Shown here: positions 1 through 46,614 of the stretch, in pieces
How the letters are laid out: each line of letters begins with the position of its first letter
Numbering within the stretch: the first letter of the stretch is position 1
The notes under the pieces: model-generated
The model's database searches: none
The model's input: only the letters and a program-made list of their open reading frames with translations
What the model was told of the DNA's origin: nothing
IMG/VR virus record: IMGVR_UViG_3300046535_000572
Location: 1 to 46,614 of that record
DNA from: a virus
DNA length: 46,614 nucleotides
Direction: 5' to 3' (one strand)
Program-made: the position numbers and the translations under genes

Positions 1-127
1 GTTGTAGCGGCTTGATGCTGCCGGTCGAGATCACTCTGCTGCGCTTCATGCAGCCGATCGAGACCAGACTGACCGGCCTCGTGCATCTGATCCGCGCCTT
101 GCGCCAAATGATCCGACAACATGCCGA
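1..127. repeat. Terminal overlap of a circular contig, left copy
   Basis: Bases 1-127 are identical to 46488-46614, seen by direct reading. 127 is a common largest k-mer size in short-read assemblers, so this is most simply the overlap that closes a circular or circularly permuted genome. A true short direct terminal repeat is the alternative. The portal gene reads without interruption through the join, which supports closure. Confidence 0.95.
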
Positions 128-2666
128 CCCCCTTCATGACATGCCCGGTCATCACCTGATGATGCTGCGCCGCCATCTGGGTCATCGCCTGCGCATGATC
201 AGAATTGATCTTCGCCATATTCTGCGCGTGCTGCGCCGCCTGCGCTTGCGCCTGCAGAATCGTCTGCGCCTGCGCTTGCTGATTCTGCTGCGCGCCCTGA
301 TCCTGCTTCATCTGCGATTCAGCCATCGACTGCTGCGACTCTTGATCCTGCGCCTGACTGTCCTGCTGATCCTTCATCAGTTGCGACGCCAACTGCGCCA
401 ACGCGACGTGATGATCAATACCCGCCTGCTGGCCCTGAAGATCAAGCTTCTGCAAATCGACCGCCGTCTTGGCGTGAAGCTGAGTGTGCTTGAAGGCGTT
501 CTCGGTCTCGAGCCGCTGCGTGTCGAGATGCTGCTGCCCGACCGCCTTCGCGCCGTCCATCCGCACCTTCTCGAGCATCGCCTGCGCCGCCATCATCTGC
601 GCGTCGGGCTGCTTGGGCGCGCTCGTCAACGCCTGCATCGCCTGCGGATTCGGGGTCTTGAAATACCGCCCGACATTCTTCACGTTCGCGAGCGCGAGCA
701 TGTCGGTCATCGTGTTCAGCATCTCCTGCGGCCCGCAAATCGGGTTGCCCATCCCCATCTGCGCAACGATTGCCGTCTGATCCTGCTTGATCCCCGACAA
801 CGCCATCATCCGCACCATGTCGCTCCCCTTGCCAAGGTTCGCGTTGACCTCGACCGCCATCGAAGCATCGAAGGTCGAGGTGTCAAAAGGAGTAAACTTG
901 CCGTTGATGCGCAGCATCCGCGGCGGACAGGGGTTCTCGCAGATTTCGTTATAAAGCCCGACAAACAGATCCTTGAAACCGGTCTCGCAGAGCACGCGCG
1001 CAACCAATTCAACCCGCTCCTGCGCACCGTTGACGATCGCCTCGACCCCAATCTGGGTCGAACTCTGCAGCGCCTTCGGATCGAGCCCCTTCGCCGCGTC
1101 ACTGAGCCCCGTCCGCCGCGCCAACGTATCGTTGAGCGCATCGATGATCGGCATCGCCTGCTGACCGACAAACGGCGTCGAAGTGAACATCACGCTCGCG
1201 CTCGGATCGCCGCGAGTCCGAATGACAGCACCCAAATCGTCGTTGAGCGCGTCGTCGAGATTCACCATCAATTCGTTGACCACCGTCTTCGGATTGATGC
1301 TCTCGGCGAGACTGTCGAGCACGCCCCGCATCATGCCCGTCTTAATCTTCTGAATGTCGGAGGTGTAATCGGTGATCGAGTCGCCGACGATGGTGTGCGA
1401 AATCGGATCGCAGCTGAAGAGCGCGAACTTGACCCGATTCGCCTCCTCGTCATGCACGACCTTATGATTCTCGCCCATGGTGCAGATGTAACGAAGCTCG
1501 GGCTGACCGTCTCCGTTCTGATCGGCCTTGATGTACCACTCCCCGTAGAGCACTCCGTCGCCGACCCGCGTCGACATCACCCGGCCAGGATTGCGAAGCT
1601 GCGCCTCCTGCGTAAACTCGTTGATCTCCGTGCTCTGAATGAACTCCTCGCAATCCTCACGCGAATAACCCATCGCGATCATCTCATCGACCGGCACCAG
1701 CCGCTCGTGGCCGACGATCCGTGAGTCACGGAAACTACGCGCGTAACGATCAAGCCTCATCTCCTCCGGCGGCACCCCCGCCACCTTGGTCAGCGGCTTG
1801 TTCAGCTCGAACCGAATGATCACCTCGTCGTATGTCGGCGGTGGTGGCGGAGGCGGACCCGGCGGAAGTGGAGCCATCGCGCCCGCCGGCGGCCCGGTAG
1901 GCGGCCCCATAGACGGCCCTGGCATCGGCGACGGTGGCGGAGCGGCCGAGACGGGCGACGGCGGCATAGGCGGCGGCGCAGGCAATTGAGGCATCTGGCT
2001 CGGAACCGGCCGCCCTAACTTGATCACCTTGGCAGTCGGATTCTGCATGATCACCTGCTGAATCTGCTCCGCCGTCACGTTTGTGAACCGCTTGCGAACC
2101 GTCTCCCTGTTCTCGTCCGTCCACCATTTCACAAACCCCGTCCGAATCGTCAGCGCATCCTTCAGCGCCCCGTAAAGCACCAGGAAACCAGGATTGTCGC
2201 ACCAGAAAACATAATTGACATAATTGGTCGCCTGCTCGGCCTGGTCGACCTCGTCCTGACTCCGCGGCACCAAATAAACCGGACTCTCGCTGGCCCCAAA
2301 CAAACGGATCAGCGCCGGCATCATCAGCATGATCGCGTCGCGAACGTCCGTCGACACGTAAGTGCTGCGATTGGCGGTTTCCTTGTTGTCGCCAACCATC
2401 TCGTTATAGGGCGTGTTCGGCTGAACCGTCGTCGTCGCCCCATTCGAGGTCGCACCGCTGGCCTCGAGCTTGGGCAAATAGCCGTAATAAAAATTCTGCG
2501 CCTCGTCGCGAGCGCCAGCAAGAGTATCGGACTCGTAACTGCGCGAGTCCGATATCATCGCCTGAATGTAGTCGTTGTAACTCTCGGGATCGGAGGGATC
2601 GTAGGAGCCCGAATTGCCGCCGCCGCGGTCCTCCTTATAGCTCGCGAACAACCGCTCCATCGCCAT
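1..2666 (-). CDS. Portal protein, N-terminal 888 codons (continues at 46487)
   Basis: The portal forms the dodecameric ring at the capsid vertex through which DNA is packaged and ejected. The minus-strand frame is open from ATG 2666 to base 1 and continues from 46487 to a TGA at 46424-46426, giving 909 residues in all. This is long for a podovirus portal. The N-terminus is acidic (KEDRGGG, YDPSDPESYNDYI), and a region around residues 95-155 (NRSTYVSTDVRDAIMLMMPALIRLF) is typical of P22/T7-like head-tail connectors. Residues about 219-278 form an unusual proline/glycine/methionine-rich insertion ending in seven prolines. The C-terminal 200 residues are very rich in Q, A and H and probably form the helical barrel. 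The start follows directly on the HNH stop (TAG-ATG). Position after the terminase and before the scaffold fits a portal. Assignment is by pattern and synteny. Confidence 0.9.
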   Translation of the reverse strand, partial: MAMERLFASYKEDRGGGNSGSYDPSDPESYNDYIQAMISDSRSYESDTLAGARDEAQNFYYGYLPKLEASGATSNGATTTVQPNTPYNEMVGDNKETANRSTYVSTDVRDAIMLMMPALIRLFGASESPVYLVPRSQDEVDQAEQATNYVNYVFWCDNPGFLVLYGALKDALTIRTGFVKWWTDENRETVRKRFTNVTAEQIQQVIMQNPTAKVIKLGRPVPSQMPQLPAPPPMPPSPVSAAPPPSPMPGPSMGPPTGPPAGAMAPLPPGPPPPPPPTYDEVIIRFELNKPLTKVAGVPPEEMRLDRYARSFRDSRIVGHERLVPVDEMIAMGYSREDCEEFIQSTEINEFTQEAQLRNPGRVMSTRVGDGVLYGEWYIKADQNGDGQPELRYICTMGENHKVVHDEEANRVKFALFSCDPISHTIVGDSITDYTSDIQKIKTGMMRGVLDSLAESINPKTVVNELMVNLDDALNDDLGAVIRTRGDPSASVMFTSTPFVGQQAMPIIDALNDTLARRTGLSDAAKGLDPKALQSSTQIGVEAIVNGAQERVELVARVLCETGFKDLFVGLYNEICENPCPPRMLRINGKFTPFDTSTFDASMAVEVNANLGKGSDMVRMMALSGIKQDQTAIVAQMGMGNPICGPQEMLNTMTDMLALANVKNVGRYFKTPNPQAMQALTSAPKQPDAQMMAAQAMLEKVRMDGAKAVGQQHLDTQRLETENAFKHTQLHAKTAVDLQKLDLQGQQAGIDHHVALAQLASQLMKDQQDSQAQDQESQQSMAESQMKQDQGAQQNQQAQAQTILQAQAQAAQHAQNMAKINSDHAQAMTQMAAQHHQVMTGHVMKGVGMLSDHLAQGADQMHEAGQSGLDRLHEAQQSDLDRQHQAAT

Positions 2667-3032
2667 CTAGGCTATCCTTCGCCGGCCCGCGTGCATTTTA
2701 CGCGCTCTCTTCAGGCGCTGCTCAAGAGGCTCGTCCAACCTATTCTCTCGCGCAGTCCCCCAACGCAGATGACGCGGCTCAACACAAATTCCGCCGACGC
2801 ATCCATTCGGCGTATCATGAAGCGCCTGATGCTCCGGCGTCGGGGGTGGACCGTATGTTTCCTCGCAAATGAGACGAGGTACGGTCACGGCGCTCGAAAT
2901 CATCTTGCCTGTCGTTATCCGAACTATGGGCCGGTCATTCTGACGGCCCCGCACGGCTCCCGTCCAAATCAGACAGCCCGTATTCGGCTCTGGGATCCAC
3001 TTATCAAAATGCTCTTCAAGCAATGCGAGCAA
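2667..3032 (-). CDS. HNH endonuclease (HNH_3-like)
   Basis: Probable small homing-type HNH nuclease of about 121 residues. It shows the family layout: a W-x-P-x-x-x-x-GC-x-x-W-TGA segment near the N-terminus, then ALHDTPNGC, CVEPRHLRWGT and REN, which correspond to the H-x-C-D-N-x-x-C-x-NP-x-H-L-x-x-GT-x-x-EN signature. The open frame extends to 3134, but that would overlap the lysozyme by 119 bp. I prefer TTG at 3032, which follows GGGAGA (3046-3041) at normal spacing. The stop (TAG 2667-2669) abuts the portal ATG. Insertion between lysozyme and portal looks like a mobile free-standing nuclease. Confidence 0.8.
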   Translation of the reverse strand: MLALLEEHFDKWIPEPNTGCLIWTGAVRGRQNDRPIVRITTGKMISSAVTVPRLICEETYGPPPTPEHQALHDTPNGCVGGICVEPRHLRWGTARENRLDEPLEQRLKRARKMHAGRRRIA

Positions 3033-3495
3033 TGTAGGGTTCTCCCTTGGCGAAATCGTGAGCTTCGCCCTTACGCCTAGGGATAATTTCAGGAGGTTTC
3101 GACCACCACAACATCGCCTCCGGAACGCCAGCATAATCCTTGGCGTTCAATCGCGCCAGAGCCGTCGATCCCGCAAATTGCGTCGTCCCGATGTTGAACA
3201 AGAAACTGCACAACGCATCCCACTCACGCTGATGCATCGGCACATGAATCAACGGCAAAGCCTCCTTGCGAAAACGCACGTTGTCGGCGCGGAAAATCGT
3301 GTGCGCCTGACCCTCCGTAATCACCATCCCCTGCTTGACCTTCGGCGGCCCCGCAGCACTCGTGTGACCAATCCCAATCGTCAAAACGCCGACCGAGTCG
3401 AGGTAAGCCGTAAGCTCACACCCCTCCCGGTCGGCGATAACGTCAACCCCCGCCTGTGACAGACGCAACTTACTCGGAGGTAGACGATCCATCAT
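3016..3495 (-). CDS. GH24 phage lysozyme (endolysin)
   Basis: Muramidase of 159 residues that cleaves the peptidoglycan glycan strand for host lysis. The T4-lysozyme-type catalytic triad is visible: E24 in REGC, D33 in AYLDSVG and T39 in LTIGIGHT, with the E-8-D-5-T spacing of the family. The helical segment ALCSFLFNIGTTQFAGST and the RRKGEAHDF motif near the C-terminus also match. There is no N-terminal signal or SAR segment, so a holin is needed for export; candidates lie at 42760-43313, far downstream in the same operon. The start (ATGATGGAT) overlaps the end of the upstream gene by 26 bp. Confidence 0.93.
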   Translation of the reverse strand: MMDRLPPSKLRLSQAGVDVIADREGCELTAYLDSVGVLTIGIGHTSAAGPPKVKQGMVITEGQAHTIFRADNVRFRKEALPLIHVPMHQREWDALCSFLFNIGTTQFAGSTALARLNAKDYAGVPEAMLWWSKPPEIIPRRKGEAHDFAKGEPYIARIA

Positions 3496-3694
3496 TGACC
3501 TTCGGCTCGTTCATGAATTGCAGCTCGGCCTCGAGCGCGACAAGACCCTTCTTCACCGGATCCCAACGAACGTCGGAGCGGGCGCTGATGAGATGAAGCG
3601 CCTCGCGCACAAATTGCTCGGGCTCATCCATCTCAATCTGATGCTCGAGATTCTTGACCATCCTCTCCGCTCCCTTCGGCATGTCATCGCTCAT
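3470..3694 (-). CDS. Small hypothetical protein between TerL and lysozyme
   Basis: 74 residues starting MSDDMPKGAERMVKNLEHQ; acidic and probably helical. ATG 3694 overlaps the TerL stop (ATGA), so translation is coupled. The open frame extends upstream to 3781, but that part lies inside the TerL coding sequence. I do not recognise a family. Position suggests an accessory packaging or lysis protein, but nothing in the sequence proves this. Confidence 0.75.
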   Translation of the reverse strand: MSDDMPKGAERMVKNLEHQIEMDEPEQFVREALHLISARSDVRWDPVKKGLVALEAELQFMNEPKVNDGSSTSE

Positions 3695-5013
3695 ATCAAG
3701 CCCCGTATATGCCGACGCAACCGCCCCACCGCCCCATACTTGCCACCAAACCCACCCGATATCAACGGAATCCCTACACAACCCGTCCGGAAAGCGTCCG
3801 CAGCATCCTCGCTCTCGTCCGCAACCGCCTGACCATGCTTGTTCTTGCGATACGAGCGAAGTCTCGCGAGTCCCTTCCGACAGGCGTCGGCATCAAACCA
3901 CGATATCCCTAAACACCCCCGCGTCGCCGTAATCCCATCCTCCGTGCTGTGATTCGGCACCTTGATCACCGGCTCCGGCAACAGTGAACTGAGTTCATGA
4001 CGCCGACTGTGCCCCGTCGACAATTCCCTCACCTCAACATCATGCGGCAGAAGATGAGCCCGGTACTGGAAACCCCCCGCCTTCGCCTTGAGAGCCAGCA
4101 GCTCCGCATAATGGCTCAGAGACTTCCCCGTCCCCTCAATATAATCGATCCAGTGAATCTCCCGCCCCGCAAGCTGAAACAACCAAATGCACTGAAGATG
4201 CCGAATGCCAAGATCCCAGCTGGTGATCACACCGGTATTCAAGTCAGGAGAGACCTTGGTGACCCGATTCTGCATCTGAAGAGCGTTCAAAGCCTCCTGG
4301 TAATACGCCCCCTCAACAGGGGCCTGGAAAGAACACAGCATCTCCCGCGCAAACTCGTCAGGACTCATGTCCCGCCGCATCTCCTCAACCTCCTCTGGGT
4401 TGAGAGCGGAGGTGCCCGTGTCCGTCACCGGAATGTCAAATACCGCCCAAGCCGGATCATCGTCCGCCTTCAACTTCAGCGCATGGAAATGATCCTCGCC
4501 CGCAGCAGTACCGCTGACAATCGCAAAACCCCGGTAATCAGCCAGGCAAGGCCGAACCACCGAGGTGAAAGCACTAGGGTGAAGCAAAGGGTACTCGTCC
4601 AAAACAGCGCCATCGAGGTAGATACCCCGCATCCGTTCATACGCAAGAGCCCCACCATAAAGACGGATCTGGCTTTGATTAGGTAACGTAACACTCAGCT
4701 CCCCCTCCATGTAGCGGATGCCGGGAATGTTGGCGGTGTAATGCTTGAGATAACCCCATACGAGATCCTTGGCAGCATCGAAGGATGGACCGATGTAAGC
4801 GTAACGCGGCGGAGGAGTAATTCTAGGATTGACGTTGGCGGCCCGTATAAGCTGATTGACCAACGCAACCGTCTTCCCCGCCCGCCGATGCGCAACAACA
4901 AATATCCACCGCGCGGATGTCGCATGAAGAGATACGAAATGCGGCCGAGGTCGATAAGGAACACGTACTCGCGTCTCCCCCTCGACGGTGTCGGCGTGTG
5001 AAACATCAGTCAT
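3691..5013 (-). CDS. terL: Terminase large subunit
   Basis: ATPase and nuclease motor that packages DNA into the prohead, 440 residues. Walker A is AHRRAGKT (about residues 41-48), and Walker B is GAVLDEYP with D138-E139. A coupling motif, IVSGTAAGED, follows. The C-terminal RNase H-like nuclease has its first acidic residue in ITSWDLG (D256), a second in LLPHDVEV, and a late one in SEDAADAFR. I chose ATG 5013 because it overlaps the TerS stop by 8 bp; an upstream in-frame start at 5049 would overlap TerS by 44 bp. The gene ends in ATGA with the next gene. Confidence 0.96.
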   Translation of the reverse strand: MTDVSHADTVEGETRVRVPYRPRPHFVSLHATSARWIFVVAHRRAGKTVALVNQLIRAANVNPRITPPPRYAYIGPSFDAAKDLVWGYLKHYTANIPGIRYMEGELSVTLPNQSQIRLYGGALAYERMRGIYLDGAVLDEYPLLHPSAFTSVVRPCLADYRGFAIVSGTAAGEDHFHALKLKADDDPAWAVFDIPVTDTGTSALNPEEVEEMRRDMSPDEFAREMLCSFQAPVEGAYYQEALNALQMQNRVTKVSPDLNTGVITSWDLGIRHLQCIWLFQLAGREIHWIDYIEGTGKSLSHYAELLALKAKAGGFQYRAHLLPHDVEVRELSTGHSRRHELSSLLPEPVIKVPNHSTEDGITATRGCLGISWFDADACRKGLARLRSYRKNKHGQAVADESEDAADAFRTGCVGIPLISGGFGGKYGAVGRLRRHIRGLI

Positions 5014-5488
5014 CGTGCTCAATCGCCGGAGACGGCTCGGGACCGTCATCCCAGCTGATCACAATCCGCTGCGGTCCCGCTATGTTCAGAGTGGGCTGAG
5101 AATTCTGCTGGGAAGGAGCAAGCGGATGACTCCGAAATGCCTCAGACCGTATCACCTGCGCGCTCGCCCACTCCCGCCGACGATTGTCCGGATCATCAAA
5201 AGCGCTTATCACCTGCTTCAAAACCCTGTCATTGAGAAGAGCAACTAACTCCTTGTGAAGACGGGTGAGGCGGGGGGATCTGTCTATCATCCGCTGTAAC
5301 TTCAGGCTGGGAATCCTCAGCCGGGAAGCAGCATCATCAACCACGCCCTTGTCCAGATATAAGGCCGTCGCAGCCTCCTCCACATCTACAGGGATATGAA
5401 CAGGACGGCTTTCGTATGGGTAATACGGAAGTGGGAGAAATTCTTCGTCTATCTCGTTTGGCATGTGAAATAGGGTAGCACGATTCAT
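5006..5488 (-). CDS. terS: Probable terminase small subunit
   Basis: 160 residues; first gene of the leftward late operon and directly upstream of TerL. A central segment (ATALYLDKGVVDDAASRLR, then IPSLKLQRMIDRSPRLTRL) looks like a helix-turn-helix of the small terminase DNA-recognition type. The C-terminus is disordered and polar. The start is uncertain: ATG 5488 and ATG 5464 are both possible and neither has a clear Shine-Dalgarno sequence. The function rests on the HTH and position, since small terminases are poorly conserved. Confidence 0.72.
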   Translation of the reverse strand: MNRATLFHMPNEIDEEFLPLPYYPYESRPVHIPVDVEEAATALYLDKGVVDDAASRLRIPSLKLQRMIDRSPRLTRLHKELVALLNDRVLKQVISAFDDPDNRRREWASAQVIRSEAFRSHPLAPSQQNSQPTLNIAGPQRIVISWDDGPEPSPAIEHDD

Positions 5489-5713
5489 TGCGGGGCGACA
5501 CCCCCGGTTCCGGTACTGAGGAGAGCCTAGGGGAGGGGGGGGCTCGAAGCGATCGCCAATAGAGCGCCGACCGACGCGCGCCGCGGCGATCTCGGAGCGC
5601 GCCGACTGCGGTTTGTTCGCGGCCCGCGCCTGCCGATGTGATGACTAGGCAGGGAACCACATTGTCCGCGCAACGCCTAGCAAACACTGGGCTTCGCGTT
5701 CGACGGCGCGGCG

Positions 5714-5737
5714 ATGTACCAACGAATGTACCAACGA
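5714..5737. repeat. 12-bp perfect tandem repeat in the control region
   Basis: ATGTACCAACGA occurs twice head to tail (5714-5725 and 5726-5737). Two adjacent identical sites in a divergent promoter region suggest a protein-binding site, either an operator or a short iteron-like element. Confidence 0.7.
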
Positions 5738-5751
5738 ACGCGATAGGCTGG

Positions 5752-5786
5752 CGATTGTGTAACTAAGGACTTGACAAGCACAATCG
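5752..5786. promoter_or_regulatory. Inverted repeat overlapping the first early promoter
   Basis: CGATTGTG at 5752-5759 is mirrored by CACAATCG at 5779-5786. The -35 box TTGACA (5771-5776) lies between the arms, so a dimeric regulator bound here could block the promoter. This is an operator candidate by geometry only. Confidence 0.5.
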
Positions 5787-5806
5787 TAGGACCATATCCT
5801 TGTCAT
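5771..5806 (+). promoter_or_regulatory. Early promoter P1 (TTGACA ... TAGGACCATAT ... TGTCAT)
   Basis: A perfect -35 TTGACA is followed by TAGGACCATATCCTTGTCAT (5787-5806). The same 20-base block, as TAGGACYAWATYCYTGTCAT, recurs at 7184 and 8137, in each case 10-12 bases after TTGACA. The A+T core CATAT/CTAAAT is the likely -10 region. Serves the gene at 5854. Confidence 0.7.
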
Positions 5807-5853
5807 GCGCCATGGGCGGACTAATGGATCATTGCCAACGAAAGGGACATGCC

Positions 5854-6207
5854 ATGACAGCCAAACCATTCTCATTCGACGATCTGCCGATCATCGACGG
5901 CAAGAGAGTCGAGCCTGAAGCTTGGGGCCCGCGCTATTCCAAACCGCCAAAGGCCTCGCCGGCCAAACCCCGCGGACTCGATCCTTGGCCGACCAATTGC
6001 GCCAGCGGTCAAAAGTACGATTTTGACGCCGCGAAGCATCGGGCCAAGCTCAAAGCCGAGTTTGCAGCCGCCGCCGCCGCCGATCGCCGGGCCTGGGCGA
6101 CGGGCCAGGCGATCGCCGCGGCGTACGAGCGTGCTATGGCGGCGAAAAAGGCAGCTGGCAAACCTCACTACGTTTTGCGTGACGGGGCATGGCGGCTGGC
6201 CGCCTGA
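5854..6207 (+). CDS. First early protein, hypothetical
   Basis: 117 residues. The N-terminus is polar (MTAKPFSFDDLPIIDGKRVEP), the middle is very alanine-rich and helical (FAAAAAADRRAWATGQAIAA), and the C-terminus is short and basic (KPHYVLRDGAWRLAA). No family recognised. The start follows AAAGGGACATGCC, a copy of the shared start-site module. Being the first gene behind P1 and followed by its own terminator, it is probably strongly and immediately expressed, as host-takeover proteins often are; that role is inference. Confidence 0.82.
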   Translation: MTAKPFSFDDLPIIDGKRVEPEAWGPRYSKPPKASPAKPRGLDPWPTNCASGQKYDFDAAKHRAKLKAEFAAAAAADRRAWATGQAIAAAYERAMAAKKAAGKPHYVLRDGAWRLAA

Positions 6208-6233
6208 CCTTCTGAAACCAAGAATTAGCATTG

Positions 6234-6255
6234 AGGGCCTTCGCGGGCCCTTTTT
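6234..6255 (+). terminator. Rho-independent terminator after the first early gene
   Basis: AGGGCC (6235-6239 region), loop TTCGCG, GGCCCT and then a run of Ts (6251-6255). The stem is perfect and GC-rich. It isolates the 5854 gene from the regulator downstream. Confidence 0.85.
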
Positions 6256-6285
6256 GCTGTCTGCCTCATGTAAAGATGCTATGTC

Positions 6286-6427
6286 GATTTTCGGTCAGAC
6301 AGTTCGTTCGAATATCGCTCATGTACCCTCTTTAGCATTCTCTAGGCCCTTGGAACAAAACGTGAACCGGACACATTCTCTCATGCGCGTAAGTTGACAA
6401 ATCGAACGAACTACCTTACCGAAAATC
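6286..6427. promoter_or_regulatory. Pair of 26-bp inverted repeats upstream of the HTH gene
   Basis: The left arm 6286-6311 and right arm 6402-6427 match as reverse complements at 23 of 26 positions. Shared blocks are TCGAACGAACT and ACCGAAAATC. The 90-bp spacer ends in TTGACA (6394-6399), three bases before the right arm. Two far-apart sites of this length fit repressor binding with DNA looping. The HTH gene immediately downstream is the obvious candidate regulator. Confidence 0.65.
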
Positions 6428-6429
6428 AA

Positions 6430-6451
6430 CTCTTAATTATAAGGTTAAGAG
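6430..6451. promoter_or_regulatory. A+T-rich inverted repeat in the HTH gene leader
   Basis: CTCTTAA (6430-6436) and TTAAGAG (6445-6451) flank TTATAAGG, about 22 bp before the ATG. It could be an operator or an mRNA hairpin close to the ribosome binding site AGAGGA. Confidence 0.5.
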
Positions 6452-6473
6452 GAAATTAAAAGAGGACTTGACA

Positions 6474-7169
6474 ATGTCAGAGCCATTCGATCCACTCAAA
6501 GCCTATGCTATTCTCAGGGCGGAGGCGCGCGAGCGACGCGGGCCGAAGCTGACGATCACGAACAAATATCACGCCTTTGCGTTGCTTCAATCGGGCGTTC
6601 CGCATGATGCTGTGGGCAAGATGTTCGGTTTATCAGGATCGTCAATTTCCCATCTTGCCAACTGCCTGAAGCGTGATCCCGGCAAAACGTGGCGTTACAC
6701 TGACGTATTCGTCGAGTGGCGGCGTCTGGGCCCTGACGCGTTCATGGCGGCCTATCTGACCGAAGAAAACTTCCTGAAGGCGCAGCGGCTGAAATACAAT
6801 GTTGACGACCTTGCGACGGACGATCGGACTCAGCTGCACTTGACATCAAATCCGCGCGCGGACTCGTGTTCCCATGCCCTCATAGGCTCGATTGACCTGG
6901 GCGACTGGACCGCGCGCATTGATTTTGTCGAGTGTGATCGCCCCGATATTCCCGCGGACAAGCGCGGCCCCATTGGCTGGCGTTATGCGCCCGCGGACGG
7001 CAATGGCGATCCTTCGGACCACTATGTGAGCATTGCCCCATATGATGAGCCCACACGCGCCGACGGCGTGTGGATGCCATGGCGTACGAGCGCCGACTGC
7101 TGCAATCACCTGCACCGTATGATGGGCCTTAAAAACCCTCGCCGCGGCCGCCCTCGCAACCACACTTGA
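6474..7169 (+). CDS. Helix-turn-helix DNA-binding regulator
   Basis: 231 residues. An HTH is visible near residues 32-65 (YHAFALLQSGVPHDAVGKMF then GLSGSSISHLANCLKRDP). The C-terminal half contains IDLGDWTARIDFVECDRPD and DGVWMPWRTSADCCNHLHRM, which I cannot assign, and the protein ends in an Arg-rich AT-hook-like PRRGRPRNHT. I chose ATG 6474 after AAGAGGA; a TTG six bases upstream is the other option. The two inverted repeats upstream suggest autoregulation. The stop codon overlaps the -35 box of promoter P2 (7166). Confidence 0.8.
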   Translation: MSEPFDPLKAYAILRAEARERRGPKLTITNKYHAFALLQSGVPHDAVGKMFGLSGSSISHLANCLKRDPGKTWRYTDVFVEWRRLGPDAFMAAYLTEENFLKAQRLKYNVDDLATDDRTQLHLTSNPRADSCSHALIGSIDLGDWTARIDFVECDRPDIPADKRGPIGWRYAPADGNGDPSDHYVSIAPYDEPTRADGVWMPWRTSADCCNHLHRMMGLKNPRRGRPRNHT

Positions 7170-7203
7170 CAAACCCGCAATCTTAGGACTAAATCCCTGT
7201 CAT
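7166..7203 (+). promoter_or_regulatory. Early promoter P2
   Basis: TTGACA (7166-7171) plus TAGGACTAAATCCCTGTCAT (7184-7203), with CTAAAT at 17-bp spacing as a -10 candidate. Same composite element as P1 and P3. The -35 box shares bases with the stop codon of the HTH gene. Confidence 0.7.
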
Positions 7204-7225
7204 GCGCATCGGGCGCATGACAGGG
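7195..7225 (+). promoter_or_regulatory. Perfect 13-bp hairpin in the leader behind P2
   Basis: CCCTGTCATGCGC (7195-7207), loop ATCGG, GCGCATGACAGGG (7213-7225). The second arm contains the only purine-rich stretch (ACAGGG) that could serve as ribosome binding site for ATG 7234, so the folded RNA would hide it. There is no T-run, so it is not a normal terminator. Either a DNA operator or an RNA switch. Confidence 0.7.
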
Positions 7226-7233
7226 AACATAAC

Positions 7234-7440
7234 ATGCTTATTCTAGGATGGACAACGAACGACCTGCGCGGGCGGAGGGCCTACGCCGCACTGTGGAGCA
7301 ACCACGACTCGCCGGCGCAGCGCGCAAGTGCAATGGATTACATTCAACGCCGCAAGCTTGAAAACGCCGTGCTTCGCTGGCGCGATGACAAAATGGAACT
7401 GGCCGAAGCCAAGCGGCAGATCATCAAATCCCTACTCTGA
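7234..7440 (+). CDS. Small hypothetical early protein
   Basis: 68 residues, MLILGWTTNDLRGRRAYAAL at the start, then a charged helical part (YIQRRKLENAVLRWRDDKME). No family recognised. It lies just after the P2 hairpin and 9 bp before the next start codon, so the two genes share a transcript. Confidence 0.75.
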   Translation: MLILGWTTNDLRGRRAYAALWSNHDSPAQRASAMDYIQRRKLENAVLRWRDDKMELAEAKRQIIKSLL

Positions 7441-7449
7441 GGACATGCC

Positions 7450-8115
7450 ATGCAACTCACATTGAAACGGGCCCAGACTTTCGGCCGCGTATCCGATCGC
7501 AACAGCAAGATGCCAGCTAGCACCTTCGCAACTCATACCGCCGACTGTTCCATCGGATCGAAGCTCCGCGCCGTCGAGGGTTCAGTATGCCACGACTGCT
7601 ACGCCACCAAGTTTGAAAAAATGTACCCCAGTGTCCACCAAGGGCACGCCTTCAACGGCGCGAGCGCCGCGGCAATGATCGCAGCTGACCCGGAGGCATG
7701 GGCGCAGGCGATCGCGCTCCAGATCACCCGCATATGCGACAAATTCAACGAACCGTTTCATCGTTGGTTTGACGCCGGCGATATCGCGGACTTGGCCATG
7801 CTCGAGGCAATCGTCCGTGTTTGCGAGTTGACGCCAACCATCAAGCATTGGTTGCCGACCAGGGAACGGGGCATCCTAAAGGCCTTCCTGGCCACGGGCC
7901 GCGCCCTCCCCGCCAATCTTGTGGTCCGACTCAGCGCAACCATGATTGACGACAAGCCGATCGCCAATGCGCCCCATACCTCAACCGTGCACCGAAAAGG
8001 CTCGATCGTTCATGGCCAGCCATGCGAGGCCGCCACCCGCAACCACCAATGCGGCCCATGCCGCGCCTGTTGGGATCCGACCGTTGAAAACGTCTCATAC
8101 CCTTTCCACCGCTAG
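7450..8115 (+). CDS. GP88-like cysteine-rich phage protein
   Basis: 221 residues with cysteine motifs near both ends: HTADCSIGSKL and VCHDCYATKF near residues 32-55, and CGPCRACWD near the C-terminus. Between them are HAFNGASAAAMIA, FHRWFDAGDIAD, HWLPTRERG and VVRLSATMID. This order resembles the mycobacteriophage GP88 family, whose CxxCYA motif and following WxxxGD/R-type strands recall radical-SAM-like phage proteins (Gp37/Gp68 type). Whether it binds a metal cluster is inference. Starts with the shared module GAGGACATGCCATG. Confidence 0.65.
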   Translation: MQLTLKRAQTFGRVSDRNSKMPASTFATHTADCSIGSKLRAVEGSVCHDCYATKFEKMYPSVHQGHAFNGASAAAMIAADPEAWAQAIALQITRICDKFNEPFHRWFDAGDIADLAMLEAIVRVCELTPTIKHWLPTRERGILKAFLATGRALPANLVVRLSATMIDDKPIANAPHTSTVHRKGSIVHGQPCEAATRNHQCGPCRACWDPTVENVSYPFHR

Positions 8116-8119
8116 CCCC

Positions 8120-8156
8120 TTGACAAGCCCAAATCATAGGACTAAATTCCTGTCAT
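8120..8156 (+). promoter_or_regulatory. Early promoter P3
   Basis: TTGACA (8120-8125) plus TAGGACTAAATTCCTGTCAT (8137-8156). In the transcript TGTCAT (8151-8156) can pair with ATGACA (8176-8181) at the start codon of the next gene, enclosing the ribosome binding site AAAGGAG. Confidence 0.7.
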
Positions 8157-8175
8157 CGACAAAGGAGAACATGCC

Positions 8176-8367
8176 ATGACATACAAAGGTTATACCATCG
8201 CAACCGGCGGGCTACCCCACAATCTCACAGCCTACGTTTACGATCGCCAGGATTGGCGCGAGGGCAAGCCTCATGTTTACAAGACCACTTCGCTTGACCT
8301 CGCCCGCAAGTGGATCGAAGCCTACCGCAAAGGCGAGCAATGGGCCGTCGAGGCTCACGCCCACTGA
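8176..8367 (+). CDS. Small hypothetical early protein
   Basis: 63 residues, MTYKGYTIATGGLPHNLTAY, a small beta-rich domain followed by a helix (LDLARKWIEAYRKGEQ). No family assigned. Strong ribosome binding site AAAGGAGAACATGCC, a copy of the shared start-site module. Confidence 0.75.
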   Translation: MTYKGYTIATGGLPHNLTAYVYDRQDWREGKPHVYKTTSLDLARKWIEAYRKGEQWAVEAHAH

Positions 8368-8375
8368 AAAGGAGG

Positions 8376-8415
8376 CCTAAAGGGCGGCGCGTGCGCCGCC
8401 TCGTTAGACCCCCCG
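8376..8415 (+). repeat. GC-hairpin leader repeat, copy 1
   Basis: CCTAAAGGGCGGCGCGTGCG continuing to 8415, nearly identical to 8595-8635. It contains the palindrome GGCGGCGC-GT-GCGCCGCC. It has no T-run. Each copy precedes a small gene with the CATGCCATG start module, so it appears to be a duplicated leader or intergenic unit. Confidence 0.8.
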
Positions 8416-8434
8416 CACTAGAGGAACGCATGCC

Positions 8435-8599
8435 ATGGACATTTACCACAATTACCGCATTTACCGCTGCCAGGACCGCGACACTTACCGCGTTCTTAAC
8501 AGCCTTCATATGGCAATATGCGGTAGCAAAGTCCGCGAAGCCGAGTTCCTTGCCACTGTTGCGGAGTACATTGCGGAGGGTCGCTGCAACGGATCCTAA
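8435..8599 (+). CDS. Very small early protein (54 aa)
   Basis: ATG 8435 to TAA 8597-8599, MDIYHNYRIYRCQDRDTYRV at the start, then a helical part ending EYIAEGRCNGS. Two cysteines. The start uses GAGGAACGCATGCC, a variant of the shared module, directly after the first hairpin leader. Gene status rests on the leader, the ribosome binding site and the tight spacing; no family recognised. Confidence 0.7.
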   Translation: MDIYHNYRIYRCQDRDTYRVLNSLHMAICGSKVREAEFLATVAEYIAEGRCNGS

Positions 8600-8635
8600 A
8601 GGGCGGGCGCGTGCGCCGCCTCATTAGACCCCCCG
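8595..8635 (+). repeat. GC-hairpin leader repeat, copy 2
   Basis: Second copy of the 8376-8415 unit, with one extra G in the stem and TCATTAGAC in place of TCGTTAGAC. It overlaps the stop codon of the 54-residue gene and precedes ATG 8654. Confidence 0.8.
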
Positions 8636-8653
8636 AACGAAAGGAGACATGCC

Positions 8654-8902
8654 ATGAACCGCCAAATTACCGACGCCTGTCAGGATGGTTACGACGCCCA
8701 TGACGCGGGCAAGCCCCTGTCCTGCAATCCCTATAATACTCTGCAGCCCGAATATGCCGAATGGAACAACGGCTGGCGCGCGGCCGACAATTACGACGGC
8801 TCAGACGATTACGGCTCCGAAGGCCTTAACGGCCGTTTCGAGGACTCCCCCCGATACCGCGCCGACATGATTGGCGCAGGCCGCGGGAGGTTGGTTCGAT
8901 GA
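8654..8902 (+). CDS. RMF-like small protein
   Basis: 82 residues. The N-terminal half reads CQDGYDAHDAGKP, LSCNPYNTLQPEYAEWNNGW and RAA, matching the pattern of ribosome modulation factor-like proteins (G-x-A-x-x-x-G-x-x-x-x-NPY then W-x-x-GW-x-x-A). The C-terminal half is acidic (DNYDGSDDYGSEG). RMF drives ribosome dimerisation in the host, so a phage copy might act on host ribosomes; that role is inference. Start module AAAGGAGACATGCC. Confidence 0.72.
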   Translation: MNRQITDACQDGYDAHDAGKPLSCNPYNTLQPEYAEWNNGWRAADNYDGSDDYGSEGLNGRFEDSPRYRADMIGAGRGRLVR

Positions 8903-9114
8903 AGCCTCTTAACGCCCAGGACGGAGAAAACGCCTTCGAGGCCCTGGTCATGCTGCGCGATGGTATGCGCGCCAATGACGATCACCTGAACGACGATGAC
9001 AAGCCTGGAGGTTCGACCGTTCCAGGGGCGGCGGATTATAACGCGCTGTTTGACCTTGTCCTGGACGCCCTCCAGGTCGTTGGCATTCCTTATCGTGATG
9101 GTGGTGCGCGATGA
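8899..9114 (+). CDS. Small acidic hypothetical protein
   Basis: 71 residues, MKPLNAQDGENAFEALVMLR at the start, with an acidic middle (ANDDHLNDDDKPGG). The start overlaps the previous stop (ATGA) and the stop overlaps the next start, so it is part of a tightly coupled string. No family recognised. Confidence 0.72.
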   Translation: MKPLNAQDGENAFEALVMLRDGMRANDDHLNDDDKPGGSTVPGAADYNALFDLVLDALQVVGIPYRDGGAR

Positions 9115-9332
9115 CCCGCCGCGACACCATGACCGCCAGGGATTACGCCAACGCCTCCAAGGCGCTCGTTGATTGGCTCGCCAGCCAGGATATCGACCCC
9201 GAGGATGCGCCGCGCGTCCTGACGATGACGCTCATAAGCTACGTTAACGTTCTCGCGAAGGCGGGCGGACGTGATCCCAAGATTGGCGGAAAGATCATCA
9301 CCGATATCATCATGAGGTCGTTGCGATCATGA
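9111..9332 (+). CDS. Small hypothetical protein
   Basis: 73 residues. The segment YANASKALVDWLASQDIDPE looks helical. ATGA overlaps at both ends. A second ATG at 9129 (MTARDYANAS) is an alternative start. No family recognised. Confidence 0.72.
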   Translation: MTRRDTMTARDYANASKALVDWLASQDIDPEDAPRVLTMTLISYVNVLAKAGGRDPKIGGKIITDIIMRSLRS

Positions 9333-9520
9333 CCGCCAACGAACACGCCGCCGAGGTCGAGCGCCTCGCCCTCGAAATCGCCGCCTCAATGGCGGTATTC
9401 CCTAAGCTCAACGCCAAGGCTCAAACGAGCCTCGCCGCCGCGGGCGATGTCCTCTTAGATCGCCTGCACAACGCTTGGTATGACTTCGCCGCCGCACAAT
9501 GGAAGGAACGCGCACAATGA
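9329..9520 (+). CDS. Small helical hypothetical protein
   Basis: 63 residues, MTANEHAAEVERLALEIAAS at the start, predicted all-helical and alanine-rich. Overlaps both neighbours by ATGA. No family recognised. Confidence 0.7.
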   Translation: MTANEHAAEVERLALEIAASMAVFPKLNAKAQTSLAAAGDVLLDRLHNAWYDFAAAQWKERAQ

Positions 9521-9834
9521 CCGGCTATAACCTCCCCCCTGGCTGCACCGATCGCGACATCGACAACGCCTTTGGCTCCTCCGATGAACGCCGCGGCGTC
9601 TATCGGGTTCGCGTTACTAACCGCATCGAATCTCAACTCTGGGTCGAGGTCGAGGCCTCGTCCAGGGAGGATGCCGAGCATGACGCTTTGGTCGAGGCGC
9701 GCAAAACGCCTATCCATAGGTGGACGGTGGACGCAGACGATATGGACGTCGAGGACGTCGAGGGACCGCCCGAACGCGATCCCGACGACGAACGCGATTC
9801 GCGCGCTGATTACGAATACGACCGTAATCGATGA
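9517..9834 (+). CDS. Acidic hypothetical protein
   Basis: 105 residues from ATG 9517 (MTGYNLPPGCTDRDIDNAFG), which overlaps the previous stop. A short beta segment (GVYRVRVTNRIESQLWVEVE) is followed by a strongly acidic tail (DADDMDVEDVEGPPERD). A strong negative tail in an early phage protein can indicate DNA mimicry or a binding partner, but this is speculation. Confidence 0.72.
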   Translation: MTGYNLPPGCTDRDIDNAFGSSDERRGVYRVRVTNRIESQLWVEVEASSREDAEHDALVEARKTPIHRWTVDADDMDVEDVEGPPERDPDDERDSRADYEYDRNR

Positions 9835-10088
9835 TCAGCGATCTAAAAACAGACGCCCACCTTGACGAGGAAGAAAGGAGGGCAGGGCTGCGTCAGGCCC
9901 TGCTTTTCCTCCCGGCCCGCTACGAGCGCATATTGCGCCAACGATGGGGCCTGGGCTGCGAGCCCATGACTTGCGCCGCGATTGCGGCCGAGTTTGGCTT
10001 GTCAAAAGCGCGCATTCGCCAAATCGAATATCGCGCCCTTGAGTACTTGAGAAGGGCTTACCGTCGAGCAAAAAGGATGCAGTCGTGA
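9831..10088 (+). CDS. Stand-alone sigma-70 region 4 protein
   Basis: 85 residues. After a short acidic N-terminus the whole protein aligns by eye with region 4 of sigma-70 factors: LPARYERILRQRWGLG (region 4.1), then MTCAAIAAEFGLSKARIRQI and EYRALEYLRRA (region 4.2 HTH, with the RIRQIE-x-x-AL signature). Regions 1-3 are absent. It could bind the RNA polymerase beta-flap or -35 DNA and redirect host polymerase to phage promoters, for example to switch on the late operon, which has no obvious promoter. The fold is clear; the role is inference. ATGA/GTGA overlaps on both sides. Confidence 0.82.
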   Translation: MISDLKTDAHLDEEERRAGLRQALLFLPARYERILRQRWGLGCEPMTCAAIAAEFGLSKARIRQIEYRALEYLRRAYRRAKRMQS

Positions 10089-10354
10089 ACCTCTGGAGCA
10101 AAATGTACGCCGCCAAGCGCCGCGCCCTCGATCGCGCCCTGCTCGCATCTATGGAGCGCGAAATCGCCAATGAAGAAAAGCTTCGCGCCTCGCCCGATTG
10201 GGCAAAACTGCAAAGACCGATCACCGCAGTCGAAATGCTCGAGCATCCCGAGGCGAAGGCGGAAGTAATGTACGGGGACGTCAATCGGATAAAACGGCCT
10301 GACGAAACCGAGCGGGCCCGTATCGCCCGCGCCTTTGGGAGACCACTACCATGA
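10085..10354 (+). CDS. Small hypothetical protein, GTG start
   Basis: 89 residues starting from GTG 10085, which overlaps the sigma-like stop (GTGA). Basic and helical N-terminus (KMYAAKRRALDRALLASMER). No family recognised. Confidence 0.7.
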   Translation: MNLWSKMYAAKRRALDRALLASMEREIANEEKLRASPDWAKLQRPITAVEMLEHPEAKAEVMYGDVNRIKRPDETERARIARAFGRPLP

Positions 10355-10689
10355 TCAGGCTCAACCCTGACCTGAAGCGCCGCGCACGCCGCGCGCCACT
10401 GCCGTTCGCGATGAGCGAAGCCGAGCGAATCGCCGTCAATCTCTTTTGGCGCGACGGCGCGCGGGCCTCCGTGCTGGCCAAGGCGTTCGGGTACTCCAAG
10501 AACACCATTTACTATTGGTGCCTGACCGGCGACGCCGAGTCCTATCCCCTGAACAGGGCGGCGGAAATCAACGACATCATCGAGCGCATGGGCGAGAAAA
10601 AAGCATGGGCCAAGTACGTCACCATGGCGATGGTCGAGAAGGTGGACGCAGCCAACGCCGAAACGATCGCCAGCCATGACGCCGGCTGA
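10351..10689 (+). CDS. Homeodomain-like HTH protein
   Basis: 112 residues. A basic N-terminus (LKRRARRAPLP) precedes an HTH of the resolvase/homeodomain-like kind: EAERIAVNLFWRDGARASVL then AKAFGYSKNTIYYWCLTG. Such small proteins often regulate early phage genes. Overlaps the previous stop by ATGA. Target unknown. Confidence 0.75.
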   Translation: MIRLNPDLKRRARRAPLPFAMSEAERIAVNLFWRDGARASVLAKAFGYSKNTIYYWCLTGDAESYPLNRAAEINDIIERMGEKKAWAKYVTMAMVEKVDAANAETIASHDAG

Positions 10690-11068
10690 GATCGACGCCT
10701 CCGTCGAGGAACCCAACTGGATCGCGCAGTGGGCGATCCTGCAGTGCGCCGACGATGGCTTCGACGCCATCCTGCGCCAATGGCGGCGTTGGCACTGGAC
10801 GCCGATCGAGGTCGACGGCGAAATGAAGAAGAAGCCCGCGGGCCGGGTCGATGGGATCATTGGCCTCGCGCTCCAAGGCATAACCGCGTTCACCGTCGAG
10901 CGCGAGCCGTTCGAGGAACAGCACGACGATCACATGTGGCTGCTGGCTAAGGGCCGCGCGTGGCGCATTCTCTATCTTCGCGGCAAAGTTGGCGAGTGGG
11001 CGATCGTCAACAGTTTTGGCGACGAGTGGCACCTCGACCTTGTCGGGATCAAGTGGGAGGAGCTTTGA
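10676..11068 (+). CDS. Hypothetical early protein
   Basis: 130 residues. N-terminal helices (EPNWIAQWAILQCADDGFDA) are followed by a beta-rich part with several tryptophans (HMWLLAKGRAWRILYLRGKV, EWHLDLVGIKWEEL). Overlaps the HTH gene by 14 bp. No family recognised. Confidence 0.75.
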   Translation: MTPAEIDASVEEPNWIAQWAILQCADDGFDAILRQWRRWHWTPIEVDGEMKKKPAGRVDGIIGLALQGITAFTVEREPFEEQHDDHMWLLAKGRAWRILYLRGKVGEWAIVNSFGDEWHLDLVGIKWEEL

Positions 11069-11077
11069 AAAAGAAAA

Positions 11078-11108
11078 GGGGCTCCGGACATGCCATGAAC
11101 GGAGCCCC
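11078..11108 (+). promoter_or_regulatory. Hairpin with a start codon in its loop
   Basis: GGGGCTCCG (11078-11086) and CGGAGCCCC (11100-11108) are perfect arms around the 13-base loop GACATGCCATGAA. The loop is a copy of the shared start-site module, with ATG 11095 exposed. Read on the minus strand, the stem is followed by CTTTTCTTTTTC, so it could also end leftward transcription, but no leftward gene lies nearby. Confidence 0.65.
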
Positions 11109-11157
11109 AATCGACGAAAGGGGGCGCGCACACGCCAAGCGCCCAAAACCTCCATAG
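11095..11157 (+). CDS. Possible 20-residue leader peptide
   Basis: ATG 11095 in the hairpin loop reads MNGAPIDERGRAHAKRPKPP and stops at TAG 11155-11157. It carries the same CATGCCATGA start as real genes, followed 84 bp later by the primase-helicase start. A leader peptide or attenuator is possible. It may not be a real gene. Confidence 0.35.
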   Translation: MNGAPIDERGRAHAKRPKPP

Positions 11158-11241
11158 CCGACTGCGCGCGTCTTGTCCACCGCCACAATTGACCCGCCGC
11201 GCGAACAAGCCCAGACCTGACGTTTTCGACGAAAGCTGAAC

Positions 11242-13746
11242 ATGCCATCAACCGCTGCGCTTCAGCGCATGTTAACCGTGCAATTCATCCAGAGGAGACG
11301 CCTCAATGCACCCGCGGTTTTCTTCCGCCCCCAGAGCGACACTCCCAATGCCGCCGACGCCCTGGCCGAGGCGCTCCAAATCGATCTCGGCAGCTGGGAT
11401 GAAATAAACGACAACAATCTGGGCGTCCGCCTCGAAGGCGGCTATCTCGAACTCGACATCAAAAGCGCAGACGACGCCTTTGCGCACGCATTCTTCCTCG
11501 CCTGCGAGCATCTCCGCATTGACGCCCGCGCCGCCTTTGGCGTCAACCGCATCACCTCGATCATTCTCAAGGTCGAGGATCACGCCTCGATCGAGACTCA
11601 CCTCTGGCCCCGCGGCTACAAGGACAGGCGAGGCCACTGGACCGAGACGGCGGTTCGAGCCTCTACACCCCCGACCAAGACCGCCAAGGGGCTCTCGCGC
11701 TTCTCCAAGCCGCTCCCAGGCTCCCTTACCGCCGACGGCGTGGTTGTGTGGCGGCCCCGCGGCAAGGGACAGGCCCTCGACGCCGAACTGGGGATCGAAG
11801 ACCTCGAGGCGCGGCAGATCGCCGACACCACCACCGCGACCATAGGCCGCGCCATCGCCTATGCGACCTTGGCCTATTGGGTTCGGACCTTTCAGGATGG
11901 TCTGCCCGATTGGGGCGCGATCCTGACCCATCGCGTCGGCGGCTGGATCGCCCGCTTGGTCCGCGAAGGGGCCGCGATCAACGCCGCGGACAAAAACTTG
12001 GCGGGTGCGTGCTGGAGCCCCGTAGACACGCCCGAGATCGCCCTCGACCTGATCGCCTTCATGGACCGCCTGGGTGCCGACGCCGACCTCAAGACCACCT
12101 ATTTGCAAGCCGAGCGCGCCCTCGCTCACAACCCCGATGCGCCCGTATCGGGTTGGAAGGCGCTCGAGGAGACATTCGGACCCGAGGGCATGTACGGCGT
12201 CCGCCGCGCGATGAAGGCCGGCGTCGATGTCTCCGTGCTCGAGGAAATGAGCGAGCGTTATGTCCTCGACATGTCAACGGGCGGTTACATCGACCGTGAG
12301 AACATCACCAAGGGACTCAAGCATGAGTTCACCCATGACGAACTTATCCGCGCGCACGAAAACCGGTTCGTATTCGTCGGCAAGAAGAAGTTCAATTCGT
12401 TCCGCCTCTATGCCGCCTCTCCGCTGCGCAGCGATGTCGCCAAGAGCGACATGTTCCCCGGCGAGGAACCGGGTGCGATCCTGCGTCACAGCCCCGTGCA
12501 CGGGCTCCTGACCGACGCCGATTGGCAACCCGAGGAATACAAGGTTCTCAACATCTACAGGGGCTTCTCGATCAAGCCGGTGGGGACAATCGACCCTGCG
12601 ATCATGACCCGAGTTGTCACCATGCTCGACCGCATGCTTGGGCTGCTCACCCGCGACAACGCGGCGCAGATGGATTGGCTGAAGAAATATATCGCCTGGA
12701 CAATCCAGCATCCGGAGCAAAAACAACAGGTTTGCCCCATCATCATCGGCGGTCAGGGTATAGGCAAAAGCATCTTGGGCGACAATTTGATGCGGGCCAT
12801 GTTCGGCGAACTTGCGGGATCTGCTACCGGCGCGGCCCTCGTCAACAATAATTTTTTAATCACCCCGTTCATTGGCAAGATCATTGTTTTCATCGACGAG
12901 GTTCGCATCGAGGGCCAGACCGGCATCAACGAGCTGAAGAAGATTATTCGGCAGTCGCGCATCTCGGGCCAGGTCAAATTCGGGCACCAGAGAGACTACT
13001 ACATCCCGGCCCGCGCGATCCTCGCCGCCAATCAGGCCGACATCGGCCTTACGCCGGAAGACGCCGCCGATCGGGCGCTGTTCTTCATCATCGCCTGGAC
13101 CGCTGAGAACAAGGGGATGACGGACAGGGAGTTTCTCGAGTGGGCGGTGACCTTAAAGCCGTTCTATCGCGAATTTGTCGAGATGCTGGAGTCGGTCGCC
13201 GCCAAGCAGCATCTCATGAGGTATTTCCGCGATTACGAGTGCACGCGCGAGGAGCTAGAGGATCTGACCCATTCGTCGCGCAACGACGAGAAGGTAATCA
13301 AATCGACGATGTCGAAGTCGCGTGAGATCGCCCGCCAGATCGCAGCGTCTGCGCATGTCATCACTGGTCTCGACATCACCGCCTGGTTCAATATCCAGCA
13401 TCTGCGCGCGGCGATCCAGCGCGAGGATGGGGCCAAGACGCGGGTCGAGGCCTCGAGCGTGATGATGGAGTTCGAGCGCGCGGGGGTGATCGAGGCGGCG
13501 CGGGCCGAGGGCGGCTACGTTAAATTTCGATGGGGCTACGGCAAGCTGCTGCAGAAACTGAGCGAGGCGCATAACCTGAAGCTGGACGCACTGTATGACG
13601 TAGGACCGGGAGACTTCGATGACAATCCAGTTCGTTCGATGGTCGATCCGCCACAATGGCGCGGCAACACGAAGCGCAAGGGCAAGAGCGATGACCATCG
13701 CCGGCCTTTCAATCCTGACGCTGACGACGACATGGAGCCATTCTGA
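11242..13746 (+). CDS. Primase-helicase, SF3/D5-like (DUF5906-type)
   Basis: Replicative helicase, 834 residues. The AAA+ core has Walker A IIGGQGIGKS (G503-S510), Walker B IIVFIDEV (D552-E553) and a sensor-1-like ARAILAANQAD, the order seen in phage DUF5906/D5-type helicases. The N-terminal 300 residues include GGYLELDIKSADDAFAH, which might be a diverged archaeo-eukaryotic primase domain, but I cannot confirm its active site. The C-terminus has a winged-helix-like region and ends acidic (FNPDADDDMEPF), similar to an SSB-type tail. ATG 11242 is in AACATGCCAT, the only copy of the module where the first ATG appears to be used. The phage has no polymerase of its own, so host polymerase must be recruited. 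Confidence 0.88.
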   Translation: MPSTAALQRMLTVQFIQRRRLNAPAVFFRPQSDTPNAADALAEALQIDLGSWDEINDNNLGVRLEGGYLELDIKSADDAFAHAFFLACEHLRIDARAAFGVNRITSIILKVEDHASIETHLWPRGYKDRRGHWTETAVRASTPPTKTAKGLSRFSKPLPGSLTADGVVVWRPRGKGQALDAELGIEDLEARQIADTTTATIGRAIAYATLAYWVRTFQDGLPDWGAILTHRVGGWIARLVREGAAINAADKNLAGACWSPVDTPEIALDLIAFMDRLGADADLKTTYLQAERALAHNPDAPVSGWKALEETFGPEGMYGVRRAMKAGVDVSVLEEMSERYVLDMSTGGYIDRENITKGLKHEFTHDELIRAHENRFVFVGKKKFNSFRLYAASPLRSDVAKSDMFPGEEPGAILRHSPVHGLLTDADWQPEEYKVLNIYRGFSIKPVGTIDPAIMTRVVTMLDRMLGLLTRDNAAQMDWLKKYIAWTIQHPEQKQQVCPIIIGGQGIGKSILGDNLMRAMFGELAGSATGAALVNNNFLITPFIGKIIVFIDEVRIEGQTGINELKKIIRQSRISGQVKFGHQRDYYIPARAILAANQADIGLTPEDAADRALFFIIAWTAENKGMTDREFLEWAVTLKPFYREFVEMLESVAAKQHLMRYFRDYECTREELEDLTHSSRNDEKVIKSTMSKSREIARQIAASAHVITGLDITAWFNIQHLRAAIQREDGAKTRVEASSVMMEFERAGVIEAARAEGGYVKFRWGYGKLLQKLSEAHNLKLDALYDVGPGDFDDNPVRSMVDPPQWRGNTKRKGKSDDHRRPFNPDADDDMEPF

Positions 13747-13861
13747 GGCGCATTGTTATTCGATCTGGCGCTACCCGACACCGCAGCGATGCGCCAGCAT
13801 GCACCAGCATGCACCACCTAAAATGGTTGGAAATGCTGCTCCAAAACCAGAACAAGTGAGA

Positions 13862-13984
13862 ATGAAAATCGAACGGATCACTTTTCCGCTGCCGACTCTC
13901 GATTTTGAACCTTGTCAAGAGGAAGAGAGCGGGAGGCTGAGGGGAATTGCTTTTCTGCGCGCATTAGGCGATGGTCTGCAGTGA
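13862..13984 (+). CDS. Possible 40-residue protein
   Basis: ATG 13862 (after AAGTGAGA) to TGA 13982-13984, MKIERITFPLPTLDFEPCQE at the start. Fills most of the gap between the helicase and the next gene and ends 14 bp before it. No family. The 115 bp upstream (13747-13861) hold short repeats of CAGCATGCAC (13795-13815) and nothing else I recognise. Confidence 0.5.
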   Translation: MKIERITFPLPTLDFEPCQEEESGRLRGIAFLRALGDGLQ

Positions 13985-13998
13985 CCAGGAGGAACACC

Positions 13999-14271
13999 AT
14001 GGCCACTGCATCGCACGCCCACGACACGCACGCCCCACTCGCTCCCACCAAGCACGCCGCCAAAGAGGCCGGCCCCTACGACGCGCTCTTGCTCAATCCC
14101 GACCGAAGCGACGTCGGCGAGGAGCACCTCACTGTTCGCGATGAGCAGGTGTTGCGCAGCGAGGAAGCGTTTGCGGAGGTGGTCGCAAAGGGCGCGGAGC
14201 ATGCTCGAGCTCACAATCCTGATCTCCACGAGGACCATCACGCGGACCACCCCGCGGCAAAGAAGAAATAG
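13999..14271 (+). CDS. Histidine-rich hypothetical protein
   Basis: 90 residues with a strong ribosome binding site (CCAGGAGGAACACC). Both ends are rich in histidine: SHAHDTHAPLAPTKHAAKEA at the start and HARAHNPDLHEDHHADHPAA near the end. Could bind metal, but no defined motif is present. Confidence 0.72.
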   Translation: MATASHAHDTHAPLAPTKHAAKEAGPYDALLLNPDRSDVGEEHLTVRDEQVLRSEEAFAEVVAKGAEHARAHNPDLHEDHHADHPAAKKK

Positions 14272-14273
14272 CC

Positions 14274-15203
14274 GTGACCGACAACGCATGGCCGACGCGA
14301 CTACCGCCTGGCTGGCAGATTTTCCCTGACGGCTCGATCGGGCCTGCGAACGCACCATCGCCGGTCGACAGTGCGTGGCCGACAAGGGTGCCGCCGCCGA
14401 GCACGACTCTGAATACGCCGCCGGAGAACGATAGCGGATTTGAGCCTTACACGCCCACGCCTCGCGGCAATACGCCGCCGAACATGGCCGGGCAGACCGA
14501 GGCGGTAGGCGGGTTTGATCCGCGAGCCGCCGGGGTTACTCCAGGCCGTATTCCGAACAGTCGGTCTCTTGCTCCACAATCCACCTTTGCGCCCGGGGAG
14601 CCCATTCCCGGCGCAGCGCCGATGCCGTGGTGGGCGAAGGCGGGTCGCGGCGGCATTCTCGGCATCTTGTCTGCGGTATTAAATCCAGGGACTGTCGCCA
14701 AAGGCACTATGCCGTGGCAGACCTTGGGGCGTAAACCGAGCGGGCCGCGTTACAATCCTCTGGCTGGTAAGCCGACGGGGATTCCTTACGGTCCTCCGAT
14801 GGACACAGGTGAGTACGATCCCTTGGCTGGCAAGCCGACGGGAGTTCCGTACTACGATCCCTTGGCTGGCAAGCCGACGGGAGTTCCGTACATGCCATTT
14901 GAAAGCGGTTTCCCGACGCCTTACCCAGGCGCTCCTGAAACCGGCTTTCCTCTCCCTGGCGGCGGCGGCGGCGATCCGCGCCACGAGTCCGCCGCCAATC
15001 CGCAGCAGATCTTCGCGCCAAACAAGCTGCCGCCGCCGCGGCCCAAGGATCAGGTCGCCGCGCAGAACCCCAATCTCGGCTACTACGGCCAGACGAACCT
15101 TGATCCCCTTGGGCGAGGCGGCAGACGTCTTGGCGGCCCGCTCGATGCGCCGCAAAGTACCGCGATCGATCTCTCGAAACTGTTTCAGAGGCCGCAGCAA
15201 TGA
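14274..15203 (+). CDS. Proline/glycine-rich repeat protein
   Basis: 309 residues from GTG 14274, two bases after the previous stop. Largely disordered and rich in P, G and T. The motif AWPTR-x-PP occurs twice near the start. A PW-x-AKAGRGGILGILSAVL segment may be a short amphipathic or membrane helix. Three copies of (N/D)PLAGKPTG(I/V)PY follow at residues about 160-206. Such composition is typical of virion linkers or surface proteins, yet the gene lies in the early strand away from the structural operon. No family recognised. Confidence 0.7.
   Translation: MTDNAWPTRLPPGWQIFPDGSIGPANAPSPVDSAWPTRVPPPSTTLNTPPENDSGFEPYTPTPRGNTPPNMAGQTEAVGGFDPRAAGVTPGRIPNSRSLAPQSTFAPGEPIPGAAPMPWWAKAGRGGILGILSAVLNPGTVAKGTMPWQTLGRKPSGPRYNPLAGKPTGIPYGPPMDTGEYDPLAGKPTGVPYYDPLAGKPTGVPYMPFESGFPTPYPGAPETGFPLPGGGGGDPRHESAANPQQIFAPNKLPPPRPKDQVAAQNPNLGYYGQTNLDPLGRGGRRLGGPLDAPQSTAIDLSKLFQRPQQ
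14751..14891 (+). repeat. 39-bp tandem coding repeats
   Basis: Copies at 14814-14852 and 14853-14891 are identical over 39 bp (TACGATCCCTTGGCTGGCAA and on). A diverged copy lies at 14751-14789. They encode YDPLAGKPTGVPY. Identity of the tandem pair points to a recent duplication. Confidence 0.9.
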
Positions 15204-15514
15204 CCATTTCAGTCACCGACTTTCAAAATGAGATCCTTATCAATTGCGGCATCCATCGATGGAATCCGAATTTGAACGCCTACCTCACCCTGTTCGCCGG
15301 CGCGGGCGGCCTGGGCACCGACGCCACGACGCACGACACCACGATTCAGACCCCGCTCACCATTCTGCAGACCAACTATCCGCTAAACGATCGCTATCAG
15401 ACCGACATGGCTAATATCATCAACAAGGGCAAAGCCGGCGGCCTGACCGCGGCGCAGATGGCCGCCGTGCTCACCACTGTTCAGACATTGGTCCCAGCTG
15501 CGATTCCCCATTGA
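15200..15514 (+). CDS. Hypothetical protein
   Basis: 104 residues, MTISVTDFQNEILINCGIHR at the start. Overlaps the previous stop (ATGA). The middle is rich in T and D, and the end is helical (GLTAAQMAAVLTTVQTLVPA). Its stop TGA lies inside the TTGACA of the next promoter, the same arrangement as at P2. No family recognised. Confidence 0.75.
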   Translation: MTISVTDFQNEILINCGIHRWNPNLNAYLTLFAGAGGLGTDATTHDTTIQTPLTILQTNYPLNDRYQTDMANIINKGKAGGLTAAQMAAVLTTVQTLVPAAIPH

Positions 15515-15582
15515 CAAGGCTGTAGTCCTTTGGTAATGCCGTCCTCACTTGAGCCTCATGATAGGCTCCTTCAAATGAGGAC
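15511..15582 (+). promoter_or_regulatory. Promoter P4 with two-stem leader hairpin
   Basis: TTGACA (15511-15516) with a weak -10 about 17 bp later (GGTAATGC). The leader folds into an outer stem GTCCTCA (15541-15547)/TGAGGAC (15576-15582) and an inner stem GAGCCT/AGGCTC (15551-15556 with 15563-15568). The outer stem's right arm contains the GAGGA ribosome binding site of the gene at 15588, so the structure would block translation when folded. Confidence 0.6.
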
Positions 15583-15587
15583 ATGCC

Positions 15588-16082
15588 ATGCGAGACGAAA
15601 CCAAGGTCATTGGTGACTGCGCCGTCGTCCGACTGAATAAGCTGCTGGCGGAGATCAAGGCCGATACGGCCCAGGTCTCCCAGACCAACGACATCCCCGC
15701 CACCGTCGTCCATTACGCCTACCTCCGCAATCTGTACGACGCGCTGAAGGCGTGCGTCAGCGCGCTCGATGAGCACGTCGATTCGCTCTCGTACCAGATC
15801 TTGCCGATGATGATGGGCAATCAGAATGTTCAGACGATTACGCTGCCGGATGTCGGCAGAGTGTCGATCAATGTGCGCTGGTCCGCCAAGATGCTCAACA
15901 AAGATAAGGGCATGGAATGGATGCGCCAAACGGGCAACGATGGGCTGATCATCGAGACGGTCAACTCAAGTACCCTGACCTCCTTCGCCCAAGCCGAGAC
16001 GTTGGCTGGACGCCCACTGCCCGAAGATCTGTTTAAGGTCGGCACCTATCAATACGTCAGCCTCACCAGGGGCGTGTCGTGA
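15588..16082 (+). CDS. Conserved phage protein of the recombination module
   Basis: 164 residues. A helical N-terminal half (CAVVRLNKLLAEIKADTAQV) is followed by QTITLPDVGRVSINVRW, WMRQTGNDGLIIETVNSSTL and AGRPLPEDLFKV. This second half resembles a phage family commonly encoded next to SSB-like and recombination genes. Function unknown. Start module GAGGACATGCCATG. Confidence 0.7.
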   Translation: MRDETKVIGDCAVVRLNKLLAEIKADTAQVSQTNDIPATVVHYAYLRNLYDALKACVSALDEHVDSLSYQILPMMMGNQNVQTITLPDVGRVSINVRWSAKMLNKDKGMEWMRQTGNDGLIIETVNSSTLTSFAQAETLAGRPLPEDLFKVGTYQYVSLTRGVS

Positions 16083-17002
16083 ACGCGCCCCTTAAGCCGC
16101 ATCTCAAATGGAAAGACACTTTCATGCCCAACGAAATCTCTGAATACCACGGCGGCGCGGTCTCCGAACACCTGCGCAAGTTGTCCGAAGGAACTTCATT
16201 CGGCAATCTGAGCGCCGACGATCTGAAGCCGCCGCAGCTCAAGCTCCTCGCGGGTCAGTCGCCGGAGGTTCTCGATGGCGTCCCTGATGCGCGCCCTGGC
16301 AATTTCTGGGTGACGGTTCTGAACCAGAACATCGGAACGAACGTGATCGGCTCGCCCCTCATTCTGCGCAAGACCTATCAGGTCTGGACTCCGAGAGGGG
16401 GAACCGTAGTCGGCATGGACGGTCATAGGGGGCCGCTCGCCGTGGCGTCTGACGGAATAAATTGGGACGTCCCGAACCTATCGTTCGAGGTCAAATTCCC
16501 GATGAACCCGCGCACCTACACCTGGACGCTTGGCCGTACCGTGTTTGAAACGGGGGCCCAGGAGTTTGGCACTCAGCAAGATGACGATCCAAAGTCGAAA
16601 CCGATCGCGGCCAAGACCTTCGATGTCCTCTGGCTCCTCGATATGCCGCATGGTCCCAAGCAGATTGCTGTCTTCAGGTCGGCGAAGACGGGGCAGAGGC
16701 CGACCGAGAACATGGCGAACGCGGTCGAGGCCAAGCGTCGCATGCAGGGGATTTCTTCCTTTCTCCAGCGATGGCGGATTGTGGTCAGGAAGCCCGAGGG
16801 GCCGACCGGCGATATCTACTTCGCCTACGACTACCAATTCGTCGAGAATGTTCGTGAGGAGGACGCCGAGCGAATGCGCGCCCTCTATGACGAGTACAGG
16901 CCCGTGTTCTTCAGCTCCCCGGTCGTTGCCGAGCAGCATGACGACACCCCTGCGCCCAAGCGCGGTTCGCGCGTGGTCATCGATGACGATATCCCATTCT
17001 GA
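16079..17002 (+). CDS. Probable single-strand DNA-binding protein
   Basis: 307 residues. The body is beta-rich (NFWVTVLNQNIGTNVIGSPL, LILRKTYQVWTPRGG, GDIYFAYDYQFVEN). The C-terminus is basic and then acidic, ending RVVIDDDIPF, the classic SSB tail that docks repair and replication partners. That tail is the main evidence, supported by neighbours of the replication/recombination type. GTG 16079 overlaps the previous stop; ATG 16124 (MPNEISEYHG) is an alternative start. Confidence 0.6.
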   Translation: MNAPLKPHLKWKDTFMPNEISEYHGGAVSEHLRKLSEGTSFGNLSADDLKPPQLKLLAGQSPEVLDGVPDARPGNFWVTVLNQNIGTNVIGSPLILRKTYQVWTPRGGTVVGMDGHRGPLAVASDGINWDVPNLSFEVKFPMNPRTYTWTLGRTVFETGAQEFGTQQDDDPKSKPIAAKTFDVLWLLDMPHGPKQIAVFRSAKTGQRPTENMANAVEAKRRMQGISSFLQRWRIVVRKPEGPTGDIYFAYDYQFVENVREEDAERMRALYDEYRPVFFSSPVVAEQHDDTPAPKRGSRVVIDDDIPF

Positions 17003-17205
17003 TGACCCCCGCCCTCCTCGCCAAGATCAAGCGCCTCGCGGACGATCCGAACTGCGATCCGATGACGCGCAAGATCGCCCAGGCGCAGCTGGACTTCCAT
17101 AATGGCGTAGCGCCGCCAGGGATCCATCCCGGCCTGCGCCAGACGCCAGAACATCAGGCATGGATGAAGCAGGTAAAGGCGGGGGATCTTGGAAAACGAA
17201 GATGA
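17002..17205 (+). CDS. Small hypothetical protein
   Basis: 67 residues, MTPALLAKIKRLADDPNCDP at the start, helical, with a basic end. Start overlaps the previous stop (TGATG). No family recognised. Confidence 0.72.
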   Translation: MTPALLAKIKRLADDPNCDPMTRKIAQAQLDFHNGVAPPGIHPGLRQTPEHQAWMKQVKAGDLGKRR

Positions 17206-17383
17206 CCGCTCCTACCTCGACATCCTGGCGATGGCGATCGGCTTTCTAGAGGTGGCTATCCATTCGCGGGACAAGGAACGAATGGGTGCTTATCTAAACA
17301 TGGCGTCGCGCTCGTTACAGCGCGCGATGGAAATAGATGAAGACCGTCTCGCCGAGATGGAAGAAGGAGAAGAAGTAAAATGA
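17189..17383 (+). CDS. Small acidic helical protein, TTG start
   Basis: 64 residues from TTG 17189, preceded by GGGGGA at good spacing and overlapping the previous gene by 17 bp. All-helical with a strongly acidic end (DEDRLAEMEEGEEVK). No family recognised. Confidence 0.68.
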   Translation: MENEDDRSYLDILAMAIGFLEVAIHSRDKERMGAYLNMASRSLQRAMEIDEDRLAEMEEGEEVK

Positions 17384-17766
17384 CTACGTATCGCGTAACC
17401 GCAACCCTGAACCAAAAGCAATTGATCGACTACCTCGACGCCAACCGCTCCGTCGATGTTCAGATTGAGGTCGTTCCGGACCTCGTCGGGGAGTCGACGC
17501 CGCAGCCGGTCCTTCGATCTCCTGTGACGAAGAAGAAAACTGAACGCAAGGTGCGCGCCAAGCGCGGCTCCAAGGTCGTCCAGACGATCCTCGAAACATT
17601 GAGGGATGGCGGCTCCTCTGGGATTCCGACCTCCGAATTGAAGTCGGATCTTGAGCGGGCCGGCCTGTCCGCAAACTCGCTTTCGACCGGCCTCGCCATC
17701 TTGCAGAAGGACGGCAAGATCAAACGCACCGACACGGGCTCTTACACGCTGGCAGATGCTGCGTGA
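17380..17766 (+). CDS. Winged-helix-like DNA-binding protein
   Basis: 128 residues. The N-terminus is a small domain (VTATLNQKQLIDYLDANRSV), followed by a basic linker (KKKTERKVRAKRGSK). The C-terminal 60 residues read as a winged helix (VVQTILETLRDGGSSGIPTS, ELKSDLERAGLSANSLSTGL, KRTDTGSYTL). Probably a regulator or nucleoid-type DNA binder; target unknown. Confidence 0.72.
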   Translation: MTTYRVTATLNQKQLIDYLDANRSVDVQIEVVPDLVGESTPQPVLRSPVTKKKTERKVRAKRGSKVVQTILETLRDGGSSGIPTSELKSDLERAGLSANSLSTGLAILQKDGKIKRTDTGSYTLADAA

Positions 17767-18194
17767 AAACGCCGCTTCACCTCGAGGATCTGAAAAAGGC
17801 CCTCGAGGAGAAGCCTCGTCACGGGGGGACGGAGTTGAGCGAGAGCGACTACAAACGGCAATTGGTCGCCGATATCAACCGTATCCCCGGGGCGATGGCG
17901 ACTCGCATCGAGGACAAGTATCGGCCCGGCGTCCTCGACATGGTCATCGCCCTGCCTGGACGTCCTATGTTCTGGGCCGAGGGCAAGCTGATCAAGCATA
18001 ATCTGTTCGCTCCGACGCCGATCCAGTTCGAGGAAGGTCTTAAGTGGATCAAGGCCGGCGTCAACGTCGTCCTACTCGGCTGGCAGCACGGCACGATCCA
18101 CATTTCGCCGTGGAAGGCGAGCGCCGATCGGCGTGAGTGCCTTGGCTCCGTCGGCGTCGATCACGTCAAGACCTTAATAGAGTTCATGCGATGA
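17763..18194 (+). CDS. VRR-NUC-like PD-(D/E)XK nuclease
   Basis: 143 residues. The core RPGVLDMVIALPGRPMFWAE then GKLIKHNLFAPTPIQ carries D, E-x-K and the following glutamine of the VRR-NUC/Holliday-junction-resolvase-like fold, and VVLLGWQHG is the next strand. Probably processes branched DNA in replication or before packaging. GTG 17763 overlaps the previous stop. Family call is by motif order. Confidence 0.75.
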   Translation: MKTPLHLEDLKKALEEKPRHGGTELSESDYKRQLVADINRIPGAMATRIEDKYRPGVLDMVIALPGRPMFWAEGKLIKHNLFAPTPIQFEEGLKWIKAGVNVVLLGWQHGTIHISPWKASADRRECLGSVGVDHVKTLIEFMR

Positions 18195-18208
18195 AAGGGA
18201 AAAGGAAA

Positions 18209-18577
18209 ATGGCCAAAAGAAAATCAGCGCGGACTTACATCGAGCGTAAGCTCTCATTCGAGGTTGGCGATCTGATCAGGCAACATTGCCACCTCAAGGA
18301 TGGCTTTGCTGATTATGATCCCGACTGGTCCGACGGGCGCATTGTGGCGGAGTTCCCTACCGGGGTCACCATTCATCACGTCAAGGCGATTCGCTTGGCT
18401 CTGGTTGGGTCGCTCGCCCCAGCTAGGGCGGCGGCGCATTCCATCCAGGTCGATCAGCTGCAAAAGAGGATTTCGGAGTTGGAGGCCGCGGTAAGGGCTC
18501 TGGAAAAATGGACCCAGTTCGATCGCGGCCACGCCGCGCCCAGCCTGTTTATGACGGAGATCCCTCATGAACATTGA
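18209..18577 (+). CDS. Hypothetical protein with C-terminal coiled coil
   Basis: 122 residues from ATG 18209, preceded by AAAGGGAAAAGGAAA; ATG 18191, overlapping the previous stop, is the alternative start. A compact N-terminal domain (FEVGDLIRQHCHLKDGFADY) is followed by a predicted coiled coil (VDQLQKRISELEAAVRALEK). No family recognised. Confidence 0.7.
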   Translation: MAKRKSARTYIERKLSFEVGDLIRQHCHLKDGFADYDPDWSDGRIVAEFPTGVTIHHVKAIRLALVGSLAPARAAAHSIQVDQLQKRISELEAAVRALEKWTQFDRGHAAPSLFMTEIPHEH

Positions 18578-18591
18578 TGGGAGTTCATGCG

Positions 18592-18816
18592 ATGAGGCTC
18601 TGCATTGACTGCGCCTCATATGACGGCGTGAAGCCAGCAGAGTGGACTGGCATGGATACGATCCGATTGGCGAAAGACGTGTGCAAGGATCCGCGCAACG
18701 ACTTCGTCGACTTCGTCGATGGTCACAGCAAGACCTACGATTGCTCATGGCTTCGCAACCTAAATGATCCGAACAAATGCGGCCCAGAGGGACGATGGTG
18801 GAAGGAAAAGCAATGA
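18592..18816 (+). CDS. Small cysteine-rich (zinc-ribbon-like) protein
   Basis: 74 residues from ATG 18592 (MRLCIDCASYD), with GGGAG at normal spacing; an in-frame TTG at 18574 is possible. Five cysteines: C-x-x-C at the start, then DVCKDPR, YDCSW and NKCGPEG. The pattern is typical of small phage zinc-binding proteins of unknown role. Confidence 0.72.
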   Translation: MRLCIDCASYDGVKPAEWTGMDTIRLAKDVCKDPRNDFVDFVDGHSKTYDCSWLRNLNDPNKCGPEGRWWKEKQ

Positions 18817-19166
18817 GCATCGACGATTTGCTAAAGGACAAGGAAACGACGCACGGTCACTTCGACGACACGGCGACTATCGCTCAGACTGTGAAGGCAA
18901 TCATGCGCCGCGGACGCAATTGGGAGGGCCTGCCCAACCCATCGAAGGAGGCGCTTGAAATGATCGCCACCAAGATCGCGCGCATTCTCAACGGCGACGC
19001 CACCGACCCCGAGCACTGGAACGATATTGCCGGCTATTCCCGCCTGCGCGCCAACTCGTTTGAGCCCGGTTACCGGCGTCCCGACGGCGGCATCGAGGCC
19101 GGGATTGCGTCGATCGCCCAGCGGCTGCGGCCGGTTCGCGTCAACGACGAGGGCGGGACGCCGTGA
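18813..19166 (+). CDS. DUF6378-like phage protein
   Basis: 117 residues. The signature KETTHGHFDDTATIAQTVKA, LPNPSKEALEMIATKIARIL and DPEHWNDIAGY matches the DUF6378 family often found beside phage nucleotide and replication genes. The family resembles MazG-like helical proteins, so a nucleotide-related role is conceivable but unproven. ATGA overlap with the upstream gene, GTGA with the helicase. Confidence 0.78.
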   Translation: MSIDDLLKDKETTHGHFDDTATIAQTVKAIMRRGRNWEGLPNPSKEALEMIATKIARILNGDATDPEHWNDIAGYSRLRANSFEPGYRRPDGGIEAGIASIAQRLRPVRVNDEGGTP

Positions 19167-20605
19167 GCCAGCTCGACCCCGTCCAGATCGAGGCGCTCAA
19201 GTTCGCCTCTGGAAAGAAAGGCGTTGGTTTCTTTCTGGAGCAAGGACTCGGCAAAACGCTGATCGCGCTGACCGAATTTTCGTTCCTGGAGAGCCGGGGC
19301 GAGGTCGATCGCATGATCGTCGTCTGCCCGAATAGCTTCAAAGGCGGCTGGGTCGACGAGGTCGAGAAACATGGCTTTCGGTTCGACTCCCACGTCTGGC
19401 GATCGAGCAAGAAGGCCGACGCCGCCGACTTCCTCAATCTCGGCTACCACCCCAAGGGTCCGCCGGTCTTGATCATCAACTATGACGCCGCCCGCATGCC
19501 AGGCGTTACCAGGGCGCTGCAAATTTGGGCGTCCCGCGGCAAGGCATATCTGGCCGTGGACGAGTCGATCCAGATCAAGGGGCCTGGGACAGCCCAGACC
19601 AAGGCAATCCATGCCCTTGCCCCGCTATGCGCGTTCGCGAGGCTCCTGACCGGCCGGCCGCAAACCCAGGGGCCGCATGATCTCTGGGGCCAGCTGCGCG
19701 CGATCGGCCTCTTCCCGATCACCAACTTTTTTGCCTTCCGCGGTCGCTACTGCGTCATGGGCGGCTGGAACGACAAGGAAGTTCTGGCGGCGAAGAACAC
19801 CGTGGAATTGGCGGGGTTCATGACGCCCGCTGTTTTCCAGGCCAAGAAGGCCGATTGGCTCCCGCTGCTCCCGCGCAAGGATTACACGATCCGCGACTAC
19901 CAGATGTCGGCCGAGCAACTGCGCCAGTACCGGCAGATGGAAGAGCAATTCCTACTCGAGATCGAGAGCGGCGTCGTCACCGTCGAGGTCGCCATCGCTA
20001 AATACGCCAAGCTGGCGCAGATCCAATGTGGGTTCATTTATGACGAAGATCGCGTCGTTCATGAGTTGGTGACGCCGGCCAAGAACCCGCGACTGAACCT
20101 GTTGCTGCAGATGCTCCACGAGGAAATCGAAGGCAAAGTCTGCATCGTCTACCGCCATCGCGCCATGCTGCCGTTCTTGCGCGGCAATCTCATCGACCGG
20201 GTCGATCCCGAGACCGGCGAGGTGACCTTGTACGACTGTGCCTGGATCGGCGGCGGCATGAAGCCCGACGAGGTTACCGAGCAGAAGGCGCGCTTCAACG
20301 AGGATCCCGCCTGTCGCATCATATTGCTGCAATGCGACGCCGCTAAATATGGCCATACCTTATTGGGCGGCCCTGGCCCCGACGACAAGTGCCGCACCAT
20401 GATCTTCTTCGAGAACTCCTACAGCGCCGACACCCGCGATCAGATCGAGGACCGTATTCATCGCCGTGGACAGACAGGCGAGTCTGTGCTGTACATTGAT
20501 CTGTCGGGGTCTGATCTGGATCGGCGGATCGTCAAGGCGCTGCAGCGGAAGGATGCGCTGTACCGCAGCGTGTTTCGTAATCTCAAAGTCGCAGAACCAG
20601 CATAG
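19163..20605 (+). CDS. SNF2-type DEAD-like helicase
   Basis: 480 residues, short for SNF2 proteins, as phage versions usually are. Motif I is EQGLGKT (residues 26-32), motif II is AVDES (D133-E134), motif III is LLTGRPQTQGP and motif VI is DQIEDRIHRRGQ. An ATP-driven DNA translocase probably acting in replication, recombination or repair. GTG 19163 overlaps the previous stop, placing it with the VRR-NUC and SSB-like genes in one module. Confidence 0.93.
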   Translation: MSQLDPVQIEALKFASGKKGVGFFLEQGLGKTLIALTEFSFLESRGEVDRMIVVCPNSFKGGWVDEVEKHGFRFDSHVWRSSKKADAADFLNLGYHPKGPPVLIINYDAARMPGVTRALQIWASRGKAYLAVDESIQIKGPGTAQTKAIHALAPLCAFARLLTGRPQTQGPHDLWGQLRAIGLFPITNFFAFRGRYCVMGGWNDKEVLAAKNTVELAGFMTPAVFQAKKADWLPLLPRKDYTIRDYQMSAEQLRQYRQMEEQFLLEIESGVVTVEVAIAKYAKLAQIQCGFIYDEDRVVHELVTPAKNPRLNLLLQMLHEEIEGKVCIVYRHRAMLPFLRGNLIDRVDPETGEVTLYDCAWIGGGMKPDEVTEQKARFNEDPACRIILLQCDAAKYGHTLLGGPGPDDKCRTMIFFENSYSADTRDQIEDRIHRRGQTGESVLYIDLSGSDLDRRIVKALQRKDALYRSVFRNLKVAEPA

Positions 20606-20614
20606 GGGGTACCG

Positions 20615-21007
20615 ATGGCACGCTACAGTCTCGAAATGGAAATGCGGGCGACCAAATGGCTTCAAGCGATCCGAAAGGCGCAGGAGGAACTCGACAACAT
20701 CGAGATGGACGAGGGGATCCGCAAGACAATCGCTCGCTGCTTGGACGCCGAATTTTCAGAGGCGGTTGAGCGATTCGATGACATGACCATGCGTGAAAAC
20801 GACGGCAAGAAATGGACGGCGGAGGAGGACGAGATCGTCCGCGCCTATCTGGCTCAGAAGCCCATACCGCCGCATTGGCGGGTGGATCACGCGGAATACT
20901 ACACTCAGCGGCGAATTTTAGCGGTTGAACTGTCAAGCAAAGTCCAGCGTAACGAAAAGAGCGTCGAGAAGCGCGCAGTCGCGCTAGGCTTCCGGCATTT
21001 TGGATGA
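20615..21007 (+). CDS. Myb/SANT-like HTH protein
   Basis: 130 residues. Helical N-terminus (WLQAIRKAQEELDNIEMDEG) and a C-terminal domain with KKWTAEEDEIVRAYLAQKP, RRILAVELSSKVQRNEKSVE and KRAVALGF, which follows the SANT/Myb-like HTH layout. Last gene of the replication module; probably binds DNA. Confidence 0.72.
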   Translation: MARYSLEMEMRATKWLQAIRKAQEELDNIEMDEGIRKTIARCLDAEFSEAVERFDDMTMRENDGKKWTAEEDEIVRAYLAQKPIPPHWRVDHAEYYTQRRILAVELSSKVQRNEKSVEKRAVALGFRHFG

Positions 21008-21046
21008 GCGAGCCGACTCCATCGGCCATAACGAAAGGGTGACGCA

Positions 21047-21757
21047 ATGAAGAAGCTTCTACTCACGACGGCGCTCATAGCTATCGGGGCCGGCCCGGCG
21101 CTCGCCGCCGACTCGGCGCTGACGCTATGGAACGACGCCAATCCCGGCGGCGCAGTGACCGCCACCGGGACCGGATCGGCGGTCATCTCGGGGTCCAGCC
21201 TTGGCGGCATCACGATCTCGACCAGCGGCGTCGAGCGATCGACCGTTCCCGGCCCCTCCATGACCGAGAGCAACCTGTTCATAACCAACACCACCGGGAC
21301 GGTTCAAGTTCTCGATATCATTGCTGGCACGAATGGATTTCTCGGCCCCGACAACCTCTTCAACGCGTCGGCGACGATCCTGATCGGCACCGGCAGCGCC
21401 GAGCTGACCGGGCAGTTCTTCGTGTCTACGACCAACACGCTGAACGGTACGAATACGGGCCCGGTGATCGGCACGCAGATCGGCGGAACATTCGACTCGG
21501 GACTGCTGACCGGGCCGTTCGCGTTCTCCAGCAATTCGCCGGACGTGCCGTTCTCGGTGAGCGGACTTTACGGGATGGCGGAGGGGCTGCAACTGACCCT
21601 CCAGCCGGGAGCGTTTGTCGGCGTGCAAAGTATCTCGATGAACGCCGTCAACGGGGTGCCGGAGCCGTCGACCTGGGTGATGATGGGCGGCGGGTTCGCT
21701 CTTTTAGGCCTCTTGGGTCTGCGTAAGCGTATCAAGACCCCGAGGTTCGCTGTCTGA
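21047..21757 (+). CDS. Exported PEP-CTERM sorting-domain protein 1
   Basis: 236 residues. A clear Sec signal peptide (MKKLLLTTALIAIGAGPALA, cleavage after ALA) precedes a low-complexity, beta-rich body full of T, G, S and N, with no charged catalytic pattern. The C-terminus is a PEP-CTERM signal: VPEPSTWVMM (V204-M213), a hydrophobic helix, then LRKRIK. PEP-CTERM tails are recognised and cleaved by an exosortase in Gram-negative hosts that make exopolysaccharide. Ribosome binding site GAAAGGG. Function unknown; see the paired gene at 21847. The phage encodes no exosortase, so the host must supply it. Confidence 0.9.
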   Translation: MKKLLLTTALIAIGAGPALAADSALTLWNDANPGGAVTATGTGSAVISGSSLGGITISTSGVERSTVPGPSMTESNLFITNTTGTVQVLDIIAGTNGFLGPDNLFNASATILIGTGSAELTGQFFVSTTNTLNGTNTGPVIGTQIGGTFDSGLLTGPFAFSSNSPDVPFSVSGLYGMAEGLQLTLQPGAFVGVQSISMNAVNGVPEPSTWVMMGGGFALLGLLGLRKRIKTPRFAV

Positions 21758-21782
21758 GACCCCTCAAGGGCAGCGAATGGGA

Positions 21783-21816
21783 GGGGAGGGCAGATCCGTT
21801 GGGGCTCGCCCTCCCC
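21783..21816 (+). promoter_or_regulatory. GC hairpin between the two PEP-CTERM genes
   Basis: GGGGAGGGC (21783-21791) and GCCCTCCCC (21808-21816) form a perfect 9-bp stem with a 16-base loop. No T-run follows. It may attenuate transcription or stabilise the upstream mRNA. A similar hairpin follows the second gene. Confidence 0.6.
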
Positions 21817-21846
21817 CGACAAACAAGACGAAAGGAAAGAAACAAA

Positions 21847-22659
21847 ATGAAAAAGCTTCTTCTCGCTACCGCGCTGTGCGCGCTCGCCGCTCCCGCTTAT
21901 GCGCAAGTGGTCGAGGACGACCCGCTGCACCTCTGCTACACCACCGGCTGCAGCGCCTTTGGCGGCGTCACCATCTCGACCTTGGGCGGCGGCGGCGGCC
22001 TGTCGGGGTTTGGCGTCTCGTCCTCGCCCGCGCCGCAGACTGGGACGCTATGGTTCGCGCTTCTGGTCCCCGACAATGAAAACGAGGTGACCCTGCCGAC
22101 GCTTTCCGGCACCCTCAACGGCAATCCGATCGCCGGCATCGGCTCGCTGATCCCCGAAGGCCTGTTCGCCAGCGGGACGGACTTGGTGGCGCAGGCTTCC
22201 GTCAAGGCGGCCCTTGGCGGATTGAGCGCATCGCCGCCCAACCCATTCTCGGCTTTCTCAGGCGCGACGCTGTTGGAAGACCCGACCTTCGACGGGCTGG
22301 ACTACAGCGTATATTTGGTCAGGGTGGGGAACATCACCACGGGGACGCAAGCGGGGCAGACGTCGACGCTGGACAACTCGTTCACACTCAGTGGCGGTAG
22401 CTTCACGCTTGGCGCAAACTCGTTTGCCGGCGTCGGCGGCGGTTCGATCATCACGGCGTTCATGGTGGAGTCGGTGACCCATGGGCCGAACACCACGCTT
22501 GAACTCGTTTCGACGGCACAGTCGAGCGCACTGCTGGTCACGCCGTTCAGTGGTCCGGTAGTTCCCGAGCCCTCGACTTGGGCGATGGGGATCGCGGGGT
22601 TTGGTCTTCTCGCTCTGCTTGGGTTGCGTAAGCGTCGCGTATCGAGGTTCGCTGTTTGA
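21847..22659 (+). CDS. Exported PEP-CTERM sorting-domain protein 2
   Basis: 270 residues. Signal peptide MKKLLLATALCALAAPAYAQ, then a mature body with a short cysteine pair (HLCYTTGCSAF), GGVTISTLGG and long beta-rich T/G/S stretches. The C-terminal PEP-CTERM signal is VVPEPSTWAM (around P240), then a hydrophobic helix and LRKRRVSRFAV. The first and second proteins share the signal peptide start, a GG(I/V)TIST motif and the last residues RFAV, so they look like diverged duplicates. I chose ATG 21847 after AAAGGAAAGAAACAAA; an ATG 48 bp upstream lacks a signal peptide start. Confidence 0.9.
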   Translation: MKKLLLATALCALAAPAYAQVVEDDPLHLCYTTGCSAFGGVTISTLGGGGGLSGFGVSSSPAPQTGTLWFALLVPDNENEVTLPTLSGTLNGNPIAGIGSLIPEGLFASGTDLVAQASVKAALGGLSASPPNPFSAFSGATLLEDPTFDGLDYSVYLVRVGNITTGTQAGQTSTLDNSFTLSGGSFTLGANSFAGVGGGSIITAFMVESVTHGPNTTLELVSTAQSSALLVTPFSGPVVPEPSTWAMGIAGFGLLALLGLRKRRVSRFAV

Positions 22660-22851
22660 GGCGGCCACGGTAGGGGGGCTGGCGCATGGGCTCGTGGCGT
22701 CTGAGGCCGGCCCCCAATAATTCGCCGTCTGAGATTACCCCCCGAAGGCGGCGGATAGGGGGGAGGAGGACACCATACTCCTCCCCACGGGGGAGGGACG
22801 AGACTACCGCATAGCCTCCAGCCCCTCCCCCACCGCCCTCAAGGACAAGTG
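22660..22851. other. Intergenic region with hairpin after PEP-CTERM gene 2
   Basis: 192 bp, very G- and C-rich. GGGGAGGAG (22760-22768) and CTCCTCCCC (22778-22786) form a perfect 9-bp stem around GACACCATA, comparable with the hairpin after the first PEP-CTERM gene. A 42-codon frame from ATG 22686 exists but is arginine/proline-rich and lacks a ribosome binding site, so I do not call it. Confidence 0.6.
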
Positions 22852-22950
22852 ATGGACCACGATCCGGTTGGTTACGTGCTGGCGACGATCACCAGCTTCC
22901 TCGCCGCACTTATGATCACGGCGTTTCTTGTGGTGATGATGCATCCATGA
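22852..22950 (+). CDS. 32-residue single-span membrane peptide
   Basis: ATG 22852 (after AAGGACAAG) to TGA 22948-22950: MDHDPVGYVLATITSFLAAL and on to VVMMHP. One membrane helix covers nearly all of it. Its stop overlaps the next ATG. Gene status rests on the ribosome binding site, coupling and hydrophobicity. Confidence 0.6.
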   Translation: MDHDPVGYVLATITSFLAALMITAFLVVMMHP

Positions 22951-23069
22951 CAACAATTTGCGGAGCGATCCTGGGCGTCGTCGCGGCCCTTCTAATCGGC
23001 GGCGTGGCGCTCCTGGCGACGGACGATCGCCCGATGCCGCCGTCTTATTGGAGCGGTGATCCCCCCTGA
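22947..23069 (+). CDS. 40-residue single-span membrane peptide
   Basis: ATG 22947, overlapping the previous TGA, to TGA 23067-23069: MTTICGAILGVVAALLIGGV, then LLATDDRPMPPSYWSGDPP. One N-terminal membrane helix followed by a short proline-rich tail. No family recognised. Confidence 0.6.
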   Translation: MTTICGAILGVVAALLIGGVALLATDDRPMPPSYWSGDPP

Positions 23070-23101
23070 TCACGCTGGACGATTTAAGGAGAGTCGACGC
23101 G

Positions 23102-23356
23102 ATGGACCGCTTTATTTATGGCCCCGCTGATCAAGCGCGGGGGGCCCAACAGATGCAACAGACGATCGAGCGCATGCCCGACGAGCTGCTGCTGCTTATG
23201 ACACAGAGCAATACTCTGCTTTACGGCAAGGAGATGGCCGCCGAACTTCTCGCCCTTCGCGCCGAGAACCGCGCGCTGAGAGAGGCGCTGAAGGAGCGTC
23301 CAGCCGAGCAGATTCTGGAGGAGCGGTTCCCGTATCTAAAAGACAGCCGCCCATGA
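23102..23356 (+). CDS. Small coiled-coil protein
   Basis: 84 residues. The second half is a predicted coiled coil (MAAELLALRAENRALREALK). Ribosome binding site AAGGAGAG. Overlaps the next gene by ATGA. No family recognised. Confidence 0.72.
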   Translation: MDRFIYGPADQARGAQQMQQTIERMPDELLLLMTQSNTLLYGKEMAAELLALRAENRALREALKERPAEQILEERFPYLKDSRP

Positions 23357-23553
23357 CCGAGCCCTTTGAGCAATTCGAGCAGTCATGCCGTGTGGTGGCG
23401 CGCGAACTCAAACGCAGCGGGCCGGCGTTTCGAGAAGCGATGATCATCCATCTTATGAAAGACATGGATGTATCGCGCAGCGAGGCGATTCGTAAGTACG
23501 ATTGGTTCATCGCCACCGCTGAGACATTCGGCAAGAGGTCGGTCAAGCCATGA
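23353..23553 (+). CDS. Small helical protein
   Basis: 66 residues, MTEPFEQFEQSCRVVARELK at the start; the middle (MDVSRSEAIRKYDWFIATAE) resembles a small HTH but is not convincing. ATGA overlaps on both sides. Confidence 0.7.
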   Translation: MTEPFEQFEQSCRVVARELKRSGPAFREAMIIHLMKDMDVSRSEAIRKYDWFIATAETFGKRSVKP

Positions 23554-23777
23554 GCGAAATGGCGCGTAAATTTATGGAGGCTCACCAGGCCTGTTGCGAG
23601 GACATGTGTCAGGTTCTGGACGAGCAAAGTTGCTCCTGTTTTGCTGATCTTGTCGAGGCGCTGAAGGCTGAACGGGAAGCGTGCGCCAAGGTCGCCGAAT
23701 CTTACATGGACGGATCTAGCCACGCGACCCTCGTAGCCGGCACTATCGCCGCCGCCATCCGCGCTCGCACGCCATGA
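23550..23777 (+). CDS. Small cysteine-containing protein
   Basis: 75 residues with six cysteines (HQACCEDMCQVLDEQSCSCF, REACAKVAE). The ATL-x-A-G-x-IAAAIR ending is common in small phage proteins of unknown role. ATGA overlap with neighbours. Confidence 0.7.
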   Translation: MSEMARKFMEAHQACCEDMCQVLDEQSCSCFADLVEALKAEREACAKVAESYMDGSSHATLVAGTIAAAIRARTP

Positions 23778-23941
23778 CCGAGCCGAGCGTCGAGGAGATC
23801 GTGGCGCGGTTTGAGCAGCGCAACTCCATAATCAGTCAGCAGGAGATCGACGCCCTCATCGCCTCATGGCGCGAGCGGGGCAAGGTCATTGAGCAAATGC
23901 AGGCGCGTTATGAAGGCGGCCAAAAGACGATGAAGCCATGA
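23774..23941 (+). CDS. 55-residue helical protein
   Basis: ATG 23774 to TGA 23939-23941: MTEPSVEEIVARFEQRNSII at the start, charged and helical. Both ends overlap neighbours by ATGA, which strongly suggests a translated gene. No family recognised. Confidence 0.65.
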   Translation: MTEPSVEEIVARFEQRNSIISQQEIDALIASWRERGKVIEQMQARYEGGQKTMKP

Positions 23942-24102
23942 GCGGCAGCGCCGTCATCATCATCATCGGCATGGCGCTCCTGGTCGTGTCGCTCGTCACC
24001 CGCAACAATGATGTGCCGGAACTCGTCGCGGCGGTCTCCAGCTGGGTCGGGGCCGCGCTGGTGATTGTCGGTACTGGGCGCATGCTTTTTCTGGAGCGAT
24101 GA
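23938..24102 (+). CDS. 54-residue two-span membrane protein
   Basis: ATG 23938 to TGA 24100-24102: MSGSAVIIIIGMALLVVSLV forms the first membrane helix, TRNNDVPEL a short loop, and VGAALVIVGTGRMLFLER the second. Holin-like in size and topology, but it lies at the end of the early operon, far from the lysozyme. ATGA overlap upstream. Confidence 0.62.
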   Translation: MSGSAVIIIIGMALLVVSLVTRNNDVPELVAAVSSWVGAALVIVGTGRMLFLER

Positions 24103-24103
24103 A

Positions 24104-24199
24104 ATGTTTATTCACGCCTTGCCGCTTTGGCTCATCGTCGTCGTCTGCGTAATTCTCTTCATCGGCGCGTTTATGAACGCTGGAGATCAGGGCGAGTAG
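24104..24199 (+). CDS. 31-residue single-span membrane peptide
   Basis: ATG 24104 to TAG 24197-24199: MFIHALPLWLIVVVCVILFI, then GAFMNAGDQGE. Starts one base after the previous stop. Its last 13 bp overlap the end of the convergent ejection-protein gene. Last gene of the rightward operon. Confidence 0.6.
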   Translation: MFIHALPLWLIVVVCVILFIGAFMNAGDQGE

Positions 24200-25695
24200 G
24201 CGGCCCATGGATCCGGTGGTTTAGCTTCCACTCCCGTTCCTAGCGCCCCAATGAGCCTCCTGACCGGCGCAGCCGGCTGCATGTCGATCGGCGGCGTCCT
24301 CGCGCCCGTCCCTGTCGCAACCAGGGCGGCGTCGATGGCGCGCTGCTTGGCGGCGTTGCTCCCCGCGTTCCACATGGCCCCGGCTCCTGCGCCTGCCGCC
24401 TTGACGCCAGACATTCCCGCCGCGCTCACGGGGTATCCGCTCAATGCAACAACCGCCGGAACAGCCTTATTGCTCAGATCGCCCCATAGGGATGATCCTG
24501 CCGCCTTGGCCCCCGCCACAAGCGGGTTGGTCGACGGGATCGTCGGCTTCGGCGCGAGGGCGGCAAGGTTCTGCACCGATTCCCTGCCCTCCGGAGTGAA
24601 CCGCATGCGGGGGTCGTTAATCTTGGCGGCTGCTTCTGCGGGCGCTTTGTTGATATTCGTATTCGCAAGCCAATCGTGATCCCCGAGCGCGGCATGCGCG
24701 TCCATGAAGGCGTTGTTCAGCCGCGCCGCCTCGCCCACTTGATGACCAGTGATTGGGGTGTTCGTCGCCAGGATGCCCGTAGGCCCATCGATTAGGTTGT
24801 CGCGGATCTTGGCGGCATAAACATTGTCTGCTTTGGTGCGCACATTGTCGAAGATATTGCGAGAGAATCCGTTGATCACAGAGGCGGGAGTTCCGGCCTG
24901 ACCGTTGCTGATATTCTCTGCCTTCTGTTTGGCGACCGCCAATTCCATATCATTGGAAAGAGCTGCGCGCTGACTGCCATCGAGCGCCGCCCTCGCATTA
25001 TCCCATGCCGGCGTGACATGGGCCGGATTGAATCGCGGCGCTTCCAGGTCGGTGAGCGCCTTCGCCTTGTTCGCCTCGAGCACGTCGCGCGCCGGCATGG
25101 CGGGAGGCTTGCCCGCGGGCCGACCCCCGAGAGAGTTGAAGCCCGCGCCGAGGAGCGTACTGAGCGCCATATTCCCGGGCGTAGGCGTCTCCCCTCGACC
25201 AGTATCCCCCATGAGGTTCATCCCCAGGCCTTCGCCGCCGCCGACGATCAGGCGCGACAGCCAAGGACCGACCCGGGTCGAGGCGAGGGCCCTGGTCGCG
25301 CCTGCTCCCGCGCCAAGAAGGCCAGCAGGAAGTCCGCCGACCATATTGGCTACGGTGCTATAGACCGGACCAAGAGCCGAATTGGCTTGTTCCGTTTTGG
25401 CCCGCTCCTCCGCCCGCGCGGCCTCGAACTGCGAGCCCATCGTCGCCTCGTCCTTGGCGATTGGCCCCGAGGCATTGCCGCCGAATACGCTGGGGTACAT
25501 GGCCGGCAGGATGGTGCGCCACCCGGCGACGAGATTGTCGCCGACGCCAAAGGTGTTCGCTGCGGCGCGGCCCAAATTGGACACCACTTGTCCCGCGTGA
25601 TGCCGCGCGTTCTCAGCTGCCACACCGGGGTCATCCCCAAGGTCGATGCCTTGCAGCGGGCCTAGATCGACACCGTCAAGCGGTCCAGCAGCCAT
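24187..25695 (-). CDS. Internal virion (ejection) protein, last late gene
   Basis: 502 residues. The N-terminus repeats GVDLGPLQGIDLGDDPG. Two glycine/alanine-rich hydrophobic segments follow (VANMVGGLPAGLLGAGAGAT; later AVPAVVALSGYPVSAAGMSG). The central region is helical (ALSNDMELAVAKQKAENISN, VGEAARLNNAFMDAHAALGD). The amphipathic, membrane-active composition and the position after the transglycosylase fit a protein ejected with the DNA. No family assigned. TAATG coupling with the upstream gene. Confidence 0.68.
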   Translation of the reverse strand: MAAGPLDGVDLGPLQGIDLGDDPGVAAENARHHAGQVVSNLGRAAANTFGVGDNLVAGWRTILPAMYPSVFGGNASGPIAKDEATMGSQFEAARAEERAKTEQANSALGPVYSTVANMVGGLPAGLLGAGAGATRALASTRVGPWLSRLIVGGGEGLGMNLMGDTGRGETPTPGNMALSTLLGAGFNSLGGRPAGKPPAMPARDVLEANKAKALTDLEAPRFNPAHVTPAWDNARAALDGSQRAALSNDMELAVAKQKAENISNGQAGTPASVINGFSRNIFDNVRTKADNVYAAKIRDNLIDGPTGILATNTPITGHQVGEAARLNNAFMDAHAALGDHDWLANTNINKAPAEAAAKINDPRMRFTPEGRESVQNLAALAPKPTIPSTNPLVAGAKAAGSSLWGDLSNKAVPAVVALSGYPVSAAGMSGVKAAGAGAGAMWNAGSNAAKQRAIDAALVATGTGARTPPIDMQPAAPVRRLIGALGTGVEAKPPDPWAAYSP

Positions 25696-27215
25696 TACGG
25701 AACCCCAGAAATGTCATAGCCATTCCCGCGCACACCTTCTAAAATCTTAGCGCGTCTATCAGGGTGCGCAGCGATAGCTTTATTGACGGCATCGAGATCC
25801 GCGCCGGTCAGGGGCTTAAGGCCGCCACCGCCACCGCCCCCGCCACCGCCACCGCCCCCGCCCCCGCCACCGCCCCCGCCACCGCCCTCATCCTGTTTCT
25901 GAGGCTTCTCTTCCGTCCCCCCGTTGTACCAGGGATTGAGTTCGCCGTTTATGGTTGGCTCAAGAAGGTCGCGGTTACCGTGACCGACGAGTTCGCCGGT
26001 CAGCCTGTGGCCGACTACCAGTTCTCTGGTCGCCTGTGCATCCAAGAACCTGTTCTTTAGATTGTCCAAGGAGTCCTTAAACTCCTTATCGGACGCCGCG
26101 GGATCCAGGCCCGCCGTAGCGGCTCGCGCCAATGTGTTAAATTCATTAAGGTTCCTGACGTTCTTGTATTTCTGCAAGCTTTCGCCGGAAAGCGCAGACT
26201 TGATTTTGCTAAGAGCAATGGCGGCATTCTTGACGTCTTCTGGGACAAGGGGATCCCAATACCCCAACGCGCCGGTTGTGGGCAGTGGCGTCGTCATCGC
26301 CCTCCTCGTTACGGCCGGATCCTTGGTTAATACATTGACCCATTGCTGCATATCATTAAACATTGATTTGGACGTATCGTAATCCTCAATCGAGCTATCC
26401 CTGTATTTTTGGATGTCGGTTGCCTGGGTCTTCATGGCATTGCCGGCGGCTTCGTGCTTGTTCTTCCATGTCACGATGTCATCCGGCTTTCGCCCCGCGG
26501 CGATCTCGCCTTGCGCGTAGTTCCGGTAGGCCAGATCCTCCATGCTGCCGCCGCCGGATCCCATCGAGATGATGCCAGACCTGAAGGCCGCGACCTGCTC
26601 TGGAGTCGCACCAGGGTTGGCTTGCTTCCAGCTTTCAGTCGCCGCGTCGGCATCCTTGATGGTGTTTGTATTCGTCACGTTGCCACCGAATGCGGTAGCC
26701 ATCGAGTCCACGAACGGCTTGCTGTCCATCAGCACCCCGGCCTGCTCGTTGGTCACCTTGATCCCGTGATCGCGCAACGCCTGGGCGAATACCCCCACAT
26801 TGGCGTGGAATCGCGCATACTCGTTCTGATCCTGCACCTGTTTCTGGATGCCCATGATGTCCGAAACGTCGCCGATCGGGTTCGCCCCGCCGCCGCCACC
26901 CCGTAGCGCCGCCTGCTTCGACTGCTGCTGCTGCGCGGTCCCAAACGACGCCGCCATCTGGTCGAGACCGCTATTGATCCCCTCCGCGGCGCGGGCGCGC
27001 TGCTGCCGGTCCAAGAGCAACGTCGCCAGATTGGCGCTGACCGGATCCTGTTTTGTCGCCGCGGCGTTCGGCAGCGCCGGCGAACCCGCCGTGGCCGGTG
27101 CCGGTGCCCCCTGTTGAGCCAGGGGATTGGGGTTGGGCGTGATCGCCTTCCCGATATCTGCGTTCTGGTTCGGGTTCATCAGGCCGACGATCGCGTCTCC
27201 AAGACCGTACGCCAT
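25695..27215 (-). CDS. Internal virion protein with 22-glycine run
   Basis: 506 residues, MAYGLGDAIVGLMNPNQNAD at the start. N-terminal part is Q/A-rich and helical (LLLDRQQRARAAEGINSGLD). A run of 22 glycines encoded by 25821-25886 separates it from a small C-terminal domain (LTGADLDAVNKAIAAHPDRR). Position between other ejection proteins suggests an internal or ejected role. Start overlaps the previous stop. Confidence 0.68.
   Translation of the reverse strand: MAYGLGDAIVGLMNPNQNADIGKAITPNPNPLAQQGAPAPATAGSPALPNAAATKQDPVSANLATLLLDRQQRARAAEGINSGLDQMAASFGTAQQQQSKQAALRGGGGGANPIGDVSDIMGIQKQVQDQNEYARFHANVGVFAQALRDHGIKVTNEQAGVLMDSKPFVDSMATAFGGNVTNTNTIKDADAATESWKQANPGATPEQVAAFRSGIISMGSGGGSMEDLAYRNYAQGEIAAGRKPDDIVTWKNKHEAAGNAMKTQATDIQKYRDSSIEDYDTSKSMFNDMQQWVNVLTKDPAVTRRAMTTPLPTTGALGYWDPLVPEDVKNAAIALSKIKSALSGESLQKYKNVRNLNEFNTLARAATAGLDPAASDKEFKDSLDNLKNRFLDAQATRELVVGHRLTGELVGHGNRDLLEPTINGELNPWYNGGTEEKPQKQDEGGGGGGGGGGGGGGGGGGGGGGLKPLTGADLDAVNKAIAAHPDRRAKILEGVRGNGYDISGVP
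25821..25886 (-). repeat. GGN codon run encoding 22 glycines
   Basis: 66 bp of GGC/GGT/GGG codons. The mixed codons show it is not one simple triplet expansion. It makes a flexible linker and is also a place where assembly length errors are plausible. Confidence 0.9.
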
Positions 27216-27931
27216 CAGGCAGTGCTCCTAAGCTTGTCCAGAGTGTCGAAGAAGCCTTTATTGGTGCCCACTCCGCCTGGATGGGCATCCATGAAGGCAC
27301 TCAAAACACTCGGTTGCCCCAACGGATTGGAAGCGGCCACGTTCGCCCCCGGCGTCGTTACTTTGCCGGGATTGGCCAGCGCATCGAGATAAGCCTGCCT
27401 CATGTCGGGGGGAGTAGGAGGTGCACCCTGCCCAGATTGCTGCTGTTGCGGCATTCCGATGGGCAAGCCAGCCGCATAATCCTGATTGGCCTGGGACTTA
27501 TAGTTGGCGAGGCCCTGGATCGCGTCCACCGCGCCGGGATAGTTGGCAATACCTGTATTGACGTTGCCAAACGTTCCGGTGTTATTCGTCTGTGTCGCGT
27601 TGGCGGCGTTAATTGTACCTTGGTTAATTTGCGCCTGGAGGTCGCTGATCTGCTGCGGCGTCGAGGTTAGCGTCGTTCCTTTCGCCCCGCTATCGGCGTT
27701 ATAGGCCGCAAGTTGCTTCTGGTAATCCGCCTGGGCTGTATTGTTGGCGTCAACGAAGCTCTGGATCGGCCTGCCCATCGCATCCGTCGGCCCCTGGGCC
27801 CCCGCGACGCCGGTGTAGAAACCCGGCAGGTCAAGCGGATTATCCTTGTATTTAGGATTGATGTATTTGTTGGGCTGAAACATCTGCAGCAGCCCCATGT
27901 CGAGGATTGGATTATCGCTGCCTTCAGACAT
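27215..27931 (-). CDS. Q/N-rich late protein, probably internal virion
   Basis: 238 residues. N-terminus MSEGSDNPILDMGLLQMFQP, a central Q/A/N/T-rich region (QQISDLQAQINQGTINAANA) and a globular end (VLSAFMDAHPGGVGTNKGFF). No family recognised. TAATG coupling on both sides. Confidence 0.7.
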   Translation of the reverse strand: MSEGSDNPILDMGLLQMFQPNKYINPKYKDNPLDLPGFYTGVAGAQGPTDAMGRPIQSFVDANNTAQADYQKQLAAYNADSGAKGTTLTSTPQQISDLQAQINQGTINAANATQTNNTGTFGNVNTGIANYPGAVDAIQGLANYKSQANQDYAAGLPIGMPQQQQSGQGAPPTPPDMRQAYLDALANPGKVTTPGANVAASNPLGQPSVLSAFMDAHPGGVGTNKGFFDTLDKLRSTA

Positions 27932-28785
27932 TAGCCGTATCCCGCTGAGTTAAGAGTCATGCCTGGAATCTGGGGGCCCGCCTCCCAGCCGTATGGCCGT
28001 GTGCCCCATGACAAGGGCTTCGCGGCCAGGGACTGGACCGTGTTGTACAACTGCGCCGCGGGGGCCGCCATCTGCGCCATGGGATCCTGCGGCGGGGCGA
28101 ACTGGGCCGGCTCCGGCGCGGCTTTCTGTTGGTCGCCCTTCTTCCCACTCATTTCCTCTAGGCCGCCGGTTATGTTCTCCAACGGCGTCTTGCCTTTGAC
28201 CTCGTTGCCCTTCGCATCCGTCGTTGATTGAGCAGGGGTGTTTAATTTATCCCAGAGGCCCTGTGGCGGCGCGGGCGCGGCGGCGGGAGGATTGGCGGCA
28301 TTGACTGCGGCCGAGGTGTAGGGATCTCCCGCCGTGGGAGGCGTCAAGGTGTGGGGCGGATGGACAACCCCGGGCACGGAGGTCAGCGACGTCCCGCCCT
28401 GCGGAGAGCCTTGAGCGATAGCCATCGCCTGGCCCATGTACGGCTTATAGGCTCCGCTATTGTAAGCTCCCCAGTCGCTGAAATTGCCGCGCCTCGCAAA
28501 GAGGGCGTGCGCCGCCGCCATGCTCGCGCCGGGATCTTGCCCAACGGTCTTCCAGTTTTCCCCGCCAATCAAACCGGCATTGGCCCCGTTGATCTGCATC
28601 AAGCCGACGCTGCCGCCGTGCGGATCGTCAGGGTTAAAATTATTGACGATCCCCTTACTTTCCGGTCGCGAAAGCGCCGCCGCAGTCGCCGCCTCGACCC
28701 CCGGCTTAAACCCTTTCTCGATGGCTAACTGATATGCTTCGGCAAGAGTCAGTTGTCGTCCTGGTTGACCTCCGAGAAAACTCAC
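27931..28785 (-). CDS. Virion lytic transglycosylase-like protein
   Basis: 284 residues. The N-terminal 130 resemble an SLT/lysozyme-like transglycosylase: AAALSRPESKG with E42 as catalytic candidate, then GGSVGLMQINGANAGLIGG (the G-x-M-Q-x-N motif) and WGAYNSGAYKPYM. The rest is proline/alanine-rich. It would cut peptidoglycan locally so the ejection proteins and DNA can cross the envelope. ATGA overlap with the large gene upstream. Confidence 0.85.
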   Translation of the reverse strand: MSFLGGQPGRQLTLAEAYQLAIEKGFKPGVEAATAAALSRPESKGIVNNFNPDDPHGGSVGLMQINGANAGLIGGENWKTVGQDPGASMAAAHALFARRGNFSDWGAYNSGAYKPYMGQAMAIAQGSPQGGTSLTSVPGVVHPPHTLTPPTAGDPYTSAAVNAANPPAAAPAPPQGLWDKLNTPAQSTTDAKGNEVKGKTPLENITGGLEEMSGKKGDQQKAAPEPAQFAPPQDPMAQMAAPAAQLYNTVQSLAAKPLSWGTRPYGWEAGPQIPGMTLNSAGYG

Positions 28786-30929
28786 GCCAGCCCTCCCATC
28801 ACCTTGGGGTGCCGCTTGGTGTTGGCGAGCGCGCCGGAGATGCCACGAGCGCCCGCGCGCGGCGCGGAGGTGGACCGGTGGCTGACCGGCGGCAGCATGG
28901 CGTTGAGGGCGGCGATCTTGTCGCGCCCGACATGTTGGGCCGCGCGCGGCGTCAGAACCGCCTCCCCCGGCGTCAGCATGGACGGGACCGTGTCTTCCAT
29001 GCCCTGTCCCGGCACCGTAGAGACCCCGCCCGCGTAACCGGTGCGGAAGTACCCCATACTGGGCGCACCCCAGCCAGGGGGCAGCTGTGAGGCTCCTGAC
29101 GCCGCCTTCTTCGGAGACCTGGATTCCATCATCTGCGACAGGCCCTCGTCGATATTATTGGCGGCGTCGGCCGTTTTGTCCCTGAAGGCGTCCCCGCCCA
29201 TGATCTGATCGCCGAGATCGGCGTCGTCCATGTTGGGAGCCTGGACGTTATCGGTTCCGAAGGCGAACTGCTTCCATGCTGGGAATGTCCTTGGATCAGC
29301 AAATGGCGCTGCACGGGGGTCATTGAGGACCGCTCGCCCAGCAGTGCGGGAGTACATAGGCCCCATATGATCGGGCGAAGCCTGTCGCTCCGCTGCTGTC
29401 AATGGCGTGTATCGTGGAGGACCCACCATCAATTGCTGCGATTGCCCAGTAGGATAAGTCACTGTCGGCCCTGGCTGGACGTCATCCGTGCCATCAGCGA
29501 ACTTCTGAATCTTCGGCACGCCCGCGCCCTTCGGCAGGCGCGTCTTGGGCACGAACGCCGACAGAGCGCCGATGCCCTTGGCCACGCCCGGGCTCGAGGG
29601 CGGGGTGAAGGCGGCGAGGGACGGAGGCACATAGGACGTCCCGCCGGCATATCCCTTGATCGCCAGCTTGCCCTTGGCACCCACCTTGGCGACGTCGTCG
29701 GGATATTTCTCCTGCACCTCCTGCGCCATCGGCCCCACCACCTTCGGGTACGATTTTGGATCGCCTTTGTAACGGTAGGCGTGCATCTCGAGCCCACTCT
29801 TGGGATCCTTGCCGAGCTTGGTGATGTCGGTCTTCATCGACCTGTCCGACGCCTGCCAGAGGCCGGCCGCGGTCTTAGCGCCGCCCATGACAAGGCTCGC
29901 CCAGTCGGTCGGGGTCGTCGTCGTGGTGTTCGACTGTCCCGAGGTCGAGGTGTCGTGCGGCGTCATGCCGAGCGAACTCTCGAGCACGCCGAGCTGCTGC
30001 TGCGGATAATTGAACGCCTGATTGAACTTCGCCATCTGGGAGTTGATTTCGTTCTGCGCCTGCATGCTCTGGCCCGCGCCGGCGGACTGCAGCATGTTGA
30101 AGTTGGCGACGTTGTTCTTGCTCATCGCGTCGCCGGTATTGGTCAGCCCATACGACGCCTGGATGCCGGAGTTGACCGCCGCCTGCTGCGCGGCCTGATT
30201 CTGCGCCGAAGTCGTGTTCAGCGCCCCAGCATTGAACTGCCCCATATTATTAGCGGCGTTCATGTTCTGCAGGCCGACCGTGTTCGCCTGGTTGGCGTTG
30301 AACTGACCCATGTTGTTGGCTTGGCCGACGTCGAACTCGCTCGCCTGCCGCGCCTGGTTGTAATTGGCGTTATTCAACTGCGCGGCCATCTGCGCCATGT
30401 CCATCGCGCCCTGCGCCTGGGTCACGCCTTGCTGAATGCCCTGCCGACTGCCGCCGAACGCATTGGCCGACGACGCCGCGTTCTGCTGCGCGTTCTGGTT
30501 CAGACCCAACTGCTGCTGCATGATCGGCAGGGTCGCGTTGATGACCGACTGCGTGTACGGCGACATGTACGCGCCCAGATTGCTGGACCCCGTCTGCGAT
30601 AATCCCGACTGCGCCGCCGTCACCGGATTCGCCAACGCCGACTGCGCCGCAGTGGTCATCATCGGCGACGTGTTCATCGCATTGAGGTAGCCAGCCGACG
30701 CCGCGTTGTACTGGTCCGCCCCTACATTGCCGCTATTGGCCGCGACATCCCACGACTGCTGCGTCTGCGGCGCGACGTCCGCAACCATCTGCCCCTGATA
30801 TTGCTGCAGCGGCTGCATCGCCACGTTCTGGGCGTAAGCGTAGTTCTGCTGACCAGCATCCGACATCCATTGCGGGATCTGATTGATCTGGTTGGTTGTG
30901 GTGTCGGAAGTGGTGCTGCCGCCGCCCAT
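28782..30929 (-). CDS. Large virion protein with internal S74 domain
   Basis: 715 residues from ATG 30929 (MGGGSTTSDTTTNQINQIPQ). Residues 1-340 are extremely rich in Q, N, A and M with repeats such as NNMGQFNA and NAANNMGQFNAGA, typical of podovirus ejection or tail-hub proteins. Around residues 361-425 lies a Peptidase_S74 intramolecular chaperone domain: SDRSMKTDITKLGKDPKSGL, YRYKGD and VGPMAQEVQEKYPDDV. It is followed by about 290 residues with KFADGTDDVQPGP and TVPGQGMEDTVPSML, the latter a motif common in tail proteins. S74 domains normally sit at the extreme C-terminus and cut themselves off. Confidence 0.82.
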   Translation of the reverse strand: MGGGSTTSDTTTNQINQIPQWMSDAGQQNYAYAQNVAMQPLQQYQGQMVADVAPQTQQSWDVAANSGNVGADQYNAASAGYLNAMNTSPMMTTAAQSALANPVTAAQSGLSQTGSSNLGAYMSPYTQSVINATLPIMQQQLGLNQNAQQNAASSANAFGGSRQGIQQGVTQAQGAMDMAQMAAQLNNANYNQARQASEFDVGQANNMGQFNANQANTVGLQNMNAANNMGQFNAGALNTTSAQNQAAQQAAVNSGIQASYGLTNTGDAMSKNNVANFNMLQSAGAGQSMQAQNEINSQMAKFNQAFNYPQQQLGVLESSLGMTPHDTSTSGQSNTTTTTPTDWASLVMGGAKTAAGLWQASDRSMKTDITKLGKDPKSGLEMHAYRYKGDPKSYPKVVGPMAQEVQEKYPDDVAKVGAKGKLAIKGYAGGTSYVPPSLAAFTPPSSPGVAKGIGALSAFVPKTRLPKGAGVPKIQKFADGTDDVQPGPTVTYPTGQSQQLMVGPPRYTPLTAAERQASPDHMGPMYSRTAGRAVLNDPRAAPFADPRTFPAWKQFAFGTDNVQAPNMDDADLGDQIMGGDAFRDKTADAANNIDEGLSQMMESRSPKKAASGASQLPPGWGAPSMGYFRTGYAGGVSTVPGQGMEDTVPSMLTPGEAVLTPRAAQHVGRDKIAALNAMLPPVSHRSTSAPRAGARGISGALANTKRHPKVMGGLA

Positions 30930-30930
30930 C

Positions 30931-31290
30931 TTACATGTCCCTTTGATAGACGTAATTCTTCGCCTTGACTTTCCAGCCGCGGCGGCGCGCGTCAGGCATC
31001 CAGCCGGTGCGACCATAGGCCTGTATCACGCTCGCGCCTACTTCCGCGGCGAAGATCAGAATGCGATCATGCAGAATGCGAGCCTCATCGAGCCGTCCCA
31101 CGACAGCAAGAACCTCAACAACCTTGGCGCGCGGGTACTGGGCAATACGAGTCAGGGCCCACGATTCGCCCTCGACGAACGACTGCATCCTGCCGTCTGC
31201 TATCAGGTCCAGAATGTCGTTGAGCGTATACAGGCCGCCCATGCGGTCGAGGACGCGAGCAAGCTTGGCATGATAGGGGTGCACGGTCAT
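30931..31290 (-). CDS. Conserved late protein upstream of the S74 gene
   Basis: 119 residues: MTVHPYHAKLARVLDRMGGL, YTLNDILDLIADGRMQSFVE and GRTGWMPDARRRGWKVKAKN. This looks like a family frequently encoded next to podovirus ejection genes and recalls GNAT-like folds, but I cannot state its function. ATGA overlap upstream; one base separates its stop from the next start. Confidence 0.7.
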   Translation of the reverse strand: MTVHPYHAKLARVLDRMGGLYTLNDILDLIADGRMQSFVEGESWALTRIAQYPRAKVVEVLAVVGRLDEARILHDRILIFAAEVGASVIQAYGRTGWMPDARRRGWKVKAKNYVYQRDM

Positions 31291-31985
31291 GGCAACCCCG
31301 ACACGGTCAGGCTGTAATTGCTGATCGCTCCCGCGCCACCGATGCCCCTTATGGCGATGTCGAACCAGTAGCTCGCCGCCACCAATGGCGCACCGACCCC
31401 CGAAGCCGAGAAGCTCCCCGAAGCCCCCGCCGTCGGGGCAACGAACGCAGCCGGCGAACCAATCATTGTCCCAGCCAGAGCCGCGCCGGTGGTCGGGGGC
31501 GTCCCCGTGCCGAAGCAGACCACAACATCGGTCTCGCCGTTGGTGACGGTGTTGGAGATCCCCCCAACCGCCACCGCTATCGCCTGATACTCCCCCTGTG
31601 GGGTAAAGGTGATCGCCAGCCCAACCATATGATAGGCGGAGCCACTGGTTGCCTGCGACCCAACGCGCGAGCGCGTCTCGATGTTTGTCGTAGTTATTGG
31701 CGAGAAGGTGATGACCGGCGTCGTCTCCTTGCCGGTCCCAGGCGTTATCGCAGTCGAAAGCAGCAACCCGGCGTCATTGACCGAGAACTTGAAAACCCTG
31801 CCGCCAAGGGACGTCATATAAACGTGCGGCGTCGAGGACTGCAGACCGAACCTGTCGGTAAAGCTGGTGCGGCACCACAGTGAAAACCGACGCAGGTAAT
31901 CGGGCAGCGCCTGGGGCACCCCCGGCAACGGCGGCAGATCGGGCGGCGGCAGCGCGGAGGGAGGGGTGACCGTCGTGGCGACCAT
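31287..31985 (-). CDS. Virion protein, beta-rich
   Basis: 232 residues. Proline-rich start (PPSALPPPDLPPLPGVPQAL), then beta-rich sequence with GLAITFTPQGEYQAIAVAVG and a glycine-rich end. Coupled with the nozzle-like gene upstream. No family recognised; probably a tail component. Confidence 0.65.
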   Translation of the reverse strand: MVATTVTPPSALPPPDLPPLPGVPQALPDYLRRFSLWCRTSFTDRFGLQSSTPHVYMTSLGGRVFKFSVNDAGLLLSTAITPGTGKETTPVITFSPITTTNIETRSRVGSQATSGSAYHMVGLAITFTPQGEYQAIAVAVGGISNTVTNGETDVVVCFGTGTPPTTGAALAGTMIGSPAAFVAPTAGASGSFSASGVGAPLVAASYWFDIAIRGIGGAGAISNYSLTVSGLP

Positions 31986-33805
31986 CAGCGGTCTCCCCGC
32001 GGCACGACGTCGATCAGGTGGGCCCCAACCGTCACCGGCAAGACTTCTGGGCCAATAATCTCGAACCGGAGCCGGATGTCGCGGCCGGTGGTCCTGAAAT
32101 CAACGTATCCGTCTGGCCGCACCTGGGCCGGTTCAGTCTGGTTCTCGGGCACCCCCGCACTGCGCGAATTGCGATAAAATAACCTGTACTGGACATTCGT
32201 GATGTCGCCCTCGATGTCGGGGATCATCTGCTTGACCGTCATCAATTGCGGGCCGAGGTTGAGGTCGAAGGTCTCCGCAAACGGTAAATCTGCGTTGCCG
32301 TAGACCGAGCCAAGCTCGTGGCGAAAGGCGACGAGACCATCGGCCATGATGGTGTAGGCGTTATAGGCCGAGGTGTTGCCGGCGGAACGCGACATCTGCG
32401 CCTGTGAGAACCATCCCTCTTTATAGTTGTAGATCATCGCCCTGGTGTTGTGCAGCTGGCCGACCTGCGGATAAAACCACCAGAACTCATTGAAGTCGCT
32501 GACATGCGCGCAGCAGGCCTCCTCACGCACATTCAAAAGCTCAATGTCGTCGAGGATCCACGGGCGAATCAGACACACCACCGGCAGGATCGAGGTGCCG
32601 TCATAGGAATACAAACCCTGGTCCGACATCCAGATCGCCATCGCGGTCGTCGTGACCATGCTCTGTGGACTCCACGGAGCACAGTTGTCGCCAATTTCCT
32701 CCGCGTTGTAGATGTACGGGGCCCCCAAGAAGCGCGATCGATAACATTTCTTCCCGGTCCAGAGCAGCGTTCCCGTCCTGGTGGAGAGCGCGGTGATGAT
32801 CGGACTCGCCGGCTCAAGGTCGAGGAAGCCGGATTGGGAAACGACATTGCTATAGTCCCAAGCGCCTGGGTTCTCCTGGTCACACCAGGCGAAGCGATTG
32901 AAGCCGCCGCCGCCATTGGATGCCGTACTGTCGGTGCCGTCCCCAAACGACCCGCAAATGATAATGAAGCGTTCCGGCGTGATGACGAAGCAGCGCCCGA
33001 ACGGCACCGTCCCGCGACCTGCGTCAGCCACCTGCGCAGCCGCGGGAATAAACGCAAAATCCGGAGCGGTGGTGAACGACAATTTATCCTTGATATGCTT
33101 CCGGATGGTGCTGGCGCTCAACGCGCCCGCCGTCAGGTGCAGCGCCGTGCTACCACTGGGAAACGTCGACACAGTGCCAACAAGCTGCTTGGTCGTATTG
33201 TTGAAGACGCTCATGCCGGCTACGACCGCGCCTGGGTTCGGCTGACCCATGGTTATGGACGTGTCGCCGACAGCCCATGGCAGACTGCCGCGAAGAGTGG
33301 CGACGGTGGATGCCGGCGGAAGCGTCGGGTCGAACTTCAACAGCCGCCCATCGGCCGAGGTCATGGCGTAGAGAATCGAGCCAAAATTATCGAGAGAGTA
33401 TGCGTCCGGAAGCTCGCTGATCTGGTGCGCCACCGGCGGATCCCGCGGCGTGCCGTAAGTCCCCGCACCGTAGTAACCGTCGCCATAGCCGCCGCCCGGC
33501 CCAAAGGGGGGCTCGATCCCGTCAGTCGGCGTGATCTCGGTCAGAGCACCGTTGGTTTCAATGTATAGATTCTGCTCGCATAAATAGGCCGTGTAATACT
33601 GATAATTAAGGTCATACCATCCATGGATCGCCTTGCAGCGGGAAGCGAAAGTGAAGTCATACTGGGCTTGCCCACCCATGGGCGAAAGCTGCCCCTCTGA
33701 CCAGCGCACAAGGTTGACTTCAGCCCAATTGCTCGAGCGTTGCTTTTTGGTGGCTTTGGAAACCACCCCTCCTGGTATTTCGATCGGCTGAAATTTGGTG
33801 GTCAT
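31985..33805 (-). CDS. Tail nozzle / DNA-stabilisation-like protein
   Basis: 606 residues. Starts with FQPIEIPGGVVSKATKKQRS, then WAEVNLVRWSEGQLSPMGG, a motif shared by large podovirus tail proteins that sit below the portal and adaptor (gp10-like or nozzle proteins). Later segments such as CKAIHGWYDLNYQYYTAYLC and LYAMTSADGRLLKFDP suggest a beta-propeller. Size, position and motif support a tail hub; the exact family is not certain. Confidence 0.7.
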   Translation of the reverse strand: MTTKFQPIEIPGGVVSKATKKQRSSNWAEVNLVRWSEGQLSPMGGQAQYDFTFASRCKAIHGWYDLNYQYYTAYLCEQNLYIETNGALTEITPTDGIEPPFGPGGGYGDGYYGAGTYGTPRDPPVAHQISELPDAYSLDNFGSILYAMTSADGRLLKFDPTLPPASTVATLRGSLPWAVGDTSITMGQPNPGAVVAGMSVFNNTTKQLVGTVSTFPSGSTALHLTAGALSASTIRKHIKDKLSFTTAPDFAFIPAAAQVADAGRGTVPFGRCFVITPERFIIICGSFGDGTDSTASNGGGGFNRFAWCDQENPGAWDYSNVVSQSGFLDLEPASPIITALSTRTGTLLWTGKKCYRSRFLGAPYIYNAEEIGDNCAPWSPQSMVTTTAMAIWMSDQGLYSYDGTSILPVVCLIRPWILDDIELLNVREEACCAHVSDFNEFWWFYPQVGQLHNTRAMIYNYKEGWFSQAQMSRSAGNTSAYNAYTIMADGLVAFRHELGSVYGNADLPFAETFDLNLGPQLMTVKQMIPDIEGDITNVQYRLFYRNSRSAGVPENQTEPAQVRPDGYVDFRTTGRDIRLRFEIIGPEVLPVTVGAHLIDVVPRGDR

Positions 33806-34428
33806 GACGCGCGGATGATGAAGTTGATGACGACGTAGGGCGGGATGTTGTTATGAGCAGTTCCAGAGCCGGCCGTATTGGTGGCGGTGATGCCGGTGAA
33901 GGCCGGCTGGGTGGTAATGTCGACGACATTCTGGCCCGCACCCCCGGTGGCGGAATGACCGCCGCCAGATGTGGCCACGACATTGTTGACGGCATGGCTA
34001 TGCTGCTTGTCGGTGATAGGGTGAGTATGGGAGGGCAACTCCGCGGTGGTGAGGACATGCGTCGCCTCGCCGCCGGTCGACGCCAGGGCGTAGCCGGTGC
34101 CCGCGCCGATGGGGAACTTCTGCTGCAGATTGGGCAGCAGGAAACTCCCCCCAGCACCGCCATACGTATAGCCGATAACCGCGAACAGCGCCGCGTAGGT
34201 CGTCGTCGAGAGCGACAAGCCGTTGCAGATGAGCCAGTTGATAGCCGGCCCCGTACTCCCGGCCGCGAACATCGCGATCGAGCCGACCGGCAGACCCGCC
34301 TGCTGATTGGCGAACATCTGCGCGTCGATGGTCACCAGGTCGCCATTGAGCGAATCGCCCCAGGTCGTGGCGGCGTGGCCGACATCCGGCATAACCATGC
34401 GATAATGAACGGTCTGGGTATCAGCCAT
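33802..34428 (-). CDS. Phage tail-collar domain protein
   Basis: 208 residues. Contains the tail-collar pattern: GLPVGSIAMFAAGSTGPAIN, WLICNGLSLS, YGGAGGSFLLPNLQQKFPIG and HTHPITDKQHSHAV, ending IPPYVVINFIIRAS. Such proteins form short fibres or baseplate tips. ATGA/TGATG coupling with neighbours. Confidence 0.9.
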   Translation of the reverse strand: MADTQTVHYRMVMPDVGHAATTWGDSLNGDLVTIDAQMFANQQAGLPVGSIAMFAAGSTGPAINWLICNGLSLSTTTYAALFAVIGYTYGGAGGSFLLPNLQQKFPIGAGTGYALASTGGEATHVLTTAELPSHTHPITDKQHSHAVNNVVATSGGGHSATGGAGQNVVDITTQPAFTGITATNTAGSGTAHNNIPPYVVINFIIRAS

Positions 34429-37400
34429 CAGTACAATTCCGCATCCAGAGCAATATCCCAGATCGCCGACACCGTGCCCACCGCCGTCGCCGTCGCCGTC
34501 GCAACGTAGTTCGAGGGGGTCACCGTTCCGATAGTCAGGGTGTTCATCGAAACAAAAGCAGGATTACTCGTCGCCGGGGCCGGGATGGCGCGCATCGTGG
34601 TGACGAACTGCAGCGTCGCCGACAGCTTCGACCCAATCGGGGTCGTATAGCCGTAGAGCTGCTGCTGCTGCAGGAACTGATAATGGCGCTGACAGTCGCT
34701 CAGATTCTTGGCCAGGGTCGATCGCTCGAACGGCGTCGCGACCGAACCGGTCTCGAGCTTGACGCCGGTGATCTGCATCGTCGCGGCGTTGGTCCTGACA
34801 AGACTGGACGCGCCGGCCGCGCCGATGAAGGATCCGTTCGCCCAGGCATTGGCGGCCCCGCGATTATTGGCCCCCGCCCCGAGATCGAAGAACAGGCACG
34901 CCCCGATCCCGTTGCCGCTCAACGTCCAGGCTCCCGATCCGCCGATGTCCGGTGGAATGGTGACGGCGACCTTCGTCCACACGCTAGGAGACGGAACCAG
35001 GAAAGTGAACGGATAGGAGCGCGACCGCGTACTCGCCCCGTTGCAGATCGCGCCGCTGAAGGTGCCGCTGATCTGTCCGGTCACCAAGACCCAGAACGAT
35101 AGCGTGACCGGCTGTGCCTCCACCGTCCCCCACATGAAGTCGCTGACCATGTCAGCTTCGATCGGCTGACGAAGGACAAAACTGTCGGTCGCGCCAAGAG
35201 TCGGGACAGGAGCTATCGTCGACAGCAACAAGCAATACGGAAACGGCGGCGCGTCGACCGAAGCCGGAGTCGCAATCCGCTGCCACTGAATCTTACTGCT
35301 CTGGGAGGCGTAGTACCCCCAACGGTCTATTGTATAATTGCTGCTTCCTGTTCCTGCCGCGCCGTTGTTGCGCTGATCGATCCGCATGTCGCCGTTGATG
35401 ATGCGATTGCCGGTCGAACCGACGCCGACGAAAGTGTGCGTGGTGGGGTCGACCGCCCCGATCGGCACCCAGGTGTTGGTATTGTCGAGCACCTGGACGA
35501 GTTCAGCCCCCGTCGAGGGGACAATCCCCATCTCCGCCGGCGTGGTCGTCGGCGCAGCCTTAGCGACGACAAGGATCTGATTGGTAAGCGGCGCGGTGAG
35601 CAAGCCCACCGAGTTCTGACCGATGACAAAGCATCCGATGTTGTTGCCGATATCGGAATTTAAGGTGAAGTAGGTCGGCGCATTCGCCGCCCCGGGAATG
35701 ATAACCCCGTTGCTCGCCCACTGGAAGGAAAACACCGGCGGGTCAGTTACGGTCGGCGACCAGCTGCCGGGATTGCAGAGCAGCGTGCTCCCGACCTGGC
35801 TGTTTCCTGAAATGAAGGGTTGACTGTTGATGGTCGGGGGCACCCCAGCGGCAGGCGCAGTTATCGGCCCGATCGAATTGGTCGTGATCGGCGCGGCCGG
35901 CCCATTCACATTGGTCGCGACGACGATGCAGGAGATGCTGGTGCCCAGATCAGCGGTGACCGTAATGTAAGTTGCTATTACGTCCGGTGGTCCGATTACC
36001 GTCGTGTCTCGCTTCCACTGAAAAGTGAAGGTGGGGGAGCCGTTCCAATCCCCCGGATTGCAAGTAAGCGTATTCCCCTGGGTAGCCGATCCCGAAATGC
36101 TCGGCGGGGTATTCACCGTCGGTATCTGGTTCACCAGGACCGTGTTGGTCGTGAAGGACGTCGCGCCGTTCACATTGGTCGCGGTGATGACGCAGCCGAC
36201 ATTTAGCGTGGAGTCGGCGGATGCGGTCGTGTATGTTTGCGACGTTCCGCCAGGAGAGATATTCGTCCCGCCTCGCTTCCATTGATAAGTGAAAGTTGGC
36301 GAGCCGGTCCATACCCCATTATTACAGGTCAAGAGAACGCCGACGTTCTGCGACCCAGACGGAGTGACGCTTGGATTGGTGGTGATCTGCGGAACGTCCA
36401 CCATCGTAATGGCGTTGGTGATAAATGCTGAACTCGTTCCAGCTGTGTTAACCGCCGTCACCGAACAAGTGATAGCAGCTCCTGTATCGGTCGGCCTTAC
36501 GGTTAGATAGTCAGGCGAGTCCGTTCCAACGGGCGTGGCCCCGCGTAGCCATTGATAATGATAGGTGGTCACCGAACCCACCCATGTCCCGTGATCGCAA
36601 TGAAGGGTGCTGGTTACCAGAGTGCTTCCCGAAATGGACGGGACGGGCGTGCCGACGGTGGGAATTAACGTAATCGTTCCCGATCCCGAGGCAGTGATCG
36701 CACTTGAGCCCCCCGCATTGCTGGCGGTAACGACGCAGGTTATGGTCTTGCCGTTCTGGGCGCTTGTGACTACGCAGCTGCTCGACGACGTCGCCTGAAG
36801 AACCGTCGTCCCCGTCGCGACGTCGGTCGCCTGGAATGAGTACACATACCCCGTCGGCGAACCCGTCCACGTCCCCGTCGTGCAATTGAATGTCGTCGGC
36901 ACGGTGGTGGTTGTGCCGGTCGGCGTCAGGGCAGGCAGGTTTGCGCCGCCCGTATTGGTCGGCGGCGCGACGCCACCGCTCGCCGTGTGATACTCCGTCG
37001 ACAGGGTTAGCATCCGGTCGAGGCGGTGAGTGTAAAACAAGTTCAGCGGATTTTGCGAAGCCGCGACCAAAGTCCTTTCATCAAAGAATTTGTTAACGAT
37101 AATTCCGTAGGCGACCCGATGATGTTGCACAACCCCCGACGACTCGGTCAGCATCGCATAATAAGACCCGCTCGCAATCGCGGTAAAATTACGATTTGCC
37201 TTGCTAACCGATATCGCCCCCGTAGTTAAGTCATTAACAACAATGATGCCCTTACCGCCAGTGCCGGTCTTGTACGAAACGGCCCAATAATAACAATGCC
37301 CATTTTGAGGGTTTTGTGGCAGAATGTCAAACAATGAATTCTGCGTTGATCCACCTATGCCAAAGAGAAAGCCATTGGTGCTACTAAAACTAAGCACAGG

Positions 37401-37823
37401 GCCAAAGTTCATCGTCGTAAGTATGGTTTGGGTTCCCGAGACTCCATCTTGTATGACTTGCATAATTGCGACAAGCGTAACTTCAGCCATCGTCTCCTGA
37501 ATAGCAGGAGCGGTAAAACGAGCCGATCCGGTGCTTGCCGCAGTGGCAAAAATCGCAGGACCAACTGGAGTCATCGTCGTATGGTTTTGATTAATAGCGC
37601 CGGCAACGCTAATCGTATTGCTTACGAGGTCATAGTAGGTTCCTCCCTGTGCTCCCGCTGTTGCTTGAGGGGTGTTCGTAAGGTTCAGGCCGCCATTCGG
37701 TAGTGTGTAGGCAGCCAGCCGCAGCCTACTACCATAGAAAGGATGGTTCTTGTTCAGATGCGGCAGCCCGCCTGGATACTGAAGGGCCGAACGCCTATTA
37801 TGAGGGAGAACAATCCGCGCCAT
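34428..37823 (-). CDS. Giant tail fibre with Ig-like repeats
   Basis: 1131 residues from ATG 37823 (MARIVLPHNRR), the largest gene here. The first 300 residues look like a concanavalin/LamG-type beta-sandwich (KGIIVVNDLTTGAISVSKAN). Then come about five Ig-like units of roughly 90 residues with the repeated core L-x-C-x-x-G-x-W-x-GSPTFTYQWKR. The C-terminal 300 residues start NRIINGDMRIDQRNNG, a motif typical of phage fibre tips, followed by a carbohydrate-binding-like domain (IDRWGYYASQSSKIQWQRI). Probably the main receptor-binding protein. Repeats may help host-range change by recombination. Confidence 0.83.
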   Translation of the reverse strand: MARIVLPHNRRSALQYPGGLPHLNKNHPFYGSRLRLAAYTLPNGGLNLTNTPQATAGAQGGTYYDLVSNTISVAGAINQNHTTMTPVGPAIFATAASTGSARFTAPAIQETMAEVTLVAIMQVIQDGVSGTQTILTTMNFGPVLSFSSTNGFLFGIGGSTQNSLFDILPQNPQNGHCYYWAVSYKTGTGGKGIIVVNDLTTGAISVSKANRNFTAIASGSYYAMLTESSGVVQHHRVAYGIIVNKFFDERTLVAASQNPLNLFYTHRLDRMLTLSTEYHTASGGVAPPTNTGGANLPALTPTGTTTTVPTTFNCTTGTWTGSPTGYVYSFQATDVATGTTVLQATSSSSCVVTSAQNGKTITCVVTASNAGGSSAITASGSGTITLIPTVGTPVPSISGSTLVTSTLHCDHGTWVGSVTTYHYQWLRGATPVGTDSPDYLTVRPTDTGAAITCSVTAVNTAGTSSAFITNAITMVDVPQITTNPSVTPSGSQNVGVLLTCNNGVWTGSPTFTYQWKRGGTNISPGGTSQTYTTASADSTLNVGCVITATNVNGATSFTTNTVLVNQIPTVNTPPSISGSATQGNTLTCNPGDWNGSPTFTFQWKRDTTVIGPPDVIATYITVTADLGTSISCIVVATNVNGPAAPITTNSIGPITAPAAGVPPTINSQPFISGNSQVGSTLLCNPGSWSPTVTDPPVFSFQWASNGVIIPGAANAPTYFTLNSDIGNNIGCFVIGQNSVGLLTAPLTNQILVVAKAAPTTTPAEMGIVPSTGAELVQVLDNTNTWVPIGAVDPTTHTFVGVGSTGNRIINGDMRIDQRNNGAAGTGSSNYTIDRWGYYASQSSKIQWQRIATPASVDAPPFPYCLLLSTIAPVPTLGATDSFVLRQPIEADMVSDFMWGTVEAQPVTLSFWVLVTGQISGTFSGAICNGASTRSRSYPFTFLVPSPSVWTKVAVTIPPDIGGSGAWTLSGNGIGACLFFDLGAGANNRGAANAWANGSFIGAAGASSLVRTNAATMQITGVKLETGSVATPFERSTLAKNLSDCQRHYQFLQQQQLYGYTTPIGSKLSATLQFVTTMRAIPAPATSNPAFVSMNTLTIGTVTPSNYVATATATAVGTVSAIWDIALDAELY

Positions 37824-37825
37824 GA

Positions 37826-38335
37826 TCAGCTCTTGCTGGTGTTGATGTTGCCCGTCATAAACTTGAGAGTGTTGGTCGTCCCGAACGCCACACCCAGACC
37901 GTTCTGAATGACCCAAGCGAAGGTGGCTTGCGGCAACAGGAGCCCACCCCGACCCGACCAAATATTGGTCGAATTAGCGGTAAGTGATACTCCGATAGGA
38001 GGCGTGAGAACCGCCAGCGGCTCCCAGGTCGGCGTCAGGGCAGCCGCCGTACCCGCCGTGAGCCGCCCATCGCCATAGGTGACGGTGTCGTCCAGTAAGT
38101 CCGCAATCCAGACGGATATGTAGGCTCCGGAACTCAGCGGGCCCGTTGACCCAACGGTGCCCTTAAAAGAAATCTTGACCAACTGATCGAGATTGGTGCT
38201 TAGATCATTCGCATATGTAGCCGCTCCCATGATGCTCGAACCGCTGGCGAGCCCATTAAGCTCGGCAGTGGTTAAGCAATTCGTCCATGTCGTCCCGGTA
38301 AGACGGCCGACTTCAAGGCCGGTAATGTTAGCCAT
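37826..38335 (-). CDS. Tail fibre-associated protein
   Basis: 169 residues, MANITGLEVGRLTGTTWTNC at the start, beta-rich (SFKGTVGSTGPLSSGAYISV). Position among fibre genes suggests a tail role. Two bases separate its stop from the giant fibre start. No family recognised. Confidence 0.7.
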   Translation of the reverse strand: MANITGLEVGRLTGTTWTNCLTTAELNGLASGSSIMGAATYANDLSTNLDQLVKISFKGTVGSTGPLSSGAYISVWIADLLDDTVTYGDGRLTAGTAAALTPTWEPLAVLTPPIGVSLTANSTNIWSGRGGLLLPQATFAWVIQNGLGVAFGTTNTLKFMTGNINTSKS

Positions 38336-38338
38336 GGT

Positions 38339-38755
38339 TTAACTCCAGGTGTAGACCGCGATTACCGTCGAGCCAGGAACGGCGCTGTAGATCGTGTTGA
38401 GCCAAATGATGGCGTTGCCGGAGATCGAGAAATCTGCCGCCGGCGCTGCCAAAGCAGGCCCAAGCGGGAAGAACGCCTCGCCGTCGATATACAGAATGAA
38501 CAACGACATATTCGGCGTATGGGCGAGGCTTGCGAACGTGTTCACGCCCGTAACCGTCACCTGCTCCGTCGCGATCGTTAAGCTGCCGCCGCCGCCACCG
38601 GAGACCTCGTGAACCTTCGCGTCGATCGCATCGAAGTTCTGGTTAAGCATATCGCCCCAGACATCGACCGAAGCGCCAACCTCTGGTTTAATCCAACCAT
38701 AGTTGGCGGTGTGCCCTTCCGTGTGCGGCGTGATAATCGGACCCATCTTAGCCAT
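38339..38755 (-). CDS. Tail fibre-type protein, small
   Basis: 138 residues from ATG 38755 (MAKMGPIITPHTEGHTANYG). The opening WIKPEVGASVDVWGDMLNQN with FDAIDAKVHEV is a common phage-fibre N-terminus; the C-terminus is a beta-rich ligand-type domain. Its frame extends upstream to 38953, but there it overlaps another gene. ATG 38755 overlaps the upstream gene by 8 bp. Confidence 0.75.
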   Translation of the reverse strand: MAKMGPIITPHTEGHTANYGWIKPEVGASVDVWGDMLNQNFDAIDAKVHEVSGGGGGSLTIATEQVTVTGVNTFASLAHTPNMSLFILYIDGEAFFPLGPALAAPAADFSISGNAIIWLNTIYSAVPGSTVIAVYTWS

Positions 38756-39410
38756 TGCTCGGCTCCACTTTTTCCCAGACCGAAGCGCCACACTCAACGG
38801 GCGTCCACCCGCTTCCGCCTCCGCTGCCGCGACTATAGGCACTGCGCCCGTACCCGCTCTTACCATAGGCGGACGGTAAGCCACTGCGACGGCTATAGGC
38901 ATCCTTCCCGTATCCAGCCTTGCCGTAGGCGGACGATGACGGCACTGCCTCAACCCCGCACTCGACCGGAGTCCACAATGACGGAGGACAGATCCCGCTC
39001 GCCTGCCATCCCGCCAGCGTCAGATCGGCACCGAGGATCGCCGTAACGGCGAGCGCGCCTTCAAGATCGACAATCTGAGCAACGGACTCTACCGACAGAT
39101 CCCCGGCAAGGAGAACGGTCGGAGCGATATTGCCTGCCAAATTGGCGGCGACCAGAACGGTAAGACTGCCAGAAAGGGCAACGACCGGGACAATATCGCC
39201 CGACAAGACGTTGGGGGGCGTGGTCGACGTCAGGGTGGCGGAGAGATGGGTAACCGGGACGATAGCGCCGGTGAGGGCCAGCGTTGAACTCAGAGCGCCG
39301 GTCAGGGTCGGCGTCGAGACAATGGTGCCGGCAAGGTCGCCGGTCGTTCCCGACGGCCAAAAGTTGCCTGTCGAGAAGCCACCCAGGCCGAGGCGGGTGA
39401 TCTGCGCCAT
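38748..39410 (-). CDS. Repeat-rich tail protein
   Basis: 220 residues from ATG 39410 (GTG 39413 is possible). Residues 20-140 repeat a short L-x-G-x-(I/L) unit (LAGTIVSTPTLTGALSSTLA, LSGDIVPVVALSGSLTVLVA), likely a beta-solenoid. The C-terminal part has SAYGKAGYGKDAYSRRSGLP and SAYGKSGYGRSAYSRGSG and twice WTPVECG. Probably a tail fibre segment; no family recognised. Confidence 0.7.
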   Translation of the reverse strand: MAQITRLGLGGFSTGNFWPSGTTGDLAGTIVSTPTLTGALSSTLALTGAIVPVTHLSATLTSTTPPNVLSGDIVPVVALSGSLTVLVAANLAGNIAPTVLLAGDLSVESVAQIVDLEGALAVTAILGADLTLAGWQASGICPPSLWTPVECGVEAVPSSSAYGKAGYGKDAYSRRSGLPSAYGKSGYGRSAYSRGSGGGSGWTPVECGASVWEKVEPSNG

Positions 39411-40900
39411 CACACCACCGTAAACGTGTCGCCGCTGACGGGCGCGGTCGTCAGCGCCCCCACGGTCAGGGTTGGGGTGGCTGCGTTACTGCTCGCCGAA
39501 ATGAGGGCCCTCTGGCCTCGTAGGGCCGTGGTGGTGGTGGTCTTATCGAAGACGACGACTCCATTGGCAAACTGGTTCGCCGCCGCGCCTGGAGGATCAA
39601 AGGCCGAGGTGACGATGGAGGTCGTGCTCGAACTCGCCCCGACCGTGCCGCGCGCCATGGCCGGGACCGTGAACTGAAGGCTGGACATTGCCTTGACGAG
39701 CGCCCCGACGCTCGCCGAGGTCGTGAAATCGCTGGAGGAGAGCAGATCCTGCCAGACGGCGGTGGCGAGCTGCCCCGGCAGCGCCGAATCGATCGGAGGG
39801 CCGGGCAACCAGTTGGGGCACTGACCGACCATCAGGGTATCCGTCGTGTTGAATGTGACGCCCGCTCCGCTAGCCCCAACCCCACACAAGACGCCCCATT
39901 TGAGTGAGCAGGTGCCGCTACCGGCGCTACAGCTGATAGTGCAGCTAACCGGACCGACCGTGGCGAAGCCGACTGGAAGCGCAGGCGTCCCAACCCAGTT
40001 GAACACACTCCCAACCGTGACTGTCGTATTAGAACTAAAGGTTACCGCCCACCCCGGATTAACAACCCACGTCTGAATAGCTGTGGTGCCGGCGACCCAA
40101 TTCAAAATACACGGCGACGATAACGTATCAAAAGTCAGCGTATTAAACGGGGTCGGGTTGACGGTTCCCGGGGTCATAAATATACCGGCTATCGCCGAAG
40201 ACGGTGCAATCACCTCAACATTGGCGGCGTTTTTAACGAAAGTAAGCGACGTCGTTGTGGTGAAATTCCATATATTTGTCGACACGGTAATATTGCCGCC
40301 AAGTTTAACCAATCCTCCAAGATTAATCGTTCTGGCGGTGGAGCCGCTTGAGTTAACAGCACACGCCGTTAAAGTCAGAGAGCCGCCGCCCGCCCCCGCA
40401 TTGTCCCATGTTCCTGCGGTAATAGTTAAGAGGGCGTTTGGACATCCATCGATTCGCAGATTGTCCTGCGGCTGTACGGTCCCGCCGGGGCAGTTGGCGG
40501 TGATCGCCGCGAATCTCTGGCCCGCGCTGGTAATCTGCGCCGTACCGCTGGTATGAGTGAAAGTGAAAAGCGACCCCGTAGTGCCCGTGTTGGCGTAGTT
40601 CATCGCCGACGAAAATCTTAAAGTCCCCGCCGCCGTCCCGTTGACGATCGTCGCCGTGAGGTTGTTATGCATGATCGTCCCGGTAAATGGGCCGGGCGCT
40701 CCTCCGTGATCGCAGTCCAGAACTGCCACCGAGATAGCCACGTTAATGGTGCAAGTAAAACTTGAACCACCATCAAAAACCGCAGTGTCACCAGCAATGG
40801 GGAATGCCGCGACAGGCCCTCCGCCAGAGGTAGTCGACCAAGCACTGACGGTGTTGTTCCAGTTCAGCGCGAGCGGGGCGACCCAAAAATACGTCGTCAT
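39410..40900 (-). CDS. Large beta-rich tail protein
   Basis: 496 residues, MTTYFWVAPLALNWNNTVSA at the start. Nearly all T/G/S/N/V with few charges, suggesting a parallel beta-helix. Several cysteines in the body (VLDCDHGG, VSCTISCSAGSGTCSLKWG). Begins four bases after the gp80-like gene. Probably a fibre or adhesin; the fold is inferred from composition. Confidence 0.7.
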   Translation of the reverse strand: MTTYFWVAPLALNWNNTVSAWSTTSGGGPVAAFPIAGDTAVFDGGSSFTCTINVAISVAVLDCDHGGAPGPFTGTIMHNNLTATIVNGTAAGTLRFSSAMNYANTGTTGSLFTFTHTSGTAQITSAGQRFAAITANCPGGTVQPQDNLRIDGCPNALLTITAGTWDNAGAGGGSLTLTACAVNSSGSTARTINLGGLVKLGGNITVSTNIWNFTTTTSLTFVKNAANVEVIAPSSAIAGIFMTPGTVNPTPFNTLTFDTLSSPCILNWVAGTTAIQTWVVNPGWAVTFSSNTTVTVGSVFNWVGTPALPVGFATVGPVSCTISCSAGSGTCSLKWGVLCGVGASGAGVTFNTTDTLMVGQCPNWLPGPPIDSALPGQLATAVWQDLLSSSDFTTSASVGALVKAMSSLQFTVPAMARGTVGASSSTTSIVTSAFDPPGAAANQFANGVVVFDKTTTTTALRGQRALISASSNAATPTLTVGALTTAPVSGDTFTVV

Positions 40901-40904
40901 GGTG

Positions 40905-41285
40905 TTAGGTCACCGAGATCGTCAGCGTTCCCGCGGCGAAGCGAGCCGTGTCGCCATTATTGATCACCTTCGGTGACGCCAGATCGCCCCAGCCCCGCAT
41001 ATTGCCGGCCGTCAGCGCGTCCATGATCGCAAATTGATTGACCGTCCCCCAATTGGCGGTCGCCGAAGGAAAAGTCACAATGGCGGTATTCGACGCCACT
41101 GTCGGGTTAGATCCCGCGTTAGTCCAATTGCTCGTCATCAACTGACGCGCATAAGAACCGCCAGTTACCTCAACATTCGGCGGATTGGTGGTCGCCGCGC
41201 TGGTGAACAATGCGACATAGGTCGTTCCGCCGGTCAGGGCATTAATCGCCAGAGTTTCCCCCGTAGGAGTGAGTTCCGTCGCCAT
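40905..41285 (-). CDS. Tail protein of the gp80/fibre-base type
   Basis: 126 residues: INALTGGTTYVALFTSAATT, EVTGGSYARQLMTSNWTNAG, ATANWGTVNQFAIMDALTAG and GDTARFAAGTLTISVT. This is a well-known phage tail or fibre family pattern (LxGxxYVALFTS ... G-x-Y-x-R ... WGTV ... fDa-x-x-GN). TAATG coupling with the adaptor upstream. Confidence 0.82.
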   Translation of the reverse strand: MATELTPTGETLAINALTGGTTYVALFTSAATTNPPNVEVTGGSYARQLMTSNWTNAGSNPTVASNTAIVTFPSATANWGTVNQFAIMDALTAGNMRGWGDLASPKVINNGDTARFAAGTLTISVT

Positions 41286-41911
41286 TACCCGAAACTCCTC
41301 ATCCTGGTCCGCGTCACCCGCGACCCGCTCGCCTTGGACAACGCATGCTGCGCGTTCAACTTGTTAATTGTGTCTTCGGTTAACTGTTTCGCACCCGCAG
41401 CCTTGGCCTCCTCGCCCACTGCGTGCAGGAAGGCGTTCATCATCGCGGCGCTGAGATAGAGGGAAGGGTATTTGGTGTAGACCCACGAATCCTGATCATC
41501 GGTGAAGACCGGAACTTCGCCGTAATAGGAGATCTTGTAGCCGACACCATTGATCGCGTCAGGCGGACCACCGAAGGTGATGTCGCGGCCCTCGATTGTA
41601 TAATAGCCGTAGGTGTACTGATCCTTGAGATTGAAGAACTCGTCGCGCGACTTGTAGCGAATCGGCAGCCAGCCGTTCGGCCCGTTGGCGTTGTCGACCG
41701 AAACGAAATCCATCTGCAACCAATCGTCAGGAAGCATCGCACAGCGACCAACGATGAGGCTCTGATCAGTCTGGATCATCCGGTCAACGCGCAGCTCGGC
41801 GTTGAACTTCTGCTCCGCCTGGCGAATAAAGCCGGTGACGAGCACGTCCGCCCAATCACCCCTATTGGCGTACTCGGCGATCTGGGCCTTGAAGTCACTA
41901 AAGTCGCTAAT
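41285..41911 (-). CDS. Head-tail adaptor (SU10 adaptor-like), apparent ATT start
   Basis: About 208 residues if translation begins at ATT 41911; a GTG at 41845 would give 186. The sequence ISDFSDFKAQIAEYANRGDW before the GTG continues naturally into VLVTGFIRQAEQKFNAELRV, the usual N-terminus of phage adaptor proteins (F-I-x-x-AE-x-x-x-x-x-x-LR), so it should be translated. No ATG, GTG or TTG lies in frame between the preceding TAA and the GTG. AGGGGGA sits at normal distance before the ATT. Later motifs: CAMLPDDWLQMDFVSV, YTIEGRDITF and KISYYGEVP. It connects portal to tail. Confidence 0.78.
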   Translation of the reverse strand: MSDFSDFKAQIAEYANRGDWADVLVTGFIRQAEQKFNAELRVDRMIQTDQSLIVGRCAMLPDDWLQMDFVSVDNANGPNGWLPIRYKSRDEFFNLKDQYTYGYYTIEGRDITFGGPPDAINGVGYKISYYGEVPVFTDDQDSWVYTKYPSLYLSAAMMNAFLHAVGEEAKAAGAKQLTEDTINKLNAQHALSKASGSRVTRTRMRSFG

Positions 41912-41913
41912 GG

Positions 41914-42402
41914 CTAAGTCCCCCTGTCCAATTTACGCTTCCGCTTGTTATCGGAATCCGTCAAAACTTGAAGATTCCACGGGACATGAAGTCCGCAAGA
42001 ATGCGCTCCATTGAGCCTAGAAATATGATCGACAACATGTCGAACTCCTGTCTCTTTGGTTAACCGACGCGCCTCGTCATAAAACCACTGCATGGCGTCA
42101 CGCTGTTCGTCGGTAAGCCAGAGAGGAATAGCCGCCGGATTAACCTCACCAGCCCAGATGCGCCTCTTGATAAGAACCATGGCGCTATTTCGTTCAGTAT
42201 GCGCCTTGACGTAAGCGATTCTTTCCTCGCGATTCTCCTGATAATAGCGCCTACGCCTTTCTGGGTTCGCCTCTTCGTTCTTGCGCTTATATCCCCGCAC
42301 TTTCTCAAAATTAGCGGCTTGCCACTCCTTCACTTGCACAACCAACCGCTCCTTGTTCGCAAGGTAGTAGGCGCGCTGATAAGCCTTGGCATCAAACGTC
42401 AT
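41914..42402 (-). CDS. HNH endonuclease
   Basis: 162 residues from ATG 42402 (MTFDAKAYQRAYYLANKERL). The N-terminal half is a long charged helix of the kind seen in phage HNH proteins (YKRKNEEANPERRRRYYQEN). The HNH core is VRHVVDHISRLNGAHSCGLH then VPWNLQVLTDSDNKRK. Stop TAG lies two bases before the adaptor ATT. A free-standing homing nuclease inserted in the structural operon. Confidence 0.88.
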   Translation of the reverse strand: MTFDAKAYQRAYYLANKERLVVQVKEWQAANFEKVRGYKRKNEEANPERRRRYYQENREERIAYVKAHTERNSAMVLIKRRIWAGEVNPAAIPLWLTDEQRDAMQWFYDEARRLTKETGVRHVVDHISRLNGAHSCGLHVPWNLQVLTDSDNKRKRKLDRGT

Positions 42403-42563
42403 TGCGGTTTTCCCCAGCAATCGAGCCCTTGGACGTCAGCGTTGGCTTGCTTGACCTGGACGCACACCTCCTTCGACGGCATCTGCAACTGAACCGCAGG
42501 ATAGTCCACGCACTTGCCTGGGCATGTCGTGGCGTGGATAAGGAAGACCAAAAACCAGGTCAC
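42399..42563 (-). CDS. Small secreted-type cysteine protein
   Basis: 54 residues from GTG 42563, overlapping the previous stop (GTGA), to TGA overlapping the HNH ATG. MTWFLVFLIHATTCPGKCVD is a short hydrophobic start; four cysteines in all (also EVCVQV, LDCWGK). Could be an exported or membrane-anchored lysis accessory such as a spanin partner, but no lipobox is evident. Confidence 0.6.
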   Translation of the reverse strand: MTWFLVFLIHATTCPGKCVDYPAVQLQMPSKEVCVQVKQANADVQGLDCWGKPQ

Positions 42564-42745
42564 CTGCGCCGACCCCGCGTCAGTCCCTTGCCGCGCGGCT
42601 CCTGGGTGTCCCCAGTCGGCGGCGGCCCCGCGGCGCTCCGCACTGGATTAGGCCACAAATCATTTGCCACCCGCCCCGAGAGCTTTGGCGGACGCTTGGC
42701 AGGATCACCCTTCGGCTTGAAGGTCTTTCCACGCGGCAGTTTCAT
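42560..42745 (-). CDS. Small basic hypothetical protein
   Basis: 61 residues, MKLPRGKTFKPKGDPAKRPP at the start, very basic and proline-rich, likely disordered, ending GLTRGRRR. Excellent ribosome binding site (GGAGGTGAGTC). No family recognised; might bind nucleic acid. Confidence 0.7.
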   Translation of the reverse strand: MKLPRGKTFKPKGDPAKRPPKLSGRVANDLWPNPVRSAAGPPPTGDTQEPRGKGLTRGRRR

Positions 42746-42759
42746 GACTCACCTCCATC

Positions 42760-42978
42760 TCATCTCAACCGCCAGACCGGCAGACCCACCTCCGCGACGC
42801 CCAACGCCTGCATCAGGACTCCGATCAAAAAGAGGACCAGGATGACGGCCAGGATCGCCTGAATCACCCGCGGGGCCGGGTCTGGGAGAGGAAACAACCC
42901 CAACAGGTAGGTGACGAGCCACCAAACCAGTCCAAAGACGATGATGTAGATGACGAGGGTAAGAAGAGCGCCGATCAT
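42760..42978 (-). CDS. Two-span membrane protein, holin-like
   Basis: 72 residues. First helix MIGALLTLVIYIIVFGLVWW, then a proline-rich turn (LFPLPDPAPRV), second helix VIQAILAVILVLFLIGVLMQ, and a basic end (VWRLR). ATGA overlap with the upstream membrane gene. Topology fits a class II holin or a virion membrane protein. Confidence 0.72.
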   Translation of the reverse strand: MIGALLTLVIYIIVFGLVWWLVTYLLGLFPLPDPAPRVIQAILAVILVLFLIGVLMQALGVAEVGLPVWRLR

Positions 42979-43313
42979 TGATGGTCTCCGCCGTCACGGT
43001 TCTTCAGCCAAAACGTGATCACGCCGCCAAACGCCGCGGTCAACGCTCCGATTACCGCCGCCGTCGTCTCGTCGCGCGGCACCGTAACGGTGACGCTGTA
43101 GAAAAGAACACCGATGAATCCCAAGACAATCAAGAGACTGATGGTCAGCGCGCCACTGGTGGTGTCAAACCGCGACGAGATCAGCAACAGTATAATCGAT
43201 CCCACCACCGCGAAGCTGACGGCCCACGCTGCCGGATAATCAACGAATTTGAACGGCGGCGGCGGGACGATGACGCCCCCCGGTAATGTCGGCGTGTTTG
43301 GATCATTTGGCAC
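42975..43313 (-). CDS. Three-span membrane protein, holin candidate
   Basis: 112 residues from GTG 43313 (VPNDPNTPTLPGG), with GGGAG in front; the frame extends to 43358 but would overlap the upstream gene. Membrane helices: AAWAVSFAVVGSIILLLISS, ALTISLLIVLGFIGVLFYSV and TTAAVIGALTAAFGGVITFW, followed by a polar LKNRDGGDHQ end. Three helices and a charged tail fit a class I holin. It probably works with the GH24 lysozyme encoded earlier in the same operon. Confidence 0.72.
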   Translation of the reverse strand: MPNDPNTPTLPGGVIVPPPPFKFVDYPAAWAVSFAVVGSIILLLISSRFDTTSGALTISLLIVLGFIGVLFYSVTVTVPRDETTAAVIGALTAAFGGVITFWLKNRDGGDHQ

Positions 43314-43323
43314 ACCTGCTCCC

Positions 43324-43692
43324 TTACCAACGAACGCACGAGACTTTTTGACCCGCAATCGCCGGCATCACCGAAACAGTCCCCGACTTCCCGGTCATGC
43401 CTGGCGGCGACGCAAACGATGACCTATCCGAAAAAGCGCCAGGAGACGCTGGCGCCAAAATGAAAGACGCCAACTCGCCCGCAATCGCTGCCCCAGTCAG
43501 TGAAAACCACAACGGATGCGATCTATCCAGGTTTTGGATAAAGAACCCACCCGTAGTGTTGTCCATAACAAACAAGGTTTGCGCATTCCCGGCCCTGGTA
43601 AGCGCCTTGGAGCAATCAACCAGAGACGTCGTCTGTCCCATTGCCTCCGACGCGAAAACAACAAAGGCGGTGAGGGCGAGCAGTCTCTGCAT
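43324..43692 (-). CDS. Exported small protein
   Basis: 122 residues from ATG 43692 (MQRLLALTAFVVFASEAMGQ), a good Sec signal peptide with cleavage near AMG. Mature part: SLVDCSKALTRAGNAQTLFV, then a beta-rich body, ending KVSCVRW, so two cysteines may pair. TGATG coupling with the upstream gene. Periplasmic location inferred; role unknown. Confidence 0.72.
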   Translation of the reverse strand: MQRLLALTAFVVFASEAMGQTTSLVDCSKALTRAGNAQTLFVMDNTTGGFFIQNLDRSHPLWFSLTGAAIAGELASFILAPASPGAFSDRSSFASPPGMTGKSGTVSVMPAIAGQKVSCVRW

Positions 43693-43994
43693 CACAGTTG
43701 TCCCTTCCAAATCCGCCACGGGGCGGCATCGGCCGAATTGAGCCAGATCCGAAACAGATCCGGATCGTCCGCAATCCCCTGCCGCTGCAGCTCCTCGTAG
43801 ATGACCGTCGGAATGCGATGGGTCAGCTTGTTGACCCCATCATTGGGCATGATCTCGCGGTCGCGCGCGATCGAGTCGAGAATCGGCTCGACGTCCTGAC
43901 TGTGCTTCACGCGGAAATGGTCGGAGTCCGCAGCGTCGGAGATGACGGTGCGAACCACCCCGGCGCGAGCGGAGTAGGGAGATTTCTTTTCCAT
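43692..43994 (-). CDS. Conserved late protein after the capsid gene
   Basis: 100 residues: YSARAGVVRTVISDAADSDH, FRVKHSQDVEPILDSIARDR and LTHRIPTVIYEELQRQGIAD. The SQDVEPILD pattern recurs in small proteins beside phage capsid genes. Probably a head-completion or capsid accessory protein; function uncertain. Confidence 0.72.
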   Translation of the reverse strand: MEKKSPYSARAGVVRTVISDAADSDHFRVKHSQDVEPILDSIARDREIMPNDGVNKLTHRIPTVIYEELQRQGIADDPDLFRIWLNSADAAPWRIWKGQL

Positions 43995-44022
43995 CCTCCG
44001 CTCCTGACCGGTATGCTCGCCG

Positions 44023-45054
44023 TTAGGGCTTGATCCCGTTCAGCAGAACGCTGGCGAGAGGATTACGCGCCTCGACGCCCCACTCAACCACGATTAGCCG
44101 GTTCTCGGCGTCGCCGGTACGGGCCATCTGGTACTGCCGGAACGACCGGAAGAACGCGAGCGCCCAATAGTCGACGTCCATAATCAGGCCGATGTCGACC
44201 GGGAGCCAGCGAGACGGGATCACCTTAACCCTACCAAAATCCGTCGCGAACACGTCGACCGTCGAAACAACCTCAGTCTTGCCGACGAGAACCTGAGTCG
44301 TGCTCCTGCCGGTGAAGGTGCTCGCAGTACGCTTGACGCCAGGCGGCAGGATCATCAGCGTCGGCGTAGCGCCGTTGGTGTAAGCCAACTGCATCCCATC
44401 GTTGAAGATCGTCTCGGTGAATGACACCGGAGTCGCCGGGGCCGCCATCGCCGCCGTCTGGGTCGCCGGCAGACCAGATCCGGTCGCCGTCGTAGTGATG
44501 GTGCCGGTCGCTCCGAACACGCCAACCACCGCGCCGCCGACCGAGGACACTGTCTTGGTGATGCCGGTCACCGAATTTCTATCCGGCCACCGACCGAGCC
44601 AATGCGGGATCGACTCAGTCACACGCGCCACGCTTACCGAATCGCTCGACCTTGGCTGACGACTGCACATGGCCACTTCCATGTCCGACTTCAGGACTTT
44701 GGAAATCATTGCCATCTGGTGAGCCATCTCGCTCCCCTTGCCGGCGGCGTCGCTCTCTTCCTGCGATCCGCTGACGGTCGCATCGCGCTTGGAGATCTGC
44801 GTCGAGTTGGTCGGACGAGTCGTCGCCGTCGAAGAATCAGGCGAGTTTAGAAAGCCTTCAAGCTGCGCATTCGAGGTGTTAATATTCGGCAGGCTTTCCA
44901 CCTGCCAATCGAAATATCGGTTCTTCACATTGCGCCGACGAATAGCACTCATCACCGGTGTGTCGAACGGATCTATATTGTAGATTGTGTTGGACAGGTC
45001 TTCCCTGTTACCACGCGCATCATACGTGGTATAGGCGCTCGTTACGATAGGCAT
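44023..45054 (-). CDS. Major capsid protein, SU10/DUF5309 type
   Basis: 343 residues. Motifs of the DUF5309 / SU10 major head family: NTIYNIDPFDTPVMSAIRRR, NRYFDWQVESLPNINTSNAQ, TQISKRDATVSGSQEESDAA and GKGSEMAHQM near the N-terminus, and KVIPSRWLPVDIGLIMDVDY with WALAFFRSF near the end. HK97-like fold is expected. Ribosome binding site GGGGAGA. Directly downstream of the scaffold, as usual. Confidence 0.9.
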   Translation of the reverse strand: MPIVTSAYTTYDARGNREDLSNTIYNIDPFDTPVMSAIRRRNVKNRYFDWQVESLPNINTSNAQLEGFLNSPDSSTATTRPTNSTQISKRDATVSGSQEESDAAGKGSEMAHQMAMISKVLKSDMEVAMCSRQPRSSDSVSVARVTESIPHWLGRWPDRNSVTGITKTVSSVGGAVVGVFGATGTITTTATGSGLPATQTAAMAAPATPVSFTETIFNDGMQLAYTNGATPTLMILPPGVKRTASTFTGRSTTQVLVGKTEVVSTVDVFATDFGRVKVIPSRWLPVDIGLIMDVDYWALAFFRSFRQYQMARTGDAENRLIVVEWGVEARNPLASVLLNGIKP

Positions 45055-45069
45055 GGGGTCTCCCCGGGG

Positions 45070-46167
45070 TTAGAGCATCTTCCGAAACACTTCAGCTGCG
45101 TCGTCGAGACGCCCGCTGTTCGCCAATCGGCGACTTGCTTCGTCGAGCCCTTTCCGAGCCGCATTCCCTAGGGGTGTAGCGGAGCCGGGAGTTAATGTTC
45201 GACCTTTGCCCGGAACGACAGCCTGTGGTTTGGCCGCCGCCATCATCCGGTCGTACTTGCTCGCCTTTCGCAGGATAGAAAGCATCCTGGGGTCATAGAC
45301 CGTGGCGACTTCTTGCTCGTTAAACCCAGCCGCGAGCGCAGTTTTGCGCATCGACTGGATCTCTTTCTTTAACGCCGCCTCGTCTGGGATTTTGCTGTCG
45401 AAAACGAAGCGCGAAAAACCGTCTACAGCATATTTCTTCAGTTGTCTATCCGCCTCATCAGCGCGGATCTGCTCCATTTGAGCGCGCTCGGCGCGCGACT
45501 GGTTCAGCTTGGCATAGAGAGCCTGATAGATCTTCTGGTTCTTGTGCGCCTCCTGCGGGTTGATCGCATACTCACGATCCCAATCGGGTTCGGTCGGCAG
45601 CATCGTCTTGACGTCGGCCTCGTAAGCCTCCTTGGCCTGCATCATCAGGCCCCAGTTCGCCTGCTGCCGCCGAGAGTCCTCCTCGAGCCCGGTGCGCAGA
45701 TTGCTGAGTTCAGTCATCCGGCGATGAAACGTCTCCTGACGCACATAGCCGTTGAGCGCCTCGCCTAAGGACACCTCGACCGGCTGCCCATCAACGATGA
45801 CTTCGTATTTTTCGCCGTCATCGGGCGATTCTTTCCGCTGAACCCCCCGCTCTTCGACGGCGGCGAGTTCATCGGCGCTGAGTTCTCCGCCCTCACCTTC
45901 ATCGGCGGGTTCGAGTTCCCGATCCCCAACCCGGCTTGGACTCTCGGACTCGGATCGCGATACATCACGCTTGACCTCCCTCTCTCTGCTACGCAGTCGC
46001 TGGTCGTCGCCGCCGTCATCGTCCCCCTCGATCTGGCGCTCCGAGAACATCGGCTCCGGCCGCGCCGTCGTCTCAACAAACCTTCCCGCCTGGTCGCGCG
46101 GCTTCACCGGCTCCGGCGTAATCTCGGACAGAAAATCTTCCGCTGCCCGGTCGAGTTCCTCGCTCAC
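45070..46167 (-). CDS. Scaffolding protein
   Basis: 365 residues. Acidic, disordered N-terminus (FSERQIEGDDDGGDDQRLRS and later ELEPADEGEGGELSADELAA), then a helical coiled-coil middle (FHRRMTELSNLRTGLEEDSR) with EKYEVIVDGQPVEVSLGEAL, a motif frequent in phage scaffolds. The C-terminus is helical and basic, as needed to bind the capsid protein. Sits between portal and capsid. Confidence 0.88.
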   Translation of the reverse strand: MSEELDRAAEDFLSEITPEPVKPRDQAGRFVETTARPEPMFSERQIEGDDDGGDDQRLRSREREVKRDVSRSESESPSRVGDRELEPADEGEGGELSADELAAVEERGVQRKESPDDGEKYEVIVDGQPVEVSLGEALNGYVRQETFHRRMTELSNLRTGLEEDSRRQQANWGLMMQAKEAYEADVKTMLPTEPDWDREYAINPQEAHKNQKIYQALYAKLNQSRAERAQMEQIRADEADRQLKKYAVDGFSRFVFDSKIPDEAALKKEIQSMRKTALAAGFNEQEVATVYDPRMLSILRKASKYDRMMAAAKPQAVVPGKGRTLTPGSATPLGNAARKGLDEASRRLANSGRLDDAAEVFRKML

Positions 46168-46427
46168 CTCTTACGCGCCTCGTGCATGATTTGATCGTTG
46201 ATCAGGATCTGCAGCCGTTGCGGAATCGCCTCGAGCGCCTGCATCCTCATGTTCCAAAAGAACGCCTCACGCTTTCGCGTCACCTTCATCGACTCCGCAT
46301 GCCACTCCTTGCGAAGCGCCAGGATCGCCGTGGTGAACGCCCGATTGTTAAGAAGCTCCTTCGCCGCGTCAGCCAACGCCTTGCGCTCGGCTCCGTCAGG
46401 CGACGGAAACGGAATCGGTTCGATCAT
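46164..46427 (-). CDS. Small protein between portal and scaffold
   Basis: 87 residues, MIEPIPFPSPDGAERKALAD at the start, helical and basic (RKEWHAESMKVTRKREAFFW). Coupled by ATGA to both portal and scaffold. No family recognised; position suggests a head-assembly accessory. Confidence 0.75.
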   Translation of the reverse strand: MIEPIPFPSPDGAERKALADAAKELLNNRAFTTAILALRKEWHAESMKVTRKREAFFWNMRMQALEAIPQRLQILINDQIMHEARKR

Positions 46428-46614
46428 TTCTTAACCGGCTTCGGTTTCATTTTAGCTATCTTCACCTGGTTGCCGAGAGTGGCATCCGTTGTAGCGGCTT
46501 GATGCTGCCGGTCGAGATCACTCTGCTGCGCTTCATGCAGCCGATCGAGACCAGACTGACCGGCCTCGTGCATCTGATCCGCGCCTTGCGCCAAATGATC
46601 CGACAACATGCCGA
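46424..46614 (-). CDS. Portal protein, C-terminal end (continuation across the join)
   Basis: This is the 3' end of the portal gene that starts at 2666. The 127-base overlap duplicates part of it. The unique part (46487-46424) encodes the tail ending VKIAKMKPKPVKK followed by TGA. The preceding segment repeats AGQ/EAQ-S-x-LDR units (HEAGQSGLDRLHEAQQSDLD), consistent with a helical barrel. The TGA overlaps the next ATG at 46427 (ATGA), so the two genes are translationally coupled. Confidence 0.9.
   Translation of the reverse strand, partial: GMLSDHLAQGADQMHEAGQSGLDRLHEAQQSDLDRQHQAATTDATLGNQVKIAKMKPKPVKK
46488..46614. repeat. Terminal overlap of a circular contig, right copy
   Basis: Exact copy of bases 1-127. 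Removing one copy leaves a unit of 46,487 bp. The sequence lies inside the 3' part of the portal gene on the minus strand. Confidence 0.95.

Follow-up and report, generated by a model that had tools for sequence, protein, structure and literature searches.

The locus described here raises the question of why a phage should carry two adjacent genes whose products bear the sorting tail of a bacterial export system, and what such proteins could do for it. The window, namely the whole stretch of 46,614 nucleotides that was analysed, is the entire IMG/VR virus record IMGVR_UViG_3300046535_000572 (46.6 kb), a podovirus contig from a soil virus of bacteria, related to Ochrobactrum phage vB_OspP_OH. 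Within it, ORFs A and B (Table 1) are both open and arranged in tandem on the plus strand, each preceded by a purine-rich (GA-rich) ribosome-binding site; the start of ORF B is taken as the ATG at 21847, the mechanical ORF beginning with a TTG at 21799. A scan for sigma-70 promoters around A and B found none, and neither protein has a family in PHROGs.

Table 1. Coordinates of the two genes, their sorting signals and the surrounding features of the window.
Feature	Position	Strand	Basis or remark
Portal, HNH, lysozyme, terminase large subunit	3..5049	-	phrog_1216, E=1e-109; phrog_2, E=9e-20
SNF2-type DNA helicase, upstream neighbour	19163..20605	+	phrog_62, E=1e-86
Small ORF of 130 aa between helicase and A	20615..21007	+	absent in G003 and G004
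Mobile module (A, B and the small ORFs 3' of them), common to the unrelated phage G001	21004..24102	+	four blastn blocks
ORF A, family-A PEP-CTERM protein, 236 aa: signal peptide, 12-strand beta-sandwich, sorting tail	21047..21757	+	PF07589
Predicted signal peptide of A (MKKLLLTTALIAIGAGPALAA)	21047..21109	+	sequence; helix 3-14 in model; A20 invariant (60-row alignment)
PEP-CTERM tail of A (PEPSTWVMMGGGFALLGLLGLRKRIKTPRFAV)	21659..21757	+	PF07589 residues 204-228; helix 207-228
ORF B, second PEP-CTERM protein, 270 aa, body without sequence-level relation to A	21847..22659	+	PF07589
PEP-CTERM tail of B (PEPSTWAMGIAGFGLLALLGLRKRRVSRFAV)	22564..22659	+	PF07589; 74% nt identity to A tail
Convergent late genes, downstream: SLT, ejection protein, tail fibre, major head protein, scaffold	24187..46427	-	

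Both proteins begin with a Sec-type signal as judged by sequence pattern (MKKLLL...ALAAD in A, MKKLLL...AYAQ in B) and end in a common layout, VPEPSTW-hydrophobic-RKR-RFAV; the predicted cleavage site of A holds no cysteine and hence no lipobox. Across the 60 alignment rows of family A, the tail residues P205, E206 and G216 are invariant. An earlier note had claimed two tandem genes with a signal peptide and a full PEP-CTERM tail and had proposed a search with the PEP-CTERM model, which bore the claim out: PF07589 is passed by both proteins (24.5 bits for A and 30.6 bits for B, Pfam cut-off 20.7) and TIGR02595 by A (23.3 bits, cut-off 16). The PEPxxWA-CTERM model NF035944 scores 28.6 bits for A and 29.8 bits for B, under its curated cut-off of 35, and the two proteins are therefore placed in the general PEP-CTERM class only. 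They share with bacterial PEP-CTERM substrates the tripartite tail (PEP motif, hydrophobic helix, basic end), the signal peptide and a low-complexity, beta-rich body, and their tails are nearest, among the matches listed, to those of Bradyrhizobium and other Hyphomicrobiales; unlike the bacterial substrates, they are encoded by phages without an exosortase and exchanged among unrelated phages, and the family-A body did not turn up in the searched set of bacterial genomes.

The same note had read the shared ends of A and B as a sign of duplication, of which the likeness of the end signals stands and the common descent of the whole genes does not. DNA identity between the two is 74% over the tail-coding part (~10 sd above shuffles), with ~5 sd for the signal-peptide part and ~2 sd for the bodies, and in a profile comparison the alignment is confined to the 33 columns of the tail; whole-gene duplication was thus rejected, the end signals being alike and the bodies not. 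In the wider set, at least two well-defined protein families are found, A and C, and the partners B, D and E often lie downstream of A. Homologues of B occur in G001 (86-88% aa) and L301 (66% identity). A common ancestry of B and the partners D and E is no more than possible, hhalign covering only the last 69 columns, and a broad clustering of all second PEP-CTERM proteins, which gave one loose cluster probably by way of shared signal peptides and composition, was left unused. One genome, G013, carries family C, a PEP-CTERM protein of ~190 aa, twice at distant sites (5722-6285 and 47818-48387).

The window is a phage genome by its gene content, which comprises portal, terminase, head protein, scaffold, tail fibre, primase and helicase, and by an exact direct terminal repeat of 127 bases through which the contig closes on itself, with the caveat that 127 may equal the assembler's k-mer. 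Its closest cultured relative is phage vB_OspP_OH (55% identity in the head protein, 39% in the portal), which has a like gene order around the helicase and convergent late genes; in that phage, however, the late genes follow directly after the helicase and the PEP-CTERM module is missing, so that relative to it the window carries an insert at 20615-24186 consisting of the 130-aa ORF, A, B and small ORFs. Phage OH (NC_070933) further encodes DNA polymerase I, a PurZ-like 2-aminoadenylosuccinate synthetase and a dATP hydrolase, for which neither the window nor four relatives gave a tblastn counterpart; this base-modification module is therefore not shared. On the minus strand of the window, an HNH endonuclease ORF (2667-3134) and the lysozyme ORF (3016-3495) overlap by 119 bases in different frames. 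A search for a host through the head protein among bacterial genomes gave at best 39% identity and no usable host.

A search with the head protein returned 181 IMG/VR stretches, and 11 near-complete records (the contigs of G004-G014) were drawn from this list, independently of their PEP-CTERM content. Six of the 11 hold a PEP-CTERM tail above the Pfam cut-off; one more (G011) has a family-A protein with PETSTW slightly under the cut-off, another (G005) has a family-C-like protein with PELSTW, and the remaining three (G008, G009, G012) show no recognisable PEP-CTERM copy. In G003 and G004, which share the backbone of the window at ~75% nt, A lies immediately 3' of the helicase, an arrangement that argues against a chimera. 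The gene also occupies other sites across the phages, namely the terminase-portal interval, divergent positions upstream of the portal or terminase, and elsewhere. The early-strand position put forward in the earlier note accordingly describes the phage of the window and does not extend to all of its relatives; its further proposals, that the genes belong to the phage and are not contamination, that the region is no chimera and that homologues should be sought in other phages, are upheld by the closed contig with its 127-base terminal repeat, by phage genes on both sides, by the same arrangement in other phages (A directly after the helicase in G003 and G004, the A-B order repeated in G001) and by the many homologues found in related and unrelated phages. 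In several relatives with the terminase-portal location, a ribbon-helix-helix-like small protein (SVSDIIRRLIDETRGAYLTP) is encoded just 5' of the family-A gene (L275:7765-7980, L299:7080-7295, G006:2916-3113, G011:5449-5631) and may act as its regulator.

The terminase-portal location also bears on whether A could be a lysis protein of the unimolecular-spanin type (phage T1 type), in which an exported N-terminus, a periplasmic beta domain and a C-terminal helix join both membranes at lysis. The topology is alike, with an exported N-terminus, a beta-rich periplasmic domain and a C-terminal membrane helix, and the interval in which several relatives keep the gene is where the window and G003 place the lysozyme. 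However, no lipobox cysteine follows the AxA at the end of the signal peptide anywhere in family A, the tail carries a specific PEP-CTERM motif whose PE is invariant, and the lysozyme of the window is distant and on the opposite strand, with no link of A to a lysis cassette there; such a role is very improbable, above all because there is no lipobox.

Transfer of the genes between phages is indicated by G001, a phage with a terminase and a head protein of families different from those of the window. The window and G001 share four blastn blocks at 75-90% nt (21004-22660, 22789-23108, 23293-23363 and 23946-24095 of the window), with the same A-B order and protein identities of 91-93% aa for A and 86-88% aa for B. 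The terminase of the window is present in only 10 of the 42 family-A records, others having terminases of the phrog_38 type or a divergent phrog_2 type, and at least 13 backbone changes fall on the family-A body tree, a quick tree with several long branches on which short contigs are unlabelled. Family A moves between unrelated phage backbones. In the comparison of the window with G001, A has a dN/dS of 0.175 and B one of 0.096, and other measurable pairs give 0.15-0.32 (overall span 0.10-0.32); these low values mean that A and B are maintained by purifying selection. Two side observations concern G001. In the region ~16814-17634 (L003), the tail of B is out of frame with its body, through a frameshift or a sequencing indel, while B of the window is intact; and at G001:35206-37949 lies a pair of neighbouring long proteins whose starts (MMRWLA...) look like signal peptides and whose N-terminal parts are alike and contain DLGPGPL, possibly further exported phage proteins.

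A search with the alignment of A found ~70 viral contigs holding full-length homologues, and family A comprises 61 non-redundant full-length members, every one of them in a viral contig and all 61 keeping the signal peptide and a PEP-CTERM-type tail. A chance origin of the signals in A and B is excluded, because 61 non-redundant relatives keep both signals and because dN/dS is low for each gene. The scores of the family-A HMM leave a gap: body-level matches (at least ~150 bits) are all viral, and the rest, bacterial PEP-CTERM proteins included, reach at most 58 bits. The body gave no match in 397 Hyphomicrobiales genomes; the matches listed from the genome_contigs scan were tail-dominated, mostly from Bradyrhizobium and other Hyphomicrobiales; plasmids held no match to the family (query L281); and direct tblastn with A and B found nothing relevant in cultured phages, with no body homologue in 50,697 of them. 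Family A thus appears to be phage-specific within the data searched. In a genome labelled Frankia sp. RB7 (L163, L186, L190, L232), the PEP-CTERM genes are of the Bradyrhizobium type, and the label may be wrong or the genome a mixture.

These searches weigh on the reading that A and B are passengers picked up by chance from a host, or that an assembly error placed host DNA in a phage contig, a reading for which the abundance of PEP-CTERM proteins in candidate hosts and the presence of some host-like contigs in IMG/VR could be cited. One such contig, L314 (IMGVR_UViG_2751185896_000001), is recorded as viral but resembles host DNA, with four distinct PEP-CTERM genes whose tails are of the bacterial type; records of this type are not to be counted as phage. 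However, the contig of the window closes on itself, many independent contigs carry flanking phage genes, the body family is missing from the bacterial sets searched and purifying selection acts on the genes, so that the passenger or misassembly reading is already largely refuted and has next to no probability left.

An AlphaFold2 model of A built from 60 sequences (pLDDT 88.9, pTM 0.79) comprises a signal helix, a 12-strand beta-sandwich and a C-terminal helix at 207-228; the model of B (pLDDT 48.9) is not usable. Among solved structures, Foldseek gave weak matches that include carbohydrate-binding modules (CBM22, 61, 16 and 4) and domains of capsule-depolymerase tailspikes, with TM-scores of at most 0.54 on the target side (best TmCBM61) and at most 0.36 on the query side for the structures listed, and beta-sandwiches of this kind are common. 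The model suggests a CBM-like body that may serve a glycan-binding role. Among viral matches to A, tail fibres and tailspikes predominate, which would suit a virion component such as a particle adhesin or decoration protein; however, a signal peptide and a sorting tail would remove the protein from the cytoplasm, where heads and tails are assembled, and the gene in the window lies outside the late structural block, which makes a place in the particle highly improbable.

Three family-A proteins, L277, L278 and L281, have a body ~60% identical to the main clade and a classic PEP-CTERM tail (in L281, VPEPASLGILGLGMLGLGMVQYRRRS) in place of the PEPxxW form, and they nest within the PEPxxW clade on the body tree. 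A classic tail on a conserved body is expected if the tail matches the exosortase of the host, and the simplest reading of these sequences is that the tail may have been replaced to match the exosortase of another host. No exosortase was found in any of 40 phage records, so that sorting would rely on the host, in line with the dependence on a host exosortase that the earlier note had assumed; the PF09721 exosortase is present in 13 of the 17 bacterial genomes with PEPxxW-like tails, the candidate hosts. With several unrelated bodies (the A, B, C, D and E groups) bearing the same tail, and with tails that fit a host type, the proteins might also be imagined as decoys, abundant substrates that would saturate the host exosortase and deplete the PEP-CTERM proteins of the host, the body being a mere carrier. 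The bodies, however, are under purifying selection and, in the model of A, well folded; a conserved body would be needless in a decoy, which leaves this alternative improbable.

A and B are, very probably, phage proteins made as substrates for the exosortase of the host. The bacterial route to which their signals point runs through Sec export, retention by the C-terminal helix, a cut by the exosortase and placement in the outer envelope or EPS (PMC11980579, PMC12188702), and bacterial PEP-CTERM proteins make the attachment of EPS to the cell more stable (PMC9850573, PMC12188702). Along this route, Sec would export A and B, the C-terminal helix would keep them in the inner membrane, and cleavage at the PEP motif by the host exosortase would release the beta-sandwich to the outer envelope or the exopolysaccharide layer, where a body of glycan-binding type would change the infected cell's surface. 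The phage would most probably benefit in that glycan receptors at the surface are masked or tied up, so that progeny are not re-adsorbed by the infected cell or its debris. The suggestions of the earlier note, that such proteins could coat or alter the infected cell surface, block superinfection or disturb exopolysaccharide, are plausible in this light.

The T5 Llp and T1 Cor proteins are superinfection-exclusion lipoproteins that stop re-adsorption. They resemble A and B as small exported phage envelope proteins encoded apart from the structural machinery, but they have a lipobox and use the lipoprotein pathway where A and B have an exosortase tag, and there is no sequence relation. Superinfection exclusion is our first choice of function because known envelope-targeted phage proteins act in this way, T5 Llp being a phage envelope protein that prevents re-adsorption (PMC9586334), and also because the gene is accessory, mobile and differently placed among phages. 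The complete explanation, host-exosortase-sorted phage proteins that alter the surface and thereby exclude superinfection, is held to be moderately probable; receptor masking or exclusion as the main role is itself proposed tentatively, somewhat short of an even chance. Several points count against the explanation: the fold similarity is weak, three of 11 near-complete relatives lack a recognisable copy, the NF035944 score is below its cut-off, and the variable position of the gene (early operon, terminase-portal interval, divergent) implies no single time of expression.

The main rival is that the displayed proteins tether EPS or clump cells, thereby keeping virions near hosts or altering diffusion, as a means of manipulating EPS or flocs. 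The floc protein PepA (Zoogloea, Aquincola; NF033554) is, like A and B, a PEP-CTERM protein and is tied to the interaction of EPS with the cell surface; its overexpression raises bound EPS, lowers soluble EPS and restores flocs (PMC9850573), and in Nostoc without exosortase the adhesion to polysaccharide is abolished (PMC12188702). The CBM-like fold of A would suit such a role, and L277 aligns over its full length to floc_PepA NF033554 at 47 bits. Against this, family-A bodies freed of the signal peptide and tail give no match to floc_PepA, and the neighbourhood of the phage genes held no recognisable EPS genes; tethering or clumping is therefore regarded as rather unlikely. Membership in the floc PepA family itself was rejected, the best score (L277) being at most 47.3 bits with a cut-off of 80 and the match vanishing once the signal peptide and tail are removed.

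In the literature searched, which was mostly non-subscription, no description of phage-encoded exosortase substrates was found; the nearest report is a survey of Yellowstone viruses in which TIGR03118 proteins, bearing a putative exosortase-interaction domain, appear among those acquired from cells (PMC11003980). The PEP-CTERM tag itself is already known, and its use by phages is not described in the accessible literature. Exosortase systems are found in many environmental bacteria, although what most of their substrates do is not known. It is conceivable, and we advance it with reserve, that virulent soil phages of several unrelated lineages draw on a common, phage-specific pool of glycan-binding surface proteins addressed to the host exosortase and swap the tail with the host clade, so that exosortase sorting would be a standard phage route for exclusion or EPS remodelling. 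Phage families that keep exosortase substrates under selection would mark the exosortase-sorted surface as a battleground between phage and host, and proteins of the A and B type are small and testable means of asking what PEP-CTERM display does. If the proposal is true, the sorting tail would also offer a clue to the hosts of uncultured soil phages.
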